NCBI RefSeq assembly: GCF_010728725.1
Contig: NZ_AP022606.1
Location: forward strand, 2,356,001 to 2,420,000
Direction of reading: 5' to 3'
Origin: Mycobacterium branderi
GTDB taxonomy: Bacteria > Actinomycetota > Actinomycetes > Mycobacteriales > Mycobacteriaceae
DNA: 64,000 bases
Part shown: piece by piece, positions 1 to 64,000 of the stretch
How the letters are laid out: each line of letters starts with the position of its first letter
How positions within the stretch are numbered: position 1 is the first letter of the stretch
The notes under the pieces: generated by a model
What the model was told of the DNA's origin: nothing
Seen by the model: the letters and a program-made list of their open reading frames with translations, nothing else
The model's database searches: none
Position numbers and translations under genes: made by a program

Positions 1-1765
1 GCAGTCCCAGGTGGTCAGCCGCGGCCACCGCCTGGGCCAGCAAGGCCGGGTCCTCGCAGCGGACGAACGAGGTGGCCATGCCGATCCGCAGCTGCCCGTG
101 CCGACGGGCCACGTCGTCGATGAGGTAGCTAAGCGATTGCGGCACCGGCGTTTTGGAGTGCTTCTCGAACAGCGCGCGGATACTGTCGGCGGTTTTCCCG
201 ATGTCGAGCGCATGCCGGATCGAGGCTTCGCTGATCCGGTACACCATTGCCGCGCCGGCCGACTCGACGGTGGCGACCGCGGCGAGGTCGTCGGCCAGAT
301 GGCGTTCCAGCGGCCCGGGCACCACCACGGTCAGGTCGGCCTGGACCAGGAAGTGGTCGATCGGCTCGGGCAGCGCCCGGTTCATCGTGTCGACGACGGA
401 GTCGTCGTGGTCCAGCAGCGCGCGCCCCGGTGTGCTGATTGCTCCGCGGCCGACCAGACCGAGGAAGTGCGCCTCGTCGAGCAGGTCGGCGACCGGCCCG
501 GGCTGCAGCCGTTTGCCCCACCGCGGCCGCCGCCACACCAGGGCAGCCGACGCCGACGTCTCGTCGACACCGGTACCGGCGGGCAGCTCGGCCAGCAGGC
601 CCAGCAACAGCCGACGATCCAGCGGCGCAGCCGTGGAATACACCGAATCTGACAGTGCGCCATAGGGTTTGGCGTCCGGACCACGGGTGCCGATCAGCCC
701 TGGGCGTCGCGGCAGGTCGAGCCAGGTCCTGGCCAACAGATGCCAGCGCTCTGCGGTGGACGCCTCCGCGTAACGGTCGGCGGCCACCGTCGGCGCCCAG
801 TAGGGCCCCTCGCCGTCCTCGGGTGGTGGTTCGGGCATGCCGACCGCGATCAGACCGGCCGCCGCTGCCAGTTCCAGGATCAGGCTCAGCCGGGCTTCGT
901 CGATGCCGGTGATCTTGGCCAGCCGCTTGACTTCGCGTACCCCGAGTCCGCCGCTTCTCAGCTCGGGAACCGGTGCAGCGCTAAGGGTTTCCAGCAGCAT
1001 GTCGAGTTCGCGCAGCAGGTCGATGACCGCTCCGGCGGCGGAGGCATCGACGTCGGCTTGGGTGGTGGCCGTGACGGCCGGATCGGGGGCGGCGAGCTGA
1101 GTCGGACCCGGGTCCTCGCCACGCAGCACGTGTCCGACCTGGCGCGGCAGGATCACCGTGTCGGCGTCGATGCGGCGCAGCAGACCCTTGGCCAGCAATC
1201 GGGGCACCGGGCGGTCCGGCGGGGCGCCCGGCGCGGCGTCGCGGGTGCGCCCCAGCGGCGACCCGTCCGACAGCTTGTCCAGCACGAGCAGTGCGTCGTC
1301 GTCGAGTTCGTCCAGCAGCTCGATGATCTGGTCGCGGGTGTGCGGCTCGTCTTCGAGGATCGCTTGCCCGGGATACCAGGGCAGTCCCGCACCGGCGTCG
1401 GCGGCCACCCGGACCTCGGTCTCACCCCACACCAGGGCGCGCTCCCTGAGGTCGTCGAGCGCACCCAGGACGTCGGCTTCGGCCGCGCGGTCGCCGATCA
1501 GCGCGACGAGCTTGGCGACCGGTACCGGCGCGGAGTCGGCGTGCAGCACCAGCAGCGCGTCGATGACCGCCAGCCGCAGGAAGTCCAGCTCGTCGGTGGC
1601 GGCCCGGATCGACTGGCGGGCCGCAGCGCGGGCAGCCAGCGCGGCGATGCTGCCGGGCGGCGGCTGGGCAAGATCCGGGCGCAGTTCCAGCAGGCGCACC
1701 AGCCGCTCGTCGGGCAGGTCGGCCAGCCAGGACCCCAGCGGGATGCTCGGGGTGTGTTCTGTCAT
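1..1765 (-). CDS. Rv0862c-like helicase-associated protein, N-terminal 588 residues (partial)
   Basis: The reading frame is open from an ATG at 1765 to the window edge with no stop, so the C-terminus lies outside. The protein starts [20 protein letters not shown], is acidic and leucine/alanine-rich, and matches the architecture I remember for Rv0862c (about 750 residues), which carries an XPB/Ssl2-type helicase C-terminal (Helicase_C_3) domain and precedes the XPB helicase gene ercc3 in M. tuberculosis. No Walker A motif is visible in the part seen, so it is probably not itself a helicase motor but a partner or DNA-binding relative. It is transcribed away from the moaC operon; about 70 bp separate the two starts. 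Confidence 0.8.
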
Positions 1766-1832
1766 TGCTGACCAGCGTAAAGCAGCCGCCCAATGTCCAC
1801 GCGCCGCAAGACGACCTGTCAGAATGGACCGC

Positions 1833-2024
1833 GTGGCTGACAATGCTGACAAGAAGACCAGGTACGTCGACCCCGGCTGGCCGACGAGCGACCCCGACGA
1901 CCACGCGGTGAGCGAACTGGCGACGGATCGCACGGGTGCGCTGTCCCCTTTTGGTGACCTGGTGTTCCCGCTGCCGTCCGACGAGCTGCCCTACGTACAC
2001 CCGGTCACCGTCGTCAACCGGTAG
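1833..2024 (+). CDS. small conserved hypothetical protein (Rv0863-like)
   Basis: A 63-residue acidic protein ([20 protein letters not shown]...) ending VHPVTVVNR. Its stop codon is directly followed by the moaC ATG, so it is the first gene of the moaC-mog-moaE operon. The GTG at 1833 is chosen because the protein then begins MADNADKK; an in-frame ATG at 1824 would add MDR. There is no membrane segment or recognisable domain. Position matches Rv0863 of M. tuberculosis. Function unknown. Confidence 0.65.
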
Positions 2025-2507
2025 ATGTCCGGCTCCCCGTCTTCTCGGCTGTCGCATATCGACGAGGGCGGAGCCGCGCACATGGTCGACGTCACCGACA
2101 AGGGAGCCACCAAGCGCACTGCCGTCGCGGCCGGCACGTTCCACACGTCGGCGGAGGTGGTGTCGCTGGTCTCGGCTGGCGGACTGCCCAAGGGCGACGC
2201 GCTGGCCACCGCGCGGGTGGCGGGCATTCTCGCCGCCAAGCGCACCAGCGACCTGATCCCGCTATGCCACCAGCTGGCGCTCACCGGCGTCGACGTCGAC
2301 TTCACCGTCGGCGAGTCCGCCATCGACATCACCGCGACGGTGCGCAGCACCGATCGCACCGGGGTGGAGATGGAGGCGCTGACCGCCGTCAGCGTGGCCG
2401 GCCTGACTCTCTACGACATGGTCAAGGCGGTGGATCCGGCCGCCCGCATCGACGACATCCGGGTGCTGCGCAAAGACGGCGGCAAGACCGGAACCTGGAC
2501 GCGGTGA
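2025..2507 (+). CDS. moaC: cyclic pyranopterin monophosphate synthase MoaC
   Basis: MoaC converts the product of MoaA into cyclic pyranopterin monophosphate, the first stable intermediate of molybdenum cofactor synthesis. The 160-residue protein has the family landmarks: [16 protein letters not shown] (active-site region), [19 protein letters not shown], and [10 protein letters not shown] short N-terminal extension precedes [18 protein letters not shown], the usual core start. It begins immediately after the stop of the preceding small gene and its TGA overlaps the mog ATG (TGATG at 2505-2509), implying translational coupling. Corresponds to moaC2 (Rv0864). Confidence 0.95.
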
Positions 2508-2986
2508 TGGCCGGGCGATCCGCGCGCATCATCATTGCCTCGACTCGGGCGTCCGCCGGTGTGTACGAGGATCGCTGCGGGCCGATCATCGCCGAATGGC
2601 TTGAGCTGCGCGGCTTTTCGCCCGTTAAGCCGGTGGTGGTGCCCGACGGCGACGCGGTCGGTGCGGCGTTGCGCGAGGCTGTCGGTGACGGCGTGGACGT
2701 TGTCATCACCTCCGGCGGCACCGGGATCTCACCCAGCGACGACACCCCGGCCCAGACGGCCGCGGTACTCGACTACGAGATCCCCGGGCTGGCCGACGCC
2801 ATCCGCCGTTCGGGGCTGCCGAAGGTGCCGACGTCGGTGCTGTCCCGCGGCGTGTGCGGGGTGGCCGGACGCACCCTGGTGGTCAACCTGCCGGGGTCGA
2901 GCGGCGGCGTGCGCGACGGCCTCGGGGTGCTCGCCGACGTGCTGGACCACGCGCTGGACCAACTGGCGGGCGGGGACCACGGATGA
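2507..2986 (+). CDS. mog: molybdopterin adenylyltransferase-like protein (MogA/MoaB family)
   Basis: A 159-residue MogA/MoaB-fold protein that would adenylate molybdopterin before metal insertion. Visible motifs are the [16 protein letters not shown] phosphate-binding loop (about residues 68-83) and [15 protein letters not shown] near the C-terminus, both typical of the family. The ATG overlaps the moaC stop and its own stop overlaps the moaE ATG (ATGA at 2983-2986), so the three genes form one coupled unit. Corresponds to Rv0865. Confidence 0.93.
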
Positions 2987-3408
2987 CTCTGGTGTTGCGC
3001 GCCGCGCTGACCGAGCAGCCGATTGTGCTGGCCGAGCACGAAGAACTGGTGAGCCATGAGGCTGCGGGTGCGATCGTGGGGTTCGTCGGGATGATCCGCA
3101 ACCACGACGGTCAGCGGCCCGTACTGCGGCTGGAGTATTCCGCGCACCCGTCGGCCGAACAGGTGATGGTCGACGTGTTGGCCGAGGTCGCCGAGCAGTC
3201 GAGCGGCGTGCGGGCCATTGCCGCCAGCCACCGCATCGGCGTCCTGCAGATCGGTGAGGCGGCGCTGGTGGCCGCCGTCGCCGCCGACCATCGCCGCGCC
3301 GCGTTCGAGACCTGTGCGCATCTGGTGGACACCATCAAGGCGCGGCTACCGGTGTGGAAGCACCAGTTCTTCGCCGATGGAACCGACGAGTGGGTGGGTT
3401 CGGCCTGA
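2983..3408 (+). CDS. moaE: molybdopterin synthase catalytic subunit MoaE
   Basis: MoaE pairs with the thiocarboxylated C-terminus of MoaD to put the two dithiolene sulfurs into molybdopterin. The 141-residue sequence has the family core [24 protein letters not shown], the [25 protein letters not shown] stretch, and the lysine-bearing catalytic segment [15 protein letters not shown] near the C-terminus. It is the last gene of the moaC-mog-moaE block; the partner moaD lies 1.4 kb away beyond rpfA on the other strand. Corresponds to moaE2 (Rv0866). Confidence 0.95.
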
Positions 3409-3411
3409 CCG

Positions 3412-4660
<1,249 letters not shown>

Positions 4661-4843
4661 AAGCCCGCGGAGAACGGTAGCGGGTCGTGGCGCTCGATGC
4701 ACGTCTGCGCGAATGCCGCGTTTCCGAGCGCGATGCCCGGCTAAAATGCCAGGAAAGCGTTCGATTTGCGCAGGTCAGACCCCGTCGCAACCGGGTCGTT
4801 GCCGTGCTGTGATCAATCCGTTATGTGACGCAAATCACGTGCG

Positions 4844-5122
4844 TCAGCCACCGGCGAAGGGCGGGAGAACGTCGATCGTCTGGCCCGCGCGGACAACGGC
4901 GGACTCGTCGCGGACGGCGACACCGTCGCACAGATATGAGCATCGCTTCAGGACGGTCGCAAGCCGCTCGTTGTGTTCGGCGAGGGCTTCGACCAGCTGG
5001 GCGACTGTGGTGCCGGGCCGCAGCGTGGCGGTCTCGGTTTCGGTGCCGGCCGCCGCCCGCGCCGCCGCGAAATAGCGGACCGTGACCTGGATTCCCGTCA
5101 GCTCGTCGGGCACTTGGGTCAT
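4844..5122 (-). CDS. moaD: molybdopterin synthase sulfur-carrier subunit MoaD
   Basis: A 92-residue ubiquitin-fold protein ending in the Gly-Gly pair (PPFAGG) that becomes a thiocarboxylate and donates sulfur in molybdopterin synthase. The motifs [12 protein letters not shown] and the hydrophobic TIDVLPPFAGG end are typical of MoaD. It starts 3 bp after the moaA stop, so moaA-moaD form an operon with the YccF gene in front. Corresponds to moaD2 (Rv0868c). Confidence 0.93.
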   Translation of the reverse strand: MTQVPDELTGIQVTVRYFAAARAAAGTETETATLRPGTTVAQLVEALAEHNERLATVLKRCSYLCDGVAVRDESAVVRAGQTIDVLPPFAGG

Positions 5123-5125
5123 GGG

Positions 5126-6208
5126 TCAGCCGCCGATCGCGCTCATCGGCCGGGCCGGCTGGATGAAGCCGGGGTCGTTGATGCCGTGCCCGGCCGGCTT
5201 GCCCCACATTGCGGTACGCCACGCGGCTTCGATGGCGTCGTCGTCGGCGCCGGTGCGCAGCAGCCCGCGCAGGTCGGTCTCCTCGGTGGCGAACAGGCAG
5301 CTGCGGATCTGGCCGTCGGCGGTCAGCCGGGTGCGGTCACAGTCCGCGCAGAACGGGTGCGACACCGAGGCGATGATCCCGACCTTGCCCGACGGTCCGC
5401 CCGGGCCGGTGTCGACCAGCCAGAGTTCGGCCGGCGCCGAACCGCGGGGCGCGGGGTCGGGGCGCAGGCGGAAGTGCGGTCGCAGCGCGGCCATCACATC
5501 GTCGGCGCTCAACGAGGCGCCCCGGCGCCATTGATGTCCGGCATCCAGCGGCATCTGTTCGATCACCCGTAATTGGTAGCCATGTTCGAGGCAGAACCGC
5601 AGCAGCTCGACGACGTCCTGGCGGCCGGTCGCCGGGTCGAGCACCGCGTTCACCTTGACCGGTTCGAAGCCGGCCGCCTTGGCCGCGGCGAGGCCGGCCA
5701 GCACGTCGGAGAGCCGATCGCGGCGGGTGATCGCCGCGAAGTGGTCGCGGTCGACGGTGTCCAGCGACACGTTGACCCGGTCCAGACCAGCCTGCGCGAG
5801 GGCGGCCGCCCGCCGCTCCAGGCCGAGGCCGTTGGTGGTCAGCGAGATCTCCGGGCGGGGGCGCAATGCGGCGGCCGCAGCTACCACGTCTTCCAGGTGG
5901 CGGGCCAACAATGGTTCACCGCCGGTGAACCGCACATTGGTGATGCCGAGCCGCGTCACCGCGATGCCCAGCAGCCGGGCCAGTTCGTCGGGCCGGAGCA
6001 GCTCCTCGCCGGGTAGCCAGTCGAGCCCTTCGGCCGGCATGCAGTAGGTGCAGCGCAGGTTGCAGCGGTCGGTCAGTGACACCCGCAAGTCGGTGGCGAC
6101 CCGACCGTACGTGTCGACCAGCGGACCGGTGGCGGGCGCCGGCCCGTGGCTGCCCGGGTCGTCTGCGGGGCGGCGTACTGTCGGCACGCCGAGCGCGATC
6201 ACCGTCAT
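5126..6208 (-). CDS. moaA: GTP 3',8-cyclase MoaA (radical SAM)
   Basis: MoaA uses S-adenosylmethionine to rearrange GTP in the first step of molybdenum cofactor synthesis. The 360-residue protein has the N-terminal radical-SAM triad Cys49-x3-Cys53-x2-Cys56 (DRCNLRCTYC), the FTGGEPLL motif, the second cluster at Cys287, Cys290 and Cys304 (FCADCDRTRL...RSCLF), and the functionally important C-terminal Gly-Gly. The ATG at 6208 is chosen because it overlaps the stop of the preceding YccF gene (ATGA) and lies just upstream of the conserved core; the frame is open much further upstream but without similarity. Corresponds to moaA2 (Rv0869c). Confidence 0.95.
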   Translation of the reverse strand: MTVIALGVPTVRRPADDPGSHGPAPATGPLVDTYGRVATDLRVSLTDRCNLRCTYCMPAEGLDWLPGEELLRPDELARLLGIAVTRLGITNVRFTGGEPLLARHLEDVVAAAAALRPRPEISLTTNGLGLERRAAALAQAGLDRVNVSLDTVDRDHFAAITRRDRLSDVLAGLAAAKAAGFEPVKVNAVLDPATGRQDVVELLRFCLEHGYQLRVIEQMPLDAGHQWRRGASLSADDVMAALRPHFRLRPDPAPRGSAPAELWLVDTGPGGPSGKVGIIASVSHPFCADCDRTRLTADGQIRSCLFATEETDLRGLLRTGADDDAIEAAWRTAMWGKPAGHGINDPGFIQPARPMSAIGG

Positions 6209-6600
6209 GACAGCACCGATTCCGGACGGCTCACCGGAACGATCTCCTTGCCCAGCGGCACCAGCGACACCGGGATCAGCTTGAGATTGGCCAACGCCAG
6301 CGGGATGCCGATGATCGTCACCGCCATTGCGATGGCGCTGGCCAAATGCCCGATCGCGAGCCAGATGCCGAACAACAGCACCCAGATCACGTTGCCGATC
6401 AGCGCGCCGGTCCCGGCGCCCGGCTTCTCGACGATCGTGCGCCCGAACGGCCACAGCGTGTACGACGCGATGCGCAGTGCCGCGAAGCCGAAGGGAATGG
6501 TGACGATCAGCAGGAAGCAGACAAGCGCCGCCAGCAGATAGCCGACGGCCAACCAGAGGCCGCCGAAGATCAGCCAGATGACGTTCAGGATCAGGCGCAT
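6205..6600 (-). CDS. YccF family membrane protein (DUF307)
   Basis: A 131-residue inner-membrane protein made of two related halves: NVIWLIFGGLWLAVGYL near residue 3 and NVIWVLLFGIWLAIGHL near residue 70, each followed by a second hydrophobic segment, the hallmark of the YccF/DUF307 family. The ATG at 6600 has a strong GGAGGAA ribosome-binding site. The stop overlaps the moaA ATG, so it is the first gene of the yccF-moaA-moaD unit. Function of the family is unknown. Corresponds to Rv0870c. Confidence 0.88.
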   Translation of the reverse strand: MRLILNVIWLIFGGLWLAVGYLLAALVCFLLIVTIPFGFAALRIASYTLWPFGRTIVEKPGAGTGALIGNVIWVLLFGIWLAIGHLASAIAMAVTIIGIPLALANLKLIPVSLVPLGKEIVPVSRPESVLS

Positions 6601-6646
6601 TTCTTCCTCCAGCGGTATTGCCAGGGTACCGGCCAATCAGGGGTGA

Positions 6647-7156
<510 letters not shown>

Positions 7157-7211
7157 GCGTTTGGCGACGGCCATTCCGCCAAAGCGCGTGTAGAGAACTG
7201 CGCCACGGGCA

Positions 7212-7240
7212 ACACTAGTTACTGGCGAGTAAACTAGTGT
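7212..7240. promoter_or_regulatory. nested inverted repeats before fadE10 (candidate TetR-type operator)
   Basis: Outer arms ACACTAGTT (7212-7220) and AACTAGTGT (7232-7240) are perfect reverse complements. Inside them TTACTGGCGAGTAA (7219-7232) is a second dyad, TTACT-N4-AGTAA. The element ends 21 bp before the fadE10 ATG, in the right place to cover its promoter. Dyads of this type are usual targets of TetR-family repressors of acyl-CoA metabolism; the actual regulator cannot be told from the sequence. Confidence 0.55.
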
Positions 7241-7261
7241 CGCAAGACCAGGGAGTGTCCG

Positions 7262-9199
7262 ATGGCGCAGCAAGTACAGGTCACCGAGGAGCAGGCGAGA
7301 GCCGTAGCCGAAGAGTCACGCGAAAGCGGTTGGGATAAGCCATCTTTCGCCAAGGAACTCTTCCTGGGCCGCTTCCCGTTGGAGCTCATCCATCCGTTTC
7401 CCCGCCCGTCCGACGAGGAGGCCGCCCGCACCGAGGCGTTCCTGGCCAAGCTGCGGGAGTTTCTCGGCACGCTCGACGGTGCCGTCGTCGAGCGCGATGC
7501 CCAGATTCCCGACGAGTACGTCAAGGGCCTGGCCGACCTCGGCTGTTTCGGCATGAAGATTCCCGCCGAGTACGGCGGTTTGGGCATGTCGCAGGTCGCC
7601 TACAACCGGGCGTTGATGATGGCGTCGTCGGTGCATCCGAGCTTCGGTGCACTGCTGAGCGCACATCAGTCGATCGGGGTGCCCGAACCGCTCAAACTGG
7701 CCGGGACCGAAGAACAGAAGCGGAAGTTCTTGCCGCGCTGTGCCGCCGGGGGAATATCGGCGTTCCTGCTCACCGAACCCGACGTCGGTTCCGACCCGGC
7801 GCGGCTGGCCTCGACCGCGACGCCGATCGACGATGGCGCGGCGTACGAACTGGAGGGGGTCAAGCTGTGGACCACCAACGGCGTCGTCGCCGATCTGCTG
7901 GTGGTGATGGCCCGGGTACCCAAGAGTGAAGGCCACCGCGGTGGCATCAGCGCGTTCGTCGTCGAGGCCGACTCCCCCGGCATCACCGTCGAACGGCGCA
8001 ACAAGTTCATGGGATTGCGCGGGATCGAAAACGGCTTGACCCGGCTGCACAAAGTCCGGGTTCCGCGCGAAAACCTGATCGGGCGGGAGGGCGACGGTCT
8101 GAAGATCGCGCTGACGACGCTGAACGCCGGCCGGTTGTCGATTCCGGCGATGGCCGCCGGTGCCGCCAAGTGGTGTTTGAAGATCGCGCGGGAGTGGTCG
8201 TGTGAACGGGTGCAATGGGGCAAGCCGGTCGGCGAGCACGCGGCGGTGGCCAACAAGATCTCGTTTATCGCCGCCACCACGTATGCGCTGGAGGCGGTGC
8301 TGGAACTGTCCGGCCAGATGGCCGACGAGGGCCGCAACGACATCCGCATCGAGGCCGCGCTGGCCAAGCTCTGGTCCAGCGAGATGGCCTGCGTGATCGC
8401 CGACGAGCTGGTGCAGATCCGCGGCGGTCGCGGCTACGAGAGCGCCGAGTCGCTGGCCGCGCGTGGTGAACGCGCAGTGCCGGTGGAACAGATCGTGCGC
8501 GACCTTCGGATCAACCGGATCTTCGAAGGCTCCAGCGAGATCATGCGGCTGCTGATCGCCCGGGAGGCGGTGGACGCGCACCTGACCGCCGCCGGCGATC
8601 TGGCCAACCCGAAGGCGGATATGCGGCAGAAGGCCAAGGCCGCCGCCGGCGCGAGCGGCTTCTACGCAAAGTGGTTGCCGCAGCTGGTTTTCGGCGAAGG
8701 TCAGCTACCCACCACATACCGCGACTTCGGCCGATTGGCAACGCATCTGCGCTTTGTCGAGCGCTCGTCACGCAAGCTGGCCCGCAACACCTTCTACGGG
8801 ATGGCCCGCTGGCAGGCCGCGCTGGAGCAAAAGCAGGGATTTTTGGGCCGCGTCGTGGACATCGGGGCCGAGCTGTTCGCCATGGCGGCAGTGTGCGTTC
8901 GTGCTGAGGCGCAACGGGTTTCGGACCGGGCCGAAGGCGAGCAGGCATACGAGTTGGCCGAGGCGTTCTGCCAGCAGGCCACGCTGCGGGTCGAGGCGTT
9001 GTTCCATGCGTTGTGGTCCAACACGGATGCCACCGACGTCGGGCTGTCCCGAAACGTGTTGGGAGGACGCTACACCTGGCTGGAGGAGGGGGTCCTCGAC
9101 CAGTCCGAGGGCACCGGGCCGTGGATCGCGCATTGGGAGCCGGGCCCGTCCACCGAGGAGAACCTGGCCCGGCGGTTCCTGACCGTATCGGAACCATGA
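7262..9199 (+). CDS. fadE10: acyl-CoA dehydrogenase FadE10
   Basis: A 645-residue FAD-dependent acyl-CoA dehydrogenase of the long (VLCAD-like) type. Visible family features: LADLGCFGMKIPAEYGGLGMS, the FLLTEPDVGSDPARLAS flavin/substrate segment, GLRGIENGLTRLHKVRVPRENLIG, and RIFEGSSEIMRLLIAREAVD. A C-terminal helical extension of about 170 residues follows the core. It would introduce the alpha-beta double bond of an acyl-CoA, but the physiological substrate is unknown. The stop overlaps the next gene's ATG (ATGA at 9196-9199). Corresponds to Rv0873. Confidence 0.92.
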   Translation: MAQQVQVTEEQARAVAEESRESGWDKPSFAKELFLGRFPLELIHPFPRPSDEEAARTEAFLAKLREFLGTLDGAVVERDAQIPDEYVKGLADLGCFGMKIPAEYGGLGMSQVAYNRALMMASSVHPSFGALLSAHQSIGVPEPLKLAGTEEQKRKFLPRCAAGGISAFLLTEPDVGSDPARLASTATPIDDGAAYELEGVKLWTTNGVVADLLVVMARVPKSEGHRGGISAFVVEADSPGITVERRNKFMGLRGIENGLTRLHKVRVPRENLIGREGDGLKIALTTLNAGRLSIPAMAAGAAKWCLKIAREWSCERVQWGKPVGEHAAVANKISFIAATTYALEAVLELSGQMADEGRNDIRIEAALAKLWSSEMACVIADELVQIRGGRGYESAESLAARGERAVPVEQIVRDLRINRIFEGSSEIMRLLIAREAVDAHLTAAGDLANPKADMRQKAKAAAGASGFYAKWLPQLVFGEGQLPTTYRDFGRLATHLRFVERSSRKLARNTFYGMARWQAALEQKQGFLGRVVDIGAELFAMAAVCVRAEAQRVSDRAEGEQAYELAEAFCQQATLRVEALFHALWSNTDATDVGLSRNVLGGRYTWLEEGVLDQSEGTGPWIAHWEPGPSTEENLARRFLTVSEP

Positions 9200-10203
9200 G
9201 TGCCGCCTACGTGGCCGAGTCGGGTGAGTTCACCCGCGACACCAACTACATCGCGACTCGCATCACCGCCGACGGGCGTGACGGGTATCCGGTCGAGCCA
9301 GGCCGGTACCGGCTGATCGTCGCCCGGGCCTGCCCGTGGGCCAATCGGGCGATCATCGTGCGGCGCCTGCTGGGCCTGGAAAAGGTTATCTCCATTGGTT
9401 TTTGCGGGCCCACCCACGACGAGCGGAGTTGGACTTTCGACCTGGATCCCGGCGGCGTCGACCCGGTGCTCAAGATTCCGCGGCTGCAGGACGCCTACTT
9501 CAAGCGCTTTCCCGACTATCCGAAGGGCATCACCGTCCCTGCGATCGTCGACGTGCCGACCGGCGCGGTGGTCACCAACGATTTCGCGCAGATCACGCTG
9601 GACTTCTCCACCGAATGGACGGCTTATCACCGCGACGGCGCGCCGCAGCTGTACCCGGAGCCGTTGCGCGCCGAGATCGACGAAGTGGCGCAACGGATTT
9701 ACACCGAGATCAACAACGGGGTATATCGGTGCGGGTTCGCCGGCTCACAGCAGGCCTACGACGCGGCCTACGACCGGTTGTTCGCCGCGCTGGACTGGGT
9801 GAGCGATCGACTGGCGCGACAGCGATACCTGGTGGGCGACACCATCACCGAAGCCGACGTGCGGCTGTTCACCACGCTGGCCCGGTTCGATCCGGTCTAT
9901 CACGGGCATTTCAAATGCAATAGGTCCAAGTTGTCCGAGATGCCCGTGCTGTGGGCGTATGCGCGTGACCTGTTCGGTACGCCGGGTTTCGGTGACACCG
10001 TCGACTTCGTCCAGATCAAGCAGCACTACTACATGGTGCACACCGACATCAATCCCACCCGCATCGTGCCGAAAGGCCCCGACCTGGCCAACTGGCTCAC
10101 CCCGCATGGCCGGGAAGACTTGGGTGGCAAGCCATTCGGCGACGGCACTCCACCCGGGCCGCCGCTCGAGGGCGAACAGGTACCCGCTGGCCACGGCGCC
10201 TAA
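9196..10203 (+). CDS. glutathionyl-hydroquinone reductase / ECM4-like thioredoxin-fold protein
   Basis: 335 residues with the Xi-class glutathione transferase layout: an N-terminal thioredoxin-like domain with the redox motif ARACPWANRAIIVRRLLGLE (about residues 48-67; canonical form CPWAHR), the DGPTHDERSW-type segment here as GPTHDERSWTF, and an all-helical C-terminal domain with YLVGDTITEADVRLFTTLARFDPVYHGHFKCN. Family members reduce glutathionyl-hydroquinones. Mycobacteria make mycothiol instead of glutathione, so the thiol used here is uncertain. Translationally coupled to fadE10. Convergent with the next gene, with the two stop codons sharing CTAA at 10200-10203. Confidence 0.85.
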   Translation: MSAAYVAESGEFTRDTNYIATRITADGRDGYPVEPGRYRLIVARACPWANRAIIVRRLLGLEKVISIGFCGPTHDERSWTFDLDPGGVDPVLKIPRLQDAYFKRFPDYPKGITVPAIVDVPTGAVVTNDFAQITLDFSTEWTAYHRDGAPQLYPEPLRAEIDEVAQRIYTEINNGVYRCGFAGSQQAYDAAYDRLFAALDWVSDRLARQRYLVGDTITEADVRLFTTLARFDPVYHGHFKCNRSKLSEMPVLWAYARDLFGTPGFGDTVDFVQIKQHYYMVHTDINPTRIVPKGPDLANWLTPHGREDLGGKPFGDGTPPGPPLEGEQVPAGHGA

Positions 10204-10691
10204 GTCCAGTTTGTTCGCACCGACCACTCGGCGTGTGGGACATCGCGCAGCTCGCCCGCGGGGTCGACCACCAGGGTCATCAACTGCACGACGATGCCGC
10301 TCAGCCGCCCGCGCTGCGGGTCGACGGTGGCGATGGTGACGGCCAGTCGGCTGCCCGGCCGGAAGACGGTGGTCGTGGTGTTAGCCGGGTCCTCGTAGAC
10401 CCGCAGCAGCCGCCACGGCGCCCGGCCGACCGCCGCCGGCACCGAAAGCTGCACGGGGTCACGGGAATTCACCGGCAGCTCGCCCTGGGCGTGTGGGGTT
10501 TTACAGTCGGTGAGGTCGAGCACGTTGCAGTACAGGTACGGCCCGACCCGGGTCAGGTGGCCGTGCGAATACGCGCTGATCTCGGGCAGCGACGGACCAT
10601 GCTCGCGCGCAAGCAGCCACGCGCCGGCACCGGCAGCCGCCGATGCTGCCAGCACCAAGGCCGCGAGCAGCACGACGACGGGGCGCTTCAC
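10200..10691 (-). CDS. DUF2771 family exported protein (Rv0875c-like)
   Basis: 163 residues with an N-terminal signal-anchor (residues 4-28, VVVLLAALVLAASAAAGAGAWLL) and an extracytoplasmic domain containing two cysteines (YLYCNVLDLTDC) likely to form a disulfide. The family is restricted to actinobacteria and has no known activity. Its ATG overlaps the stop of the upstream MFS gene (10688-10691), so they are co-translated. Confidence 0.8.
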   Translation of the reverse strand: MKRPVVVLLAALVLAASAAAGAGAWLLAREHGPSLPEISAYSHGHLTRVGPYLYCNVLDLTDCKTPHAQGELPVNSRDPVQLSVPAAVGRAPWRLLRVYEDPANTTTTVFRPGSRLAVTIATVDPQRGRLSGIVVQLMTLVVDPAGELRDVPHAEWSVRTNWT

Positions 10692-12271
10692 TGCGGCGTC
10701 GCCATTGCGCGGTCGCCCTCCTGCTCGACCATCACCGGCCGGTTACCGCCCAAGCCGGGGATCAGCGAGTCGCCGCGGAAGCTGACGATGGTCTGCGCCA
10801 GGCCCGGGATGAGCAACGCGCTCACGGCAGTGAACCCGATCCACAACTCGGTGTACACCAGCACGCCCAGCGCGCCGCCGAGCACCCACGCCAGTTGCAG
10901 TGTCGATTCGGAACGGCCGAACGCCGACGCCCGGGACTCCTCCGGCAGGTCGTCCTGCAACGAGGCGTCCAACGCGGCCTTGGCGATCGCGCTGGCCCCC
11001 GACGTGATCAAGGTGGCGACGGTCGCGACAACCAGGGTGCCGGCGACCGCCCCGGCCAGTGCGGCGACCGTGACCGCGACGGTGCAGCGCACTACCAGCA
11101 CGGCGGGCCGGCCCAATTGCAAACGGGCACTGGTGAAGTTGCCGACGAAGTTGCCCACGGCGGCGGCCGCACCGATGAGCCCCAGCATGCCCAGCTGCAC
11201 CCATCCGCTGGCGTCGTGCGCCTTGGCGACGAACGCCGGATACAAGAACAGGAACCCGACCATGACCTTGATCGTGCAGTTGCCCCACAGCGAAGTAATG
11301 ATGTTGCGGCCCAACGGTTGTCGAAGCGCCCGCCGCAGCGAGTTGCTGTGCCGGCGATAGCTCAGCGTGGCGGGGACCTCGCCCGCGGTCACCTCCACCC
11401 AGCGCGGAATGCGCATGGACAGCCACGCGCCGGCCAGTGTCACCGCGACGATCACGAACAACGCGCCCGGCAGCTCGAACAGGTGGTCGCAGACGAACTC
11501 GACGCCGCTGGCGATCGCGCCGCCGGCGATGGTGCCGCCCAGCAGACCGAACATGGTCAGCCGCGAGTTGACCCGCACCAGGTCGATGGTCGGCGGCATC
11601 ACCCGCGGGGTCACCGCGCTGCGCAGCACCGAAAAGGATTTCGACAGCACCATCATGGCCAGCGCACACGGGTAGAGCACCCACGACGGGAAGCTGCCGC
11701 TCACCCCGTCGTAGTTGGCGATCAGCACCAGGGCCAGCGCCGTGCGCAGCACGAACGAAAGCGCCAGTGCGACGCGCCGGCCGTGCTGCAGCCGGTCCAG
11801 CGCCGGACCGATCAGCGGCGCGATCACGGCGAACGGCGCGATCGTGATCAACAGGTACAACGCGACCCTGTCCTTGCTCTCGCCGGTGGCCGCCGCGAAA
11901 AACAGCGTGTTGGCCAGCGCGACGGCCATCGCGGCGTCGACCGCGGAATTGGCCACCACCGGCCAGGTCAGCGCGGTCAGCCCCGACTTGTCGGCGCCGT
12001 CGGCCGTCGCGGCCCGGTGCACCAATCCGTACATGCGCGAACCCATTTCGCGGCTGCGCTGCGCCGCCACCCGGGTGACGGTGACGCGCTCGGAAGTGGG
12101 CGGCGGTTCGCTGCGACGGCTGGGTGGCGGCTCACGGTGCAACGGCGGCAAGTAGCGGTTGGCGCTGGGCATCGTGGTACGGGGCGACCGCCGGCGGTAG
12201 CCCGGATCGTCAGCCGGATAGTTGGCCATGCCGGGGTGCTGGGTGTGTTGATCACGCCGCCGTCCGGACAC
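10688..12271 (-). CDS. major facilitator superfamily transporter (Rv0876c-like)
   Basis: A 527-residue integral membrane protein with about twelve hydrophobic segments after a cytoplasmic, proline- and arginine-rich N-terminal region of some 80 residues. The segment PLIGPALDRLQHGRRVALAL is an MFS loop 2-3 type motif. Substrate unknown. The longest frame begins at GTG 12271; an ATG at 12229 (MANYPADDPGYRR) is an equally possible start and no strong ribosome-binding site decides. Coupled to the DUF2771 gene downstream. Confidence 0.82.
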   Translation of the reverse strand: MSGRRRDQHTQHPGMANYPADDPGYRRRSPRTTMPSANRYLPPLHREPPPSRRSEPPPTSERVTVTRVAAQRSREMGSRMYGLVHRAATADGADKSGLTALTWPVVANSAVDAAMAVALANTLFFAAATGESKDRVALYLLITIAPFAVIAPLIGPALDRLQHGRRVALALSFVLRTALALVLIANYDGVSGSFPSWVLYPCALAMMVLSKSFSVLRSAVTPRVMPPTIDLVRVNSRLTMFGLLGGTIAGGAIASGVEFVCDHLFELPGALFVIVAVTLAGAWLSMRIPRWVEVTAGEVPATLSYRRHSNSLRRALRQPLGRNIITSLWGNCTIKVMVGFLFLYPAFVAKAHDASGWVQLGMLGLIGAAAAVGNFVGNFTSARLQLGRPAVLVVRCTVAVTVAALAGAVAGTLVVATVATLITSGASAIAKAALDASLQDDLPEESRASAFGRSESTLQLAWVLGGALGVLVYTELWIGFTAVSALLIPGLAQTIVSFRGDSLIPGLGGNRPVMVEQEGDRAMATPQ

Positions 12272-12359
12272 GCATCAATTCTCACCCATCGCGGGTGATC
12301 GAGCGCGCAGGCGACCGGTGTGGCTGGCCACTCGGCCGTTACGGCAGTATTGAAGACGT

Positions 12360-13133
12360 ATGGAAACAGCGGACAGCGTGACCACGGCCGAGTGGGCGGA
12401 GGGCCTGGCGCCGATCCTCACCGGCGCCGTCGAGCAGGCGCGCGCCGCCGTCGCCGAATTCAGCGGCGCCGACACGGTAGGCGACTACCTCGGGGTCAGC
12501 TACGAGGATCCGACCGCAGCCACCCACCGGTTCCTGGCCCATCTGCCCGGTTACCAGGGATGGCAGTGGGCCGTCGTGGTGGCCGCCTACCCGGGTGCCG
12601 ACCACGCCACCGTCAGCGAGGTGGTGCTGGTGCCCGGGCCGACGGCGTTGCTGGCGCCGGAATGGGTGCCGTGGGAACAGCGGGTCCGGCCCGGCGACCT
12701 GAGCCCGGGCGACCTGCTGGCGCCGCCGCCGGACGACCTGCGTCTGGTGCCCGGCTATCTGGCCAGCGGCGATCCGCAGGTGGACGACGTCGCCGTCGAG
12801 CTCGGGCTCGGGAGGCGACGGGTGATGAGCGCCTGGGGCCGCGCCCAGGCCGCCCAGCGTTGGCACGACGGTGACTACGGTCCCGGCTCGTCGATGGCGC
12901 GCTCGACCAAACGGGTGTGCCGCGACTGCGGCTTCTACCTGCCGCTGGCGGGCTCGCTGGGCGCGAAGTTCGGGGTCTGCGGCAACGAGATGTCCGCCGA
13001 CGGGCATGTCGTCGACTCCGAATACGGCTGTGGCGCACACTCCGACACCCCGGCCCCGGCGGGCAGCGGTTCGCCGATGTACGACCCCTACGACGACGGG
13101 GTGCTCGACATGGTCGAGAAAACCGACGACTAA
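12360..13133 (+). CDS. DUF3027 family protein (Rv0877-like)
   Basis: 257 residues. The central part (DYLGVSYEDPTAATHRFLAHLPGYQGWQWAVVVAAYPG...VSEVVLVPGPTALLAPEWVPW) is typical of DUF3027. The C-terminal third contains a putative zinc-binding site, CRDCGFYLPL...FGVCGNEMSADGHVVDSEYGCGAH, with CxxC and CxxxN...C spacing. Activity unknown. It is divergent from the MFS gene, and convergent with the SRPBCC gene, sharing CTAA at 13130-13133. Confidence 0.82.
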   Translation: METADSVTTAEWAEGLAPILTGAVEQARAAVAEFSGADTVGDYLGVSYEDPTAATHRFLAHLPGYQGWQWAVVVAAYPGADHATVSEVVLVPGPTALLAPEWVPWEQRVRPGDLSPGDLLAPPPDDLRLVPGYLASGDPQVDDVAVELGLGRRRVMSAWGRAQAAQRWHDGDYGPGSSMARSTKRVCRDCGFYLPLAGSLGAKFGVCGNEMSADGHVVDSEYGCGAHSDTPAPAGSGSPMYDPYDDGVLDMVEKTDD

Positions 13134-13582
13134 CTTTCGGCGGCGGCCTTGATCTTGGCCAGCGAGGTGTTCATGCCGTCGACCAGTTCCCGCTCGAAGC
13201 TGTCCACTCCGCCGAACAGCGCGTTCACCGTCATCGTGGAGATCGGTTTGACGCCGTTCTCGGCGTGCCGGCTTTCGATCAGCCGGGTGCCCTCCGGAAT
13301 CGGCTGCAGCTCGTAGCTCCAGATGACGCCGTTGGCGTGGACCTTGAACGCCAGCTTCTGCTCGGGAATGACCTCGGTGAGCGTGCACGTCGTCGGCCAG
13401 AACAAGAAGTTGCGGCGGTTCAGGTTGAGCGTGCGGGTGCCCTGGCGTACCGGACCGAGCGGCATCATCGCGCGGCACTGGGGACTCCACTGCGGCATCC
13501 GGCGGACATCCGACACCAACTCCCACACCTTTGCGACCGGCGCGTTGATGTCGACCTGTGCTTGCAATAGCGGCGCTGCCAT
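13130..13582 (-). CDS. SRPBCC-fold protein (polyketide cyclase/dehydrase-like)
   Basis: A 150-residue START-like helix-grip protein: QVDINAPVAKVWELVSDVRRMPQWSP at the N-terminus and a long C-terminal helix (SFERELVDGMNTSLAKIKAAAES). Such proteins bind hydrophobic ligands; no specific role can be given. The ATG at 13582 follows a GGAGGGAA ribosome-binding site. It occupies the place where M. tuberculosis carries PPE13 (Rv0878c). Confidence 0.8.
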   Translation of the reverse strand: MAAPLLQAQVDINAPVAKVWELVSDVRRMPQWSPQCRAMMPLGPVRQGTRTLNLNRRNFLFWPTTCTLTEVIPEQKLAFKVHANGVIWSYELQPIPEGTRLIESRHAENGVKPISTMTVNALFGGVDSFERELVDGMNTSLAKIKAAAES

Positions 13583-13595
13583 CGACCGTTCCCTC

Positions 13596-13868
13596 CTACT
13601 TGGTGGTCCGCAAGTGCCCGAGCCCGGTTTGCGCACCGCGTGCGCCGCGCCGGACGGCGTCGCGCTGCCACAGGAAGATACCGGTGCCCAACAGCCCGAC
13701 GCCCAGCCCGGCCAGCGTCACGGGTCGCCAGCCGTCCAGGCCCGGGACGAGGAAGGCGGCGACCGCCGCGCCCAGCCAGGCCAGCGCGCCGACCCCGACC
13801 ACCGGCCACACCTCGAGCAGCACAGCGGGAAGCATCGGCGGGTTGGGGGTGGAGCCGGGCTCGGACAT
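13596..13868 (-). CDS. DUF2530 small membrane protein (Rv0879c-like)
   Basis: 90 residues with two transmembrane helices (VWPVVGVGALAWLGAAVAAFLV and PVTLAGLGVGLLGTGIFLWQRDAV) and a basic C-terminus, the DUF2530 layout. It lies 13 bp upstream of the SRPBCC gene and is probably co-transcribed. Function unknown. Confidence 0.8.
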   Translation of the reverse strand: MSEPGSTPNPPMLPAVLLEVWPVVGVGALAWLGAAVAAFLVPGLDGWRPVTLAGLGVGLLGTGIFLWQRDAVRRGARGAQTGLGHLRTTK

Positions 13869-13993
13869 CGAGATCACGCTAGCCCGGCGCCGATGCGGGC
13901 CGTGAAGCGGCCTGAGGAGAAGCCGGGCAATCAAACCTAGCTGATCGGTGGTTCGGTGTTGACGCTGCAAGGTTGTGTCGTAACCTTCGCGCT

Positions 13994-14425
13994 GTGACCG
14001 ACGGCGACACGCGGCTGGCCAGCGACCTGTCGCTGGCGGTCATGCGACTGTCGCGGCAGCTGCGTTTCCGACGGCCGCAGTCGCCGGTGTCGTTGTCGCA
14101 GCTGTCGGCGCTGTCGACGCTGTCCAAGGAAGGGCCGATGACGCCCGGCGCGCTGGCCATCCGGGAGCGGGTCCGTCCGCCGTCGATGACACGGGTGATC
14201 GCGTCGTTGGCCGAACTGGGTTTCGTGGACCGGGTCGCCCATCCCGACGACGGGCGCCAAGTCCTGGTGTCGGTGTCTAAGGCCGGCGCCGAGCTGCTGG
14301 AGGCCGAGCGTCGGGCCAGCCAGGAGTGGCTGGCGCAGCGGCTGGCGGGTCTGGGCCGCGCCGACCGTGAAACCCTGCGCGACGCCGCCGATCTGATGCT
14401 GGCCATCGTCGACGAAACCCCGTGA
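13994..14425 (+). CDS. MarR family transcriptional regulator (Rv0880-like)
   Basis: 143 residues with a winged helix-turn-helix: [47 protein letters not shown], followed by the wing [18 protein letters not shown]. The GTG at 13994 is chosen for length agreement with Rv0880 (143 aa). The stop overlaps the next gene's GTG (GTGA at 14422-14425). Confidence 0.88.
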
Positions 14426-15237
14426 GCGCCGTCTGCGACGTCAGCGATCCCGACGATCCACGGCTCGACAACTTCCGCGACCTGAACAGCATCGATCGCC
14501 GTCCGGATCTGCCGACCGGCAAGGGCCTGGTGATCGCCGAGGGCGTGCTCGTGGTGCAGCGCATGCTGGCGTCGCGGTTCACGCCGCTGGCGTTGTTGGG
14601 CACCGACCGCAGGCTCGCCGAACTGCGGGCCGACCTGGATGGCTGCGACGCACCCTATTACCGGGTCTCGGCCGACGTGATGGCCCAGGTGGTCGGTTTT
14701 CACCTCAACCGCGGCGTGCTGGCCGCGGCACGCCGAGCTCCCGAGCCGAGTGTGGCCGAGGTGCTCGACGGCGCCCGCACGGTCGCGGTGCTCGAGGGTG
14801 TCAACGACCACGAGAACCTGGGGTCGATCTTCCGCAACGCAGCCGGTCTCGACGTCGACGCGGTGGTGTTCGGCAGCGGCTGCGCCGATCCGCTCTACCG
14901 GCGGGCGGTGCGGGTGTCGATGGGCCATGCGCTGCTGGTGCCGTATGCCCGTGCCGCGAACTGGCCCGGAGACTTGAACCTGTTGCGGGAGAAGGATTTT
15001 CGGCTGCTGGCGATGACGCCGAGCGTCGATGCCGTGACGCTGCCGGCGGCGATGTCGACGGTCGCCGACGAACGGGTGGCGGTGCTGGTGGGCGCCGAAG
15101 GCCCGGGTCTGAGCCATGCCGCGATGCGGGCAAGCGACCTGCGGGTACGCATCCCGATGTCGCGTGGCACCGACTCGCTCAATGTCGCCACCGCCGCGGC
15201 GCTGGCGTTCTACGAGCGCGTTAGGCTCGGTTCGTGA
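14422..15237 (+). CDS. SpoU/TrmH family RNA 2'-O-methyltransferase (Rv0881-like)
   Basis: 271 residues of the SPOUT class, which transfers a methyl group from S-adenosylmethionine to ribose 2'-OH in rRNA or tRNA. An N-terminal substrate-binding domain (about 1-100) is followed by the knotted catalytic domain with motif 1 [22 protein letters not shown], motif 2 [11 protein letters not shown] and motif 3 [24 protein letters not shown]. The target nucleotide is not predictable. GTG start overlapping the marR stop. Confidence 0.9.
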
Positions 15238-15285
15238 CCCGCGCCGGCGACGATGCAGAGCGAAGCGATGGGGAGGAGCGGCGCC

Positions 15286-15564
15286 ATGACCGACGAATCC
15301 ACGCCCTGGGCAACGGGTTTGACGGTCGCCGCCTTTGTCGCTGCGGTCACGGCGGTCGCGATCGTGGTGCTCAGTCTCGGGCTCGAGCGCGTGCATCCAT
15401 TGCTGGCCGTCGGACTGAACGTCGTGGCGGCCGGGGGATTGGCGCCGACGCTGTGGGGGTGGCGGCACACGCCGGTGCTGCGCTGGTTCGTGCTGGGCGC
15501 GGGCGTGGGCGTGACGGGCGCGTGGCTGGCGTTGCTCGCGCTGGCGATCGTCGGATCCGGTTAG
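15286..15564 (+). CDS. DUF2537 small membrane protein (Rv0882-like)
   Basis: 92 residues with three hydrophobic helices (LTVAAFVAAVTAVAIVVLSL; LLAVGLNVVAAGGLAPTLWG; WFVLGAGVGVTGAWLALLALAI). The ATG at 15286 is preceded by GGGGAGGAG at good spacing, so it is preferred over an ATG 33 bp upstream. The stop shares TTAG (15561-15564) with the convergent sepH stop. Function unknown. Confidence 0.82.
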   Translation: MTDESTPWATGLTVAAFVAAVTAVAIVVLSLGLERVHPLLAVGLNVVAAGGLAPTLWGWRHTPVLRWFVLGAGVGVTGAWLALLALAIVGSG

Positions 15565-16340
15565 CGCTGTCCGCCGGAGCGGACACCGAGCAGCACGTCC
15601 TCCCACGCCGGCACAGGTGGCTTGCGGCGACGGGCACGCGCCGACTCGCGTTGCGGTTCGGGCGCGGCTTCTTCGGCTGGCGCGGCTTCGGGTTCGGGCT
15701 CGGGTTCGTCGAAGTCCAGTTGGGCGACGGTGGCCAGCGGCCGTAGCGGACGGTCGAAGTCGGGGTCGACCAGCTCGCTGGCAGCGTCGTCGACCGCGGT
15801 CACCGTCCCGCCGTGCGCGCCCGGGGCGAAGCGGAAGTGCGCGACGTTGTCCGAGCGGCCGGCCTTCCAGCCCAGCTGCACGGTCCAGCGCCCGTCCTCA
15901 TTGCGCCAGGCGTCCCAGGTGGTGCTGTCCGGGTTGAGCCCGCGGGCCACCAGCGCGGCGGTGACCGTCTCCAACAACGTCAGCACCGCGGGCCCGTCGG
16001 CGAGGACTGGATGCGCGGCGGTTGCCAGCTCCGCGGCCCGGGACCGCTCCAGCAGCACCGGGTGGGCGAATCGCTGGACGCGTTCGATGTCCACCCCGGC
16101 GGCCGCAGCGACCTGCTCGACGGACGCCCCGGCGCGGATCCGGGCCTGAATTTCCTTGGGACGCAGCATGCTTGGGACCTCGTAGTCGATCTGGGTTTGT
16201 GCTACCCGCGCGCCGTCGCCGCGTACCGCGGCGCGCAGCCGGTCGTCGACTCGCAGCTTGAACTTCTCGGCCGGTTCGTCACTTTCGCAGATGATGTGTT
16301 TGCCATCGACGTCGAGTCCAACGACCTTGAGCTCCCGCAT
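15561..16340 (-). CDS. sepH: septation protein SepH (DUF3071)
   Basis: SepH is an actinobacterial cell-division protein that binds FtsZ and promotes its assembly. The 259-residue protein has the conserved N-terminal DUF3071 domain starting MRELKVVGLDVDGKHIICE, with an internal helix-turn-helix-like stretch (LRPKEIQARIRAGASVEQVAAAAGVDIERVQRFAHPVLLER), then a disordered acidic linker and a conserved C-terminal end (RRKPPVPAWEDVLLGVR). Corresponds to Rv0883c. Confidence 0.9.
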   Translation of the reverse strand: MRELKVVGLDVDGKHIICESDEPAEKFKLRVDDRLRAAVRGDGARVAQTQIDYEVPSMLRPKEIQARIRAGASVEQVAAAAGVDIERVQRFAHPVLLERSRAAELATAAHPVLADGPAVLTLLETVTAALVARGLNPDSTTWDAWRNEDGRWTVQLGWKAGRSDNVAHFRFAPGAHGGTVTAVDDAASELVDPDFDRPLRPLATVAQLDFDEPEPEPEAAPAEEAAPEPQRESARARRRKPPVPAWEDVLLGVRSGGQR

Positions 16341-16429
16341 GGCACCTCCTCCGGGCCGCTGAACCGGACCCGATTGCTGGGCACTCTAGTGCAGTGAACG
16401 GCCGAAACAGCGCTGCCACGCCGGAGCGG

Positions 16430-17590
<1,161 letters not shown>

Positions 17591-17706
17591 TCAACGTCGC
17601 GAATCGCGGCTGCGCCACAGTGCTCGCATTGGGTATGGAAAGTTGCCGATACCTGCGGTACTGTGTACATAACACGTCCAAATGTAAACCTCATCGGGAG
17701 GCTTCG

Positions 17707-18723
17707 ATGGCTCGGACGAAAATCGTGCAGCGCTGGCGCCGCAACATGGAAGTACAGGACGACACAGAGTACGTCGAGATGTTGCGCACGCTGTCCGAGG
17801 GGTCGGTGCGTCGCAATTTCAACCCGTACACCGACATCGACTGGAAAGCGCCCGAGTTCGCGGTCACCGAGAACGACCCGCGCTGGAAGCTTCCGGCGAC
17901 CGACCCGCTGGGCCGCCACCCTTGGTACAAGGCGCAGCCCGAAGAGCGCCAGATCAAGATCGGCATGTGGCGTCAGGCCAACGTAGCCAAGGTCGGCCTG
18001 CACTTCGAATCGATCCTGATTCGCGGCCTGATGGAGTACGCGTTCTGGGTGCCCAACGGCTCACCGGAGTACCGGTACTGCCTGCACGAGGCGGTCGAAG
18101 AGTGCAACCACACCATGATGTTCCAGGAGATGGTCAACCACATCGGCGCCGACGTGCCCGGCATGCCGCGGCTGCTGAAGTGGGTCCAGCCGCTGATCCC
18201 GCTGGTTGCCGGCCCGTTGCCGATTCCGTTCTGGTTCGGCATTCTCGCCGGCGAGGAGCCTATCGACCACACGCAGAAGAACATCCTGCGTGAGGGTAAG
18301 GAGCTGCACCCGATCATGGAACGGGTGATGGCCATCCACGTGGCCGAGGAGGCCCGCCACATCTCGTTCGCCCACGAGTATCTGCGCAAGCGTGTGCCGC
18401 ACCTGCCGCGCCGCAAGCGGTTCTGGCTGTCGCTGTACGTGCCGGTCACCATGCGGATCCTCTGCTCGGCAATTGTGGTGCCGCCCAAGGCTTTCTGGCG
18501 TGAGTTCGACATCCCGCGCGAGGTGCGCAAAGAGGTGTTCTTCCGGTCGCCGGAGTCGCGCCAGATGCTGCGCGACATGTTCGGCGACGTGCGGATGCTC
18601 TGCCACGACACCCGCCTGATGAATCCCGTCGCCAAGCTGATGTGGCGGATCTGCAAGATCAACGGCAAGCCGTCGCGGTATCGCAGCGAGCCGCAGCGCC
18701 AGCATCTGACCGCGGTCGCCTAG
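17707..18723 (+). CDS. AurF-like diiron oxygenase (Rv0885-like)
   Basis: 338 residues of the AurF/p-aminobenzoate N-oxygenase-type diiron family. Iron-ligand signatures visible are HEAVEECNHTMMFQEM (about residues 131-146) and HVAEEARHISFAHEYL (about 214-229). The substrate in mycobacteria is unknown. The ATG at 17707 has a CGGGAGG ribosome-binding site; upstream in-frame starts have none. The fprB gene begins 8 bp after the stop, so a reductase is co-expressed and could be the electron donor (inference). Corresponds to Rv0885. Confidence 0.87.
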   Translation: MARTKIVQRWRRNMEVQDDTEYVEMLRTLSEGSVRRNFNPYTDIDWKAPEFAVTENDPRWKLPATDPLGRHPWYKAQPEERQIKIGMWRQANVAKVGLHFESILIRGLMEYAFWVPNGSPEYRYCLHEAVEECNHTMMFQEMVNHIGADVPGMPRLLKWVQPLIPLVAGPLPIPFWFGILAGEEPIDHTQKNILREGKELHPIMERVMAIHVAEEARHISFAHEYLRKRVPHLPRRKRFWLSLYVPVTMRILCSAIVVPPKAFWREFDIPREVRKEVFFRSPESRQMLRDMFGDVRMLCHDTRLMNPVAKLMWRICKINGKPSRYRSEPQRQHLTAVA

Positions 18724-18731
18724 AGGGGTCC

Positions 18732-20420
18732 ATGCCGCACGTCATCACCCAGTCGTGCTGTAACGACGGGTCCTGTGTTTTCGCTTGTCCGGTGAACTGC
18801 ATTCACCCCACACCGGACGAGCCGGGGTTCGCCACCTCCGAGATGCTCTACATCGACCCGGATGCGTGTGTGGATTGCGGCGCGTGTGTGAGCGCGTGCC
18901 CGGTCGGCGCGATCGCGCCCGACAGCCGGTTGGATGCCAAGCAGTTGCCGTTCGTCGAGATCAACGCGTCGTTCTACCCTGAGCGGCCGCCCGGCACCAA
19001 GCTGCCGCCGACCTCGAAGCTGGCGCCGGTGATTCCGGCCGCGGAGGTGCGTCAGGACGGGCACCGGCTGACCGTGGCGATCGTCGGCTCCGGCCCGGCG
19101 GCGATGTATGCCGCCGACGAACTGCTGACCCAGCCTCGGGTCCGGGTCAACATGTTCGAAAAACTGCCGACGCCTTATGGATTGGTGCGTGCAGGCGTGG
19201 CGCCGGACCACCAGACCACCAAGCGCGTCACGCGGTTGTTCGACAAGGTCGCCGCTCGGCGGGGTTTCCAGTTCTTTCTCAATGTCGAGGTCGGCAAGCA
19301 TCTGAGCCACGCGGATCTACTCGCCCACCACCATGCTGTCATCTACGCCAGCGGCGCACCCAACGACCGCCGGCTCGACATCGAGGGAATGGGCTTGCCC
19401 GGCACGGCCACCGCCACCGAGGTGGTGGCGTGGTACAACGGCCACCCCGAATTCGCTGACCTGCCAGTCGATCTCGGCCACGAGCGGGTGGTGATCATCG
19501 GCAACGGCAACGTGGCGCTCGACGTGGCCCGGGTGCTCACTGCCGACCCCGACGACCTGGCCCGCACCGACATCTCCGATCACGCGCTGGAGATGCTGCG
19601 CGCATCCCAGGTCCAGGAGGTGGTGATCGCAGCACGCCGCGGTCCGGCGCACTCGGCGTTCACGCTGCCCGAGCTGATCGGGCTGACAGCCGCGTCCGAC
19701 GTGGTGCTCGACGCCGAGGACCACGAGTTGGTGCGACGGGACTTGGCAACCGCCTCCGACGCCCTGACCCGCCAGAAGCTCGAGATTCTCAGCAAACTCG
19801 GCCAGGCCTCGGTTCCACCGCGACGGCCGCGCATCCGGCTGGCTTACCAGCTGACACCGGCCCGTATCCTGGGCGAAGACCGCGTCACCGGGATCGAGTT
19901 CGCCGTCACCGGCACCGACCAGACGCGCCGGCTCGACGCCGGCCTGGTGCTGAGCTCAATCGGCTACCACGGCAAGCGGATTGCCGATCTGCCGTTCGAC
20001 GACACCGCCGGAGTGGTACCCAACGACGGTGGCCGCGTGGTCGACCCGGACACCGGCCAGCCGGTGACGGGTGCGTACGTCGCGGGGTGGATCAAGCGCG
20101 GCCCGACCGGATTCATCGGCACCAACAAGTCCTGCTCGCTGCAAACCGTGCAAGCGCTGGTGGCCGACTTCAACAAGGGCCTGCTGTCCGACCCTGTGGC
20201 CGGGCCGCGGGCGCTGGCCAGGCTGGTGCACGCCCGCCAGCCCGACGTCGTCGACGCGGCCGGATGGCACGCCATCGACGCCGCCGAGGTGGCGCGGGGC
20301 AGCGCCGAAGAACGGCCCCGCGACAAGTTCACCTCGGTCGCCGAGATGCTCGCGGCTGCGACGTCCGCGCCGGCAGTGCCGCTGCATCGGCGACTTCTGG
20401 CTGCGGTGCGGGGACGATAG
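18732..20420 (+). CDS. fprB: ferredoxin/ferredoxin-NADP reductase FprB
   Basis: A 562-residue two-domain flavoprotein. The N-terminal 7Fe-type ferredoxin domain has Cys9, Cys15 and Cys19 followed by CVDCGACVSACP (Cys46, 49, 52, 56), ligands for a [3Fe-4S]/[4Fe-4S] pair. From about residue 113 an adrenodoxin-reductase-like domain follows with the FAD motif AIVGSGPAAMYAADEL, the PTPYGLVRAGVAPDH loop, the NADP motif IIGNGNVALDVARVL and the C-terminal YVAGWIKRGPTGFIGTNK. It transfers electrons between NADPH and redox partners. Corresponds to Rv0886. Confidence 0.94.
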   Translation: MPHVITQSCCNDGSCVFACPVNCIHPTPDEPGFATSEMLYIDPDACVDCGACVSACPVGAIAPDSRLDAKQLPFVEINASFYPERPPGTKLPPTSKLAPVIPAAEVRQDGHRLTVAIVGSGPAAMYAADELLTQPRVRVNMFEKLPTPYGLVRAGVAPDHQTTKRVTRLFDKVAARRGFQFFLNVEVGKHLSHADLLAHHHAVIYASGAPNDRRLDIEGMGLPGTATATEVVAWYNGHPEFADLPVDLGHERVVIIGNGNVALDVARVLTADPDDLARTDISDHALEMLRASQVQEVVIAARRGPAHSAFTLPELIGLTAASDVVLDAEDHELVRRDLATASDALTRQKLEILSKLGQASVPPRRPRIRLAYQLTPARILGEDRVTGIEFAVTGTDQTRRLDAGLVLSSIGYHGKRIADLPFDDTAGVVPNDGGRVVDPDTGQPVTGAYVAGWIKRGPTGFIGTNKSCSLQTVQALVADFNKGLLSDPVAGPRALARLVHARQPDVVDAAGWHAIDAAEVARGSAEERPRDKFTSVAEMLAAATSAPAVPLHRRLLAAVRGR

Positions 20421-20451
20421 CCGTAACCCGTTGTGTGCCATGCTGTCCCGC

Positions 20452-20712
20452 ATGACCAACTACCCGCCCTATCCGCAGAGCCCTCCACCGCCGCAAGAGA
20501 CCCAGCCCGCACCGACCGTAAAGCTGCGCGGCAGACGGATTTCCACGTTCTGGATCTGTCTGTGCATCCTCGCGGCCGGTCTGTTCATCGGGTTGATGGC
20601 GAAGCATCCCGATCCGAACAAGGAGCCGGTAGAGCATTCGGTCGGCTCGGGAGACAACCATGGGGTCTGCTGGACTAGTGAGTCCGGCATCTCCTGTTAC
20701 CCGACGCGCTAG
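20452..20712 (+). CDS. small proline-rich membrane protein
   Basis: 86 residues: a proline-rich N-terminal tail (YPPYPQSPPPPQETQPAP), one transmembrane helix (FWICLCILAAGLFIGLMA), and an outside tail ending WTSESGISCYPTR with two cysteines. An ATG 12 bp further upstream (20440) is an alternative start. It shares CTAG at 20709-20712 with the convergent VOC gene stop. I do not recognise a family; single-TM mycobacterial proteins of this build are common and of unknown role. Confidence 0.65.
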   Translation: MTNYPPYPQSPPPPQETQPAPTVKLRGRRISTFWICLCILAAGLFIGLMAKHPDPNKEPVEHSVGSGDNHGVCWTSESGISCYPTR

Positions 20713-21173
20713 CCGGAGGGCTGGCCCATTGCCGCGGCAGCTGCGGCGATCTGGTCGTAGTCGACCTCGCGCACCGGCTGCCCCAGCGACCAGCGGTGGC
20801 CGAACGGATCCTCGACCATGCCGTAGCGGTCGCCCCAGAACTGGTCCTCCAGCGGCATCACGACGGTGGCCCCGGCGTCCAGCGCCCGCTGGAACTTAGC
20901 GTCGACGTCGGTAACCGTCAGATGGATGGTGACCGGGGTCCCGCCGAGCGATTTCGGAGTCATCGACTTGCCGCCGGACATTTCCGGGAAGTCGTCGTTG
21001 AGCATCACCAGAAAGCCGTTGATGCGCACGGCGGCGTGGATGAGTTTGCCGTCCGGCCGGGGCACCCGGCCCAGTTCGACGGCGTCAAATGCCTTGACGT
21101 AGAAGTCGATTGCCGCGGCGGCATTGTCGACGACGAGGTGCGGGGAAACTGCGGGTTCGACGGCGATTGCCAT
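20709..21173 (-). CDS. VOC/PhnB-like glyoxalase-superfamily protein (Rv0887c-like)
   Basis: 154 residues: VSPHLVVDNAAAAIDFYVKAFDAVELGR...IHAAVRINGFLVMLND...VTIHLTVTDVDAKFQRALDAGATVVMPLEDQFWGDRYGMVEDPFGHRWSLG, the PhnB/VOC pattern with FWGDRYG and DPFGHRW. VOC proteins are metal-binding enzymes or binding proteins of diverse function. Corresponds to Rv0887c. Activity not predictable. Confidence 0.85.
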   Translation of the reverse strand: MAIAVEPAVSPHLVVDNAAAAIDFYVKAFDAVELGRVPRPDGKLIHAAVRINGFLVMLNDDFPEMSGGKSMTPKSLGGTPVTIHLTVTDVDAKFQRALDAGATVVMPLEDQFWGDRYGMVEDPFGHRWSLGQPVREVDYDQIAAAAAAMGQPSG

Positions 21174-21246
21174 GGTGGCCTCCTCGGGTCATAGGGACAG
21201 ACACCGGTATAGACCACTGCACCGACAAAAAGTCATCAGCAGGGCG

Positions 21247-22377
21247 TCACGCCGTGCGAACTTGGTCCCACCCTTCGACCGATTCCGGGCTGCGTGGCTC
21301 GGGGCCGACATAGATGGCCGACGGGCGCACCAGCTTGCCCAGCTTCTTCTGCTCGAGAATGTGCGCGCACCAGCCTGCGGTGCGACCGCAGGTGAACATC
21401 GCCGGCATCATCTTGGCGGGGACCCGCGCGAAGTCGAGGATCACCGCGGCCCAGAACTCGACGTTGGTCTCGATGGCGCGGTCCGGGCGTCGCTCGCGCA
21501 GTTCGGTCAGCGCGGCCTGCTCCAACGCCTTTGCGACCTCGTAGCGCGGTGCGCCCAGCCGTTCGGCCGTCGCCCGCAGTACTCGCGCCCGCGGGTCCTC
21601 GGCGCGGTAGACGCGGTGCCCGAAGCCCATCAGCTTCTCGCCGCGGTCCAGGATGCCCTTGACCAAACCGCGCGCGTCGCCGCTGCGCTCGACCTCTTCG
21701 AGCATCGGCAGCACCCGGGCGGGCGCGCCGCCGTGCAAGGGGCCGCTCATGGCCCCGATCGCCCCGGACAGCGCCGCGGCCACGTCGGCGCCGGTCGACG
21801 CGATCACCCGGGCGGTGAACGTCGAGGCGTTCATTCCGTGCTCGGCAGCCGAAACCCAGTATGCGTCAACGGCCTCGATGTGGCGTGGATCCGGTTCGCC
21901 CTGCCATCGGGTCATGAAACGTGCTGTGACAGTGGGACATTCGTCGATGATCCGCTGCGGCACCGCCGGCTGGTAAATGCCGCGGGCGGACTGGGCGACG
22001 TAGGACAGCGCCATCACCGACGCCCGGGCGAGTTGCTCGCGGGCGGTGGAGTCGTCGATGTCGAGCAGCGGTTGGTAACCCCAGATCGGCGCCAACATCG
22101 CCAGACCCGCCTGCACGTCGACCCGCACGTCGCCGCTGTGGATCGGCAGCGGGAACGGTTCGGCCGGCGGCAGTCCGTGACCGAACTTGCCGTCGACCAG
22201 CAAAGCCCACGCATCGCCGAAAGTGACCCGCCGACTCACCAAGTCTTCGATGTCCACCCCGCGGTAGCGCAGCGCGCCGCCGTCCTTGTCCGGCTCGGCG
22301 ATCTCGGTGGTGAAGGCCACCACTCCGTCGAGGCCGGCGACGAAATTCTCCGGGATATTGTCCGGGATCACAGTCAT
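21247..22377 (-). CDS. citA: citrate synthase CitA (second citrate synthase)
   Basis: A 376-residue type I-like citrate synthase condensing oxaloacetate and acetyl-CoA. Core motifs: [13 protein letters not shown], the histidine segment [25 protein letters not shown] and [18 protein letters not shown] with the catalytic histidines. The ATG at 22377 gives the usual start [18 protein letters not shown]. It differs from the nearby longer gltA2. Corresponds to Rv0889c. Divergent from pdxH. Confidence 0.93.
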
Positions 22378-22459
22378 AGCTGAATTCTCGCACGCCGGTC
22401 CCGGCTGGTCGCTACCGGTCGGTAACGACGGGCCGCCCACCGGTAGTAGCGTTGGCGCG

Positions 22460-23119
22460 GTGGCCGGACCAGACAACGAGCACTTGGCAGCAATGCGTGT
22501 CGAGTACGGCTCCGCCGAAAAGGACGGCAGCCCGGACCTCGACACCGATTGGCTGGCGGACGGTTGGGTTGCCCTGCTGCGCAAGTGGATTCGCGATGCC
22601 GAAGACGCCGGTGTCGCCGAACCCAACGCCTTTGTGTTGGCCACTGTCGCGTCCGGGAAGCCAGTCAGCCGCTCGGTGCTGTGCAAGAGCATCGACGAGC
22701 GCGGCATCACCTTCTACACCAACTACGACTCGGCCAAGGGGGCGGAGCTGGCCGCCACGCCCTACGCGTCGGCGACCTTCCCGTGGTATTTGCTGGGCCG
22801 GCAATTCCACATTCGCGGTCGGGTGACCAAGGTCGACCCCGAGGAGACGCAGGAGTACTGGTCGAAGCGACCCCGCGGCTCGCAGCTGGGCGCGTGGGCG
22901 TCGCACCAGTCCCGGCCGATCGCGTCGCGGGCGGCGTTGCTCGAGCAACTCGCCGAGGTGACCGCCCGGTTCGCCGACACCGAGCACATCCCGGTCCCGC
23001 CGAACTGGGGAGGTTACCGCATCGCGCCTGAGGTGGTCGAGTTCTGGCAGGGCCGGGAAAACCGGGTGCACAACAGGATTCGCGTGGTAGACGGCCGCAT
23101 CGAGCGCCTGCAGCCGTGA
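22460..23119 (+). CDS. pdxH: pyridoxamine 5'-phosphate oxidase PdxH
   Basis: FMN-dependent oxidase producing pyridoxal phosphate in the PLP salvage pathway. The 219-residue sequence shows [62 protein letters not shown] and the C-terminal [13 protein letters not shown], all diagnostic. The GTG at 22460 gives [17 protein letters not shown]. In M. tuberculosis pdxH is elsewhere (Rv2607); here it sits between citA and gltA2. Confidence 0.93.
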
Positions 23120-23132
23120 GGCGCCCCTTGGC

Positions 23133-23192
23133 GCGAGCGTGCGTGTTTGTCCGCGACACGCCGCGCAGATGCGGACAACCGCGCACGCTCGC
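23133..23192. repeat. 60-nt imperfect inverted repeat between pdxH and gltA2
   Basis: Outer arms GCGAGCGTGCG (23133-23143) and CGCACGCTCGC (23182-23192) are perfect complements; inner arms TTGTCCGC (23147-23154) and GCGGACAA (23171-23178) add 8 more pairs around a 16-nt loop. Lying 14 bp after the pdxH stop it could end transcription of pdxH or be a dispersed mycobacterial intergenic palindrome. There is no U-tract. A perfect palindrome GGGCCCGGCCGGGCCC follows at 23201-23216. Confidence 0.6.
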
Positions 23193-23344
23193 CGCAGAAG
23201 GGGCCCGGCCGGGCCCGCTGGTGGCCGCGCCGGCGTTCGTCGGCTACCGCAGGCCAGCACCCCGGTCAGGCGCGTCGCCGCGATAGCGACTACCTTCAGC
23301 TATACGCAACCTAGGCAGCATCAGCAGAGCGCAAAGGGGTTCTT

Positions 23345-24640
<1,296 letters not shown>

Positions 24641-24686
24641 ACGCCGAGTGTGGCCTTGTGCCACGCGAATTCGCCTGGCGCGTGCA

Positions 24687-26141
24687 TTAAGTCCACAGTC
24701 GGCGCAAGTTAAGCACAGCCATCGCGGCGTTGTGGCCGCCGATGCCCGACACCGCCCCGCCGCGGCGCGCACCCGAGCCGCAGAGCAGGATCCGGGGATG
24801 CGCGGTCGCCACGCCCCATTGCCGTGCGGGGGTGTCCAGCGGGTCGTCGTCGTCCGCGAACGGCCAGCACAATCCGCCGTGAAAGATGTTGCCGCCGGGC
24901 ATGTTCAGGGTCTTCTCGAGATCCAGCGTGGTAATGGTTTCGATGCACGGCCGGCCGTTGACGTCGTCCATCAGCACGTCCTGAATCGGTTCGGCCAGAA
25001 CAGAATTCAGCGATGCCATAACCGCCTCGGTGTGGTTGCCGGGCAATCCGTGCGGCGTGTGCAGGCCGAACACGGTCAGGGTGTGAGCGCCGCAGGCGCG
25101 CAGCGCCGGCGACAAGATGCTCGGGTCGGTCAGCGAATGGCAATAGATCTCGCATGGCAGCGGATCCGGTAACCGGCCCGCGGCCGCTTGCGAAAACGCC
25201 GCGTCCAGTTGCGTCCAGCTCTCGTTGACGTGCAGCGTGCCGGTGAACGCCTGCTCGGGTGTCGCGGCGGCGTCGCGCAGCCGCGGCAGCCGTCGCACCA
25301 GCATGTTGACCTTGACCTGCGCGCCCGCAGCGCCCGGTGGCGCCGGTTCGCCGAGCAAGTCGGCCAGCACCGCCGGGGCGACGCCGGCCAGCACGAACCT
25401 GCCATGGACCACACACTCGTCGTCGCCGCAGCGGTACCGCACCTCGCCGTCCGGATCTATCGCGTAAACGTCTGCGCCCGTGACGATTTCGGCACCGAAA
25501 CCAGCCGCCGCCGTGGCCAGCGCCGCCGTCACCGCACCCATCCCGCCGACCGGGACCCGCCACTGTCCGCCCAGCAGGTGATAGAGGAAGCAGACGTTCT
25601 GCTGCAGCGACGGATCGTCGAGCGGGGCGAAGGTGCCGATCAGCGCGTCGGTGGCGACCAGCCCGCGCACCAGGTCATCGCTCAGTCCTTCGGCGATCGC
25701 GTGACCGATCGGCTGCTCGATCATCGCCTGCCAGGCGGCGGCCGCGTCGGGATCGCGGTCAACCAGACGGCGGGTCGCCTCTCGGGTGCGCAGCGGCTCC
25801 AGCAGCGTCGGCCAGAGCCATTCGGTCACCAGCCGGCAGCGCCGATAGAACTCACGGACATCGGCAACCTCGTCGACAGGGGGATACGACGAATAGCGGC
25901 GCCGCGCCAACTTCACCGGTGTGCCCAGGTCGTCGACGATGCGCGGCGGCAACAGGCTGACCAGGTAGGCGTACCGCGACAGTCGGGCGTCCACACCATC
26001 GAAGAGCTGGGCCGACACGGCCGCCCCGCCGACCTGCCCCAGCCGCTCCAGCAGCCGCACCCGCAGCCCGGCCCGGGCTGGATACGCCGCCGCGACAAGG
26101 CCGTTGTGCCCGCCGCCGACGACAATCGCGTCGTGCGTCAG
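24687..26141 (-). CDS. phytoene-desaturase/amine-oxidase-like FAD oxidoreductase, apparent CTG start (Rv0897c-like)
   Basis: The protein opens with a dinucleotide-binding fold, THDAIVVGGGHNGLVAAAYPAR, then LLERLGQVGGAAVS, and ends with PRILLCGSGARRGGAVSGIGGHNAA, the pattern of the phytoene dehydrogenase/NAD(P)-FAD family. The first GTG in frame (26060) lies inside this fold and would destroy it. Between the upstream in-frame stop (26195) and the fold the only start-like codon is CTG at 26141, which overlaps the previous gene's stop as CTGA, exactly where neighbouring genes use ATGA or GTGA. I therefore place the start at CTG 26141 (484 aa). Substrate unknown. Confidence 0.78.
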   Translation of the reverse strand: MTHDAIVVGGGHNGLVAAAYPARAGLRVRLLERLGQVGGAAVSAQLFDGVDARLSRYAYLVSLLPPRIVDDLGTPVKLARRRYSSYPPVDEVADVREFYRRCRLVTEWLWPTLLEPLRTREATRRLVDRDPDAAAAWQAMIEQPIGHAIAEGLSDDLVRGLVATDALIGTFAPLDDPSLQQNVCFLYHLLGGQWRVPVGGMGAVTAALATAAAGFGAEIVTGADVYAIDPDGEVRYRCGDDECVVHGRFVLAGVAPAVLADLLGEPAPPGAAGAQVKVNMLVRRLPRLRDAAATPEQAFTGTLHVNESWTQLDAAFSQAAAGRLPDPLPCEIYCHSLTDPSILSPALRACGAHTLTVFGLHTPHGLPGNHTEAVMASLNSVLAEPIQDVLMDDVNGRPCIETITTLDLEKTLNMPGGNIFHGGLCWPFADDDDPLDTPARQWGVATAHPRILLCGSGARRGGAVSGIGGHNAAMAVLNLRRLWT

Positions 26142-26401
26142 CTGAGGTAGCCCTCGACCTGGCCGGGCGGGCGCACCGACGCCTCGCGCGGATCACCACC
26201 CGTGTCGCGCAGGGCCCGACGCTGCCGCAGCAGGTCCCAGCACTGGTCGAGCTCGGTCTGGACCACGCGCAGCCGCTCGTGCTCGTCGGAGGCGCTGATG
26301 TCGCCGTGCTGCAGTTGCTCACGCAGCGCCTTCTCCTCGGCGACAAGGTCGTGGATACGTGCCAGGGCATCTGTGTCGGTCGGTTTTCTGTCCTCTGCCA
26401 C
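26138..26401 (-). CDS. DUF2630 family protein (Rv0898c-like)
   Basis: 87 residues, highly charged and helical (ARIHDLVAEEKALREQLQHGDISASDEHERLRVVQTELDQCWDLLRQRRALR), ending QVEGYLS as is usual for DUF2630. GTG at 26401 gives MAEDRKPTDTDALARI and the 87-residue length of Rv0898c. Probably a small coiled-coil protein; function unknown. Its stop overlaps the apparent CTG start of the flavoprotein gene. Confidence 0.85.
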   Translation of the reverse strand: MAEDRKPTDTDALARIHDLVAEEKALREQLQHGDISASDEHERLRVVQTELDQCWDLLRQRRALRDTGGDPREASVRPPGQVEGYLS

Positions 26402-26436
26402 GTGTCCAGTGTGCACCCATCAGTAGGGTGGGCCCG

Positions 26437-26799
26437 GTGACGCAGAAACCAGAGATCGATTTCCCGACCGGCCCGGCCCCCGCAGAACTCGTCATCAAAG
26501 ACCTGGTGATCGGCGACGGCCCCGAAGCCGTTCCGGGCGGCACCGTCGAGGTGCACTACGTCGGTGTCGAGTACGACACCGGCGAAGAGTTCGACAGCTC
26601 GTGGAACCGCGGCGAATCCATCGAGTTTCCGCTGCGCGGCCTCATCCAGGGCTGGCAGGACGGCATTCCCGGAATGAAAGTGGGCGGCCGGCGTCAACTC
26701 GTGATTCCGCCCGCGCAGGCCTACGGGCCGGCGGGTTCAGGCCACCAGCTGTCAGGCAAGACGCTGATCTTCGTCATCGACCTGCTCGCCACTCGGTAA
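26437..26799 (+). CDS. FKBP-type peptidyl-prolyl isomerase
   Basis: A 120-residue single-domain FKBP without signal peptide, hence cytoplasmic. Motifs: DLVIGDGPEAVPGGTVEVHYVGVEYDTGEEFDSSW, FPLRGLIQGWQDGIPGMKVGGRRQLVIPPAQAYG and LIFVIDLLATR; the aromatic pocket residues Tyr, Phe and Trp are kept. It catalyses proline cis-trans isomerisation. GTG start at 26437. It lies just ahead of the arf genes. Confidence 0.92.
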   Translation: MTQKPEIDFPTGPAPAELVIKDLVIGDGPEAVPGGTVEVHYVGVEYDTGEEFDSSWNRGESIEFPLRGLIQGWQDGIPGMKVGGRRQLVIPPAQAYGPAGSGHQLSGKTLIFVIDLLATR

Positions 26800-26843
26800 C
26801 CTGCAAGTCACGCGGCGGGACGAACTCGATGACGGAGGGGCCC

Positions 26844-27437
26844 ATGGCGGATTCCGACGAAGCAGCCGAAACCACACAGGCCGCCAAGTTCTACCGACGG
26901 CCCCTCGGGGTGCCCTGGCTGATCGCCCTGGTGGTAATTCCGCTGCTGCTGGCGGCAATCGGCTACGGCTTGTCGGAACGAACCAGGTCCCAGACCACCG
27001 GACCCACCGGCGCCTTGCCGACGCTGGCCCCGCCCACCTCGGCCGGCGCCTCGCCGTCGGCGCCGACCATTCCGCCGATATCGTTGGCGCCGGCGTCAAT
27101 CACCCGCAACGGCAAGGACATTACGCTGCGCGGCGAATTTCCCGACGAGAAAGCCAAGAGAGCGTTGCTCGACGCGGTGATCGCATCGGTGGGCTCGGAA
27201 GCCAACGTCATCGACAACCTCGGCATCAACCCGGATGTCAACGCGCTCGACTTCTCCGATGCCGAACCGGTTTTCAAAGCTGCGGCGTCGATTCCTGATT
27301 TCAGTCTGTCGGTCAGCGGCGACACCGTCACACTGACCGGCACCGCCGCATCGGTGGATCAGGCCGACGCCGTTCTGCAGGCCGCCGACGACGCCTGGCC
27401 CAACCTGAATATCGACAACCAGATCGAGGCGAGCTGA
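26844..27437 (+). CDS. arfA: ArfA/OmpATb-like protein lacking the C-terminal OmpA domain
   Basis: 197 residues. After a cytoplasmic tail of about 25 residues there is one transmembrane helix (WLIALVVIPLLLAAIGYGL), a proline/serine linker, and a BON-like domain (ISLAPASITRNGKDITLRGEFPDEKAKRALLDAVIASVGSEANVIDNL...LSVSGDTVTLTGTAASVDQADAVLQAADDAWPNLNI). M. tuberculosis ArfA (Rv0899) continues with a peptidoglycan-binding OmpA domain to 326 residues; here a stop follows IDNQIEAS and arfB starts 12 bp later. The ATG at 26844 follows GGAGGGG. In M. tuberculosis the arf operon supports ammonia release and acid adaptation; whether this short form does so is unclear. Confidence 0.85.
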   Translation: MADSDEAAETTQAAKFYRRPLGVPWLIALVVIPLLLAAIGYGLSERTRSQTTGPTGALPTLAPPTSAGASPSAPTIPPISLAPASITRNGKDITLRGEFPDEKAKRALLDAVIASVGSEANVIDNLGINPDVNALDFSDAEPVFKAAASIPDFSLSVSGDTVTLTGTAASVDQADAVLQAADDAWPNLNIDNQIEAS

Positions 27438-27449
27438 GGAGGATCCGAC

Positions 27450-27602
27450 GTGGACTTCGTCATCCAATGGTTGTGGTACCTGCTGGCGTTCGTGGCGGGC
27501 TCGGCGGTGGCGTGGGTGATCACCGTCGTATCGATTCGGCGCACCAGCGAAGAAGAAGCCCTGGCCGACCTGCCCGGCTCGCGCGAGATAGGAGCGCGGT
27601 AA
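27450..27602 (+). CDS. arfB: ArfB small membrane protein (Rv0900-like)
   Basis: 50 residues with one transmembrane helix: MDFVIQWLWYLLAFVAGSAV then AWVITVVSIRRTSEEEALAD. GTG start preceded by GAGGAGGA. Same length and position as Rv0900. Its TAA overlaps the arfC ATG (TAATG at 27600-27604). It belongs to the arfABC operon. Confidence 0.85.
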   Translation: MDFVIQWLWYLLAFVAGSAVAWVITVVSIRRTSEEEALADLPGSREIGAR

Positions 27603-27751
27603 TGCACGACCCGAACTGGTGGCTGATGGTGCTGTCCTTTGTGCTCGGGTTGGCGCTGACCTTTGCGCTGACGGTTCGTCGAGTGAAACGCGAAGTGCCG
27701 CTAGGCGCTTCGAACCCTGAGGCCGCCGAGAAGAGCGACGACGCGTCCTAA
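27602..27751 (+). CDS. arfC: ArfC-like small membrane protein, short form (Rv0901-like)
   Basis: 49 residues: MHDPNWWLMVLSFVLGLALTFALTVRRVKREV followed by a short acidic tail. The start of M. tuberculosis ArfC (Rv0901) has the same WWL...F.LG..LT...V.R pattern but continues as a long lysine/alanine-rich tail (175 aa in my recollection), missing here. Coupled to arfB. The stop shares CTAA at 27748-27751 with the convergent prrB stop. Confidence 0.78.
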   Translation: MHDPNWWLMVLSFVLGLALTFALTVRRVKREVPLGASNPEAAEKSDDAS

Positions 27752-29088
27752 CTGGGCGCGGGCAGACGCAATAGCAGCCGCACCCCGCCCAGCGGGCTGT
27801 CCTCCAACGACGCTGTCCCGCCGTGTAAGTGGGCCTGCTGGGCTACCAGCGCCAGCCCCAAACCCGAGCCGGAATGCGAGGCCGTCGACCCGCGGGAGAA
27901 CCGCTCGAACACCACCTGCCGCTCGTCCTCGGGAACTCCGCTGCCGTTGTCGTCAATGGCGATTTCCACGCCCTCCCGCGAACTGACCGCTGACAGCTGA
28001 ACCCGGCTGGCGCCACCATGTTTGACGGCGTTGGCGATCGCGTTGTCGACTGCAAGACGCAGTCCCGCCGGCAGCCCCACGATGATGCAGGTCGGCGACG
28101 GGACCAGCGACACGTCGAGGTTGGGGTAGATCCGCATCGCGTCGTGTGCGGCGCGGTCCAGCAGCTCCGTAATATCAACCGGCACATGGTCGTCCGACGT
28201 CGACAGCTCGCCCTGGGCCAGCCGTTCCAGCGCGGAGAGCGTGGATTCGATGCGCGACTGGGTGCGCACGACGTCGTTGAGCACTTCCTTGCGCTGGTCG
28301 TCGGGCAGGTCGAGGGTGGAGAGCACTTCGAGGTTGGTGCGCATCGCCGTCAGCGGCGTACGCAGCTCATGCGCCGACACCGACGCGAAGTCACGTGCCG
28401 ACGCCAGCGCCTCCTTGGTGCGTTCCTGCTCCTTCCAGATGCGCTGCAGCATGCCCCGCATCGCCTCGGCGATCTCAACCGCTTCGGTGGCGCCGCGAAC
28501 CGCGACCTGCGGCGCCTCGTCGCCGGCGTCGATCGAGCGGGTCTGCTGGGCCAGCCGTTTGAACGGTCGCACCGCGAAAGCGGCCAGCAGCCAAGCGAAT
28601 ACGGCCGAAGCGCCGATCGCCAAACCGCAGATGATGATGACCCGACGGTGCCGGTTGTTGGTCCGCGCAATCGTCTCGTCGTAGGTCGCCCCGACTTCGA
28701 CCGACGTGGCCTGCGGCGCCGGGATCTCTACCGTCCGAACCCGGTAGCGCACCCCGTTGACGTAGGTGTCGTCGTATCCGGGAGGCAGCTCCGGCAGCAC
28801 CACCGTCGAGTTGGACGTGACCTGGTTGCCGCGACGCACGGTGATGACGGTGTCCTGGTCGTTGGGCGATCGCGGAATCTCGTCCAGGCCGCGCGGCAGG
28901 AACGGGATCGCGAACCCCGCGGCCTCGTCGAGGCGGCGGTCCAGGCGCTCCTTGCTGTCGCCGGTGATGCCGAACCATACGACGGCGCCCACAATGAGCA
29001 CCGGAATCGCCGCGCCGATCGCCGTCGCGATCACCACCCGGGTACGCAGCGAGGGCGTACGGGTCAGGATCCGGGACAAGACGTTCAT
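27748..29088 (-). CDS. prrB: sensor histidine kinase PrrB
   Basis: A 446-residue membrane sensor: transmembrane helix at 17-40, extracytoplasmic sensor domain to about 148, second helix 149-172, HAMP, then the H-box FASVSAHELRTPLTAMR with phosphoacceptor His240, and the ATPase domain with N-box AVDNAIANAVKHGG, DNGSGVPEDE and GSGLGLALVAQQAHLHGG. It would phosphorylate PrrA. Corresponds to Rv0902c; 10 bp separate it from prrA, its operon partner. Confidence 0.95.
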   Translation of the reverse strand: MNVLSRILTRTPSLRTRVVIATAIGAAIPVLIVGAVVWFGITGDSKERLDRRLDEAAGFAIPFLPRGLDEIPRSPNDQDTVITVRRGNQVTSNSTVVLPELPPGYDDTYVNGVRYRVRTVEIPAPQATSVEVGATYDETIARTNNRHRRVIIICGLAIGASAVFAWLLAAFAVRPFKRLAQQTRSIDAGDEAPQVAVRGATEAVEIAEAMRGMLQRIWKEQERTKEALASARDFASVSAHELRTPLTAMRTNLEVLSTLDLPDDQRKEVLNDVVRTQSRIESTLSALERLAQGELSTSDDHVPVDITELLDRAAHDAMRIYPNLDVSLVPSPTCIIVGLPAGLRLAVDNAIANAVKHGGASRVQLSAVSSREGVEIAIDDNGSGVPEDERQVVFERFSRGSTASHSGSGLGLALVAQQAHLHGGTASLEDSPLGGVRLLLRLPAPS

Positions 29089-29098
29089 GGTCGCGGTG

Positions 29099-29809
29099 CT
29101 ACTGCATGCGCAGCACGAATCCCACTCCTCGCACGGTGTGCAGCAGCCGCGGCGCGCCGTTGGCCTCCAGCTTGCGCCGCAGGTAGCCGATGAACACGTC
29201 GACGACGTTGGTGTCGGCGGCGAAGTCGTAGCCCCAGACCAGCTCCAGCAGCTGCGCGCGGGACAGCACCGCGGTCTTGTGCTCGGCCAGCACGGCGAGC
29301 AGGTCGAACTCCCGCTTGGTCAGGTCGACGTCCACGCCGTTGACTCGGGCTCGGCGGCCCGGGATGTCGACCTCCAGCGGACCGACCGTGATGGTTTCCG
29401 ACGACGACGTCGCCGTCGATCCGCGTCGGCGCAGCAGCGCCTTGACCCGCGCCACCAACTCGGCCAGCACGAACGGTTTGACCAGGTAGTCGTCGGCGCC
29501 GGCCTCCAGGCCCATCACCCGGTCGTCGACCGAGCTGCGCGCCGACAGCACGCACACCGGCACGTCGTTGTCCATCGCGCGCAGCGCGGTGACCACGCTC
29601 ACGCCGTCCAGCACCGGCATGTTGATGTCGAGCACAATCGCGTCCGGCCGGGTCTCGGTGGCACTGCGCAGCGCCTCGGCGCCGTCGACCGCGGTCGACA
29701 CCTCGAATCCGGACAGCCGCAGCCCGCGCTCCAGCGACGCGAGCACGTCGGAGTCGTCGTCCACCACCAAAACCCGGGGTGAGGTCACACCAGTGTCCAT
29801 GCCGCCCAT
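29099..29809 (-). CDS. prrA: response regulator PrrA
   Basis: An OmpR/PhoB-type regulator of 236 residues. The receiver domain has phosphoacceptor Asp61 ([13 protein letters not shown]), the acidic pair VVDDDS at 16-20 and Lys in LVKPF; the C-terminal winged helix ends [28 protein letters not shown]. PrrA is essential in M. tuberculosis and responds to intracellular conditions. ATG at 29809 ([19 protein letters not shown]); the frame is open far upstream but has no regulator similarity. Corresponds to Rv0903c. Confidence 0.96.
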
Positions 29810-29867
29810 AATGCCTGATCGAGCCGCGTAGCAGTGGGAAGGATCCGCCCGCGGCCCGGCGCGTCGG

Positions 29868-29896
29868 TTGACCTCATCCTTTGTTGAGGTTTTACC
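29868..29896 (+). promoter_or_regulatory. promoter with overlapping dyad before the ABC exporter gene
   Basis: A sigma-A-like promoter is visible: -35 TTGACC (29868-29873), a 17-nt spacer, -10 TTTACC (29891-29896). The spacer is bracketed by the inverted repeat ACCTCA (29871-29876) and TGAGGT (29885-29890), a plausible operator. Transcription would begin near 29903, so translation is likely leaderless from GTG 29906 or ATG 29912 rather than from GTG 29897. Confidence 0.45.
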
Positions 29897-31789
29897 GTGA
29901 AGCGCGTGAATATGGAATCGGCGGCCAGCCGCGCCCTGTACCGGCAGATGCATGCGCCGTCGGGCGAGCTTCGCTCGTTGGTGGGACGCGATCTGGTCGG
30001 CCGGATCTGGCGCTTCTCGGGCCGCCATCACCGCAGGCTGGGCGCGTTTGTCGGGGTCAGCGTGGTCAGCGCGCTGTTGACCGTGGCCACTCCCATGCTG
30101 GCCGGCAAGGTGGTCGACCGGATCGTGGCCGGGTCGTCGACCACGGCGGTGGTGCTGCTGGCGGGTGTCATCGCGCTGGTGGCGGTCGCTGAGGCGGCGG
30201 TGTCGCTGGTCACCCGGTGGCTGTCGTCGACCATCGGGGAGGGTCTGATCCTGGACCTGCGGACCGCGGTGTACGACCACGTGCAGCGGATGCCGGTGGC
30301 GTTTTTCACCCGCACCCGCACGGGCGCGCTGGTCAGCCGGCTGGGCAACGACGTGATGGGCGCCCAGCGGGCGTTCTCCGACACGCTTTCGGGCGTCGTC
30401 TCCAACCTGGTCACGCTGACGCTGACGCTGGCGGTGATGGCGGGGATCTCCTGGCAGATCACGGCGTTGTCGTTGCTGCTAGTGCCGCTGTTCGTGGTGC
30501 CGGCGCGGCGGATCGGCACCACGATGGCGCGGCTGAGCCGGGAACGCGCCGCGTACAACGCGACGATGAACAGCCAGATGACCGAACGGTTCTCCGCGCC
30601 GGGCGCCACCCTGGTCAAGCTGTTCGGCGACCCGCTGCGAGAGTCGCGCGAGTTCGCGCTGCGCGCCGGGCGGGTGCGCGACATCGGGGTGCGCTCGTCG
30701 ATGTTGCAGTCGGTGTTCATGAACTCGCTGACGCTGATGTCGGCGCTGGCGCTGGCACTGGTGTACGGGCTGGGCGGGGTGCTGGCCATCGGCGGTCATC
30801 TGCAGGCCGGCGCGATCGTGTCGCTGGCGCTGCTGCTGACCCGGCTGTACGCGCCGCTGACCGCGCTGGTCAACGCCCGAGTGGAAATCGCCAGTGCGCT
30901 GGTCAGTTTCGAGCGGGTTTTCGAAGTGCTGGATTTGGAGCCGCTGATCGTCGAGCGACCGGGCGCCGTGGCGGTGCCCGACGGTCCCGTCTCGGTGACC
31001 TTCGACGACGTGCGATTCGGCTACCCGTCGGCCGACAAGGTGTCGCTGGCGTCGCTGGAAGAGGTCGCGGTGCTCGACGCGCGCGGGGGAGACGAAGTGC
31101 TGCACGGGATTTCGTTCACCGCAGAGCCGGGACAGATGGTGGCGCTGGTCGGGTCGTCCGGGGCCGGCAAGTCGACGATTGCGGCTCTGCTGGCCCGGCT
31201 CTACGACGTGGACTCCGGCGCGGTGCGGCTGGCCGGGGTCGACGTGCGCGACCTGACCACCACGTCGCTGCGCCAGACCGTCGGCCTGGTCACCCAGGAC
31301 GGCCACCTGTTCCACGAGTCAATCCGGTCCAACCTCCGGCTGGCGGCACCCGGTGCGTCCGACGACGAGCTGTGGGCGGCGCTGCGGCGCGCGCGGCTGG
31401 CCGACGTCGTCGCCGAGATGCCCGACGGCCTGGACACCGTGGTCGGGGAGCGGGGCTATCGCCTGTCGGGCGGTCAGCGGCAGCGGCTGACCATCGCCCG
31501 GTTGCTGCTGGGCCGGTCACGGGTGGTGGTCCTGGACGAGGCGACGGCGTCGCTGGACTCGGCTTCGGAAGCCGCTGTGCAGCAGGCGCTTTCGGAGGCG
31601 CTGGCGGGCCGGACGTCGATCGTCATCGCGCACCGGCTGTCCACCGTGCGGGCCGCCGACCAGATCCTGGTCGTCGAGGGCGGCCGGATCACCGAGCGCG
31701 GCACGCATGACCAGCTGCTCGCTCGCGGCGGGCGCTACGCCGAGTTGTATCTCACCCAGTTCGGCGGCGACGACGAGGCCGCGGCATGA
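29897..31789 (+). CDS. ABC exporter, fused membrane and ATPase domains
   Basis: A 630-residue half-transporter of the type IV (lipid/multidrug) exporter class. The N-terminal half has about six transmembrane helices with the coupling-helix sequences [18 protein letters not shown] and [18 protein letters not shown]. The C-terminal ATPase has Walker [11 protein letters not shown]-loop [11 protein letters not shown], signature [10 protein letters not shown], Walker B VVVLDEAT and H-loop AHRLS. Substrate unknown. The start may be GTG 29897, GTG 29906 or ATG 29912; the promoter spacing favours a later one. The gene and its partner have no counterpart at this place in M. tuberculosis. It overlaps the next gene by ATGA. 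Confidence 0.88.
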
Positions 31790-32334
31790 GCCGGCTCGGG
31801 CAGGTGGTCGTTGTCACCGGCCCGCCCGGATCCGGAAAGTCCACGGTCGCAGAGGTTCTCGCCACATCGGCGCAGCGACCGACTGTGCACATGCTCACCG
31901 ACACGTTCTACCGGTGGATCCGGACCGGTTACATCGCGCCCTACCTCGAGGAAGCGGCGCAGCAGAACGAAGTCGTGATCGGTGTCATCGCCGACGCGGC
32001 AGCCCGATATGCAATCGGAGGCTACGACGTCATTCTCGACGGGATTGTGGGCCCATGGTTTCTCGACAAGCTGCATACCGTCCTTCGACGGCATGAGATA
32101 GCGACGTCGTATGTGGTGCTGCGGCCTCGGCTGGACGTTGTGCTATCCCGGGCCACTGGTCGCGGCCATGACGAATTGACTCTGCCCGAACCCATTTCGC
32201 AGCTGCATGCACAATTCAGCCACCTCGCGAAGCTGGAGCGCCACGTCGTCGACTCGAGTGAGCAGGCCGTCGAGCAGACCGTGGCGCAGATCAGGGATGG
32301 CTTGGCGCGCGACGACTATTTACTCCCGCGTTGA
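31786..32334 (+). CDS. P-loop kinase/AAA family protein
   Basis: 182 residues with Walker A at the start (VVVVTGPPGSGKSTVAEVLA), DTFYRWI, a Walker-B-like GGYDVILDGIVG and an arginine-containing lid region RPRLDVVLSRATGRG. The pattern resembles adenylate-kinase-like or chloramphenicol-phosphotransferase/gluconate-kinase-like small-molecule kinases. The substrate cannot be assigned. Coupled to the ABC exporter by an ATGA overlap, suggesting a shared transcript and possibly a shared pathway. Confidence 0.78.
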   Translation: MSRLGQVVVVTGPPGSGKSTVAEVLATSAQRPTVHMLTDTFYRWIRTGYIAPYLEEAAQQNEVVIGVIADAAARYAIGGYDVILDGIVGPWFLDKLHTVLRRHEIATSYVVLRPRLDVVLSRATGRGHDELTLPEPISQLHAQFSHLAKLERHVVDSSEQAVEQTVAQIRDGLARDDYLLPR

Positions 32335-32351
32335 GCAGGAACCGCCGGCGC

Positions 32352-32546
32352 TCACTCGTCCTCTGGCACCGGGACCACGATCGCCTGGTCGATCAGGTCG
32401 GCAGGGTTGGCATCGCGCTCGGCGACATCTGCGACATACGAAGTGTCCAGACCGGTCTGGTCGTCGGCATCGACGAGGCGTTGCTGGTCCATCGCATCAG
32501 CTTCGGGTGTTTCGTCGACCGGCACGATTCCCTCGACGTTCTTCAT
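32352..32546 (-). CDS. small acidic protein downstream of the MerR gene
   Basis: 64 residues, strongly acidic (MKNVEGIVPVDETPEADAMD...LIDQAIVVPVPEDE). The ATG at 32546 has a good ribosome-binding site, GGAGGG, 9 nt upstream, which lies within the 3' end of the MerR gene; the two frames overlap by 50 bp. No domain recognised. The clear ribosome-binding site and codon pattern argue that it is real. Confidence 0.6.
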   Translation of the reverse strand: MKNVEGIVPVDETPEADAMDQQRLVDADDQTGLDTSYVADVAERDANPADLIDQAIVVPVPEDE

Positions 32547-32925
32547 GGTCGGTGTCCCTCCTTCCCCTTCGCGATGCGTTGCCGCCGGGCGCGGCGCGAC
32601 GAGCCTTGAGTTCGGCGTTGTCGGACCGTAGTTGAGTGTTGTCGGACTCTAGCTGGGAGTTGCGCTCTTCCAGATTGAGGATCTGCACGACACCGGCTAG
32701 GTTTATCCCTTGGTCGACCAATTCGCTGATTCGCTTCAGCCGGTCGAGGTCGTCATCGCTATAGCGTCTGGTGCCGCCGTCGGTGCGCGACGGGGTCAGC
32801 AGTCCCCAACGCTCATAGAGCCGCAAGGTTTGCGGCCCAATGCCCGACAACTCGGATGCCACCGAGATGCCGTAGACGCCCCGCGCAGAGCGCGGTGTTG
32901 CGTCGCTGGTCAACTGCATCTCCAT
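32497..32925 (-). CDS. MerR-family regulator, HspR-like
   Basis: 142 residues. The MerR helix-turn-helix YGISVASELSGIGPQTLRLYERWGLLTPSRTDGGTRRYSDDDLDRLKRISELVDQGINLAGVVQIL is followed by a coiled-coil (LEERNSQLESDNTQLRSDNAELKAR) and a very basic tail. This is the HspR layout: a repressor of heat-shock genes that recognises inverted repeats. It is divergent from hsp18 and the shared intergenic region has three repeated motifs, so it most likely controls hsp18 and itself. Confidence 0.85.
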   Translation of the reverse strand: MEMQLTSDATPRSARGVYGISVASELSGIGPQTLRLYERWGLLTPSRTDGGTRRYSDDDLDRLKRISELVDQGINLAGVVQILNLEERNSQLESDNTQLRSDNAELKARRAAPGGNASRRGRRDTDHEERRGNRAGRRNTRS

Positions 32926-32955
32926 TCGTCGTCAGAGCCTCGTGGTTGGCGTATA

Positions 32956-33116
32956 CACAAAGCTATCATAACGGATACGACAAAGCTGTGTCAGCAAGCA
33001 TAGATTTCCGATCTTAAGAGCTGGATGCCCTTGGCCGGTTTTTCTAGAAATCTGCTGACTACCTCTTGCATAATACTGTCGCTAGTGCTATCACAAAGTT
33101 ATGTCAGTAGACATAA
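32956..33116. promoter_or_regulatory. MerR/hsp18 intergenic region with repeated CACAAAG motifs and a dyad at the hsp18 promoter
   Basis: A motif of the form (C/G)ACAAAG(C/T)T(A/G)T occurs three times on the plus strand: 32956-32973, 32979-32995 and 33092-33108; the last two match at 14 of 17 positions (GACAAAGCTGTGTCAGC versus CACAAAGTTATGTCAGT). The third overlaps the hsp18 -10. The hsp18 promoter reads -35 TTGCAT (33066-33071), 17 nt, -10 TATCAC (33089-33094). Directly after it is TTATGTC-AGTA-GACATAA (33099-33116), a perfect 7-bp dyad well placed for repression by the MerR protein. Confidence 0.6.
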
Positions 33117-33147
33117 GTCATCTGGCAACGACTCGGGAGGTTAAGTC

Positions 33148-33570
33148 ATGGCGCTGATGCGTACCGATCCGTTCCGTGACCTCGACCGGTGGACCCAGCA
33201 AGTGCTCGGGACCGCAGCCCGGCCGGCGGTCATGCCGATGGACGCCTGGCGAGACGGCGACAAGTTCATCGTCGAGTTCGACCTGCCTGGCGTGAACGCC
33301 GATTCGCTGGACCTGGACGTCGAGCGCAATGTGCTCACTGTCCGTGCCGAGCGGCCTGCGCTGGATCAAAACCGCGAAATGGTTTCCGCTGAACGTCCGC
33401 GCGGCGTATTCAGCCGGCAACTATTCCTCGGCGAAAACCTTGACACCGACAAGATCGAGGCCAACTACCACGACGGTGTCCTGCGGCTGACGATTCCAGT
33501 TGCTGAGAAGGCCAAGCCACGCCGCATCGAAATCAGCCACGACGGCCACCAGACGGCGATCAACGCCTGA
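33148..33570 (+). CDS. hsp18: small heat-shock protein, Hsp18/18-kDa antigen type
   Basis: A 140-residue alpha-crystallin-type chaperone that binds unfolding proteins. [67 protein letters not shown] closely resembles the 18-kDa antigen of M. leprae and M. avium; the crystallin signature continues as [36 protein letters not shown] at 33148 with CGGGAGG upstream. It is inserted, with the MerR and J-domain genes, between prrA and accD3. Confidence 0.93.
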
Positions 33571-33607
33571 CGGCTGAGCCGACGTACCGCACGACGATGA
33601 GGAGGTG

Positions 33608-33712
33608 ATGCGTCGACAGTCGAAATGCACAAGCGGTGATCCCCGTGCCGTCCACAAGGATTGCTACCTGAGCGCGGCCGACGCAGTATCGCGCACGCAT
33701 CGCCACCGATAG
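33608..33712 (+). CDS. possible 34-residue small protein
   Basis: An ATG at 33608 directly follows a perfect GAGGAGGTG ribosome-binding sequence 37 bp after the hsp18 stop. The frame reads MRRQSKCTSGDPRAVHKDCY and then LSAADAVSRTHRHR before TAG. It is basic, with two cysteines and no known match. The ribosome-binding site is the only support; it may be a leader for the J-domain gene downstream. Confidence 0.3.
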   Translation: MRRQSKCTSGDPRAVHKDCYLSAADAVSRTHRHR

Positions 33713-33821
33713 TGGCCATTTTGGTGGACCGCACGGACCTCATCGACCTGGGGTGGGTGCGTTTGTGGCCCGATACGCGCCCACCCCGCTACACGACTGT
33801 CGGCCCGGGTGGAAGGCTCCG

Positions 33822-34151
33822 GTGCCTGAGATGGATGATCCCTACTCGGTGCTCGGCGTATCGCCGACGGCGACTCAGGCCGAAATCACCCATGCCTATC
33901 GGCGCCAGTTGCGTGACTATCACCCCGACAGACGTTCGGGGGAGCCGAATTCCGGAGCGGACGAACGGCTACGCCAAATCCTGGCTGCCTACGCGCTGTT
34001 GCGCGATCCCCGTCGGCGCGCGGCCTATGACCGTGCCCATCCGGTTGTCCGCAAACGCACTACCCCGACCCGGATTCCGGTGACCCGCAGACGTTCTCGC
34101 GACGACGATGAGCCTCCGCTGCGGGCCGGTCCCGTCCGCTGGCACCGCTGA
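33822..34151 (+). CDS. J-domain (DnaJ-like) protein
   Basis: 109 residues. The J domain DPYSVLGVSPTATQAEITHAYRRQLRDYHPDRRSG...ERLRQILAAYALLRDPRRRAAYDRAH contains the essential HPD tripeptide; a basic tail follows instead of the Gly/Phe and zinc domains of DnaJ. It would stimulate an Hsp70. GTG at 33822 is preceded by GGAAGG; an ATG at 33831 is also possible. It fits with the neighbouring Hsp18 and HspR-like genes as a stress cluster. Confidence 0.82.
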   Translation: MPEMDDPYSVLGVSPTATQAEITHAYRRQLRDYHPDRRSGEPNSGADERLRQILAAYALLRDPRRRAAYDRAHPVVRKRTTPTRIPVTRRRSRDDDEPPLRAGPVRWHR

Positions 34152-34178
34152 TTAGCTCATGGCAGCGGGTCGCCGCCA

Positions 34179-35651
34179 TCAGACCAGCCCGATCCGCCGG
34201 TGGCGTTGCAGGCGGGCGGTCACGCGCTGCGGTTCGGGTACCGCTCGCAGCGTGTGTAATTCGTGGGCAATGGCTCGCGACATCCGTTTGGCGAACACGA
34301 TCGGTTCGTCGGCGGCATCGGGATACTCGGGCACGACGACGTCGACAATGCCCGATGCGTGTAGGTCCTTCGACCGGATACCCTGGGCCGCAGCAAGTTC
34401 GGGGGCATGGTCGGTGTTGCGGTACATGATCGCACTGGCCCCCTCCGGTGGCAGCGGAGCCAGCCAGCCATGCAGCGCGGCCAGCACGCGGTCGGCGGGC
34501 AGCATCGCCAGCGCGGGCCCGCCGCTGCCCTGACCCAGCAGCACCGACACCGTCGGCGTCTGCAGTGTGACCAGTTCGGCCAGGCAGCGCGCGATTTCAC
34601 CGGCCAGCCCGCCCTGCTCGGCGGCTTCGGACAGCGCGGGGCCGGCGGTATCGATGACGAGCACCAGCGGTAGCCGCAACCCCGCGGCCAGCGCCATCCC
34701 GCGCCGGGCCTCGCGCAGCGCGGCCGGACCCACGATGCCGCCGAAGACACGCTGCTGGCCGAGTACGACGGCGGGCTGGCCGCCGAACCGCGCCAACGCG
34801 AGCAGCGTGCTGCCCGCCTCGCCATGGCCGGTACCCGACAACAGGACCCGCTCGGTGGCGCCGTGGCGCAGCAGCGTTTCGACCCCGGGGCGGTCCGGTC
34901 GGCGCGACGCCACCACCGAATCCCACGCCGGCACATCAGGTATCGACGCGTGGTCGGGCGCCGGCGGGCGGCCCGCGGGCGGATCGACCAACACCTTGAG
35001 CACCCGCTCGAGGGTGCGGCGCAGCCATCGCAGCGGAATGACACCGTCGATCACGCCGTGACGTTGCAGATTCTCGGCGACCTGGATGCCCGACGGGAAC
35101 GGCTCACCGTAAAGCTGCTCGTAAACCCGGGGCCCCAGGAAACCGATCAGCGCACCGGGCTCGGCGATCGTGACATGACCCAGCGATCCCCACGACGCGA
35201 ACACCCCGCCCGTGGTCGGATGGCGCAGATACACCAAATACGGCAGATGTGCTCGCTTGTGCAGCGCGATGGCCGCGCTGATCTTGACCATCTGCACGAA
35301 AGCGACTGTGCCCTCCTGCATCCGGGTGCCGCCGGAACTTGGCGAGGCCAGCAACGGCAGCCGCTCGCGGGTGGCTCGTTCGATCGCGGTGGTGATCCGC
35401 TCGCCCGCGGCCACTCCGATCGAGCCGGCCAAGAAGTCGAACTCGCAGGCGATCACGGCCACTCGCCGCCCGTGCACCCGGCCCTCGCCGGTGACCACCG
35501 ACTCGCTGCGCCCGGTCGCGGCCCGGGCGGCGGCCAGCTCGGCCGCGTACGCGTCGTTGGCCGGCACCGCGAGCGGCTCGGTGTCCCAGCTGACGAACGA
35601 TCCCGCATCGAGCACGGCGTCGCGCAGTTCGTCGGCGCTGATCCGGCTCAC
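34179..35651 (-). CDS. accD3: acyl-CoA carboxylase beta-subunit-like protein AccD3
   Basis: 490 residues of the carboxyltransferase family. Two crotonase-fold halves are visible: the N-terminal half with LPLLASPSSGGTRMQEGTVAFVQMVKISAAIALHKRAHLPYLVYLRHPTTGGVFASWGSLGHVTIAEPGALIGFLGPRVYE and the C-terminal half with LVIDTAGPALSEAAEQGGLAGEIARCLAELVTLQTPTVSVLLGQGSGGPALAMLPADRVLA. It resembles the AccA/AccD arrangement of acetyl-CoA carboxylase more than propionyl-CoA carboxylase. GTG at 35651 (MSRISADELRDAV). Corresponds to Rv0904c; divergent from echA6. Confidence 0.92.
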   Translation of the reverse strand: MSRISADELRDAVLDAGSFVSWDTEPLAVPANDAYAAELAAARAATGRSESVVTGEGRVHGRRVAVIACEFDFLAGSIGVAAGERITTAIERATRERLPLLASPSSGGTRMQEGTVAFVQMVKISAAIALHKRAHLPYLVYLRHPTTGGVFASWGSLGHVTIAEPGALIGFLGPRVYEQLYGEPFPSGIQVAENLQRHGVIDGVIPLRWLRRTLERVLKVLVDPPAGRPPAPDHASIPDVPAWDSVVASRRPDRPGVETLLRHGATERVLLSGTGHGEAGSTLLALARFGGQPAVVLGQQRVFGGIVGPAALREARRGMALAAGLRLPLVLVIDTAGPALSEAAEQGGLAGEIARCLAELVTLQTPTVSVLLGQGSGGPALAMLPADRVLAALHGWLAPLPPEGASAIMYRNTDHAPELAAAQGIRSKDLHASGIVDVVVPEYPDAADEPIVFAKRMSRAIAHELHTLRAVPEPQRVTARLQRHRRIGLV

Positions 35652-35692
35652 CGAACGAGCGTAGCCAGCTCGTGGCTCGATAAGGTGTTCCA

Positions 35693-36424
35693 ATGATCGG
35701 TGTCACCCGTGACGAAGACGTCCTGACCATTGAGATGCAGCGCGCCGAGCGCCGCAACGCGCTGAACTCCCAGCTCGTCGAGGAGCTGCGGGAAGCCGTG
35801 CAGAAGGCGGCCGCCGAGAACGTCCGCGCCATCGTGCTGACCGGCCAGGGCACGGTGTTCTGCGCCGGCGCGGATCTGTCCGGGGACGCCTTCGCCGCCG
35901 ACTATCCGGACCGGCTGATCGAGCTGCACAAGGCCATGGATGCCGCGCCGATGCCGCTGATCGGGGCGATCAATGGTCCCGCGATCGGTGCCGGTTTGCA
36001 GCTAGCGATGCAATGCGACCTGCGGGTGGTGGCGCCAGAGGCGTTCTTCCAGTTTCCGACGTCGAAATACGGCCTGGCCCTTGACAACTGGAGCATCCGT
36101 CGGCTGTGTTCGCTGGTCGGTCATGGCCGGGCCCGGGCCATGTTGCTCTCGGCGGAGAAGCTGACCGCCGATGTCGCGCTGCAGACCGGGATGGCCAACA
36201 GGATCGGGTCGCTGGCCGACGCGCAGGCCTGGGCCACCGAGATCGCCGGCCTGGCGCCACTGGCGCTGCAGCACGCCAAGCGGGTACTCAACGACGACGG
36301 AGCCATCGAGGAAGCCTGGCCGGTCCACAAGGAACTCTTCGACAAGGCGTGGGCCAGCCAGGACGTCATCGAAGCGCAGGTGGCCCGCATGCAAAAACGA
36401 CCACCGAAGTTCCAGGGAGCCTGA
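35693..36424 (+). CDS. echA6: enoyl-CoA hydratase/isomerase-family protein EchA6
   Basis: A 243-residue crotonase-fold protein. Family sequences: [35 protein letters not shown] (oxyanion hole) and [36 protein letters not shown]. Typical hydratases have a glutamate after GxG in the second oxyanion segment; here the position reads [12 protein letters not shown], in line with the known non-hydratase EchA6 of M. tuberculosis, which shuttles fatty acyl-CoA toward mycolate synthesis. Corresponds to Rv0905. Confidence 0.93.
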
Positions 36425-36428
36425 TCGG

Positions 36429-37556
36429 ATGCTGCGCGGAGCGCTGCGACTGGTCGCCGGCACGGTCACGCTGGCCAGCGGCGGGTGGGTGCTGCGCGCG
36501 CTGCACGGTGCACCGGCGGCTCTGGGCGCGGACCCTGCCGCGATACGCGCGGTGGCCGGCCGCTCAGCGAATTTCCGCGACGGCGTCTTCGTCAACCTCG
36601 AACCGGCTTCGCTGTTCAGCATGGACCGCGAGCAGCAGCGGCTGATCCTGCGCGAGGTCATCGGCGGCCGCGCCGCCAGCCGGCCGTGCGCCGCGATCCC
36701 GCTGGCCGAGCCGCAGCCCATGGGCAGCGCTGTCGACCTCGCGGTCTGCTGGCTGGGGCACGCGACGGCGCTGCTGGAAATCGACGGCTACCGGGTGCTC
36801 ACCGACCCGGTCTGGAGCGACCGCTGCTCGCCGTCGGATGTCATCGGTCCGCAGCGGATGCATCCGCCGCCGATCGAGCTGGAGGGGCTGCCGGCACTCG
36901 ACGCGATCGTCATCAGCCACGACCATTACGACCACCTCGACATCGACACAGTCCTTGCACTGGCCCGCACCCAGTGGGCGCCGTTCGTCGTCCCGCTCGG
37001 GGTGGGCGCGCACCTGCGGTCGTGGGGCATTCCCGAGGAGCGCATCGTCGAACTCGACTGGAACGAGCACGCCAACGTCGACGAGCTCACCCTGGTCTGC
37101 ACGCCCGCACGGCACTTCTCCGGCCGGTTCATGAACCGCAACACCACGCTATGGGCGTCGTGGGCAGTGATCGGGCCGAAGCATCGCGCGTACTTCGGCG
37201 GCGACACCGGCTACACGAAGAGCTTCGCGCAGATCGGCGCCGAGCACGGGCCGTTCGACCTGACGCTGTTGCCCGTCGGCGCCTACAACAAGGCGTGGCC
37301 GGACATCCACATGAATCCGGAGGAGGCGGTCCGGGCACACCGCGACCTCGGCGGGCGGGTTTTGCTGCCTGTGCACTGGTGCACCTTCCGGTTGGCGCCG
37401 CATCCGTGGGCCGAGCCGATCGAACGGCTGCTGACGGCGGCCGAGGCATCCGATGTCCGAGTGGTGGTGCCTAAACTCGGGCAACGCGTGGATCCCGCCG
37501 AATCAACGGAATGCGAACCCTGGTGGCGACTTCAGAGCGACAAGGCCCGACGGTAG
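36429..37556 (+). CDS. metallo-beta-lactamase-fold protein, NAPE-PLD/UlaG-like (Rv0906-like)
   Basis: 375 residues. A hydrophobic N-terminus (residues 1-22) may anchor it. The metal site is [10 protein letters not shown] (His164, His166, Asp168, His169), with further ligands in [18 protein letters not shown] and [37 protein letters not shown] is the signature of the NAPE-hydrolysing phospholipase D-like branch, so a phospholipid-related hydrolase is likely, but the substrate is unproven. It follows echA6 by 4 bp. The next genes of M. tuberculosis (Rv0907, ctpE) are missing. Confidence 0.87.
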
Positions 37557-37582
37557 GGTCGACTGACGGAAAGGATGAACTG

Positions 37583-37762
37583 ATGGGATTTTTGGACAAG
37601 GCCAAAAGCCTGCTGTCGCAGAACGCCGACAAGGTTGAACAGGCGATCGACAAGGCGGGCGACATCGTCGACGACAAAACCGGCGGCAAGTACAAGGACG
37701 CCGTGGACAAGGTGCAGGACGCGGCCAAAAAGGCTGTGGACAAAGGCAACCCAGAGAACTAG
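37583..37762 (+). CDS. Rv0909-like small antitoxin-type protein
   Basis: 59 residues, lysine- and aspartate-rich helices: [20 protein letters not shown] then [35 protein letters not shown]. This amphipathic repeat pattern and the 59-residue length match Rv0909, catalogued as the antitoxin of the Rv0909-Rv0910 pair. The ATG has a GGAAAGGATG ribosome-binding region. The partner begins 3 bp after its stop. Confidence 0.85.
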
Positions 37763-37765
37763 CCC

Positions 37766-38206
37766 ATGGCGAAAGTCTCCGGATCCATCGACGTACCCCT
37801 GCCGACCGAGCAGGCCTGGGAGCATGCCGCCGACCTCTCCCGCTACAAGGAGTGGCTGACCATCCACCGGGTATGGCGCAGCAAGCTACCCGAGAAGTTG
37901 GAGAAGGGCACCGTCGTCGAGTCGATCGTCGAAGTCAAGGGCATGCCGAACCGGATCAAGTGGACGATCGTGCATTACAAGCCGCCGGAAGCCATGACAC
38001 TCAACGGAGTTGGCGTCGGCGGCGTCAAGGTCAAGCTGCTCGCCAAAATCAAGCCTAAGGGCGACGGCTGCGAGGTCAACTTCGACGTGCACCTCGGTGG
38101 CCCGGCGCTGTTCGGCCCGATCGGGATGATCGTTGCGGGGGCGCTGCGGGGCGACATCCGCGAGTCGCTCGACAATTTCGTCAAGGTGTTCGCCCCGGTG
38201 CGATGA
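37766..38206 (+). CDS. Rv0910-like SRPBCC protein (putative toxin of the Rv0909/Rv0910 pair)
   Basis: 146 residues of the START/SRPBCC fold: MAKVSGSIDVPLPTEQAWEH followed by AADLSRYKEWLTIHRVW, and a C-terminal helix IRESLDNFVKVFAPVR. Such folds bind lipids or other hydrophobic molecules. Rv0910 has been reported as a toxin neutralised by Rv0909; the conserved pair order here supports the same relationship. No nuclease motif is visible, so the mechanism is open. Confidence 0.82.
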   Translation: MAKVSGSIDVPLPTEQAWEHAADLSRYKEWLTIHRVWRSKLPEKLEKGTVVESIVEVKGMPNRIKWTIVHYKPPEAMTLNGVGVGGVKVKLLAKIKPKGDGCEVNFDVHLGGPALFGPIGMIVAGALRGDIRESLDNFVKVFAPVR

Positions 38207-38278
38207 GTTTTGGAGCCGGCGACGGTCGGTATCGGTGAACCCCGACACGGGGCCCACACCGTATCGAAGGAGACCACC

Positions 38279-39052
38279 ATGCCCGTCCGTCACGGCGCCC
38301 CGCTGGGCGCCCCCTGCTGGATCGACCTGGCCTCATCCGACCTCGATGGTGCCGTCGACTTCTACGGCACTGTCTTCGGCTGGACATTTGAATCCGCCGG
38401 ACCGGAATACGGTGGATACGTCACCGCCGCCAAGAACGGCCAACCGGTCGCCGGCCTGATGGCCAACAACCCGGAATGGCAAGCGCCGGACGGGTGGACC
38501 ACCTACTTTCACACCGCCGACATCGATGCCACGGTGTCGGCGCTGACCGCGGCGGGCGGCTCGTCCTGCATCGAGCCGATGGAGATACCGGCCAAGGGAT
38601 TCATGAGCATGGCCACCGACCCGACGGGCGCACCGCTCGGTCTGTGGCAACCATTGGGGCACCAGGGCTTCGAGGTGATCGGCGAGGCCGGCGCGCCGGT
38701 CTGGCACCAGCTCACCACCCGCGACTACCGCGCCGCGGTCGACTTCTACCGCGAGGTGTTCGGGTGGCAGACCGAGCAAGTCGCCGACACCGACGAATTC
38801 CGGTACACCACTGCGTGGTTCGGTGATCAGCAATTGCTCGGCGTGATGGACGGCGCCGGCTGCCTGCCCGCCGAGGTCGGATCGAACTGGACCATCTTCT
38901 TCGGCGCCGAAGACGTCGACAAGACACTGCAGGTGATCAGCGACAACGGCGGCGCGGTGCTGCGCGGCGCGGAAGACACCCCCTATGGGCGGCTGGCGGC
39001 GGCCGCCGACTCGACGGGCGCGGTGTTCAACCTGTCGTCGTTGCAGGATTAG
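38279..39052 (+). CDS. two-domain VOC-family protein (Rv0911-like)
   Basis: 257 residues made of two vicinal-oxygen-chelate repeats: WIDLASSDLDGAVDFYGTVFGWTFE...GLWQP (about 15-125) and WHQLTTRDYRAAVDFYREVFGWQTE...FNLSS (about 143-255). Each has the DL/FY..VFGW pattern of CFP30B-like glyoxalase-superfamily proteins. Enzymatic activity unknown. ATG at 38279 with AAGGAGA upstream. The stop shares TTAG at 39049-39052 with the convergent cupin gene. Confidence 0.87.
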   Translation: MPVRHGAPLGAPCWIDLASSDLDGAVDFYGTVFGWTFESAGPEYGGYVTAAKNGQPVAGLMANNPEWQAPDGWTTYFHTADIDATVSALTAAGGSSCIEPMEIPAKGFMSMATDPTGAPLGLWQPLGHQGFEVIGEAGAPVWHQLTTRDYRAAVDFYREVFGWQTEQVADTDEFRYTTAWFGDQQLLGVMDGAGCLPAEVGSNWTIFFGAEDVDKTLQVISDNGGAVLRGAEDTPYGRLAAAADSTGAVFNLSSLQD

Positions 39053-39492
39053 TCGGCCGGGCCGAGGCCGAAGTCGGCGTAGTCGAAGCCCGGCACTACC
39101 ACGCAGCTGACCAGGCTGGGCTCGTCGTCGCGGGGCCGTGCCCGCTGCCAGTATCGGGGCGGCACCAGCACCTGGGGGCGCTCACCGGCGATGATGTCGC
39201 TGCCGAGCACATGCGTTGTGGTGCTGTGCCTTTCGCTTCCGATGTCGAGAAGCAACGGGCTGCCGCGATGGTGCAGCCACAGCTCGGCGCTGCGCACGGT
39301 GTGCCAGGCGGACTGCTGGCCGGGCATCAGCAGTAGCAGTATCGCTGTTCCGGCGCTGCGCGGCCCGGTATAATCCGGTGGCAGCGCCGACTGGCCCACT
39401 GTCACATCGCTGCGCCAGGTCTGCCGAAACCAGCCGCCTTCGGGGTTGGGTGCCAGGTTCAACTCGCGGGCCCAGTCCGGTAGCTCGGTCAT
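39049..39492 (-). CDS. DUF985 cupin protein
   Basis: 147 residues of the Cupin_5/DUF985 family: LNLAPNPEGGWFRQTWRSD, AGTAILLLLMPGQQSAWHTVRSAELWLHHRGSPLLLDI and VPPRYWQRARP...EPSLVSCVVVPGFDYADFGL. The WH.V..AELW..H motif marks the beta-barrel. No function is established. Divergent from the membrane-protein gene. Confidence 0.85.
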   Translation of the reverse strand: MTELPDWARELNLAPNPEGGWFRQTWRSDVTVGQSALPPDYTGPRSAGTAILLLLMPGQQSAWHTVRSAELWLHHRGSPLLLDIGSERHSTTTHVLGSDIIAGERPQVLVPPRYWQRARPRDDEPSLVSCVVVPGFDYADFGLGPAD

Positions 39493-39526
39493 CGCTCCAC
39501 ACTAAAGTGCGCGCTAGTGTCGCACT

Positions 39527-39943
39527 ATGACCCGTCTGCATCCTGGTTGGCTGGTCGCGCTATTCGCCGCGATACTGTCGGTCAGCGCCTGGCTGCCGTG
39601 GCTGACCACAACGGTCAACGGCGGCGGCTGGGCCAATGCTGTTGGGGGCAGCATGGGCAGCCTGCATCTTCCGCGCGGTTTCGGGATGGGTCAGCTGATC
39701 GTGTTGCTGTCCTCGACGCTGCTGGTGGCCGGTGCGACGGTCGGTCGCGGGTTGTCGGCGAGACTGGCATCGGTTGCCGCGCTTGCTCTTTCACTGCTCA
39801 TCGCCGGGTTGACGTGGTGGTACTACCGCGTCAACGTCAATCCGCCGGTCGCAGCCGGCTACGGTCTGTATGTCGGCGCGGTGGGCGCGGCCGGCGCGGT
39901 GATCTGCTCCGGGTGGGCGCTGGCGTCGTCACTGCGTCGGTGA
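39527..39943 (+). CDS. four-helix membrane protein (Rv0912-like)
   Basis: 138 residues with four transmembrane segments (WLVALFAAILSVSAWLPWL; GQLIVLLSSTLLVAGATV; LASVAALALSLLIAGLTWWYY; GYGLYVGAVGAAGAVICSGWAL). The loop between the first two is glycine-rich. Function unknown. Its last 15 bp overlap the 3' end of the convergent carotenoid-oxygenase-like gene. Confidence 0.8.
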   Translation: MTRLHPGWLVALFAAILSVSAWLPWLTTTVNGGGWANAVGGSMGSLHLPRGFGMGQLIVLLSSTLLVAGATVGRGLSARLASVAALALSLLIAGLTWWYYRVNVNPPVAAGYGLYVGAVGAAGAVICSGWALASSLRR

Positions 39944-41446
39944 CAACCCGATCGGGTCGGCGGAATGCCAGCGCCGCAACTGCGGGCCGGGCGCCCACGT
40001 CGCGTGGGTGCCGCTGGAAATACGTTCCGGCAGTTGGAGTTTGCACAACGGTCCGTCGCTGACTCGAGCGGCGTCGAAGATCAAGCAGTAGGACGCGTCC
40101 GCGTTCATGTCGGTGGCCAGCGTGACCAGGTAGCCGTCGTCTTCGCCGCCGCGGGTTGCGCGGGGTGCCATCGCGGTCTCACTGCCGTAGATCCCGTCGC
40201 CGAACGAATAGCGTTGCTCGTGGCCGGTGAGGACGTCGTGTCGGACCAGCCCGTCGAACAGAAACCAGCCTGGCTTTCCGGTGGCGGCATAGCTGTAGCG
40301 GTATTCGGTGGCGGCGTAGTCGGCGTTGATCACTCCGAATTCGGTGATGGCCTCCGATAGTTGCTCTTCGGCCACGGCGCCGGTCACCAGGTTCAGCCGC
40401 CACCGGTGCAGCCGGGCCTGCATGCGGTCGAGCGCCAGAAAGCGAAACGCCCGTTGCCATTTGCTGCCGGTGCCGGTGTCGGCGGGCTCGGGATCGGCCT
40501 GGAAGAAGCCGTCGAGCACAATCTCGTCGCCGTCCTCGTAGGCGTTGACGAAGTGCAGCACGAACGTGGGCTCGGCTTCGAACCAGCGGATATCAGCGGT
40601 CTGGCCGCGCCGCGGCAGCACCGCGAACCGCGACGGCATGTCCGGATGGAAACGCGCCACGTGCAGGTCGCGCGACAGCAGCTCGGGCTCCCAGAAAAGC
40701 GGGAAATCGTTGAGCACGACGTAGTTTTCGGTGAACGCCATGTCGTGCGGCAGTCGCGGCCCCGGCAGCGGAACGTCGACGTAATGCACCAGCTCGTTGC
40801 TAGCGTCAACGACGCCGTAGTGCATGTAGGGCGCCTGCTTGCTGTAGTTGAAGAACAGCAACTCGCCGGTCTTGGCGTCGACCTTGGGATGCGCGGACAC
40901 TCCCCAGTCGAACGGGAAGCGGCCGTTCCAATGTTCTTTGCCAAGGGTTTTGGCGGTGTACGGGTCTAGCCGATACAGGTCGCCGCATTGATAGAAACTG
41001 GTCAGCGCGATACCGCGGTGCACGACGACGTCGGTGCTCGACGCGTCCTTCAACAGGCCCCGAGCGCCCCAGCCGTCGGTCCGCTTGGCCAGCGACACGG
41101 GTTCGGCCAACCCCGGCCACAACGGTCCGCCCGCTTCGTTCTCGGCCAGAAAGCCGTCGGTGCGGACGAAGCGGTTGCGGTAGAAGGCCTTGCCGTCGCG
41201 GAAGCCGACCACATGCAGCATCCCGTCGCCGTCGAACGGGTGATACGTCTTTAACGCCGGATGCAACGGGTTTTCGGTGTTGCGCAGATATATGCCGTCC
41301 AGATCGGGCGGTATCTCGCCGTCGATCGCCGCCAGGTCGTCGGCGTCCCATTCGGTGGCCTGCGGCCGCCACGGCCCGGTCCGGTACGGGTGGTCGTCAT
41401 CCTCGGGCAGGGTGGATAAGAACTTGGCGACGATCTCGACGTTCAC
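39929..41446 (-). CDS. carotenoid cleavage oxygenase family protein (Rv0913c-like)
   Basis: A 505-residue seven-bladed propeller dioxygenase (RPE65/carotenoid oxygenase family). GIYLRNTENPLHPALKTYHPFDGDGMLHVVGFRDGKAFYRNRFVRT, SAHPKVDAKTGELLFFNYS, LPGPRLPHDMAFTENYVVLNDFPLFW, TFVLHFVNAYEDGDEIVLDGF and SSGTHATWAP supply the four iron-binding histidines. It would cleave a double bond of an apocarotenoid or stilbene-like compound; substrate unknown. It is the last gene in M. tuberculosis order before the accessory island. Confidence 0.9.
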   Translation of the reverse strand: MNVEIVAKFLSTLPEDDDHPYRTGPWRPQATEWDADDLAAIDGEIPPDLDGIYLRNTENPLHPALKTYHPFDGDGMLHVVGFRDGKAFYRNRFVRTDGFLAENEAGGPLWPGLAEPVSLAKRTDGWGARGLLKDASSTDVVVHRGIALTSFYQCGDLYRLDPYTAKTLGKEHWNGRFPFDWGVSAHPKVDAKTGELLFFNYSKQAPYMHYGVVDASNELVHYVDVPLPGPRLPHDMAFTENYVVLNDFPLFWEPELLSRDLHVARFHPDMPSRFAVLPRRGQTADIRWFEAEPTFVLHFVNAYEDGDEIVLDGFFQADPEPADTGTGSKWQRAFRFLALDRMQARLHRWRLNLVTGAVAEEQLSEAITEFGVINADYAATEYRYSYAATGKPGWFLFDGLVRHDVLTGHEQRYSFGDGIYGSETAMAPRATRGGEDDGYLVTLATDMNADASYCLIFDAARVSDGPLCKLQLPERISSGTHATWAPGPQLRRWHSADPIGLSPTQ

Positions 41447-41655
41447 CGAATGAAGCCCTCGCGCATAGCGGCACGGTAGTACAACTGATGGCGGCCCCGT
41501 CGGCTCTCGGCTGAACTGACGGGACCTAAGCGAGCGCGCAGGTCGACCTACGCGTCCACCTCAGGGGCGCATTGCCGTTAGCACCAAATGACAAACATTG
41601 TCGGTGTGCTCGCCCGGCGTTGGGTAGCTCTGCCCGCGGGATCTGACACGGCGCG

Positions 41656-42018
41656 TCAAGCTTTCAAGGTTGGACTCAGTGCCGCACTCACGATGCGGGT
41701 ATCGCTTGTCGCGATGGTGAGATTTCGGCGTGCCGCCTGTGCGACGATCATCCGATCGATTGGGTCTTTGTGCTCCCACGGCAATCGACAAGCCAGCGTG
41801 GCATCGCTTGCATCGATCGGCAGATCGCTCGCTGTCATGTCGGTTTCCCAGGCCGCCATCTCGCTGTCGGGAAGCGAATCGTCAAAGTTTTCCGGCACAG
41901 CAAGGGTGGGCAGTTGACCGACTTTGCGTCGACGTCGCTGTGCCGGGGTCAGGACGGCGACCGGCCGGCCATGAGTGGTGATGGTAACCGATACGCCAGT
42001 GCGCTCCGCTTCCGCCAA
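41656..42018 (-). pseudogene. fused remnant of a Phd/VapB-type antitoxin and a PIN-domain (VapC) toxin
   Basis: The 120-codon frame begins LAEAERTGVSVTITTHGRPVAVLTPAQRRRRKVGQLPTLAVPENFDD, a Phd/YefM-type antitoxin without its N-terminus, and ends ASDLPIDASDATLACRLPWEHKDPIDRMIVAQAARRNLTIATSDTRIV, the C-terminal part of a PIN toxin. The toxin's N-terminal half, with its first catalytic aspartates, is missing, so the two genes have been joined by an internal deletion. In-frame antitoxin-like codons (RAFAKLNSL) continue up to about 42045, but no ATG or GTG precedes the tRNA end at 42062. Not expected to be active as a toxin. Confidence 0.75.
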
Positions 42019-42061
42019 GAGGGAATTCAGTTTTGCAAATGCTCTTGACCTGCGAAAATGG

Positions 42062-42134
42062 TGCCCCCGGCAGGATTCGAACCTGCGACACCCGCTTTAG
42101 GAGAGCGGTGCTCTATCCCCTGAGCTACGAGGGC
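42062..42134 (-). tRNA. tRNA-Arg (anticodon CCT)
   Basis: On the minus strand, GCCCTCG pairs with CGGGGGC as the acceptor stem, the D arm is GCTCAGGGGATAGAGC, the anticodon stem CCGCT/AGCGG encloses the loop CTCCTAA (anticodon CCT, reads AGG), and the T arm is CGCAGGTTCGAATCCTGCG-like. 73 nt with discriminator A; CCA is not fully encoded (the genome reads CCATT after it). It marks the left border of the accessory island. The 206 bp to the right (42135-42340) hold no gene I can see. Confidence 0.95.
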
Positions 42135-42340
42135 GGGGGACGTCTTTGAATACCTGACTAAAACCCTGGCGAGGCGCGATTTCAGCGGTGTTCTGGACGT
42201 CGTGGTGCCGTGGTCGGCGTCGCGACGGTGGGCGTCGTGTTGTCGAGTCCGGCGGGTCTGAGTTTAGCTGGCGTGACGAATGCCACGCGACGCTTGGGCG
42301 TCCGTGGGCAGCTGGGGGTCGCTCGTCGTGCTGGCGGGCG

Positions 42341-43768
42341 TTAGGCGGCTCGCTCGTCGGGGTGTCGTCGTCGGTGCAGATAGGCTGCGATTGCGTTGCG
42401 GCCCAGAGCGAATCCGAGCATCACGGTTAACTGGCGTGTTGCGGTGTAGGCGATCATGCGCCCGCCGTAGAGGGTGCGGTCGAGGGTGTTGTTAAGGCTT
42501 TCGGCATCCTCGCGCCAGCCGTAGCAGCGGTCGTAGACGCTGTCGCCGTCCTCGGTTTTGATGTGCTGGCGTAGGTGCTCGGCCCGGTTGTAGCCACGGT
42601 TGCGGTCGTCGTCGGTGGTGTCAATGCGCTCTCGGTGCACGGTGCCGCACGTGGCAGTCGCGAACTCGATGTACCACCGGTGATTTCCGTCGGCGTTGCG
42701 GCGCGAAAAGATCTTGGCGATCGGACACGGCTGGAGGTGTTTTTCTCCGGTGTCGAGTATCTGGCGCTCACAGATGCGTCCATCTTGGGTCCACAGGTCG
42801 TGGACCTCGCCACACGTGCACTCAAGGTGTGCGAGCGCGGCGGGTTTGCGGGTACCGTCGTGGATCGGCGACAGCACGGTCAATCCGTGTTTCATGGCGT
42901 GGTCGATGTGGGTGCCGCGGAACGCGCCGTCATAGCACACCCCGTCGCAGCGGATTTCTGTGTCGGCCACGACGCGGTCGATCATGTCGGTGGCGACGCG
43001 GGCCTCGCCTCCGTAGCCTTTGCCCGCGGGCACGGCTGCGACGTCGAGGATGACGCGGTTGTTGCGGATGGTGTCCGGACGGGTGGCAAGTATGGCGAAC
43101 TTGATGCCGTAGCGGAATTCGGTGTCGTTCTCGCCGTTTTGGGCTTCGACGCCGGCGTTGACGTGGCGTCCGCCGTGTTCGTCCCACCGGTCGGCGGTGG
43201 CTTTGCGGACCGGAGCGGCGACGACGGTGCCGTCACCGACAACGAATTGGCCCCGCGCCGGGTTTGTGTGGGAGACCGACCGGGTCGGGTCGAGGCAGCC
43301 GAGTTCACGGGCGAGCCGGCGCGCGAGTGGCCGGAATGCGTCGAGCAGCTGGTCGGTGTGCTCGTCGAGCAGCTGTTGGGCGTAGTTGTGGTGCCAGCGC
43401 TGTGGTGGCTTGCGCTGCGCTTTCGGCGCGTGGTGGGCGGCGGCGCGATGGCGGATCGAGCGCCAGTACGCGGGATGGGCCATCGCGCGCGCGGCCTTGC
43501 TGTGCGAGCCCAGCACGCTGGCGAGGGCCTTGTGCAGCAGGTGAACCCACGGCGGATAGTGCGGCCGCCGCCCTGGACTGCCGGGCTGATGGATGGGCAG
43601 GGTTTGGGCGAGTTGATATATCAGCTCGCTAGAGGCGACGGCGTCGATGGTGTCGATCTCGAGCGGGGTGAGCTCATCGGCGCAGCTGCGCCTGTGAAGG
43701 TCGTGTTGCTGGATCCGCTGCGCGCCGTAGGCTTGGGTTAGCTTGCTGGAGGTCGTCTTTCGGTTCAT
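42341..43768 (-). CDS. DDE-transposase-like protein of the island
   Basis: 475 residues. The centre looks like an RNase H-fold transposase: FVVGDGTVV (Asp179), IRCDGVCYDGAFRGTHID (Asp280), and YGWREDAESLNNTLDRTL near 418-433 (Glu420 or Glu423), followed by a C-terminal segment resembling the end of IS4/IS1182-type transposases. A zinc-finger-like insert (HLECTCGEVH...CERQ) sits between the second Asp and the Glu. The ATG at 43768 overlaps the recombinase stop (ATGA). No flanking terminal inverted repeats were found, so it is not a simple insertion sequence. Exact family unknown to me. Confidence 0.65.
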   Translation of the reverse strand: MNRKTTSSKLTQAYGAQRIQQHDLHRRSCADELTPLEIDTIDAVASSELIYQLAQTLPIHQPGSPGRRPHYPPWVHLLHKALASVLGSHSKAARAMAHPAYWRSIRHRAAAHHAPKAQRKPPQRWHHNYAQQLLDEHTDQLLDAFRPLARRLARELGCLDPTRSVSHTNPARGQFVVGDGTVVAAPVRKATADRWDEHGGRHVNAGVEAQNGENDTEFRYGIKFAILATRPDTIRNNRVILDVAAVPAGKGYGGEARVATDMIDRVVADTEIRCDGVCYDGAFRGTHIDHAMKHGLTVLSPIHDGTRKPAALAHLECTCGEVHDLWTQDGRICERQILDTGEKHLQPCPIAKIFSRRNADGNHRWYIEFATATCGTVHRERIDTTDDDRNRGYNRAEHLRQHIKTEDGDSVYDRCYGWREDAESLNNTLDRTLYGGRMIAYTATRQLTVMLGFALGRNAIAAYLHRRRHPDERAA

Positions 43769-44760
43769 GGTGTGCCGCCGTCGTCGTGCCAGTGGTAGCC
43801 GATGAGGGCGGCGGTGGTGTCCAGCGAGGGCGAGCCGATGAGGTGGGCGGCGTCCTCGATGCGGCCGGTGCGGTCGAACTCGCGGCGCGCGGCGTAGGCG
43901 GTCAGCGATGCGGGTCGTAGCCCGTTGTCGTCGGATAGTCCGGCGCGGGTGAGGATGTCGCGCACGGTCACGCACACTCTGGCTTGTTTGTGTGCGTTGC
44001 TGCCGTGGGCGCCGGTGCACAACACCGGTGGGTGACCACCGGCGGGAAGTGGGTCGGTGAGGTGGGCGGTGCGTTCGGCGAGTACCCGCGCCGACCAGGT
44101 GTCGAGTCGCAGGGTGCGGGGGCGATGTTTGCTTGACCCGTGCGCCCACACCGTGGCGGAGTGGTGATCGATGTCGGCTGCGGCGATGTGGCCCAGCTCG
44201 GCGGTGTGCGCGCCGGCCAGCAGCAGTGCGGCGGTGGCGGCGTGGCGGGTTGGGGTGGCGTGTTCGGAGAACAGCCGCACCAGCGCGGCTTCGTCATCGG
44301 CGAGCGGGCGCCGGGCCGACGATCCGCGGGCCGGGACGTCGATGTCGGTGGTGGGATCGTCGAGGGTGAGCCGCAGCCGGCGGGCGGTGCGGTAGAAGGC
44401 GCGCAGCGCGGCGCGACGGTTGTGCATGGTCGCTACCGCCGCCTGCGACACGACTCCGTGTCGGGTGCGGCCTTTGGCGGCAACAAATTTCGCGACCAAT
44501 CCTCGATCGGCACCGGCCAGCGTGGTGACGTCATGGGCGGCGGCGAAGCGGGCGAACCGCCGGATAAGTAACCCGAACTTGTCGAGGGTCTGCGCAGCCA
44601 ACATGCCGTCGGCGATCCACGCGCCGGTCACGGCGGCCACCGCTGCGCTCAAGCTGTCGTCAGCCATGGCCGGCCCCCAACCCAGCGGCAACAGCAACTG
44701 CTGCCCGGCGCTCACCACGGGCCGACCCGGTTCGTGAAACGTTGACCATGCCGCCTCCAT
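43765..44760 (-). CDS. tyrosine-recombinase-like protein with altered catalytic residues
   Basis: 331 residues. The N-terminal SAM-like core-binding domain is clear (QTLDKFGLLIRRFARFAAAHDVTTLAG...MHNRRAALRAFYRTARRLRLTLDDPTTDI). In the catalytic domain the first arginine position reads LLLAGAHTAELGHIAAADID (usual GLRxxEL), the H-x-x-R box reads LRPASLTAYAAR, and the C-terminal tyrosine region reads LIGSPSLDTTAALIGYHW (usual LGHSS...T..Y). So the tyrosine may persist but Arg I and the HxxR histidine seem replaced. ATG at 44760; it overlaps the DDE-like gene, so both proteins are made together. Confidence 0.7.
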   Translation of the reverse strand: MEAAWSTFHEPGRPVVSAGQQLLLPLGWGPAMADDSLSAAVAAVTGAWIADGMLAAQTLDKFGLLIRRFARFAAAHDVTTLAGADRGLVAKFVAAKGRTRHGVVSQAAVATMHNRRAALRAFYRTARRLRLTLDDPTTDIDVPARGSSARRPLADDEAALVRLFSEHATPTRHAATAALLLAGAHTAELGHIAAADIDHHSATVWAHGSSKHRPRTLRLDTWSARVLAERTAHLTDPLPAGGHPPVLCTGAHGSNAHKQARVCVTVRDILTRAGLSDDNGLRPASLTAYAARREFDRTGRIEDAAHLIGSPSLDTTAALIGYHWHDDGGTP

Positions 44761-44764
44761 CCGT

Positions 44765-44786
44765 AATGGTGCATGTATGCACCATT
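44765..44786. promoter_or_regulatory. perfect 22-bp palindrome in a divergent promoter region
   Basis: Arms AATGGTGCAT (44765-44774) and ATGCACCATT (44777-44786) around the spacer GT. It lies 4 bp upstream of the recombinase ATG (minus strand) and 60 bp upstream of the helix-turn-helix gene (plus strand), the classic place for a regulator site controlling both. A direct repeat GTCCGAC occurs nearby at 44798-44804 and 44810-44816 (12-bp period). Confidence 0.6.
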
Positions 44787-44846
44787 CGAGCAGGGGGGTC
44801 CGACAGGTTGTCCGACTACGGCGGGGCCGCGGGATAGGGTGGGCTG

Positions 44847-45203
44847 GTGGCGCGCAGCAACGGCGACAAGCCGCCGGTGGCCTACGTGGCCAGCGGCGTC
44901 TGGCCCAACGCCGACATGAAACCCGATGCCCCGCCGTCGGCGTCCGCCGCACAACACCTGGCCCGCGCTCTCGGGGAAGCAATGGCCGAGACCGCTACCG
45001 GCCAGCGGGCACTGGCCGTAACCAGTGGGGTTGCGCACACCACCATCGGGCGCATCCTGGCTGGCACCGTGCTGTGCGACATCGGCTCGCTGGCTCGCCT
45101 GGAAACCGCCCTGGGCCGGCGGCTCTGGCCCGAACACCCAGACGCCGTCACCCATCGGCGCTCCCGCCGGAAACCAACCGCCCGTAATCGGACTGCCGTC
45201 TGA
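44847..45203 (+). CDS. XRE-like helix-turn-helix protein
   Basis: 118 residues. After a 30-residue lead, AAQHLARALGEAMAETATGQRALAVTSGVAHTTIGRILAGTVLCDIGSLARLETALGRRLWPE forms an XRE-type DNA-binding domain; the tail is strongly basic. GTG at 44847. It is divergent from the recombinase/DDE pair and is the natural candidate to bind the palindrome between them. No enzymatic part, so a regulator is the likely role (inference). Confidence 0.72.
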   Translation: MARSNGDKPPVAYVASGVWPNADMKPDAPPSASAAQHLARALGEAMAETATGQRALAVTSGVAHTTIGRILAGTVLCDIGSLARLETALGRRLWPEHPDAVTHRRSRRKPTARNRTAV

Positions 45204-45257
45204 CACATGAGGCAGATTACAGAACCGTTATTCGGTTGGGATGTAACCCGGCCCGCG

Positions 45258-45294
45258 TGTTGCGCTTGACTCGTGTTCCACGCGGCGCAACAAT
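45258..45294 (+). promoter_or_regulatory. promoter with flanking dyad before the 201-aa HTH gene
   Basis: TTGACT (45266-45271), a 17-nt spacer and AACAAT (45289-45294) form a sigma-A-like promoter about 40 bp before the ATG at 45337. The arms TGTTGCGC (45258-45265) and GCGCAACA (45285-45292) are perfect complements that flank the -35 and cover the -10, suggesting repression, perhaps by the encoded protein. Confidence 0.5.
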
Positions 45295-45336
45295 GGGTCT
45301 CGCGCGTCAGGCTAGCCAGGGAGTGGGTGTCAAGCC

Positions 45337-45942
45337 ATGGCCAAGACCAGCAAGTCACTGATCGACCTGATCGAGCTCGCCGCCACTCGGCACGGCGGGG
45401 CGTCCGGGCGCCGCCTGGCGGAGCTGGCGCAGCGCGCCGGCCACGATATCTCGCACGCCACGCTGAATCGGCTGCGGCAGGGCACCTACGCCACCCGCCC
45501 GTCGGACGCGTCGATCCGGGCGATCGCCTACCTGGCCGACGTGTCGGAGAACGTCGCGTTCGCGGCGGCTGCGGTGACCGCCCCGGCTGCTGCGGTGTAT
45601 CAGCCCCCAGCCGAAGCGCAGCGGATGACCACGCGGCAGCGCAAGGCGCTCGACGAGCTGATCCGCGCATTCGCCGCCGACGACAAACCGGCACCCGCCG
45701 CCGGGGTCGACTTTGGCCGGCTGCTGGCCGCGCGGGAGCGCCTCACTACCGCGTTGACCGCCGGGGGTGAGCGCGTCGCGGCCGAGCGGCTGGCCGAGGC
45801 GGCGTGGGAAGCGGTGGCCGGTATCGACGAGGTGATCGACGCGTTGTTCGCCGCCGCGAGCGACCAGGACCCGACCGGGGGTGAATCGCTGTCGGATTTC
45901 ACGGGATTGAGCACAAAGCACCCCGCCCGCGCGGTCGGGTAA
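45337..45942 (+). CDS. helix-turn-helix protein of the island, 201 aa
   Basis: The N-terminal third is a HTH: ELAATRHGGASGRRLAELAQRAGHDISHATLNRLRQGTYATRPSDASIRAIAYLADVSENVAFAAA. The remainder is an alanine-rich helical region with an acidic C-terminus. No catalytic motif. It is followed 34 bp later by the DUF6932-like gene, so it probably regulates that operon or itself. I do not recognise a more specific family. Confidence 0.7.
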   Translation: MAKTSKSLIDLIELAATRHGGASGRRLAELAQRAGHDISHATLNRLRQGTYATRPSDASIRAIAYLADVSENVAFAAAAVTAPAAAVYQPPAEAQRMTTRQRKALDELIRAFAADDKPAPAAGVDFGRLLAARERLTTALTAGGERVAAERLAEAAWEAVAGIDEVIDALFAAASDQDPTGGESLSDFTGLSTKHPARAVG

Positions 45943-45976
45943 AGCCAACAGACCGCATGGTGGGAGGGGCTATGGT

Positions 45977-46525
45977 GTGATTCCGGAGTTCGAGCCCTCC
46001 GGTGGGCTACTGCCACCCGGTCGCTACCGGGCAAGCCGGGCCGAGGTCTACGAGCGATTCACCGACGGGCGCGGCGAGCACCGGCAGCGGCTATGGCGGG
46101 ACTGGGAGTCGGCGACAAGCCTGCTTTGTCGCCACGTGCACGTCAACGCCTGCTGGCTGTACGGACGGTTCCTCTCCGAGGAGCCCGAACCCGAGGTCGT
46201 GTCGTGTGTGTATTGGGCCGAGGACCTGGAGTTGTCCAAAGCCAACCTCGACCCGGCCAGCGCCAACATCCTGCGGGCGTTCGCCCAGCGCGCTACGCTG
46301 CGTCGCGTTGTCGGAGTGCGGGTGGATACTTCGGTCGTCGCCTGGCACTGCCAACCCGACACCGAGATTGAGGATCGCTACCTGCCCCAATACTTGGAGC
46401 GACGAGGCCGGGTCGATGATTACCTGCAGCGAATGCGTTCTGGCCCAACGGGTTCGCCGCCAGCGCGCGAGGATGCGCTGCCGCGCTGCGGATATGTGGA
46501 GGTGATCGTCGATGACTACCAGTGA
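45977..46525 (+). CDS. DUF6932-like protein, possibly a degenerate nucleotidyltransferase fold
   Basis: 182 residues. The start MIPEFEPSGGLLPPGRYRASRAEVYERF is the typical opening of DUF6932 proteins (IPEF...G.LPPG.h.a...E...rF). Members then usually show a WLxGSFxxxKxxPxDiD nucleotidyltransferase-like motif; here the segment is NACWLYGRFLSEEPEPEVVSCVYW, so the glycine-serine and the metal-binding aspartates are altered. GTG at 45977. It overlaps the following gene by 14 bp, so the two are expressed together. Function unknown. Confidence 0.6.
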   Translation: MIPEFEPSGGLLPPGRYRASRAEVYERFTDGRGEHRQRLWRDWESATSLLCRHVHVNACWLYGRFLSEEPEPEVVSCVYWAEDLELSKANLDPASANILRAFAQRATLRRVVGVRVDTSVVAWHCQPDTEIEDRYLPQYLERRGRVDDYLQRMRSGPTGSPPAREDALPRCGYVEVIVDDYQ

Positions 46526-47495
46526 GGATGACCTCGACCGGATGCAGGCGGCGATCCTGGCGGCGATGGCCGACGACGACACGCCAACCTGGAGTACTCC
46601 CGATGACCTGTCCCGCATCAGCGTCGAGGCCCTGATCGCCGATGACACCCTCGGGCGAACGCTGCCATCGCGTGGCAACATCCGCATCAGCGGCGACGGC
46701 GTGACCGGGGCGTCGGCGCGGGTGTCCGAAGTCGCCCGCGTGATGGCCGGATTTCAACGCCTGGCCACCGCGGTCGGGGCCGCCCAACAGGGCGATAAGG
46801 CGCTGGGGCGCCAGCCCAACGCCGATGTACGCCGCCGCACCGACCTGTTACTGAAGGCCTCACCTGGGCCCGGATCGATCATCTTGACCCTCACCCCGGC
46901 GATCTCGCCGATCACCGAAACTGGCCACGGCGGCGGCAAAGTCGGCATGTTCGCCGAACTGGAAACCGACGACCAGTTGCTCGACACCGCAATTGGTGCG
47001 GCCATCGATGTGTTCAGCGCCGGCAACGACATCGGGCCCAGCCCAGCGCAATCCCGGTTCGTCCAACAGCTTGCCGAGATGGGACCACGTACCGCCTCGG
47101 CCCTACGCGACCTGTCCAAAACGCTGGACCGCGGGGGATTCGACGTCGAAATCGACTGGCAGCAACCATCGCGCGCCACCCGCCGCGTCACGGTGTCCTC
47201 AACGGCCGCCGCCTACATCGCCGCCACCGTCGAAAACGCCAACCTCGACGAACAACCCGTGCAAATCATCGGCGAATACCTCACCGTCAGCGCGGTCTCG
47301 TCCTGGCTCATTCAGCAAGACGACGGAGAGACCGTGACGGTCAAACTCGGCCGCATCGGCAAGGACCAAGCGCGCGGCCTGGCAGTCGGTGATCGCGTCC
47401 GCATCGATGCACTCATGAAAGTCGAAACCACCCCCGGCGGCGCTGTCAAAACCACCTACACCGCCCAAGCCGTACGCAACCTAAACAATGAATAA
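46512..47495 (+). CDS. unknown 327-aa protein coupled to the DUF6932-like gene
   Basis: Not recognised. The N-terminal 60 residues are acidic and polar; a middle part (about 70-230) is mixed alpha/beta with RRRTDLLLKASPGPGSIILTLTP and AELETDDQLLDTAIGAAIDVFSAG; the C-terminal 110 residues look like a beta-barrel (QIIGEYLTVSAVSSWLIQQDDGETVTVKLGRIGKDQARGLAVGDRVRIDALMKV), perhaps OB-fold-like. No signal peptide or membrane helix. ATG at 46512 lies inside the preceding gene. The 229 bp after its stop (47496-47724) hold no gene I can support. Confidence 0.6.
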   Translation: MTTSEDDLDRMQAAILAAMADDDTPTWSTPDDLSRISVEALIADDTLGRTLPSRGNIRISGDGVTGASARVSEVARVMAGFQRLATAVGAAQQGDKALGRQPNADVRRRTDLLLKASPGPGSIILTLTPAISPITETGHGGGKVGMFAELETDDQLLDTAIGAAIDVFSAGNDIGPSPAQSRFVQQLAEMGPRTASALRDLSKTLDRGGFDVEIDWQQPSRATRRVTVSSTAAAYIAATVENANLDEQPVQIIGEYLTVSAVSSWLIQQDDGETVTVKLGRIGKDQARGLAVGDRVRIDALMKVETTPGGAVKTTYTAQAVRNLNNE

Positions 47496-47724
47496 CGCTG
47501 AAGCATGCAGAACCCTATATCGTGCGTCCGGCAACTAACGCGGGGCAGGCCGGGGTGGTCGCGACCGCGGTAAAGACCGAAATCGGGTTGCGCCGGGAGG
47601 TGCGTCGCGAGCGCGACAGATTGGTTCGCGTTACTAAACATCTTGCCCACACCTGCGCGTGTCATGCTAGGCATGGAATGGACAGCAGCAATGTAATTAG
47701 CGCTCGTCGACCGCGTATTTCTGC

Positions 47725-47955
47725 TCAACGGCGCACCTCAAAGCGCTTGAGCCGCGACATCGCTCCGGATACCAATTCGACTCGGCTTCTTGGCAATTGA
47801 AGGTGGGCTGCCAGCAGCCGGATGACCGCGTCGTTGGCCCGGCCGTCAACCGCTGGCTCGCGAACGTAGATTGTCATCTGACCGTCCGGACCGACCTCGA
47901 CAAGGGGCCCCTTACGACTACTGGGCTTGACCTTGACGACGATGGAATCGGTCAT
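47725..47955 (-). CDS. UPF0235/DUF167 family protein (YggU-like)
   Basis: 76 residues: MTDSIVVKVKPSSRKGPLVE followed by VGPDGQMTIYVREPAVDGRANDAVIRLLAAHLQLPRSRVELVSGAMSRLKRFEV. The KVKP.S, V.EPAVDGRAN.A.I.LLA and S.V.LVSG...R.K.F sequence is the complete DUF167 signature. Function unknown. ATG at 47955 starts the family's conserved beta strand. Confidence 0.85.
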   Translation of the reverse strand: MTDSIVVKVKPSSRKGPLVEVGPDGQMTIYVREPAVDGRANDAVIRLLAAHLQLPRSRVELVSGAMSRLKRFEVRR

Positions 47956-48124
47956 GCCGCGTGAGACTACCGTCCCGACTCGTACGCTGCCTGAGTGCGG
48001 CATGGTCGCCGCGGCCTTCGTGGAATCCTTGGTTGTCGGCGTCGGTCAGCACGCTGGACATGGGGAATTGGACGCAATCGAATATGCAGCTTTACCGGTG
48101 AACTTGCCGCCGATTTTTCATCAG

Positions 48125-48385
48125 ATGAAAGCAATCCCGTTGTTGTTGTTCGATAGTCGTTCGATAGTCGGTGCGTGGATCTGAGCAGTCCTTGACGGAG
48201 AAGAGGTCCACGCGGCGGAGGGCGACAAGCTCACCATCAATCAAGAGACCGGTGTGCTCAGCGTTTCCCGGGTCGACGGGTTCGACGATGTCACGACGCA
48301 CTACTCGCCGTCGGCGTGGTCATCGGTGACGCACCGCGTTAAGGAAACCGTAATGCGCCCGTCACTTTCCGGCGCCAAGAAGTAG
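48125..48385 (+). pseudogene. probable gene remnant interrupted by an in-frame TGA
   Basis: A frame from ATG 48125 reads MKAIPLLLFDSRSIVGAWI and stops at TGA 48182-48184. The same frame then continues for 66 codons as AVLDGEEVHAAEGDKLTINQ and ETGVLSVSRVDGFDDVTTHYSPSAWSSVTHRVKE to TAG at 48385. The second part has the composition of a real protein but no start codon near its beginning. It contains a tandem duplication of TTCGATAGTCG at 48149-48170. Family not recognised. Confidence 0.45.
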
Positions 48386-48398
48386 GAAGCCGTTCACT

Positions 48399-48442
48399 TT
48401 CCCAGCGCCTTCCCGGCGCCTTCCCGGCGCTTTCCCGGCGTC
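48399..48442. repeat. four tandem copies of an 11-bp unit
   Basis: Units TTCCCAGCGCC, TTCCCGGCGCC, TTCCCGGCGCT and TTCCCGGCGTC run head to tail between the gene remnant and sbtA. A related TTTCCGGCGCC lies 30 bp before. The remaining sequence to 48551 contains only the dyad before sbtA. Confidence 0.8.
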
Positions 48443-48511
48443 TAAGTGCGCTCTGTCACAGATCTAGCGCCGTCCCCTGGTTAGGCTCTGAACGAATTCA
48501 TTGCCTCTACA

Positions 48512-48529
48512 CGGATTTTCAGCAATCCG
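48512..48529. promoter_or_regulatory. dyad CGGATT-N6-AATCCG before sbtA
   Basis: Perfect 6-bp arms (48512-48517 and 48524-48529), 22 bp upstream of the sbtA ATG. The right arm overlaps GCAAT, and ATTGC lies 20 bp to the left, half-sites like those of the AT-rich dyads near the arsR genes. It could be an operator or a small hairpin in the leader. Confidence 0.35.
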
Positions 48530-48551
48530 CACCCACCAAGGGAGATTTGCG

Positions 48552-49775
48552 ATGCTCCTGGAGTTCTGGGAGAACTTCCGTCACAACCTCTTCAAGCCGT
48601 TGTTGTTGTTCTTCTACCTCGGCTTCTTCATCCCAATTCTCAAGGTGCAGTTCGAGTTTCCCTTTGTGATCTATCAGGGCGTGACGATGTATCTGCTGCT
48701 GGCCATCGGCTGGCACGGCGGTGAAGAACTTGCCGCGGTCCACGTTTCGAGCATCGGCCAAATCCTGGGGTTCGTCATCCTCGGATTCGCACTCAACTTC
48801 CTGATCGGTTTGATCGCCTACCAGATGCTGACCCGCACGACCAAAATGCGGCGGATCGACAGAGCGACGGTCGCGGGCTATTACGGGTCGGACTCGGCAG
48901 GCACCTTCGCAACCTGTATCGGCGTCCTTACGACTGTGGGGATGGCCTTCAACGGTTTCATGTCGGTGATGCTGGCCGTCATGGAAATGCCGGGCTGCCT
49001 GGTGGCGCTGTATTTGGCGGCGCGGCTGCGGCACAAGGGGATGGACGCCCTGGGGAACATGCCGGGCGAGCCCGGCTACCAGCCGGTGGCCAGCGTGGGG
49101 CCCGGTGCGGCCAGCCGGCCGGCTCTCGGGGAGCGCCTCGACGACGAACACCAGCTGGCGATCGAGCAGGAGACCGAGCTTGCACTGGAGCTGCAGAAGC
49201 ATCCCGCTAGCAGCGTCGATTCGGGTGACTCAAATTCGGGCGCTCGCACAGTCAAGCTGCTCAGGGAAGTCGTGCTCAACCCGGGCCTCTATCTGCTCTT
49301 CGGTGGCATCCTCATCGGCCTGATCAGTCGGTTGCAGGGGCTGAAGGTCGTGCACGACAACGACAAGGTCTTTGTGGCCGCCTTCCAGGGCGTGCTGTGT
49401 CTGTTCTTGCTCGAGATGGGGATGACTGCCGCTCGGCGATTGAAAGACCTCAAGACCGCGGGTCCGGGTTTCATCGCCTTCGGCCTACTGGCGCCCAACG
49501 TATTCGCCACTATCGGGCTCATCGTCGCTCACGCCTACGCCCACTTCACCCATGCCCACTTCGAGCCGGGCACTTATATTCTGTTCGCTGTACTCTGCGG
49601 CGCTGCGTCATACATCGCCGTACCCGCAGTCCAGCGGCTGGCGATCCCCGAGGCGAGCCCGACTCTGCCGCTGGCCGCATCACTGGGCTTGACGTTCGCG
49701 TACAACGTCACGATCGGGATCCCGGTCTATATCGAGATTTCAAAGCTCATTACGCCGTGCTTCCCGGTCACCTGA
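48552..49775 (+). CDS. SbtA-type sodium-dependent bicarbonate transporter
   Basis: 407 residues, about ten transmembrane helices in two inverted halves separated by a soluble loop (about 160-240) rich in charged residues. LGFFIPILKVQFEFPFVIYQGVTMYLLLAIGWHGGEEL, AGYYGSDSAGTFATCIGVL, FNGFMSVMLAVMEMPGCLVALYLAARLR and GTYILFAVLCGAASYIAVPAVQRLAIPEASPTLPLAASLGLTFAYNVTIGIPVYIEI match the SbtA family, which imports bicarbonate with sodium in cyanobacteria. No SbtB-like gene is adjacent. ATG at 48552 with GGGAGA. In a mycobacterium it would feed carboxylases (inference). Confidence 0.87.
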   Translation: MLLEFWENFRHNLFKPLLLFFYLGFFIPILKVQFEFPFVIYQGVTMYLLLAIGWHGGEELAAVHVSSIGQILGFVILGFALNFLIGLIAYQMLTRTTKMRRIDRATVAGYYGSDSAGTFATCIGVLTTVGMAFNGFMSVMLAVMEMPGCLVALYLAARLRHKGMDALGNMPGEPGYQPVASVGPGAASRPALGERLDDEHQLAIEQETELALELQKHPASSVDSGDSNSGARTVKLLREVVLNPGLYLLFGGILIGLISRLQGLKVVHDNDKVFVAAFQGVLCLFLLEMGMTAARRLKDLKTAGPGFIAFGLLAPNVFATIGLIVAHAYAHFTHAHFEPGTYILFAVLCGAASYIAVPAVQRLAIPEASPTLPLAASLGLTFAYNVTIGIPVYIEISKLITPCFPVT

Positions 49776-49965
49776 CGGGAGCAAACCTGTTCAGCAGCAG
49801 GTGAACTCGACGGAACGTCTTTGGATACGCAACCAGAATCTAGCCGCTGTGTCGACCAAACGAGATCAAGCCGAGGGTTCACGAGGTGCAGCACGCTCAC
49901 GATGCCTCACGATTGGGCTCTTAGTTCGGCGTGGTGAATTCAAGAAGTCCGACCAGAGACGGCTG

Positions 49966-50358
49966 CTAGAGCCGGGGGCCGTAGCGCTCGATGTAAGCGC
50001 GATGAATGTGAGCATCGCGCTTACGGGCCCGCTCGTCGACGAGGTCGGGGTCGAGTCCGTGCTGGGCGAGTCGGTGCCGGCGCCAAACTTTGTTGAGGGC
50101 GTGGGAGAAAAGGATGAACGGGAGGAAAATGGGCAGGGTCATGCTGGCGTGGACGTACAGGGTTGTCGGGATCAGCCAAAACGGGGAGAGCACCAGAAAG
50201 GCCGGGATGATGACTCGGATCATCGTTCGTGCGGTGGCTCCTCTGCCGGCGAGGTCGTTGTGTACCCAATCGCGCATCGAGGAGGGCAGGACCCGCCCGT
50301 AGGAGTAGGCAATGTATTGGTAGGCGGTCGGTCGATGGCGTTGCGAATCGTTGTTCAT
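49966..50358 (-). CDS. DUF5313 family membrane protein
   Basis: 130 residues. RPTAYQYIAYSYGRVLPSSMRDWVHNDLAGRGATARTMIRVIIPAFLVLSPFWLIPTTLYVHASMTLPIFLPFILFSHALNKVWRRHRLAQHGLDPDLVDE is the full mycobacterial DUF5313 pattern with two transmembrane segments. Function unknown. Divergent from the thiolase gene, 288 bp apart. The 190 bp between sbtA and this gene hold nothing recognisable. Confidence 0.85.
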   Translation of the reverse strand: MNNDSQRHRPTAYQYIAYSYGRVLPSSMRDWVHNDLAGRGATARTMIRVIIPAFLVLSPFWLIPTTLYVHASMTLPIFLPFILFSHALNKVWRRHRLAQHGLDPDLVDERARKRDAHIHRAYIERYGPRL

Positions 50359-50435
50359 CGGAACTCCTGGCGCGGTGTGCCGTTTGCGGACGGGACCGAA
50401 TATCGAAGATCACCCCTTCGACGGTCAGTCGCCTA

Positions 50436-50453
50436 ATTGCGAATATTAGCAAT
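50436..50453. promoter_or_regulatory. AT-rich dyad ATTGC-N8-GCAAT between DUF5313 and thiolase genes
   Basis: ATTGC (50436-50440) and GCAAT (50449-50453) flank GAATATTA. It is strikingly AT-rich for this genome and resembles the dyads upstream of the two arsR genes at 54259 and 61760. It lies 78 bp from the DUF5313 start and 194 bp from the thiolase start. Candidate binding site of one of the ArsR proteins. Confidence 0.5.
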
Positions 50454-50534
50454 GGCAAATATAGCCGCTCCTATGGACCCGGGTTGGCGCCGTTGCTGCG
50501 ATGTTGAGGGGAGATCCGCGGGTGCTACTGTCAA

Positions 50535-50550
50535 CCAAGCATTTGCTTGG
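50535..50550. promoter_or_regulatory. 16-bp dyad CCAAGCA-TT-TGCTTGG before the thiolase gene
   Basis: Perfect 7-bp arms about 97 bp upstream of the thiolase ATG. CAAGCA/TGCTTG dyads are common TetR-family operators near acyl-CoA genes in actinobacteria. No TetR gene is in the neighbourhood, so the regulator would act from elsewhere. Confidence 0.5.
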
Positions 50551-50646
50551 CTGAAGTCGGGGCTTCCTGCGTCCCGCCGGACTTGCGCGGCTCCTGCGGT
50601 GCAGATGGCGGGCGAGGAAGGTTTCGGTCGATGCAGAAGGGATTCA

Positions 50647-51798
50647 ATGTCAGAGGCCTACATCGTGGAAGCCGTGCGTACCGCAGTCGGCAAGAAGGGC
50701 GGCTCGCTCTGCGGGGTGCACCCCGCTGATCTTGGCGCGGGGGTCATCGCGCAGGTGCTGGAGCGCAGTCACGTGGACCCGGCGTCGATCGACGATGTCA
50801 TTTTCGGCTGTGTCGACGCGATCGGCCCGCAGGCCGGGAACATCGCGCGCACCGCGTGGCTCGCGGCCGGCTTCCCGGAGCAGGTGCCCGGCGTCACCGT
50901 CGACCGCCAGTGCGGGTCGAGCCAACAGGCATTGCACTTCGCCGCGCAAGCAGTCATGAGCGGCACCGCCGAGCTGATCGTGGCCGGCGGCGTTCAGAAC
51001 ATGAGCATGATACCGATCGCCTCCGCGATGACCGTCGGCCAACAGTTCGGGTTCGAAACCCCATTCAAGGGCTCGACCGGCTGGGAGCACCGCTACAGCG
51101 ACCAGGAGGTGTCGCAGTTCCGCGGCGCCGAGCTCATCGCCGAGAAATGGGACATCAGCCGCGAGGAGATGGAGCGCTGGGCCCTGCAAAGTCACGAGCG
51201 CGCCAGCAAGGCGATCGCCGAGGGCCGATTCGACAACGAGATCGTGCCCGTCGGCACATTCAGCGTGGACGAGGGTCCGCGGGAGACCAGCCTGGAGAAG
51301 ATGGCGGGCCTGCCCTGCCTGATGGAGGGTGGTCGACTGACGGCGGCCCTCGCCAGCCAGATCTGCGACGGCGCCAGCGCGACCCTCGTCGCGTCCGAGT
51401 CCGCGGTCGCGGAGCACGGCCTCCAGCCCCGCGCCCGGATACACCACCTCAGCGCCCGCGGCGCGGACCCGATCTTGATGCTCAGCGCGCCGATCCCGGC
51501 GACCGAATATGCGCTGGAAAAGACCGGTCTGACCATGGCCGAAATCGACGTGGTGGAGATCAACGAGGCCTTCGCACCAGTCGTGCTGTCTTGGATAAAA
51601 GAGACCGGCGCCGACCCAGCCACGGTCAACCGCAATGGCGGCGCCATCGCGCTGGGTCACCCGCTCGGCGCGACAGGCACCAAGCTGTTCGCGACGCTGC
51701 TCAACGAACTCGAACGCACCGGCGGACGCTACGGCCTGCAGACCATCTGCGAGGGCGGCGGCACCGCCAACGTCACCATCATCGAGCGCCTATATTGA
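50647..51798 (+). CDS. acetyl-CoA acetyltransferase/thiolase, FadA6-like
   Basis: A 383-residue thiolase with the nucleophile in DRQCGSSQQALHFAAQ (about Cys89), [39 protein letters not shown] and the second active cysteine in TICEGGGTANVTII. It is closest, from memory, to FadA6 of the cholesterol-ring catabolism genes (EKMAGL, HRYSDQEVSQFRGAELIAEKWDISREEMER). It would cleave a beta-ketoacyl-CoA. ATG at 50647 with AGAAGGG. Convergent with the second thiolase. Confidence 0.9.
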   Translation: MSEAYIVEAVRTAVGKKGGSLCGVHPADLGAGVIAQVLERSHVDPASIDDVIFGCVDAIGPQAGNIARTAWLAAGFPEQVPGVTVDRQCGSSQQALHFAAQAVMSGTAELIVAGGVQNMSMIPIASAMTVGQQFGFETPFKGSTGWEHRYSDQEVSQFRGAELIAEKWDISREEMERWALQSHERASKAIAEGRFDNEIVPVGTFSVDEGPRETSLEKMAGLPCLMEGGRLTAALASQICDGASATLVASESAVAEHGLQPRARIHHLSARGADPILMLSAPIPATEYALEKTGLTMAEIDVVEINEAFAPVVLSWIKETGADPATVNRNGGAIALGHPLGATGTKLFATLLNELERTGGRYGLQTICEGGGTANVTIIERLY

Positions 51799-51911
51799 CG
51801 CTGCGCCATCGCGTCACCGCGGCGGAGCGGACTTTGATGCAACGAAATGCCGTGCCATCGACCCGTCGATTCAGCCTGTGGCCGGTCTTCGAACGCGACA
51901 CCACACCCGGT

Positions 51912-53093
<1,182 letters not shown>

Positions 53094-53162
53094 TCATTAC
53101 TAGACCTGTTCTTGTTACCCGGATCGGTAGAACTCGTGAGAATCTCGCGGGCGTCGATGGCA

Positions 53163-54023
53163 CTACCGGTGTGGGCGGTTGACCGCGGCGTCGACATGGC
53201 GGGCAATGGCTCCGATCGACAGCAGTGGCTTATCGGCGCCGGGCAACGTTTCCCACATCGGGGTCACCGCTGCGATGCCGCGCGCTGCGGCCACGAAGTG
53301 CTCAACGCCCGAGACGGCAATCCCGTGTCCACACAGCGCGCCGAATAGCCCCGGTACGACGAAGGCCGCCAGGTCGCTGGGGTCGGGCAGTCGAAGTTTG
53401 ACATCGCCGAATTCCAGCAACGATGCGCTGGGGTCCGGGTTGATCACCACGTCGTGTTCGGCGCACAATCGCCGATACGGGTAGGCCGATGCATCGCGGG
53501 TGTGCCAAAAGGTCAGTTCGGGGACTCCACTTCCCACCAGGATAGGTCCCAACAGCGGGCACGCGCTCGCGTCCGCTAGCGCAACGCGCGCGCGGTGAAC
53601 CACCACTAACGGCTCCAAGGCAGCGAGAACTGCCGCCGCGTGAACAGTGGTCACGGCATCGGTAAACGAAACGATTAGAGGGCCGCCCGCTTGCGCTACC
53701 TGGTCGCTAACTTCGGCGGCGTCCGGCGCATCCAATCCGATGACGAAGGCAGCCGACAACGAACTGAGCTGACCGCTCAGCTGGGTCGCGACCACAGGTG
53801 GTGTGCCGGCCAATTCCAGGGCGACCGCACGCAGAAGGGTTGCGTCGTTGATCAGTCGCACGTAACGGTCAAGCGTGGACAACCGCCTCAACCGGGCTGG
53901 TCCGCTGCTGGGTGCGTGACGTGAGACCCCGACGATCCCCACCAGCGGCGGGCTGAGACGCCGGCGACTCCACGTTCCGAGGGATGAGGCGTCATCGGCG
54001 CTTTCCCAGGCCATCTCATCCAT
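53163..54023 (-). CDS. malic-enzyme-like protein A (degenerate)
   Basis: 286 residues; clearly paralogous to the gene at 62276. Its C-terminal half aligns by eye with malic enzymes: SFTDAVTTVHAAAVLAAL at the place of the FHDDQHGTA..LAAL segment, RARVALADASACPLLGPILVGSGVPELTFW where the NAD-binding GAGAAG segment belongs, and LAAFVVPGLFGALCGHGIAVSGVEHFVAAARGIAAV for the NN..AFPG.F.GAL....I...M..AAA..IA block. The dinucleotide glycines and the catalytic Asp/Lys residues are not evident, so it is probably not an active malic enzyme. Transcribed away from the hyc-like operon. Confidence 0.6.
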   Translation of the reverse strand: MDEMAWESADDASSLGTWSRRRLSPPLVGIVGVSRHAPSSGPARLRRLSTLDRYVRLINDATLLRAVALELAGTPPVVATQLSGQLSSLSAAFVIGLDAPDAAEVSDQVAQAGGPLIVSFTDAVTTVHAAAVLAALEPLVVVHRARVALADASACPLLGPILVGSGVPELTFWHTRDASAYPYRRLCAEHDVVINPDPSASLLEFGDVKLRLPDPSDLAAFVVPGLFGALCGHGIAVSGVEHFVAAARGIAAVTPMWETLPGADKPLLSIGAIARHVDAAVNRPHR

Positions 54024-54258
54024 CGCGCCAGTCTAACAAGATGCTTAATTGCATAGAACCGCAATCGAGCGATTGCCTGCGTACTCTTCGTGCCGAGGAA
54101 ATCAAGCTCACCGGCGGGGCAGGGCCCTCTAGTCGGCGCGCACGCAGGGCCTCGCGCTTCGCGACGAGTAGCGCGCGATCAGCTGTCGCCAGTCGGTGGT
54201 GTTTGCTATCGGCCCGACGGCCACGCCCCGCCGATCGAGGCCGCTATTTACGAATCTC

Positions 54259-54277
54259 AGCAATTACAGATATTGCT
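54259..54277. promoter_or_regulatory. AT-rich dyad AGCAAT-N7-ATTGCT before the first arsR gene
   Basis: Perfect 6-bp arms (54259-54264 and 54272-54277) around TACAGAT, 77 bp before the arsR ATG. This fits ArsR-family autoregulation; Rv0081 of M. tuberculosis is known to control its own operon. The rest of the 330-bp gap (54024-54353) contains AT-rich stretches such as TACTATCTGATACT near 54290-54303 that may hold the promoter, and no gene. Confidence 0.6.
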
Positions 54278-54353
54278 TTGTAGTGTGTTTACTATCTGAT
54301 ACTTTCTTAAACTAAGCTGACCGGTGGAAATCGAACTCGTCGGGAGATGCGTG

Positions 54354-54698
54354 ATGTCGGAGCCGTTGTACGAGCTCAAAGCAGAGTTTTTTAAGACTCT
54401 GGGGCATCCGGCACGGATCAGGATCCTGGAGTTGCTGTCGGTGCGGGACCGGTCGGTGGGTGAACTGTTGCCCGAGGTGAGGTTGGAGTCGTCGAATCTG
54501 TCTCAGCAGCTGGGCGTGCTGCGAAGGGCGGGTGTGGTCGTCGCGAGCAAGGACGGTAACTCGGTGATTTATTCGATCGCGTCGCCCGACATCGCGGAGT
54601 TGCTGGCGGTCGGGCGCAAGGTGTTGACCGGGATGCTCAGCGACCGGGTCGCGGTGCTGGAGGATCTGCGCGCCGGCGACTCGGCGGTTGGACGCTAG
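54354..54698 (+). CDS. ArsR-family regulator, Rv0081-like
   Basis: 114 residues, same length as Rv0081. Winged helix-turn-helix: YELKAEFFKTLGHPARIRILELLSVRDRSVGELLPEVRLESSNLSQQLGVLRRAGVVVASKDGNSVIYSIASPDIAELLAVGRKVL. No metal-binding cysteine pair is seen (only short stretches without the CxC of metal sensors). Rv0081 belongs to the DosR-linked hypoxia network and heads the Rv0081-Rv0087 operon, as here; hycG follows 4 bp after the stop. ATG at 54354 is preceded by GGGAGA; a GTG lies one codon upstream. Confidence 0.92.
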   Translation: MSEPLYELKAEFFKTLGHPARIRILELLSVRDRSVGELLPEVRLESSNLSQQLGVLRRAGVVVASKDGNSVIYSIASPDIAELLAVGRKVLTGMLSDRVAVLEDLRAGDSAVGR

Positions 54699-54702
54699 CG
54701 GT

Positions 54703-55182
54703 ATGGGATGGATCAGTAAGATCGTGCGCGTCGGCCGCGTTGTCGAGCGGGCTCGTAGTATGCCGGCTTCGGCAATGGAACCGCCTGCGGGAGTTGAAGG
54801 TTCGCTGCAGGTTCGTCATGTCGATGCCGGCTCGTGCAACGGCTGTGAGGTCGAGATATCCGGCGCGTTCGGGCCGGTATATGACGCGGAACGGTTCGGG
54901 GCGCGGCTGGTCGCCTCCCCCCGGCATGCCGATGCGTTGTTGGTGACCGGGGTGGTGACCCGCAATATGGTTGAGCCGCTGCGTAATACGCTCGCGGCGA
55001 CACCTCAGCCGCGCGTGGTGATCGCCTGTGGTGACTGCGCCCTCAACCGCGGCGTGTTCACGGATGCATATGGTGTGGTCGGCGCGGTCGGTGAGATCGT
55101 GCCTGTCGATGTCGAGGTCGCCGGTTGCCCGCCGACGCCTGCGCAGATCGTGGACGCTCTGCGCTCGGTAACGGGGAAATGA
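54703..55182 (+). CDS. hydrogenase-4/complex I small-subunit-like protein (Rv0082-like, HycG/NuoB family)
   Basis: 159 residues. HVDAGSCNGCEVEISGAFGPVYDAERFG holds Cys45 and Cys48; VVIACGDCALNRGVF has Cys109 and Cys112; VAGCPPTPAQIVDAL has Cys142. These are the ligands of the N2-type [4Fe-4S] cluster next to the quinone/hydrogen site in the NuoB/HycG family, so the cluster is probably retained. ATG at 54703. Its stop overlaps the next ATG (55179-55182). Located on the cytoplasmic face of the complex. Confidence 0.9.
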   Translation: MGWISKIVRVGRVVERARSMPASAMEPPAGVEGSLQVRHVDAGSCNGCEVEISGAFGPVYDAERFGARLVASPRHADALLVTGVVTRNMVEPLRNTLAATPQPRVVIACGDCALNRGVFTDAYGVVGAVGEIVPVDVEVAGCPPTPAQIVDALRSVTGK

Positions 55183-57155
55183 CGGCCACACTCACGGCCG
55201 CTCCGATAGAGGCGCCGAACACGTTGCGCCGCAATGTCATCGCTTCGCGTCTCGCCGGCCTTACCTCGTCGGGCCTCGGAATCGGCGGTGCGGTGTGCGG
55301 GATCGCGGCGGTATTCGGCGTGCGGCAAACGGTGCATGTCGGATGGCTGCTTCCGTTGTCCGGGTTGCAGCTGGACCTCGATCCGGTCGGCGGGTTCTTC
55401 ATGGCGTTGATCGGCGGGGTCGCGGTTCCGGTCGGCTTCTATTCGATCGGCTATGCACGGCGTGAGCATCTGGGCCGGGTTTCGTTGGCGATGTTGCCGT
55501 TGTTCGTCGCGGCGATGATGTTGGTGCCCGCCGCCGGCTCGGTCACGACGTTTCTGTTGGCGTGGGAGTTGATGGCGACTGCGTCGCTGGTACTGGTGCT
55601 GGCGCAGCACACTCGGCCCGAGGTTCGTTCGGCGGGCTTGTTTTATGCGGTGATGACCCAGCTCGGGTTCGTCGCGATCCTGATCGGGTTGATGGTGTTG
55701 TCGGCTGCCGGCGGCGCCGACCGCTTTGCGGACTTGACGCGGGTGAGCGATGGTGCCCGGACCGTGGTGTTCGTGCTGACGATGGCCGGCTTCGGGTCCA
55801 AGGCGGGTCTGGTGCCGTTGCATGCCTGGCTGCCGCGGGCGCACCCGGAGGCGCCGAGTCCGGTATCGGCGTTGATGAGCGCGGCGATGGTCAACCTGGG
55901 CGTCTACGGCATCGTCCGGTTCGATCTGCAGCTGCTCGGCCCGGGTCCGCGCTGGTGGGCCATCACGCTGCTGGTCGTGGGAGGCGTGTCCGCGGTGTAC
56001 GGGGTGCTGCAGGCGTCGGTGGCGACGGATCTCAAACGGCTGCTTGCGTATTCGACCACCGAGAACATGGGGCTGATTACTCTCGCGCTGGGGGCGGCGA
56101 CGCTGTTGGCGGATTCGGGCGCCCATTCGGCGGCGACGATCGCGATGGCTGCGGCACTGCTGCACCTGATCGGGCACGCGGCGTTCAAGAGCCTGGGGTT
56201 CCTCGCGGCGGGATCGGTGCTGGCCGCGACCGGGCTGCGGGATCTGGACTTGCTCGGGGGGTTGGCGCGGCGGATGCCGGCGACGACGGCGCTGTTCGGG
56301 GTGGCCGCGCTCGGCGCGTCCGGGTTGCCGCTGGGTGCGGGGTTTGTCAGCGAGTGGCTGCTGGTGCAGTCGTTGATTCATGCCGCGCCGCAGCACAACA
56401 CGGTCGTGGCGTTGGCGGCGCCGCTGGCGGTCGGGGCGGTCGCGCTCACCACAGGACTCGGTGTGGCGGCGATGGTGAAAGCATTCGGTATCGGGTTTCT
56501 GGCCCGCCCGCGCTCGCAGCCGGCTGCCGACGCGCGTGAAGTACCTGCGGTCATGGTGGCGGGAATGGCGCTCGCGGCGACCGGTTGCGTCGTGGTGGCG
56601 GTGGCGCCTCTGGTCGTCGGGTCCATGTTGGGGCGGGTACTCACCGAGCTGCCCGCTTCCCGCGCAGTGGCGTTCACTGATTTCGGCGCGGTTCTGCGGC
56701 TGCCGGGCCTGCACGGCTCGATCGCGCCGGGCGCGATCGCCGCGGCTCTGGCTGCCGCCGTGCTGGCCGCGGTCGGCCTGGCGTGTTGGCGGTCGCGGCG
56801 GCGCTCGGATCCAGTGACGCTGCCGCTGTGGGCCTGTGGCGCCGACGAACTCACCCCACGGATGCAGTACACCGCCACGTCGTTCGCCGAACCGCTGCAA
56901 CGCGTGTTCGATGACGTGCTGCGCCCGGACACCGACATCGAGATCACCCACCTCACCGAGTCGCGCTACCTGGCCGAGGCTGTCACCTACCGGACCCGGA
57001 TCGCCGACGCGATCGAGGAACGGCTCTACGCCCCGGTTATCGGGGCGGTGGCCGCGGCCGCTCAGCTGGTCCGGCGCGCCCACACCGGCAGCGTGCACCT
57101 CTATCTCGCCTACGGCATGCTTGGCGTGCTGATCGTGCTGGTGGTGGCCCGGTGA
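55179..57155 (+). CDS. NuoL/HyfB-like proton-channel subunit (Rv0083-like)
   Basis: A 658-residue integral membrane protein with about 14-16 helices. The antiporter-like module is visible: FLLAWELMATASLVLVL (helix with Glu), GSKAGLVPLHAWLPRAHPEAPSPVSALMSAAMVNLGVYGIVR with the conserved Lys and the HAWLPRAHPEAPS sequence, and AYSTTENMGLITLALGAAT with the conserved glutamate, followed by HLIGHAAFKSLGFLAAGSV. A soluble C-terminal domain (ADELTPRMQYTATSFAEPL) is shared with HycC/HyfB. It would translocate protons or sodium. Confidence 0.9.
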   Translation: MTATLTAAPIEAPNTLRRNVIASRLAGLTSSGLGIGGAVCGIAAVFGVRQTVHVGWLLPLSGLQLDLDPVGGFFMALIGGVAVPVGFYSIGYARREHLGRVSLAMLPLFVAAMMLVPAAGSVTTFLLAWELMATASLVLVLAQHTRPEVRSAGLFYAVMTQLGFVAILIGLMVLSAAGGADRFADLTRVSDGARTVVFVLTMAGFGSKAGLVPLHAWLPRAHPEAPSPVSALMSAAMVNLGVYGIVRFDLQLLGPGPRWWAITLLVVGGVSAVYGVLQASVATDLKRLLAYSTTENMGLITLALGAATLLADSGAHSAATIAMAAALLHLIGHAAFKSLGFLAAGSVLAATGLRDLDLLGGLARRMPATTALFGVAALGASGLPLGAGFVSEWLLVQSLIHAAPQHNTVVALAAPLAVGAVALTTGLGVAAMVKAFGIGFLARPRSQPAADAREVPAVMVAGMALAATGCVVVAVAPLVVGSMLGRVLTELPASRAVAFTDFGAVLRLPGLHGSIAPGAIAAALAAAVLAAVGLACWRSRRRSDPVTLPLWACGADELTPRMQYTATSFAEPLQRVFDDVLRPDTDIEITHLTESRYLAEAVTYRTRIADAIEERLYAPVIGAVAAAAQLVRRAHTGSVHLYLAYGMLGVLIVLVVAR

Positions 57156-58111
57156 ATGTGATGTCCTACGTGGCGGGCGCCGCGCAGATCCTCGCGGTGA
57201 TGGCCGGCGCGCCCCTGGTGATCGGCGCGATGCGTCAAGTGCGGGCACGGCTGGAGGGCCGCGGCGGCGGTGGTGTGCTGCAACCCTGGCGCGATCTGCG
57301 CAAGCAGCTCGGCAAACAGCAGATCAGCCCGCAGGGCACCACGGTCGTATTCGCTGCCGCGCCGGCGATCGTCGCCGGGACGACGTTGCTCATCGTCGCG
57401 ATTGCACCCATCGTGGCGACGGGGTCCCCGCTGGATGCTGCCGCCGACCTGTTCGCCGTCGTCGGCCTGTTGTTTCTGGGCACCGTCGCGTTGACGCTCG
57501 CCGGCATCGACACCGGCACCTCGTTCGGCGGCATGGGTGCCAGCCGCGAGATCACCATCGCCGCATTGGTTGAGCCGACGATCCTGCTCGCCGTGTTCGC
57601 CTTGTCGATTCCCGCCGGCTCGGCGAATCTGGGTGCGCTGGTGACCAACACCATCGATCATCCCGGGCAGGTGGTGTCGCTGACCGGTTTGCTGGCGTTC
57701 GTCGCGCTGGTGATCGTGATCGTCGCCGAGACCGGCCGGCTACCCGTCGACAACCCGGCCACGCACCTGGAGTTGACGATGGTGCACGAGGCGATGGTCC
57801 TCGAATATGCCGGTCCGCGCCTGGCGCTGGTCGAATGGGCATCGGGGATGCGGCTCACCGTGCTGTTGGCGTTGCTGGCCAATCTGTTCCTGCCCTGGGG
57901 GATCGCCGGCGGGCATCCGAGCGCCGTTGACGTCGCGATCGGGCTTGCGGCGATCACCGCCAAGGTGACCGTGCTGGCGGTGGCGCTGGCCGGCGCCGAG
58001 GTGTTCATCGCCAAGCTGCGGCTGTTCCGGGTGCCCGAGCTGCTCGCCGGGTCGTTTCTGCTTGCCCTGCTCGCGGTGACGGCCGCGAACTTCTTCACCG
58101 CGCGGGCCTAA
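57152..58111 (+). CDS. hycD: formate-hydrogenlyase-type membrane subunit HycD (NuoH family)
   Basis: 319 residues with about eight transmembrane helices. GGVLQPWRDLRKQLGKQQISPQGT, GTSFGGMGASREITIAALVEP, VIVIVAETGRLPVDNPATHLELTMVHEAMVLEYAGPRLAL and LAGAEVFIAKLRLFRVPELL are diagnostic of HycD/HyfC; the last holds acidic and histidine residues of the coupling channel. It anchors the cytoplasmic arm to the proton-pumping subunits. GTG start overlapping the previous stop. Corresponds to Rv0084. Confidence 0.92.
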   Translation: MNVMSYVAGAAQILAVMAGAPLVIGAMRQVRARLEGRGGGGVLQPWRDLRKQLGKQQISPQGTTVVFAAAPAIVAGTTLLIVAIAPIVATGSPLDAAADLFAVVGLLFLGTVALTLAGIDTGTSFGGMGASREITIAALVEPTILLAVFALSIPAGSANLGALVTNTIDHPGQVVSLTGLLAFVALVIVIVAETGRLPVDNPATHLELTMVHEAMVLEYAGPRLALVEWASGMRLTVLLALLANLFLPWGIAGGHPSAVDVAIGLAAITAKVTVLAVALAGAEVFIAKLRLFRVPELLAGSFLLALLAVTAANFFTARA

Positions 58112-58123
58112 AGGGGGACAGCA

Positions 58124-58786
58124 ATGAGTGACGCGGACTTTGCGATCCTGATCGATTTCGCCGCGGGCGGTTTGGTGCTGGCGGCGGTGCTGATCGTGTG
58201 GCGGCGCGACCTTCGGGCCATCGTTGGGCTTCTCGCCTGGCAAGGTGTTGCGCTTGCCGCGATCCCGCTGGTTCGCGGTGTGCACGAAGCCGACGCCGCG
58301 TTGATTGTCGTAGGCGGCGCGGTACTCGTGCTGCGCGCCGTGGTGTTGCCGCGGCTGCTGGCCCGTGCTGTGGGCGCCGAGCAACGCGACCAGCGCGACG
58401 CGACACCGCTGGTCAACACGGCCACCTCGCTGCTGATCGCCGCGGCGCTGACCGTTGTCGCGTTCGCGGTGAGCCAGCCGATAGCGAACCTGGAACCCAG
58501 CGCCACCACGAACGCGGTCCCGGCCGCGTTCGGGGTGGTTCTCATCGCCCTGTTCGTCATGACGACCCGCCGGCACGCCGTGTCGCAGGCGGCCGGATTT
58601 CTGATGCTGGACAACGGGATCGCCGCGACCGCGTTTCTGCTGACCGCCGGTGTACCGCTGATCGTCGAACTCGGTGCGTCGCTGGACGTGCTGTTCGCGG
58701 TGATCGTCATCGGAGTGCTCACCGGGCGGCTGCGACGCGCCTTCGGTGGCGCCGATCTCGACCAACTACAGGAGCTGCGCGACTGA
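58124..58786 (+). CDS. hycP: HyfE/HycP-like membrane subunit (NuoK family)
   Basis: 220 residues with six or seven transmembrane helices. The C-terminal half has [20 protein letters not shown] and [25 protein letters not shown], characteristic of HyfE/HycP and resembling NuoK with its membrane acidic residues. ATG at 58124, 12 bp after the hycD stop, with a GGGGGA ribosome-binding site. The TGA overlaps the hycQ ATG. Corresponds to Rv0085. Confidence 0.88.
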
Positions 58787-60255
58787 TGACAGCACTGCTA
58801 CTAGCCGCCATCCTCGCGCCGCTGGCCGCGGCGGGCGCCGCGGCGGCACTCGGGTGGCGCCGCCTCACCAGCACTGTGACCGTGCTCTCGGCGGCCACGG
58901 TGCTCGGCTGCGGTGCGGCGCTCTCCTTCACCGTCGGGTCACAGCAGTACTTCGTGCTGGGGGGCCTGCTGCGGGTCGATGCCCTCTGCGTCACCATGCT
59001 CATCGTCATCGGGATTGTCGGCACGCTGGCCACCTGGGCCAGCATCGGCTACATCGACGCCGAATGCGCCGACGGCCACACCGACGCCGGCGGAGCCAGG
59101 CTGTACGGGGCCCTGACACCAGCGTTCCTCGCCGCGATGGTCGTGGCGGTGTGCGCCAACAACATCGGCGTGATCTGGGTGGCCATCGAGGCCACCACGG
59201 TCATCACCGCGTTCCTGGTCGGTCACCGACGCACCCGCACCGCGCTCGAAGCGACCTGGAAATACGTCATCATCTGCTCGGTCGGCATCGCGATCGCCTT
59301 CCTGGGCACCGTGCTGCTGTACTTCGCCGCGCGCCACGCCGGCGCGTCGGCGGCGCTCGCACTGAATCTCGACGTTCTTGGCGCACACGCACACACCCTC
59401 GATCCGGCGGTCAGCAGGCTCGCCGGCGGTCTGCTGCTCATCGGCTACGGCGCCAAGGCCGGGCTGGCTCCCTTTCACACCTGGCTGGCCGATGCGCACA
59501 GCCAGGCGCCGGCCCCGGTGTCGGCGCTGATGAGCGGGGTGTTGCTGTCGGTGGCGATGTCGGTTTTGATCCGCATCACTCCGATCGTCGGCGCAGCCGC
59601 CGGTCCCACATTTCTGCGCGCCGGGCTGCTCACGGTCGGGTTGGTCACGCTGTTTGTCGCTGCGCTCATGCTGACGGTGACCGGCGATGTGAAGCGGATG
59701 CTGGCCTACTCCTCGATGGAAAATATGGGTTTGATCGCCATCGCCGCGGCGGCCGGGACCACGCTGGCGATCGCCGCGCTGTTGCTGCACGTCCTGGCAC
59801 ACGGCGTCGGCAAGACGGTGCTGTTTTTGGCCGGCGGACAACTTCAGGCCGCGCACGGCTCCACCGCCATCGCCGACATCACCGGCGTCGTGCAACGCTC
59901 ACACCTGATCGGCGGGTCGTTCGCCGTCGGGCTGATCGTCCTGCTGGGCTTGCCACCGTTCGCGATGTTCGCCAGCGAGCTGGCCCTGGCCCACGCACTG
60001 GCCGATGCCCGGTTGGCTTGGGTCCTTGGCGCCGCGATGCTGCTGATCGCCATCGCCTTCGCCGCGCTGGTGCGCAACGCGAGCCGCATGCTGCTCGGCC
60101 CTGCGGCCGCCGCGGCGCCCCCCATCACCGCGCCCACCACCGTCACCGCGGCCCTGCTCGTCGGCGTCGCCGCCTCGATCGTCCTCGGTGTCACCGCGGG
60201 CCCGTTGACCGACCTGTTCAGCACCGCCGCAGGCCAGCTCGGGGCGCTGCGATGA
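58786..60255 (+). CDS. hycQ: HyfF/HycQ-like proton-channel subunit (NuoN/NuoL family)
   Basis: 489 residues with about 13-14 helices. Conserved features: NNIGVIWVAIEATTVITAFLVGH, GYGAKAGLAPFHTWLADAHSQAPAPVSALMSGVLLSVAMSVLIRI (Lys plus TWLADAHSQAPAP) and KRMLAYSSMENMGLIAIAAAAG (Glu), then HVLAHGVGKTVLFLAGG. This is the second antiporter-like subunit of the complex. It overlaps its neighbours on both sides. Corresponds to Rv0086. Confidence 0.92.
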   Translation: MTALLLAAILAPLAAAGAAAALGWRRLTSTVTVLSAATVLGCGAALSFTVGSQQYFVLGGLLRVDALCVTMLIVIGIVGTLATWASIGYIDAECADGHTDAGGARLYGALTPAFLAAMVVAVCANNIGVIWVAIEATTVITAFLVGHRRTRTALEATWKYVIICSVGIAIAFLGTVLLYFAARHAGASAALALNLDVLGAHAHTLDPAVSRLAGGLLLIGYGAKAGLAPFHTWLADAHSQAPAPVSALMSGVLLSVAMSVLIRITPIVGAAAGPTFLRAGLLTVGLVTLFVAALMLTVTGDVKRMLAYSSMENMGLIAIAAAAGTTLAIAALLLHVLAHGVGKTVLFLAGGQLQAAHGSTAIADITGVVQRSHLIGGSFAVGLIVLLGLPPFAMFASELALAHALADARLAWVLGAAMLLIAIAFAALVRNASRMLLGPAAAAAPPITAPTTVTAALLVGVAASIVLGVTAGPLTDLFSTAAGQLGALR

Positions 60256-61730
60256 CGCCGGAATGGTCGCGGCAGCCGGTGTCGTCCGACGAACTGCGAG
60301 ACAGGGCCGAAGAACTCACGACCAACGGTTTCCGGCTGGCACTGGTCGCAGCGCACGACGATGCGGACCGGTTGCGGGTCGTCTATCTATTCCTCGCCGG
60401 GCGCCCTGACCGCCGCGTCGAGCTCGAATGCGTTCTGCCCGTTGATGATCCGTCGCTACCGTCGCTTGCATATTTGTCGTTTCCGGCTGGCCGCTTCGAA
60501 CGCGAAATGCTCGACCTGTACGGCATCAGCCCGATCGGGCATCCCCGGCCGCGCCGCCTGGTGCGCCACGCGCACTGGCCCGAAGCCTGGTATCCGATGC
60601 GGGCCGACGCGGGCCCGGCACCCGAATTCACGGCGACCGGTCACTTCCCGTTCGTCACCGTCGACGGCACCGGGGTGTATGAGATCCCGGTCGGCCCGGT
60701 GCATGCCGGGCTGATCGAACCCGGCCACTTCCGGTTCTCCGTCGTCGGTGAAACCGTGTTGCGCCTCAAGGCCCGGTTGTGGTTCGTGCACCGCGGCCTC
60801 GAACAACTCTTCCACGGCCGCATCGCAAGCGGCGCGGTCGATCTCGCCGAACGGGTCAGCGGCGACACTTCCGCCGCACACGCTCTCGCGCACAGTCTCG
60901 CCGTCGAAGACGCCCTTGGGATAGTGGTCCCCAACAATGTGCACCGGCTGCGGGCCCTGCTGATCGAACTCGAACGGCTCTACAACCATGCCGCCGATCT
61001 GGGCGCCCTTGCCAATGACGTCGGATTCGCCCTGGCCAACGCACACGCCCTGCGGATCCGCGAAGAACTACTCCGCATCAACGCCGCCGTCACCGGGCAC
61101 CGGCTGCTACGCGGGGCCATCCGACCGGGCGGCGTCACGCTGCATGCGCTTCCCGACGCGAGGCAGTTGCGGTCCATCGCGGCCGACCTTGCCGAGGTCG
61201 CCGAGCTGACGCTGGGAAACAGTGTCATCTACGACCGCTTCGCCGGCACCGCCATCCTGCCCGCCGACGACGCCTGCGCCATGGGCTGCCTGGGATACGT
61301 CGCCCGCGCTAGCGGCATCCGCACCGACGCCCGAGTCGAGCATCCCAGCGTCGCGCTGCCCGTCACCGAGATCACCCAGTCGGCCGGCGACGTCCTGGCC
61401 CGCTACACGGTCCGGCGCGACGAATTCGCCGCCTCCACCACGTTGGCCACCTACCTGGCCGAATCCCACACCGGCACCCTCGACTACCACACACCGACTC
61501 CCGTGGTGGGCGGCCCGCGCAGCGGTGTCGGCATCGTCGAAGGCTGGCGCGGCACCATCGTGCACCGCGTCGAGATCGCCGCCGATTGCCGCATCACCCG
61601 CGCCAAGATCGTCGACCCGTCCTGGTTCAACTGGCCGGCGCTTCCAGTCGCCATGGCCGACACGATCGTCCCCGACTTCCCGCTGACCAACAAGAGTTTC
61701 AACCTGTCCTACGCCGGCAACGATCTGTGA
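60252..61730 (+). CDS. hycE: hydrogenase-like large subunit HycE without nickel ligands (NuoCD-like)
   Basis: 492 residues, same length as Rv0087. The N-terminal NuoC-like domain includes FPAGRFEREMLDLYGISPIGHPRPRRLVRHAHWPEAWYPMR; the rest is the NuoD/HycE fold. Active [NiFe] enzymes need RxCGxC and DPCxxC. Here the first reads LAERVSGDTSAAHA (Ser203 and Thr206 for the cysteines) and the C-terminus reads FPLTNKSFNLSYAGNDL with no cysteine. So no nickel site can form and the protein cannot be a hydrogenase; a quinone- or other redox-linked role like complex I is more likely. Confidence 0.92.
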   Translation: MTPEWSRQPVSSDELRDRAEELTTNGFRLALVAAHDDADRLRVVYLFLAGRPDRRVELECVLPVDDPSLPSLAYLSFPAGRFEREMLDLYGISPIGHPRPRRLVRHAHWPEAWYPMRADAGPAPEFTATGHFPFVTVDGTGVYEIPVGPVHAGLIEPGHFRFSVVGETVLRLKARLWFVHRGLEQLFHGRIASGAVDLAERVSGDTSAAHALAHSLAVEDALGIVVPNNVHRLRALLIELERLYNHAADLGALANDVGFALANAHALRIREELLRINAAVTGHRLLRGAIRPGGVTLHALPDARQLRSIAADLAEVAELTLGNSVIYDRFAGTAILPADDACAMGCLGYVARASGIRTDARVEHPSVALPVTEITQSAGDVLARYTVRRDEFAASTTLATYLAESHTGTLDYHTPTPVVGGPRSGVGIVEGWRGTIVHRVEIAADCRITRAKIVDPSWFNWPALPVAMADTIVPDFPLTNKSFNLSYAGNDL

Positions 61731-61759
61731 ACACCGACGCCATTCCATCTGCCGTAGTA

Positions 61760-61779
61760 ATTTGCTAAAATTCGCAAAT
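61760..61779. promoter_or_regulatory. AT-rich dyad ATTTGC-N8-GCAAAT before the second arsR gene
   Basis: Perfect 6-bp arms (61760-61765 and 61774-61779), 43 bp before the TTG start of the second arsR gene and 30 bp after hycE. Same type as the dyads at 50436 and 54259. Confidence 0.6.
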
Positions 61780-61821
61780 AACTAACACAGTGTCGATTGT
61801 CAGTCGGGAGGGGAGGCCATC

Positions 61822-62178
61822 TTGGCGGACTCGCGCCAGCCGCTGTACCGGATGAAGGCGGAGTTCTTCAAAACGCTGGGTCATCCGGCCCGCATCCGGG
61901 TCCTCGAGCTGCTCAGTAGCCGCGAATACGCGGTCTCCGAGATGCTGCCCGAAGTCGGTGTCGAGCCGGCCAACCTGTCTCAGCAGCTGTCCATTCTGCG
62001 TCGCGCCGGCCTGGTGACTGCCCGCCGAGAGGGCTTGTCAGTGCGCTATGCGCTGACCTCACCGCAAGTCGCCGAGCTGCTGGTGGTCGCCAGGACCATC
62101 CTCACCGGAGTCGTCGCCGGCCAGGCCGAAACCCTCGAAGAAATCCCCGAATCCCTGCTGGCCGAGCCAACAGGCTGA
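61822..62178 (+). CDS. second ArsR-family regulator, paralogue of the Rv0081-like protein
   Basis: 118 residues. RQPLYRMKAEFFKTLGHPARIRVLELLSSREYAVSEMLPEVGVEPANLSQQLSILRRAGLVTARREGLSVRYALTSPQVAELLVVARTIL is very close to the regulator at 54354 (most of the helix-turn-helix is identical). The start appears to be TTG at 61822, preceded by a strong GGGAGGGGAGG. It follows hycE on the same strand but has its own upstream dyad, and precedes the malic-enzyme-like and pckA genes, which it may regulate. Confidence 0.88.
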   Translation: MADSRQPLYRMKAEFFKTLGHPARIRVLELLSSREYAVSEMLPEVGVEPANLSQQLSILRRAGLVTARREGLSVRYALTSPQVAELLVVARTILTGVVAGQAETLEEIPESLLAEPTG

Positions 62179-62187
62179 ACTAGCGAC

Positions 62188-62215
62188 AGGTGGGGTACCC
62201 CGCCTGCTCCCCACT
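62188..62215. terminator. GC-rich hairpin after the second arsR gene
   Basis: AGGTGGGGTACCCCGCCT (62188-62205) is a near-perfect 18-bp palindrome with one mismatch pair; GTGGGG can alternatively pair with CCCCAC at 62208-62213. It starts 10 bp after the arsR stop and is followed by TTTTCT at 62225-62230. Either a terminator or an operator for the next gene. Confidence 0.4.
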
Positions 62216-62275
62216 ACTTGCAGATTTTCTAACGTGCACATCTTACAGAGTCGGTTGTGCGAGAACGGAACGCCA

Positions 62276-63228
62276 GTGAAAACAAACAACCCCACTGAAA
62301 GGGCTGGCGGCGCGGGGGTCGAGACCGGCCCGGATGTCACCGGCATCGACGTGGGCGTCATCGGCGTGGCCCCGCCCCGGACACGAAGCCATGCGCCACG
62401 CCCCTGCGCCCGAGATACGGACCGGCTCGCGTGGACGGCGATGGAAGACTACGCAGCTCTGGTTCGCGACCGCACACCGATCCGCGCCGGGTGCCTGCCC
62501 TTGGCTCGCGCAGGCGCCGACACCGTGGCGGCACGCATTGCGGGTTTGCCGTCGCACGTGTCGGCCGTGTTCGTCGTGGGGACGGGGCCATCGGAATCGG
62601 CGAGCGTGCAGCTACGGGTGGCCAGCCTCAAGGGCCCGCTGGTCATCACTGAACTCGATGTGATCACCGCAGCCCTCGGGGGCGCGGCGATCATGACCCT
62701 GCGTCGTCGCGTTGTCGCGCCGCGACGCGGCCGAATCGTGGTGACCGGTGCCGAGGCCCTGCCGCGGCTCGGGCCGCTGCTGCGCGCCGCCGGCGGCGGC
62801 ACCTTCACCAGCTGGAACGAGAGTGACGCGCAGGCCTATCCACTCTGCGGCCTCATGGCGCACCACGACATCCTGATCGACCTGGCCGGAATTGCGCCCG
62901 ACAACTGCGCACCCGGGCGCACGCTGAGGCTGCCGCGCGAACGGTTCGACTACGGCGCACTCGTACTGCCCGGCCTGCTCAGCGCCCTGTGCAGGCACCA
63001 CACCGCGCGCTTGACGATCGACGTACTCGCCGCGTGCGCCCGGGCGCTGGCACTGATCGCCCCGCCCGACCAGATCCTGCCCGCACTGACCGAACCGTTA
63101 CTGGTACCCGCGGTGGCCAGGGAAGTGGCCCGGACGCTGGCCGAGCATCCCCACCACTGCCGTCCCGACACCGCTAGCACCCATCCCGTAACCAAGCCCC
63201 CAACATCGACGTCCGGAGGACAACCATC

Positions 63229-63232
<4 letters not shown>
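62276..63232 (+). CDS. malic-enzyme-like protein B (degenerate), coupled to pckA
   Basis: 318 residues from GTG 62276 (another GTG at 62234 is possible; neither has a strong ribosome-binding site). [13 protein letters not shown]...[88 protein letters not shown] aligns with protein A at 53163. [36 protein letters not shown] and [25 protein letters not shown] recall the C-terminal malic-enzyme blocks (AFPG.F.GAL; ILPS.FD..V..AVA.AV). The glycine-rich NAD motif is degenerate. The stop overlaps the pckA ATG (ATGA at 63229-63232). Confidence 0.6.

Positions 63233-64000
<768 letters not shown>

Follow-up and report, generated by a model that had tools for sequence, protein, structure and literature searches.

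The window, a stretch of 64,000 nucleotides from Mycobacterium branderi, contains two genes for proteins that we call MEL (pseudo-malic enzymes of the MEL1/MEL2 type). The original prediction had placed them beside two ArsR genes, a complex I/hydrogenase-like (hyc-like) operon and pckA, and all of these neighbors are present (Table 1).

Table 1. Features of the MEL locus, numbered from the first base of the window.
Feature	Position	Strand	Basis and remarks
Sbt_1 family Na+-dependent bicarbonate transporter	48501..49775	+	Pfam PF05982, E 2.6e-96; neighbor
DUF5313 family protein	49966..50358	-	Pfam PF17240, E 2e-51
Operator-like palindrome between DUF5313 and thiolase A	50437..50452	-	TTGCTAATATTCGCAA, exact to TTGCTAANATTNGCAA
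Thiolase A	50647..51798	+	Pfam thiolase; start set at internal ATG
Thiolase B	51912..53075	-	Pfam thiolase; relatives annotated as steroid 3-ketoacyl-CoA thiolase
MEL1, pseudo-malic enzyme	53163..54023	-	286 aa; ORF, alignment, motif table and tree
Operator-like site, divergent MEL1/ArsR1 promoter region	54248..54263	-	TTGCTGAGATTCGTAA, 2 mismatches
ArsR1	54354..54698	+	Pfam HTH_5
hyc-like operon	54688..61730	+	NuoB-like, antiporter, NuoH-like, HycP-like, antiporter, HycE-like
Putative ArsR2 operator	61762..61777	+	TTGCTAAAATTCGCAA; 44 bases 5' of ArsR2 start codon
ArsR2, ArsR/SmtB-type regulator without cysteines	61822..62178	+	Pfam HTH_5, NF033788
Weaker second operator-like element, ArsR2-MEL2 gap	62216..62235	+	Read by eye from sequence
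MEL2, pseudo-malic enzyme	62276..63232	+	318 aa, GTG start; stop overlaps pckA ATG by 4 bp
pckA, GTP-type PEP carboxykinase	63229..64000	+	619 aa; likeness to annotated relatives; extends beyond window end

MEL1 and MEL2 are paralogs, with 35% identity over 265 aa (E 2e-30), an alignment longer than the approximately 180 residues over which they had originally been related. Within their own 5.98-Mb genome each matches the other alone at E <= 0.001. Neither has a Pfam match above the curated cut-off or any NCBIfam match, a single-sequence query of MEL2 found nothing among PDB sequences, and a literature search found no description of the family. Weak Pfam and NCBIfam matches of single MELs, such as DUF6732 (E 0.096) and ornithine cyclodeaminase (E 0.031), were judged to be chance, and a 52-residue match in G192 from the first search was discarded when it was absent from the profile search. 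Near-copies (L220, L226, L229, and L232) and one remnant (L218) were removed before the alignment, tree, and conservation counts. In the tree, both window proteins join MELs of other genomes with support 100/99: MEL1 that of G400, though its branch is long (1.31), and MEL2 the second copies of G123 and G032. On this tree, whose long branches are a caveat, a recent tandem duplication was rejected as their origin.

Comparison shows that MEL proteins descend from malic enzymes: the N-terminal part is gone, as are the motifs for catalysis and cofactor binding, and the rest of the fold remains. Profile comparison, PDB profile search, and fold comparison all indicate malic enzyme, bearing out the likeness noted originally; the support combines a strong profile match with a weak structure model. 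The PDB profile search found 2a9f with a whole-sequence E of 9e-4 and a best single-stretch i-Evalue of 0.068. In the profile comparison, a glutamate-dehydrogenase decoy family is matched by malic enzyme with a score of 67.5 but not by MEL, which scores 18.7. Single-sequence hhalign is weak for some members (probability 2.2 for MEL1, 62.8 for MEL2), and MEL1 is therefore taken as homologous by way of its resemblance to the MEL family. The fold model used had a pLDDT of 55, the other four models reached 36-40, and the full-length MEL2 model (43.6) was left out of the fold search. Structure prediction, proposed as a check at the outset, gave a malic-enzyme fold, though from a weak model. Foldseek at E <= 0.001 returned 36 rows with low TM-scores, 7 of them kainate-receptor chains (probability 0.84-0.93). 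In a second fold comparison, ferrochelatase, FolD/MTHFD, and GluK rows rank below 18 malic enzymes and were judged to reflect a common arrangement.

Relative to bacterial malic enzymes (MaeB and short NAD(P)-malic enzymes; PDB 2a9f, 1vl6, and 6zn4), MEL has the same fold and is collinear from GTAVLGLG through to the C terminus, with both PG(L/V/I) and the C-terminal stretch preserved, but approximately 80 N-terminal residues are absent, the catalytic Lys is replaced, and the metal-ligand, nucleotide-loop, and substrate-Asn motifs are lost or incomplete. The MEGK motif of malic enzyme carries the catalytic Lys, and its LED and DDQHGT motifs carry the metal-ligand acids. None of 40 tabulated rows has the Lys, a complete metal motif, or a complete GxGxxG/A dinucleotide loop. 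The Lys position is a Tyr in all 32 MEL rows. MEL1 and MEL2 retain neither set of metal-ligand acids; one Asp of DDQHGT persists in three rows (two of G767 and the second copy of L201), and GxG persists in G164 and G259. The loss of the dinucleotide loop, part of the original prediction, is therefore confirmed by the motif table and extends to the other catalytic motifs of both window proteins. Other positions are strongly conserved in the 32-row alignment: Y59 and D198 in every row, D128 in 31, and P232-G233-L234 in 31, 32, and 31. The dN/dS of MEL is moderately high, above that of ArsR2 (0.06-0.11) or pckA (0.20-0.21), and still indicates purifying selection.

The nearest relatives of MEL belong to f41, an actinobacterial family of full-length pseudo-malic enzymes found in the present analysis (hhalign probability 99.5, score 167; a single branch with MEL in the tree). 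As in MEL, their catalytic motifs are replaced, and an ArsR gene adjoins in 3 of the 8 loci examined, from 8 of 21 f41 genomes. Unlike MEL, f41 proteins are full length, lack pckA in the stretches read, and have an extra N-terminal domain that we take to be ACT-like (no Pfam match). NCBIfam PRK12861 matches two scanned f41 proteins, far under the cut-off.

The core of the module is ArsR2-MEL-pckA, and the hyc operon is secondary. This gene trio occurs in all 18 plasmid records (17 from Rhodococcus and 1 from Prescottella) and in 8 of 9 genomes of the genus with a full MEL. Rhodococcus opacus DSM 44186, with plasmid pRop44186_a, is one strain that has the module. No hyc genes were found in the stretches read of those 18 records or around the MELs of G453 and G767, and no MEL was found in any of the other hyc loci whose gene order was examined, 49 in all; relatives of ArsR1 head 46 of these, and the remaining three show only hycE. 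Hyc is thus not the primary partner, and a primary link between MEL and hyc was rejected. The proposal of one module is supported for ArsR and pckA and not supported for hyc as the partner, although one MEL lies just past hycE-ArsR2 in 9/9 genus genomes with a full MEL. Nor is the bracketing pair supported as a conserved unit, given that 6 of those 9 genomes have a single copy. The plasmid modules also carry DUF5313 genes, with SulP transporters in place of Sbt_1 in Rhodococcus. G311, G335, and G409 keep the palindrome described below, ArsR2, and pckA with no MEL between, so the circuit can do without MEL. The surveys were draws from larger groups with part of the first-look candidates scored (for example, 6/83), so an absence in them is not absolute.

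ArsR2 is an ArsR-type winged helix (Pfam HTH_5, E 1.1e-10; NF033788 above cut-off). No thiol metal-sensing site was found, though a site without thiols may exist: 11 of the 12 ArsR2 proteins examined contain no Cys, and the sole Cys, in L202, may lie before the true start. The palindrome TTGCTAAnATTnGCAA stands 5' of ArsR2 and is present in promoters including that of ArsR2 itself; we take it as the probable operator of ArsR2. When up to 2 mismatches are allowed, the chromosome has it at three places, all within the module, and a second contig has it at two. Matches at 2 mismatches in the M. branderi genome number 6 versus 4 for the reversed control, and two of those six fall outside the module, on the second contig. 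The exact palindrome is found in 11 of 396 genomes, all 11 with ArsR2, and is absent from two MEL genomes (G032 and G325). Elements with 3 mismatches lie between ArsR2 and MEL in 8 of the 18 plasmid records.

ArsR1 and the six hyc-like genes presumably share the plan of M. tuberculosis Rv0081-Rv0087 (ArsR-type Rv0081 and hyc-like genes), to which ArsR2, MEL, and pckA are additional here. Group 4 NiFe-hydrogenases, including formate hydrogenlyase, have paired Ni-ligand cysteines, with RxCGxC the motif expected in the large subunit. In the HycE-like protein the two CxxC pairs were not found, SGDTS stands at the place of RxCGxC, and Cys occurs only at 60, 342, 346, and 446.

A regulatory role, and not catalysis, is suggested by the loss of the known active-site motifs and by the small network of genes, centered on a PEP-making enzyme, that recurs in mycobacteria and on Rhodococcus plasmids. 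Our best explanation of the whole, including module and signaling, is that MEL may be a non-catalytic metabolite-binding regulator, to which we give roughly an even chance. Weighing against it are the genomes with palindrome, ArsR2, and pckA but no MEL, the two MEL genomes lacking the exact palindrome, the yield of the reversed control, a dN/dS above that of ArsR2 and pckA, the weak fold model, and the partial motifs in a few rows. Synteny and a common palindrome tie MEL to ArsR2, GTP-PEP carboxykinase, bicarbonate/anion transporters, and thiolases. ArsR2 would repress this module, MEL would bind a C4/C3 acid, nucleotide, or acyl-CoA, and ligand-bound MEL would signal by contact to ArsR2 and/or PEP carboxykinase, tuning flux at the PEP-pyruvate-oxaloacetate node. 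A more specific form, which we hold only tentatively, is a split one-component switch: MEL, a dead malic enzyme reading a C4/C3 metabolite, would be the ligand-binding half controlling cysteine-less ArsR2, which would gate PEP carboxykinase, thiolases, and bicarbonate/anion transport, plus the hyc-like ion pump in mycobacteria, with ArsR-neighboring full-length pseudo-malic enzymes as the older form. Inactive malic enzymes that the plasmid records label hypothetical proteins are thus defined as a family, with a recurrent genetic partner (ArsR2 with PEP carboxykinase) and a specific candidate operator. An anonymous gene thereby becomes open to testing as an example of an enzyme fold turned to regulation at this node, and some ArsR proteins without cysteines may get their signal from a partner protein.

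In a rival reading, the malic-enzyme fold could have acquired other chemistry, its new site made up of invariant Tyr59 and nearly invariant Asp128. The conserved residues listed above fit such an enzyme, as do the adjoining thiolase and PEP carboxykinase genes and the ACP and KasA genes next to a second Rhodococcus MEL, but with no complete cofactor loop or metal-ligand motif in 40 rows and a dN/dS exceeding that of the true enzyme pckA, we consider it unlikely. That MEL serves the hyc-like membrane complex as an accessory or assembly subunit, as half suggested originally, is the least probable reading: all 4 genomes with a real MEL in a 198-genome draw carry hyc (Fisher p 0.005), and the position past hycE-ArsR2 is constant in the 9 genus genomes with a full MEL, but the hyc-free MEL loci and MEL-free hyc loci count against it. 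It is also rather improbable that MEL is a non-functional remnant carried along by a mobile cassette of ArsR and pckA. In G311, G335, G409, and G414 the MEL gene is absent or truncated, and the dN/dS of MEL is moderately high, but selection is purifying, the frame is open in 32/32 distinct rows, and MEL keeps a like position from Mycobacterium to Rhodococcus plasmids.

Both open reading frames named in the original prediction, MEL1 and MEL2 (MEL for pseudo-malic enzyme), are present as described, and their likeness was confirmed, with homology extending across 265 residues (35%, E 2e-30). Within their own genome each matches only the other (E <= 0.001), and two ordinary malic-enzyme loci lie outside the window. 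Neither protein has a Pfam match above the curated cut-off or an NCBIfam match, and MEL2, searched alone against PDB sequences, gave none. The features discussed here are collected in the table, in which G numbers denote surveyed genomes and L numbers loci.

Positions of pseudo-malic enzymes, operator-like sites and associated features
Feature	Location	Position	Remark
MEL1	window	53163-54023	minus strand
MEL2	window	62276-63232	plus strand
HycE-like large subunit	window	60252-61730	Cys only at 60, 342, 346, 446
Operator-like site	window	50437	between DUF5313 and thiolase A; palindrome fit
Operator-like site	window	54248	between MEL1 and ArsR1; 2 mismatches
Operator-like site	window	61762	upstream of ArsR2; palindrome fit
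Near-identical stretches	own genome (G000), contig C2 (L236, L237)	16333 and 861175	same 2-mismatch operator-like sequence
Ordinary short malic-enzyme gene	own genome (L021)	C1:2950331	after apparent malate dehydrogenase (by eye)
MEL remnant	L218 (G414)	9973-10224	N-terminal stub following ArsR2
MEL1 stub	L254 (G311)	14078-14329	adjoins ArsR1
sbtA-like gene pieces	L253 (G409)	16263-19790	adjoin MEL-less ArsR2-pckA
Carbonic anhydrase-MEL pair	L204 (G767)	6418-8006	carbonic anhydrase gene directly 5' of MEL
Apparent operon ending in a second, divergent MEL	L201 (R. qingshengii plasmid)	23226-26561	MEL 38% to nearest reference
Operator-like site	L201	23116	3 mismatches
Malic-enzyme-like gene	L224 (R. 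koreensis plasmid)	423-1472	55% identical to ordinary malic enzyme

The catalytic and cofactor motifs ascribed to malic enzymes are lost or incomplete in every MEL. We aligned 32 MEL and eight relatives from f41, an actinobacterial family with full-length pseudo-malic enzymes, with 17 malic enzymes (three of them printed). The N-terminal Tyr motif is absent in all MEL, the MEGK lysine is replaced by Tyr in 32/32 MEL and by Gln in 8/8 f41 rows (VESQ or LESQ for MEGK, with VHT for LED), and none of the 40 MEL and f41 rows has a complete LED, DDQHGT, GxGxxG/A, NPxPE or RSDxPNQxNN motif. Both G767 rows and the second L201 copy still carry one Asp of DDQHGT, GxG remains in G164 and G259, and a PG motif close to the C-terminus is retained in 39 rows. 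MEL1 and MEL2 keep single letters at most, bearing out the claim that their dinucleotide loop is not conserved. With none of these motifs complete, MEL should be inactive. The dN/dS values of MEL (0.27-0.44, nine pairs) show purifying selection, less strong than on the neighboring pckA (0.20-0.21, three pairs), hycE (0.22, one pair) and ArsR2 (0.06-0.11, two pairs).

Comparison shows that the MEL fold descends from malic enzyme, and intermediates occur. A search with the MEL profile gave matches in 109 of 394 genomes of the class; among the matches listed, most span only the C-terminal 40-110 profile positions, and we read these as true malic enzymes. Real MEL occur outside the window's genus in G453, G760 and G767. 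In 21 genomes of f41 the matches span most of the profile. The eight f41 proteins examined (L210-L217) have about 405-475 residues, one open frame being longer, with an additional N-terminal domain that we take to be ACT-like. Two that were scanned had no Pfam match and scored 1e-13 and 1e-8 against the NCBIfam NADP-malic enzyme model, far below its cut-off, as were the weak matches of the two G767 MELs (0.002 and 0.0045). Phylogenetically, f41 and MEL branch together, apart from the malic enzymes (100/99), at a point where, the program warns, long branches meet.

The MEL neighborhood is recurrent. Ten of 396 genus genomes match the profile, nine with a full MEL (G000, G032, G123, G164, G259, G307, G325, G331, counted as one with L011, and G400) and one with a remnant. 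All nine have the order hycE-ArsR2-MEL, followed by pckA (GTP-type PEP carboxykinase, PEPCK) in all except G331. A tblastn search of 72,556 plasmid records found MEL in 18 (17 Rhodococcus, one Prescottella), always in the order ArsR2-MEL-pckA, with the pckA of L222, L225 and L226 divided between at least two reading frames; MEL is annotated as a hypothetical protein in 16 records, the other two being unannotated. Many plasmid modules are flanked by DUF5313, SulP transporters and thiolases, and six adjoin a carbonic anhydrase. In the window, an Sbt_1 bicarbonate transporter, DUF5313 and two thiolases lie near MEL, and the sbtA-like pieces in G409 indicate that a bicarbonate-transporter neighbor recurs.

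A partnership of MEL with the hyc-like operon, which the original prediction placed in one module with it, is not supported. The hyc-like large subunit occurs in 53 of 198 genus genomes, and the hyc loci of the 49 without MEL, three of them showing only hycE, contain neither MEL nor ArsR2. Since the window's HycE-like protein has no paired Ni-ligand cysteines, its complex is unlikely to be a hydrogenase. The hyc locus L083 (G133) has its NuoH-like, HycP-like, antiporter and HycE-like genes each twice.

A palindrome common to ArsR2 promoters, the putative operator, is shared among the modules. None of 100 shuffles had as many matches as the window. At <=2 mismatches, the own genome gave six matches, located at the three window places and at two identical sites on the second contig, possibly repeats near the ends of that contig, versus four for the reversed control. 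The exact form, TTGCTAANATTNGCAA, occurs in 11/396 genus genomes (reversed control, 0), eight of which have MEL, either full or as a remnant (Fisher p 5e-13), the others being G311, G335 and G409; it is absent from the MEL genomes G032 and G325. ArsR2 is present in all 11, so the site tracks ArsR2 and not MEL. The 49 MEL-less hyc loci (922 kb) have no site at <=2 mismatches. On plasmids, a mismatch-free site precedes ArsR2 in 18/18 records, and one with 1-2 mismatches precedes SulP in all 13 with an unbroken SulP match. To our reading the core has the look of an extended -10 box (TGnTAAnAT), a likeness that would fit a repressor. For Rv0081, the ArsR in the hyc locus of M. tuberculosis, a report (PMC6177252) describes a dimer without a defined metal site that binds a region containing a 22-bp palindrome; by eye, predicted Rv0081 sites listed in PMC4757040 are unlike the ArsR2 palindrome.

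We propose that ArsR2 represses through this putative operator and that MEL may bind a metabolite and modulate ArsR2 or PEPCK. Gene adjacency, the ArsR gene adjoining f41 pseudo-malic enzymes in 3/8 loci, and the lack of cysteines in ArsR2 point to ArsR2 as the partner, while the 4-bp overlap of MEL with pckA in the window, G164 and G259 points to PEPCK. Neither partnership appears obligate, because hyc, ArsR2 and pckA occur with no MEL in between in G311, G335 and G409, and because some MEL do not adjoin ArsR2 (MEL1 and the second copies of G123, G032, G760, G767 and L201). Literature searches, which cover few subscription papers, yielded no description of a pseudo-malic enzyme with ArsR or pckA, and the part of PMC13284343 consulted has nothing on MEL.

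In L204, the carbonic anhydrase-MEL pair faces an opposite-strand ArsR2-MEL-pckA set. The malic-enzyme-like gene of L224 lies ~3 kb upstream of ArsR2-MEL-pckA. The second MEL of L201 is the last gene of an apparent operon, ACP-KasA-alpha/beta hydrolase-MEL, with an operator-like site upstream.
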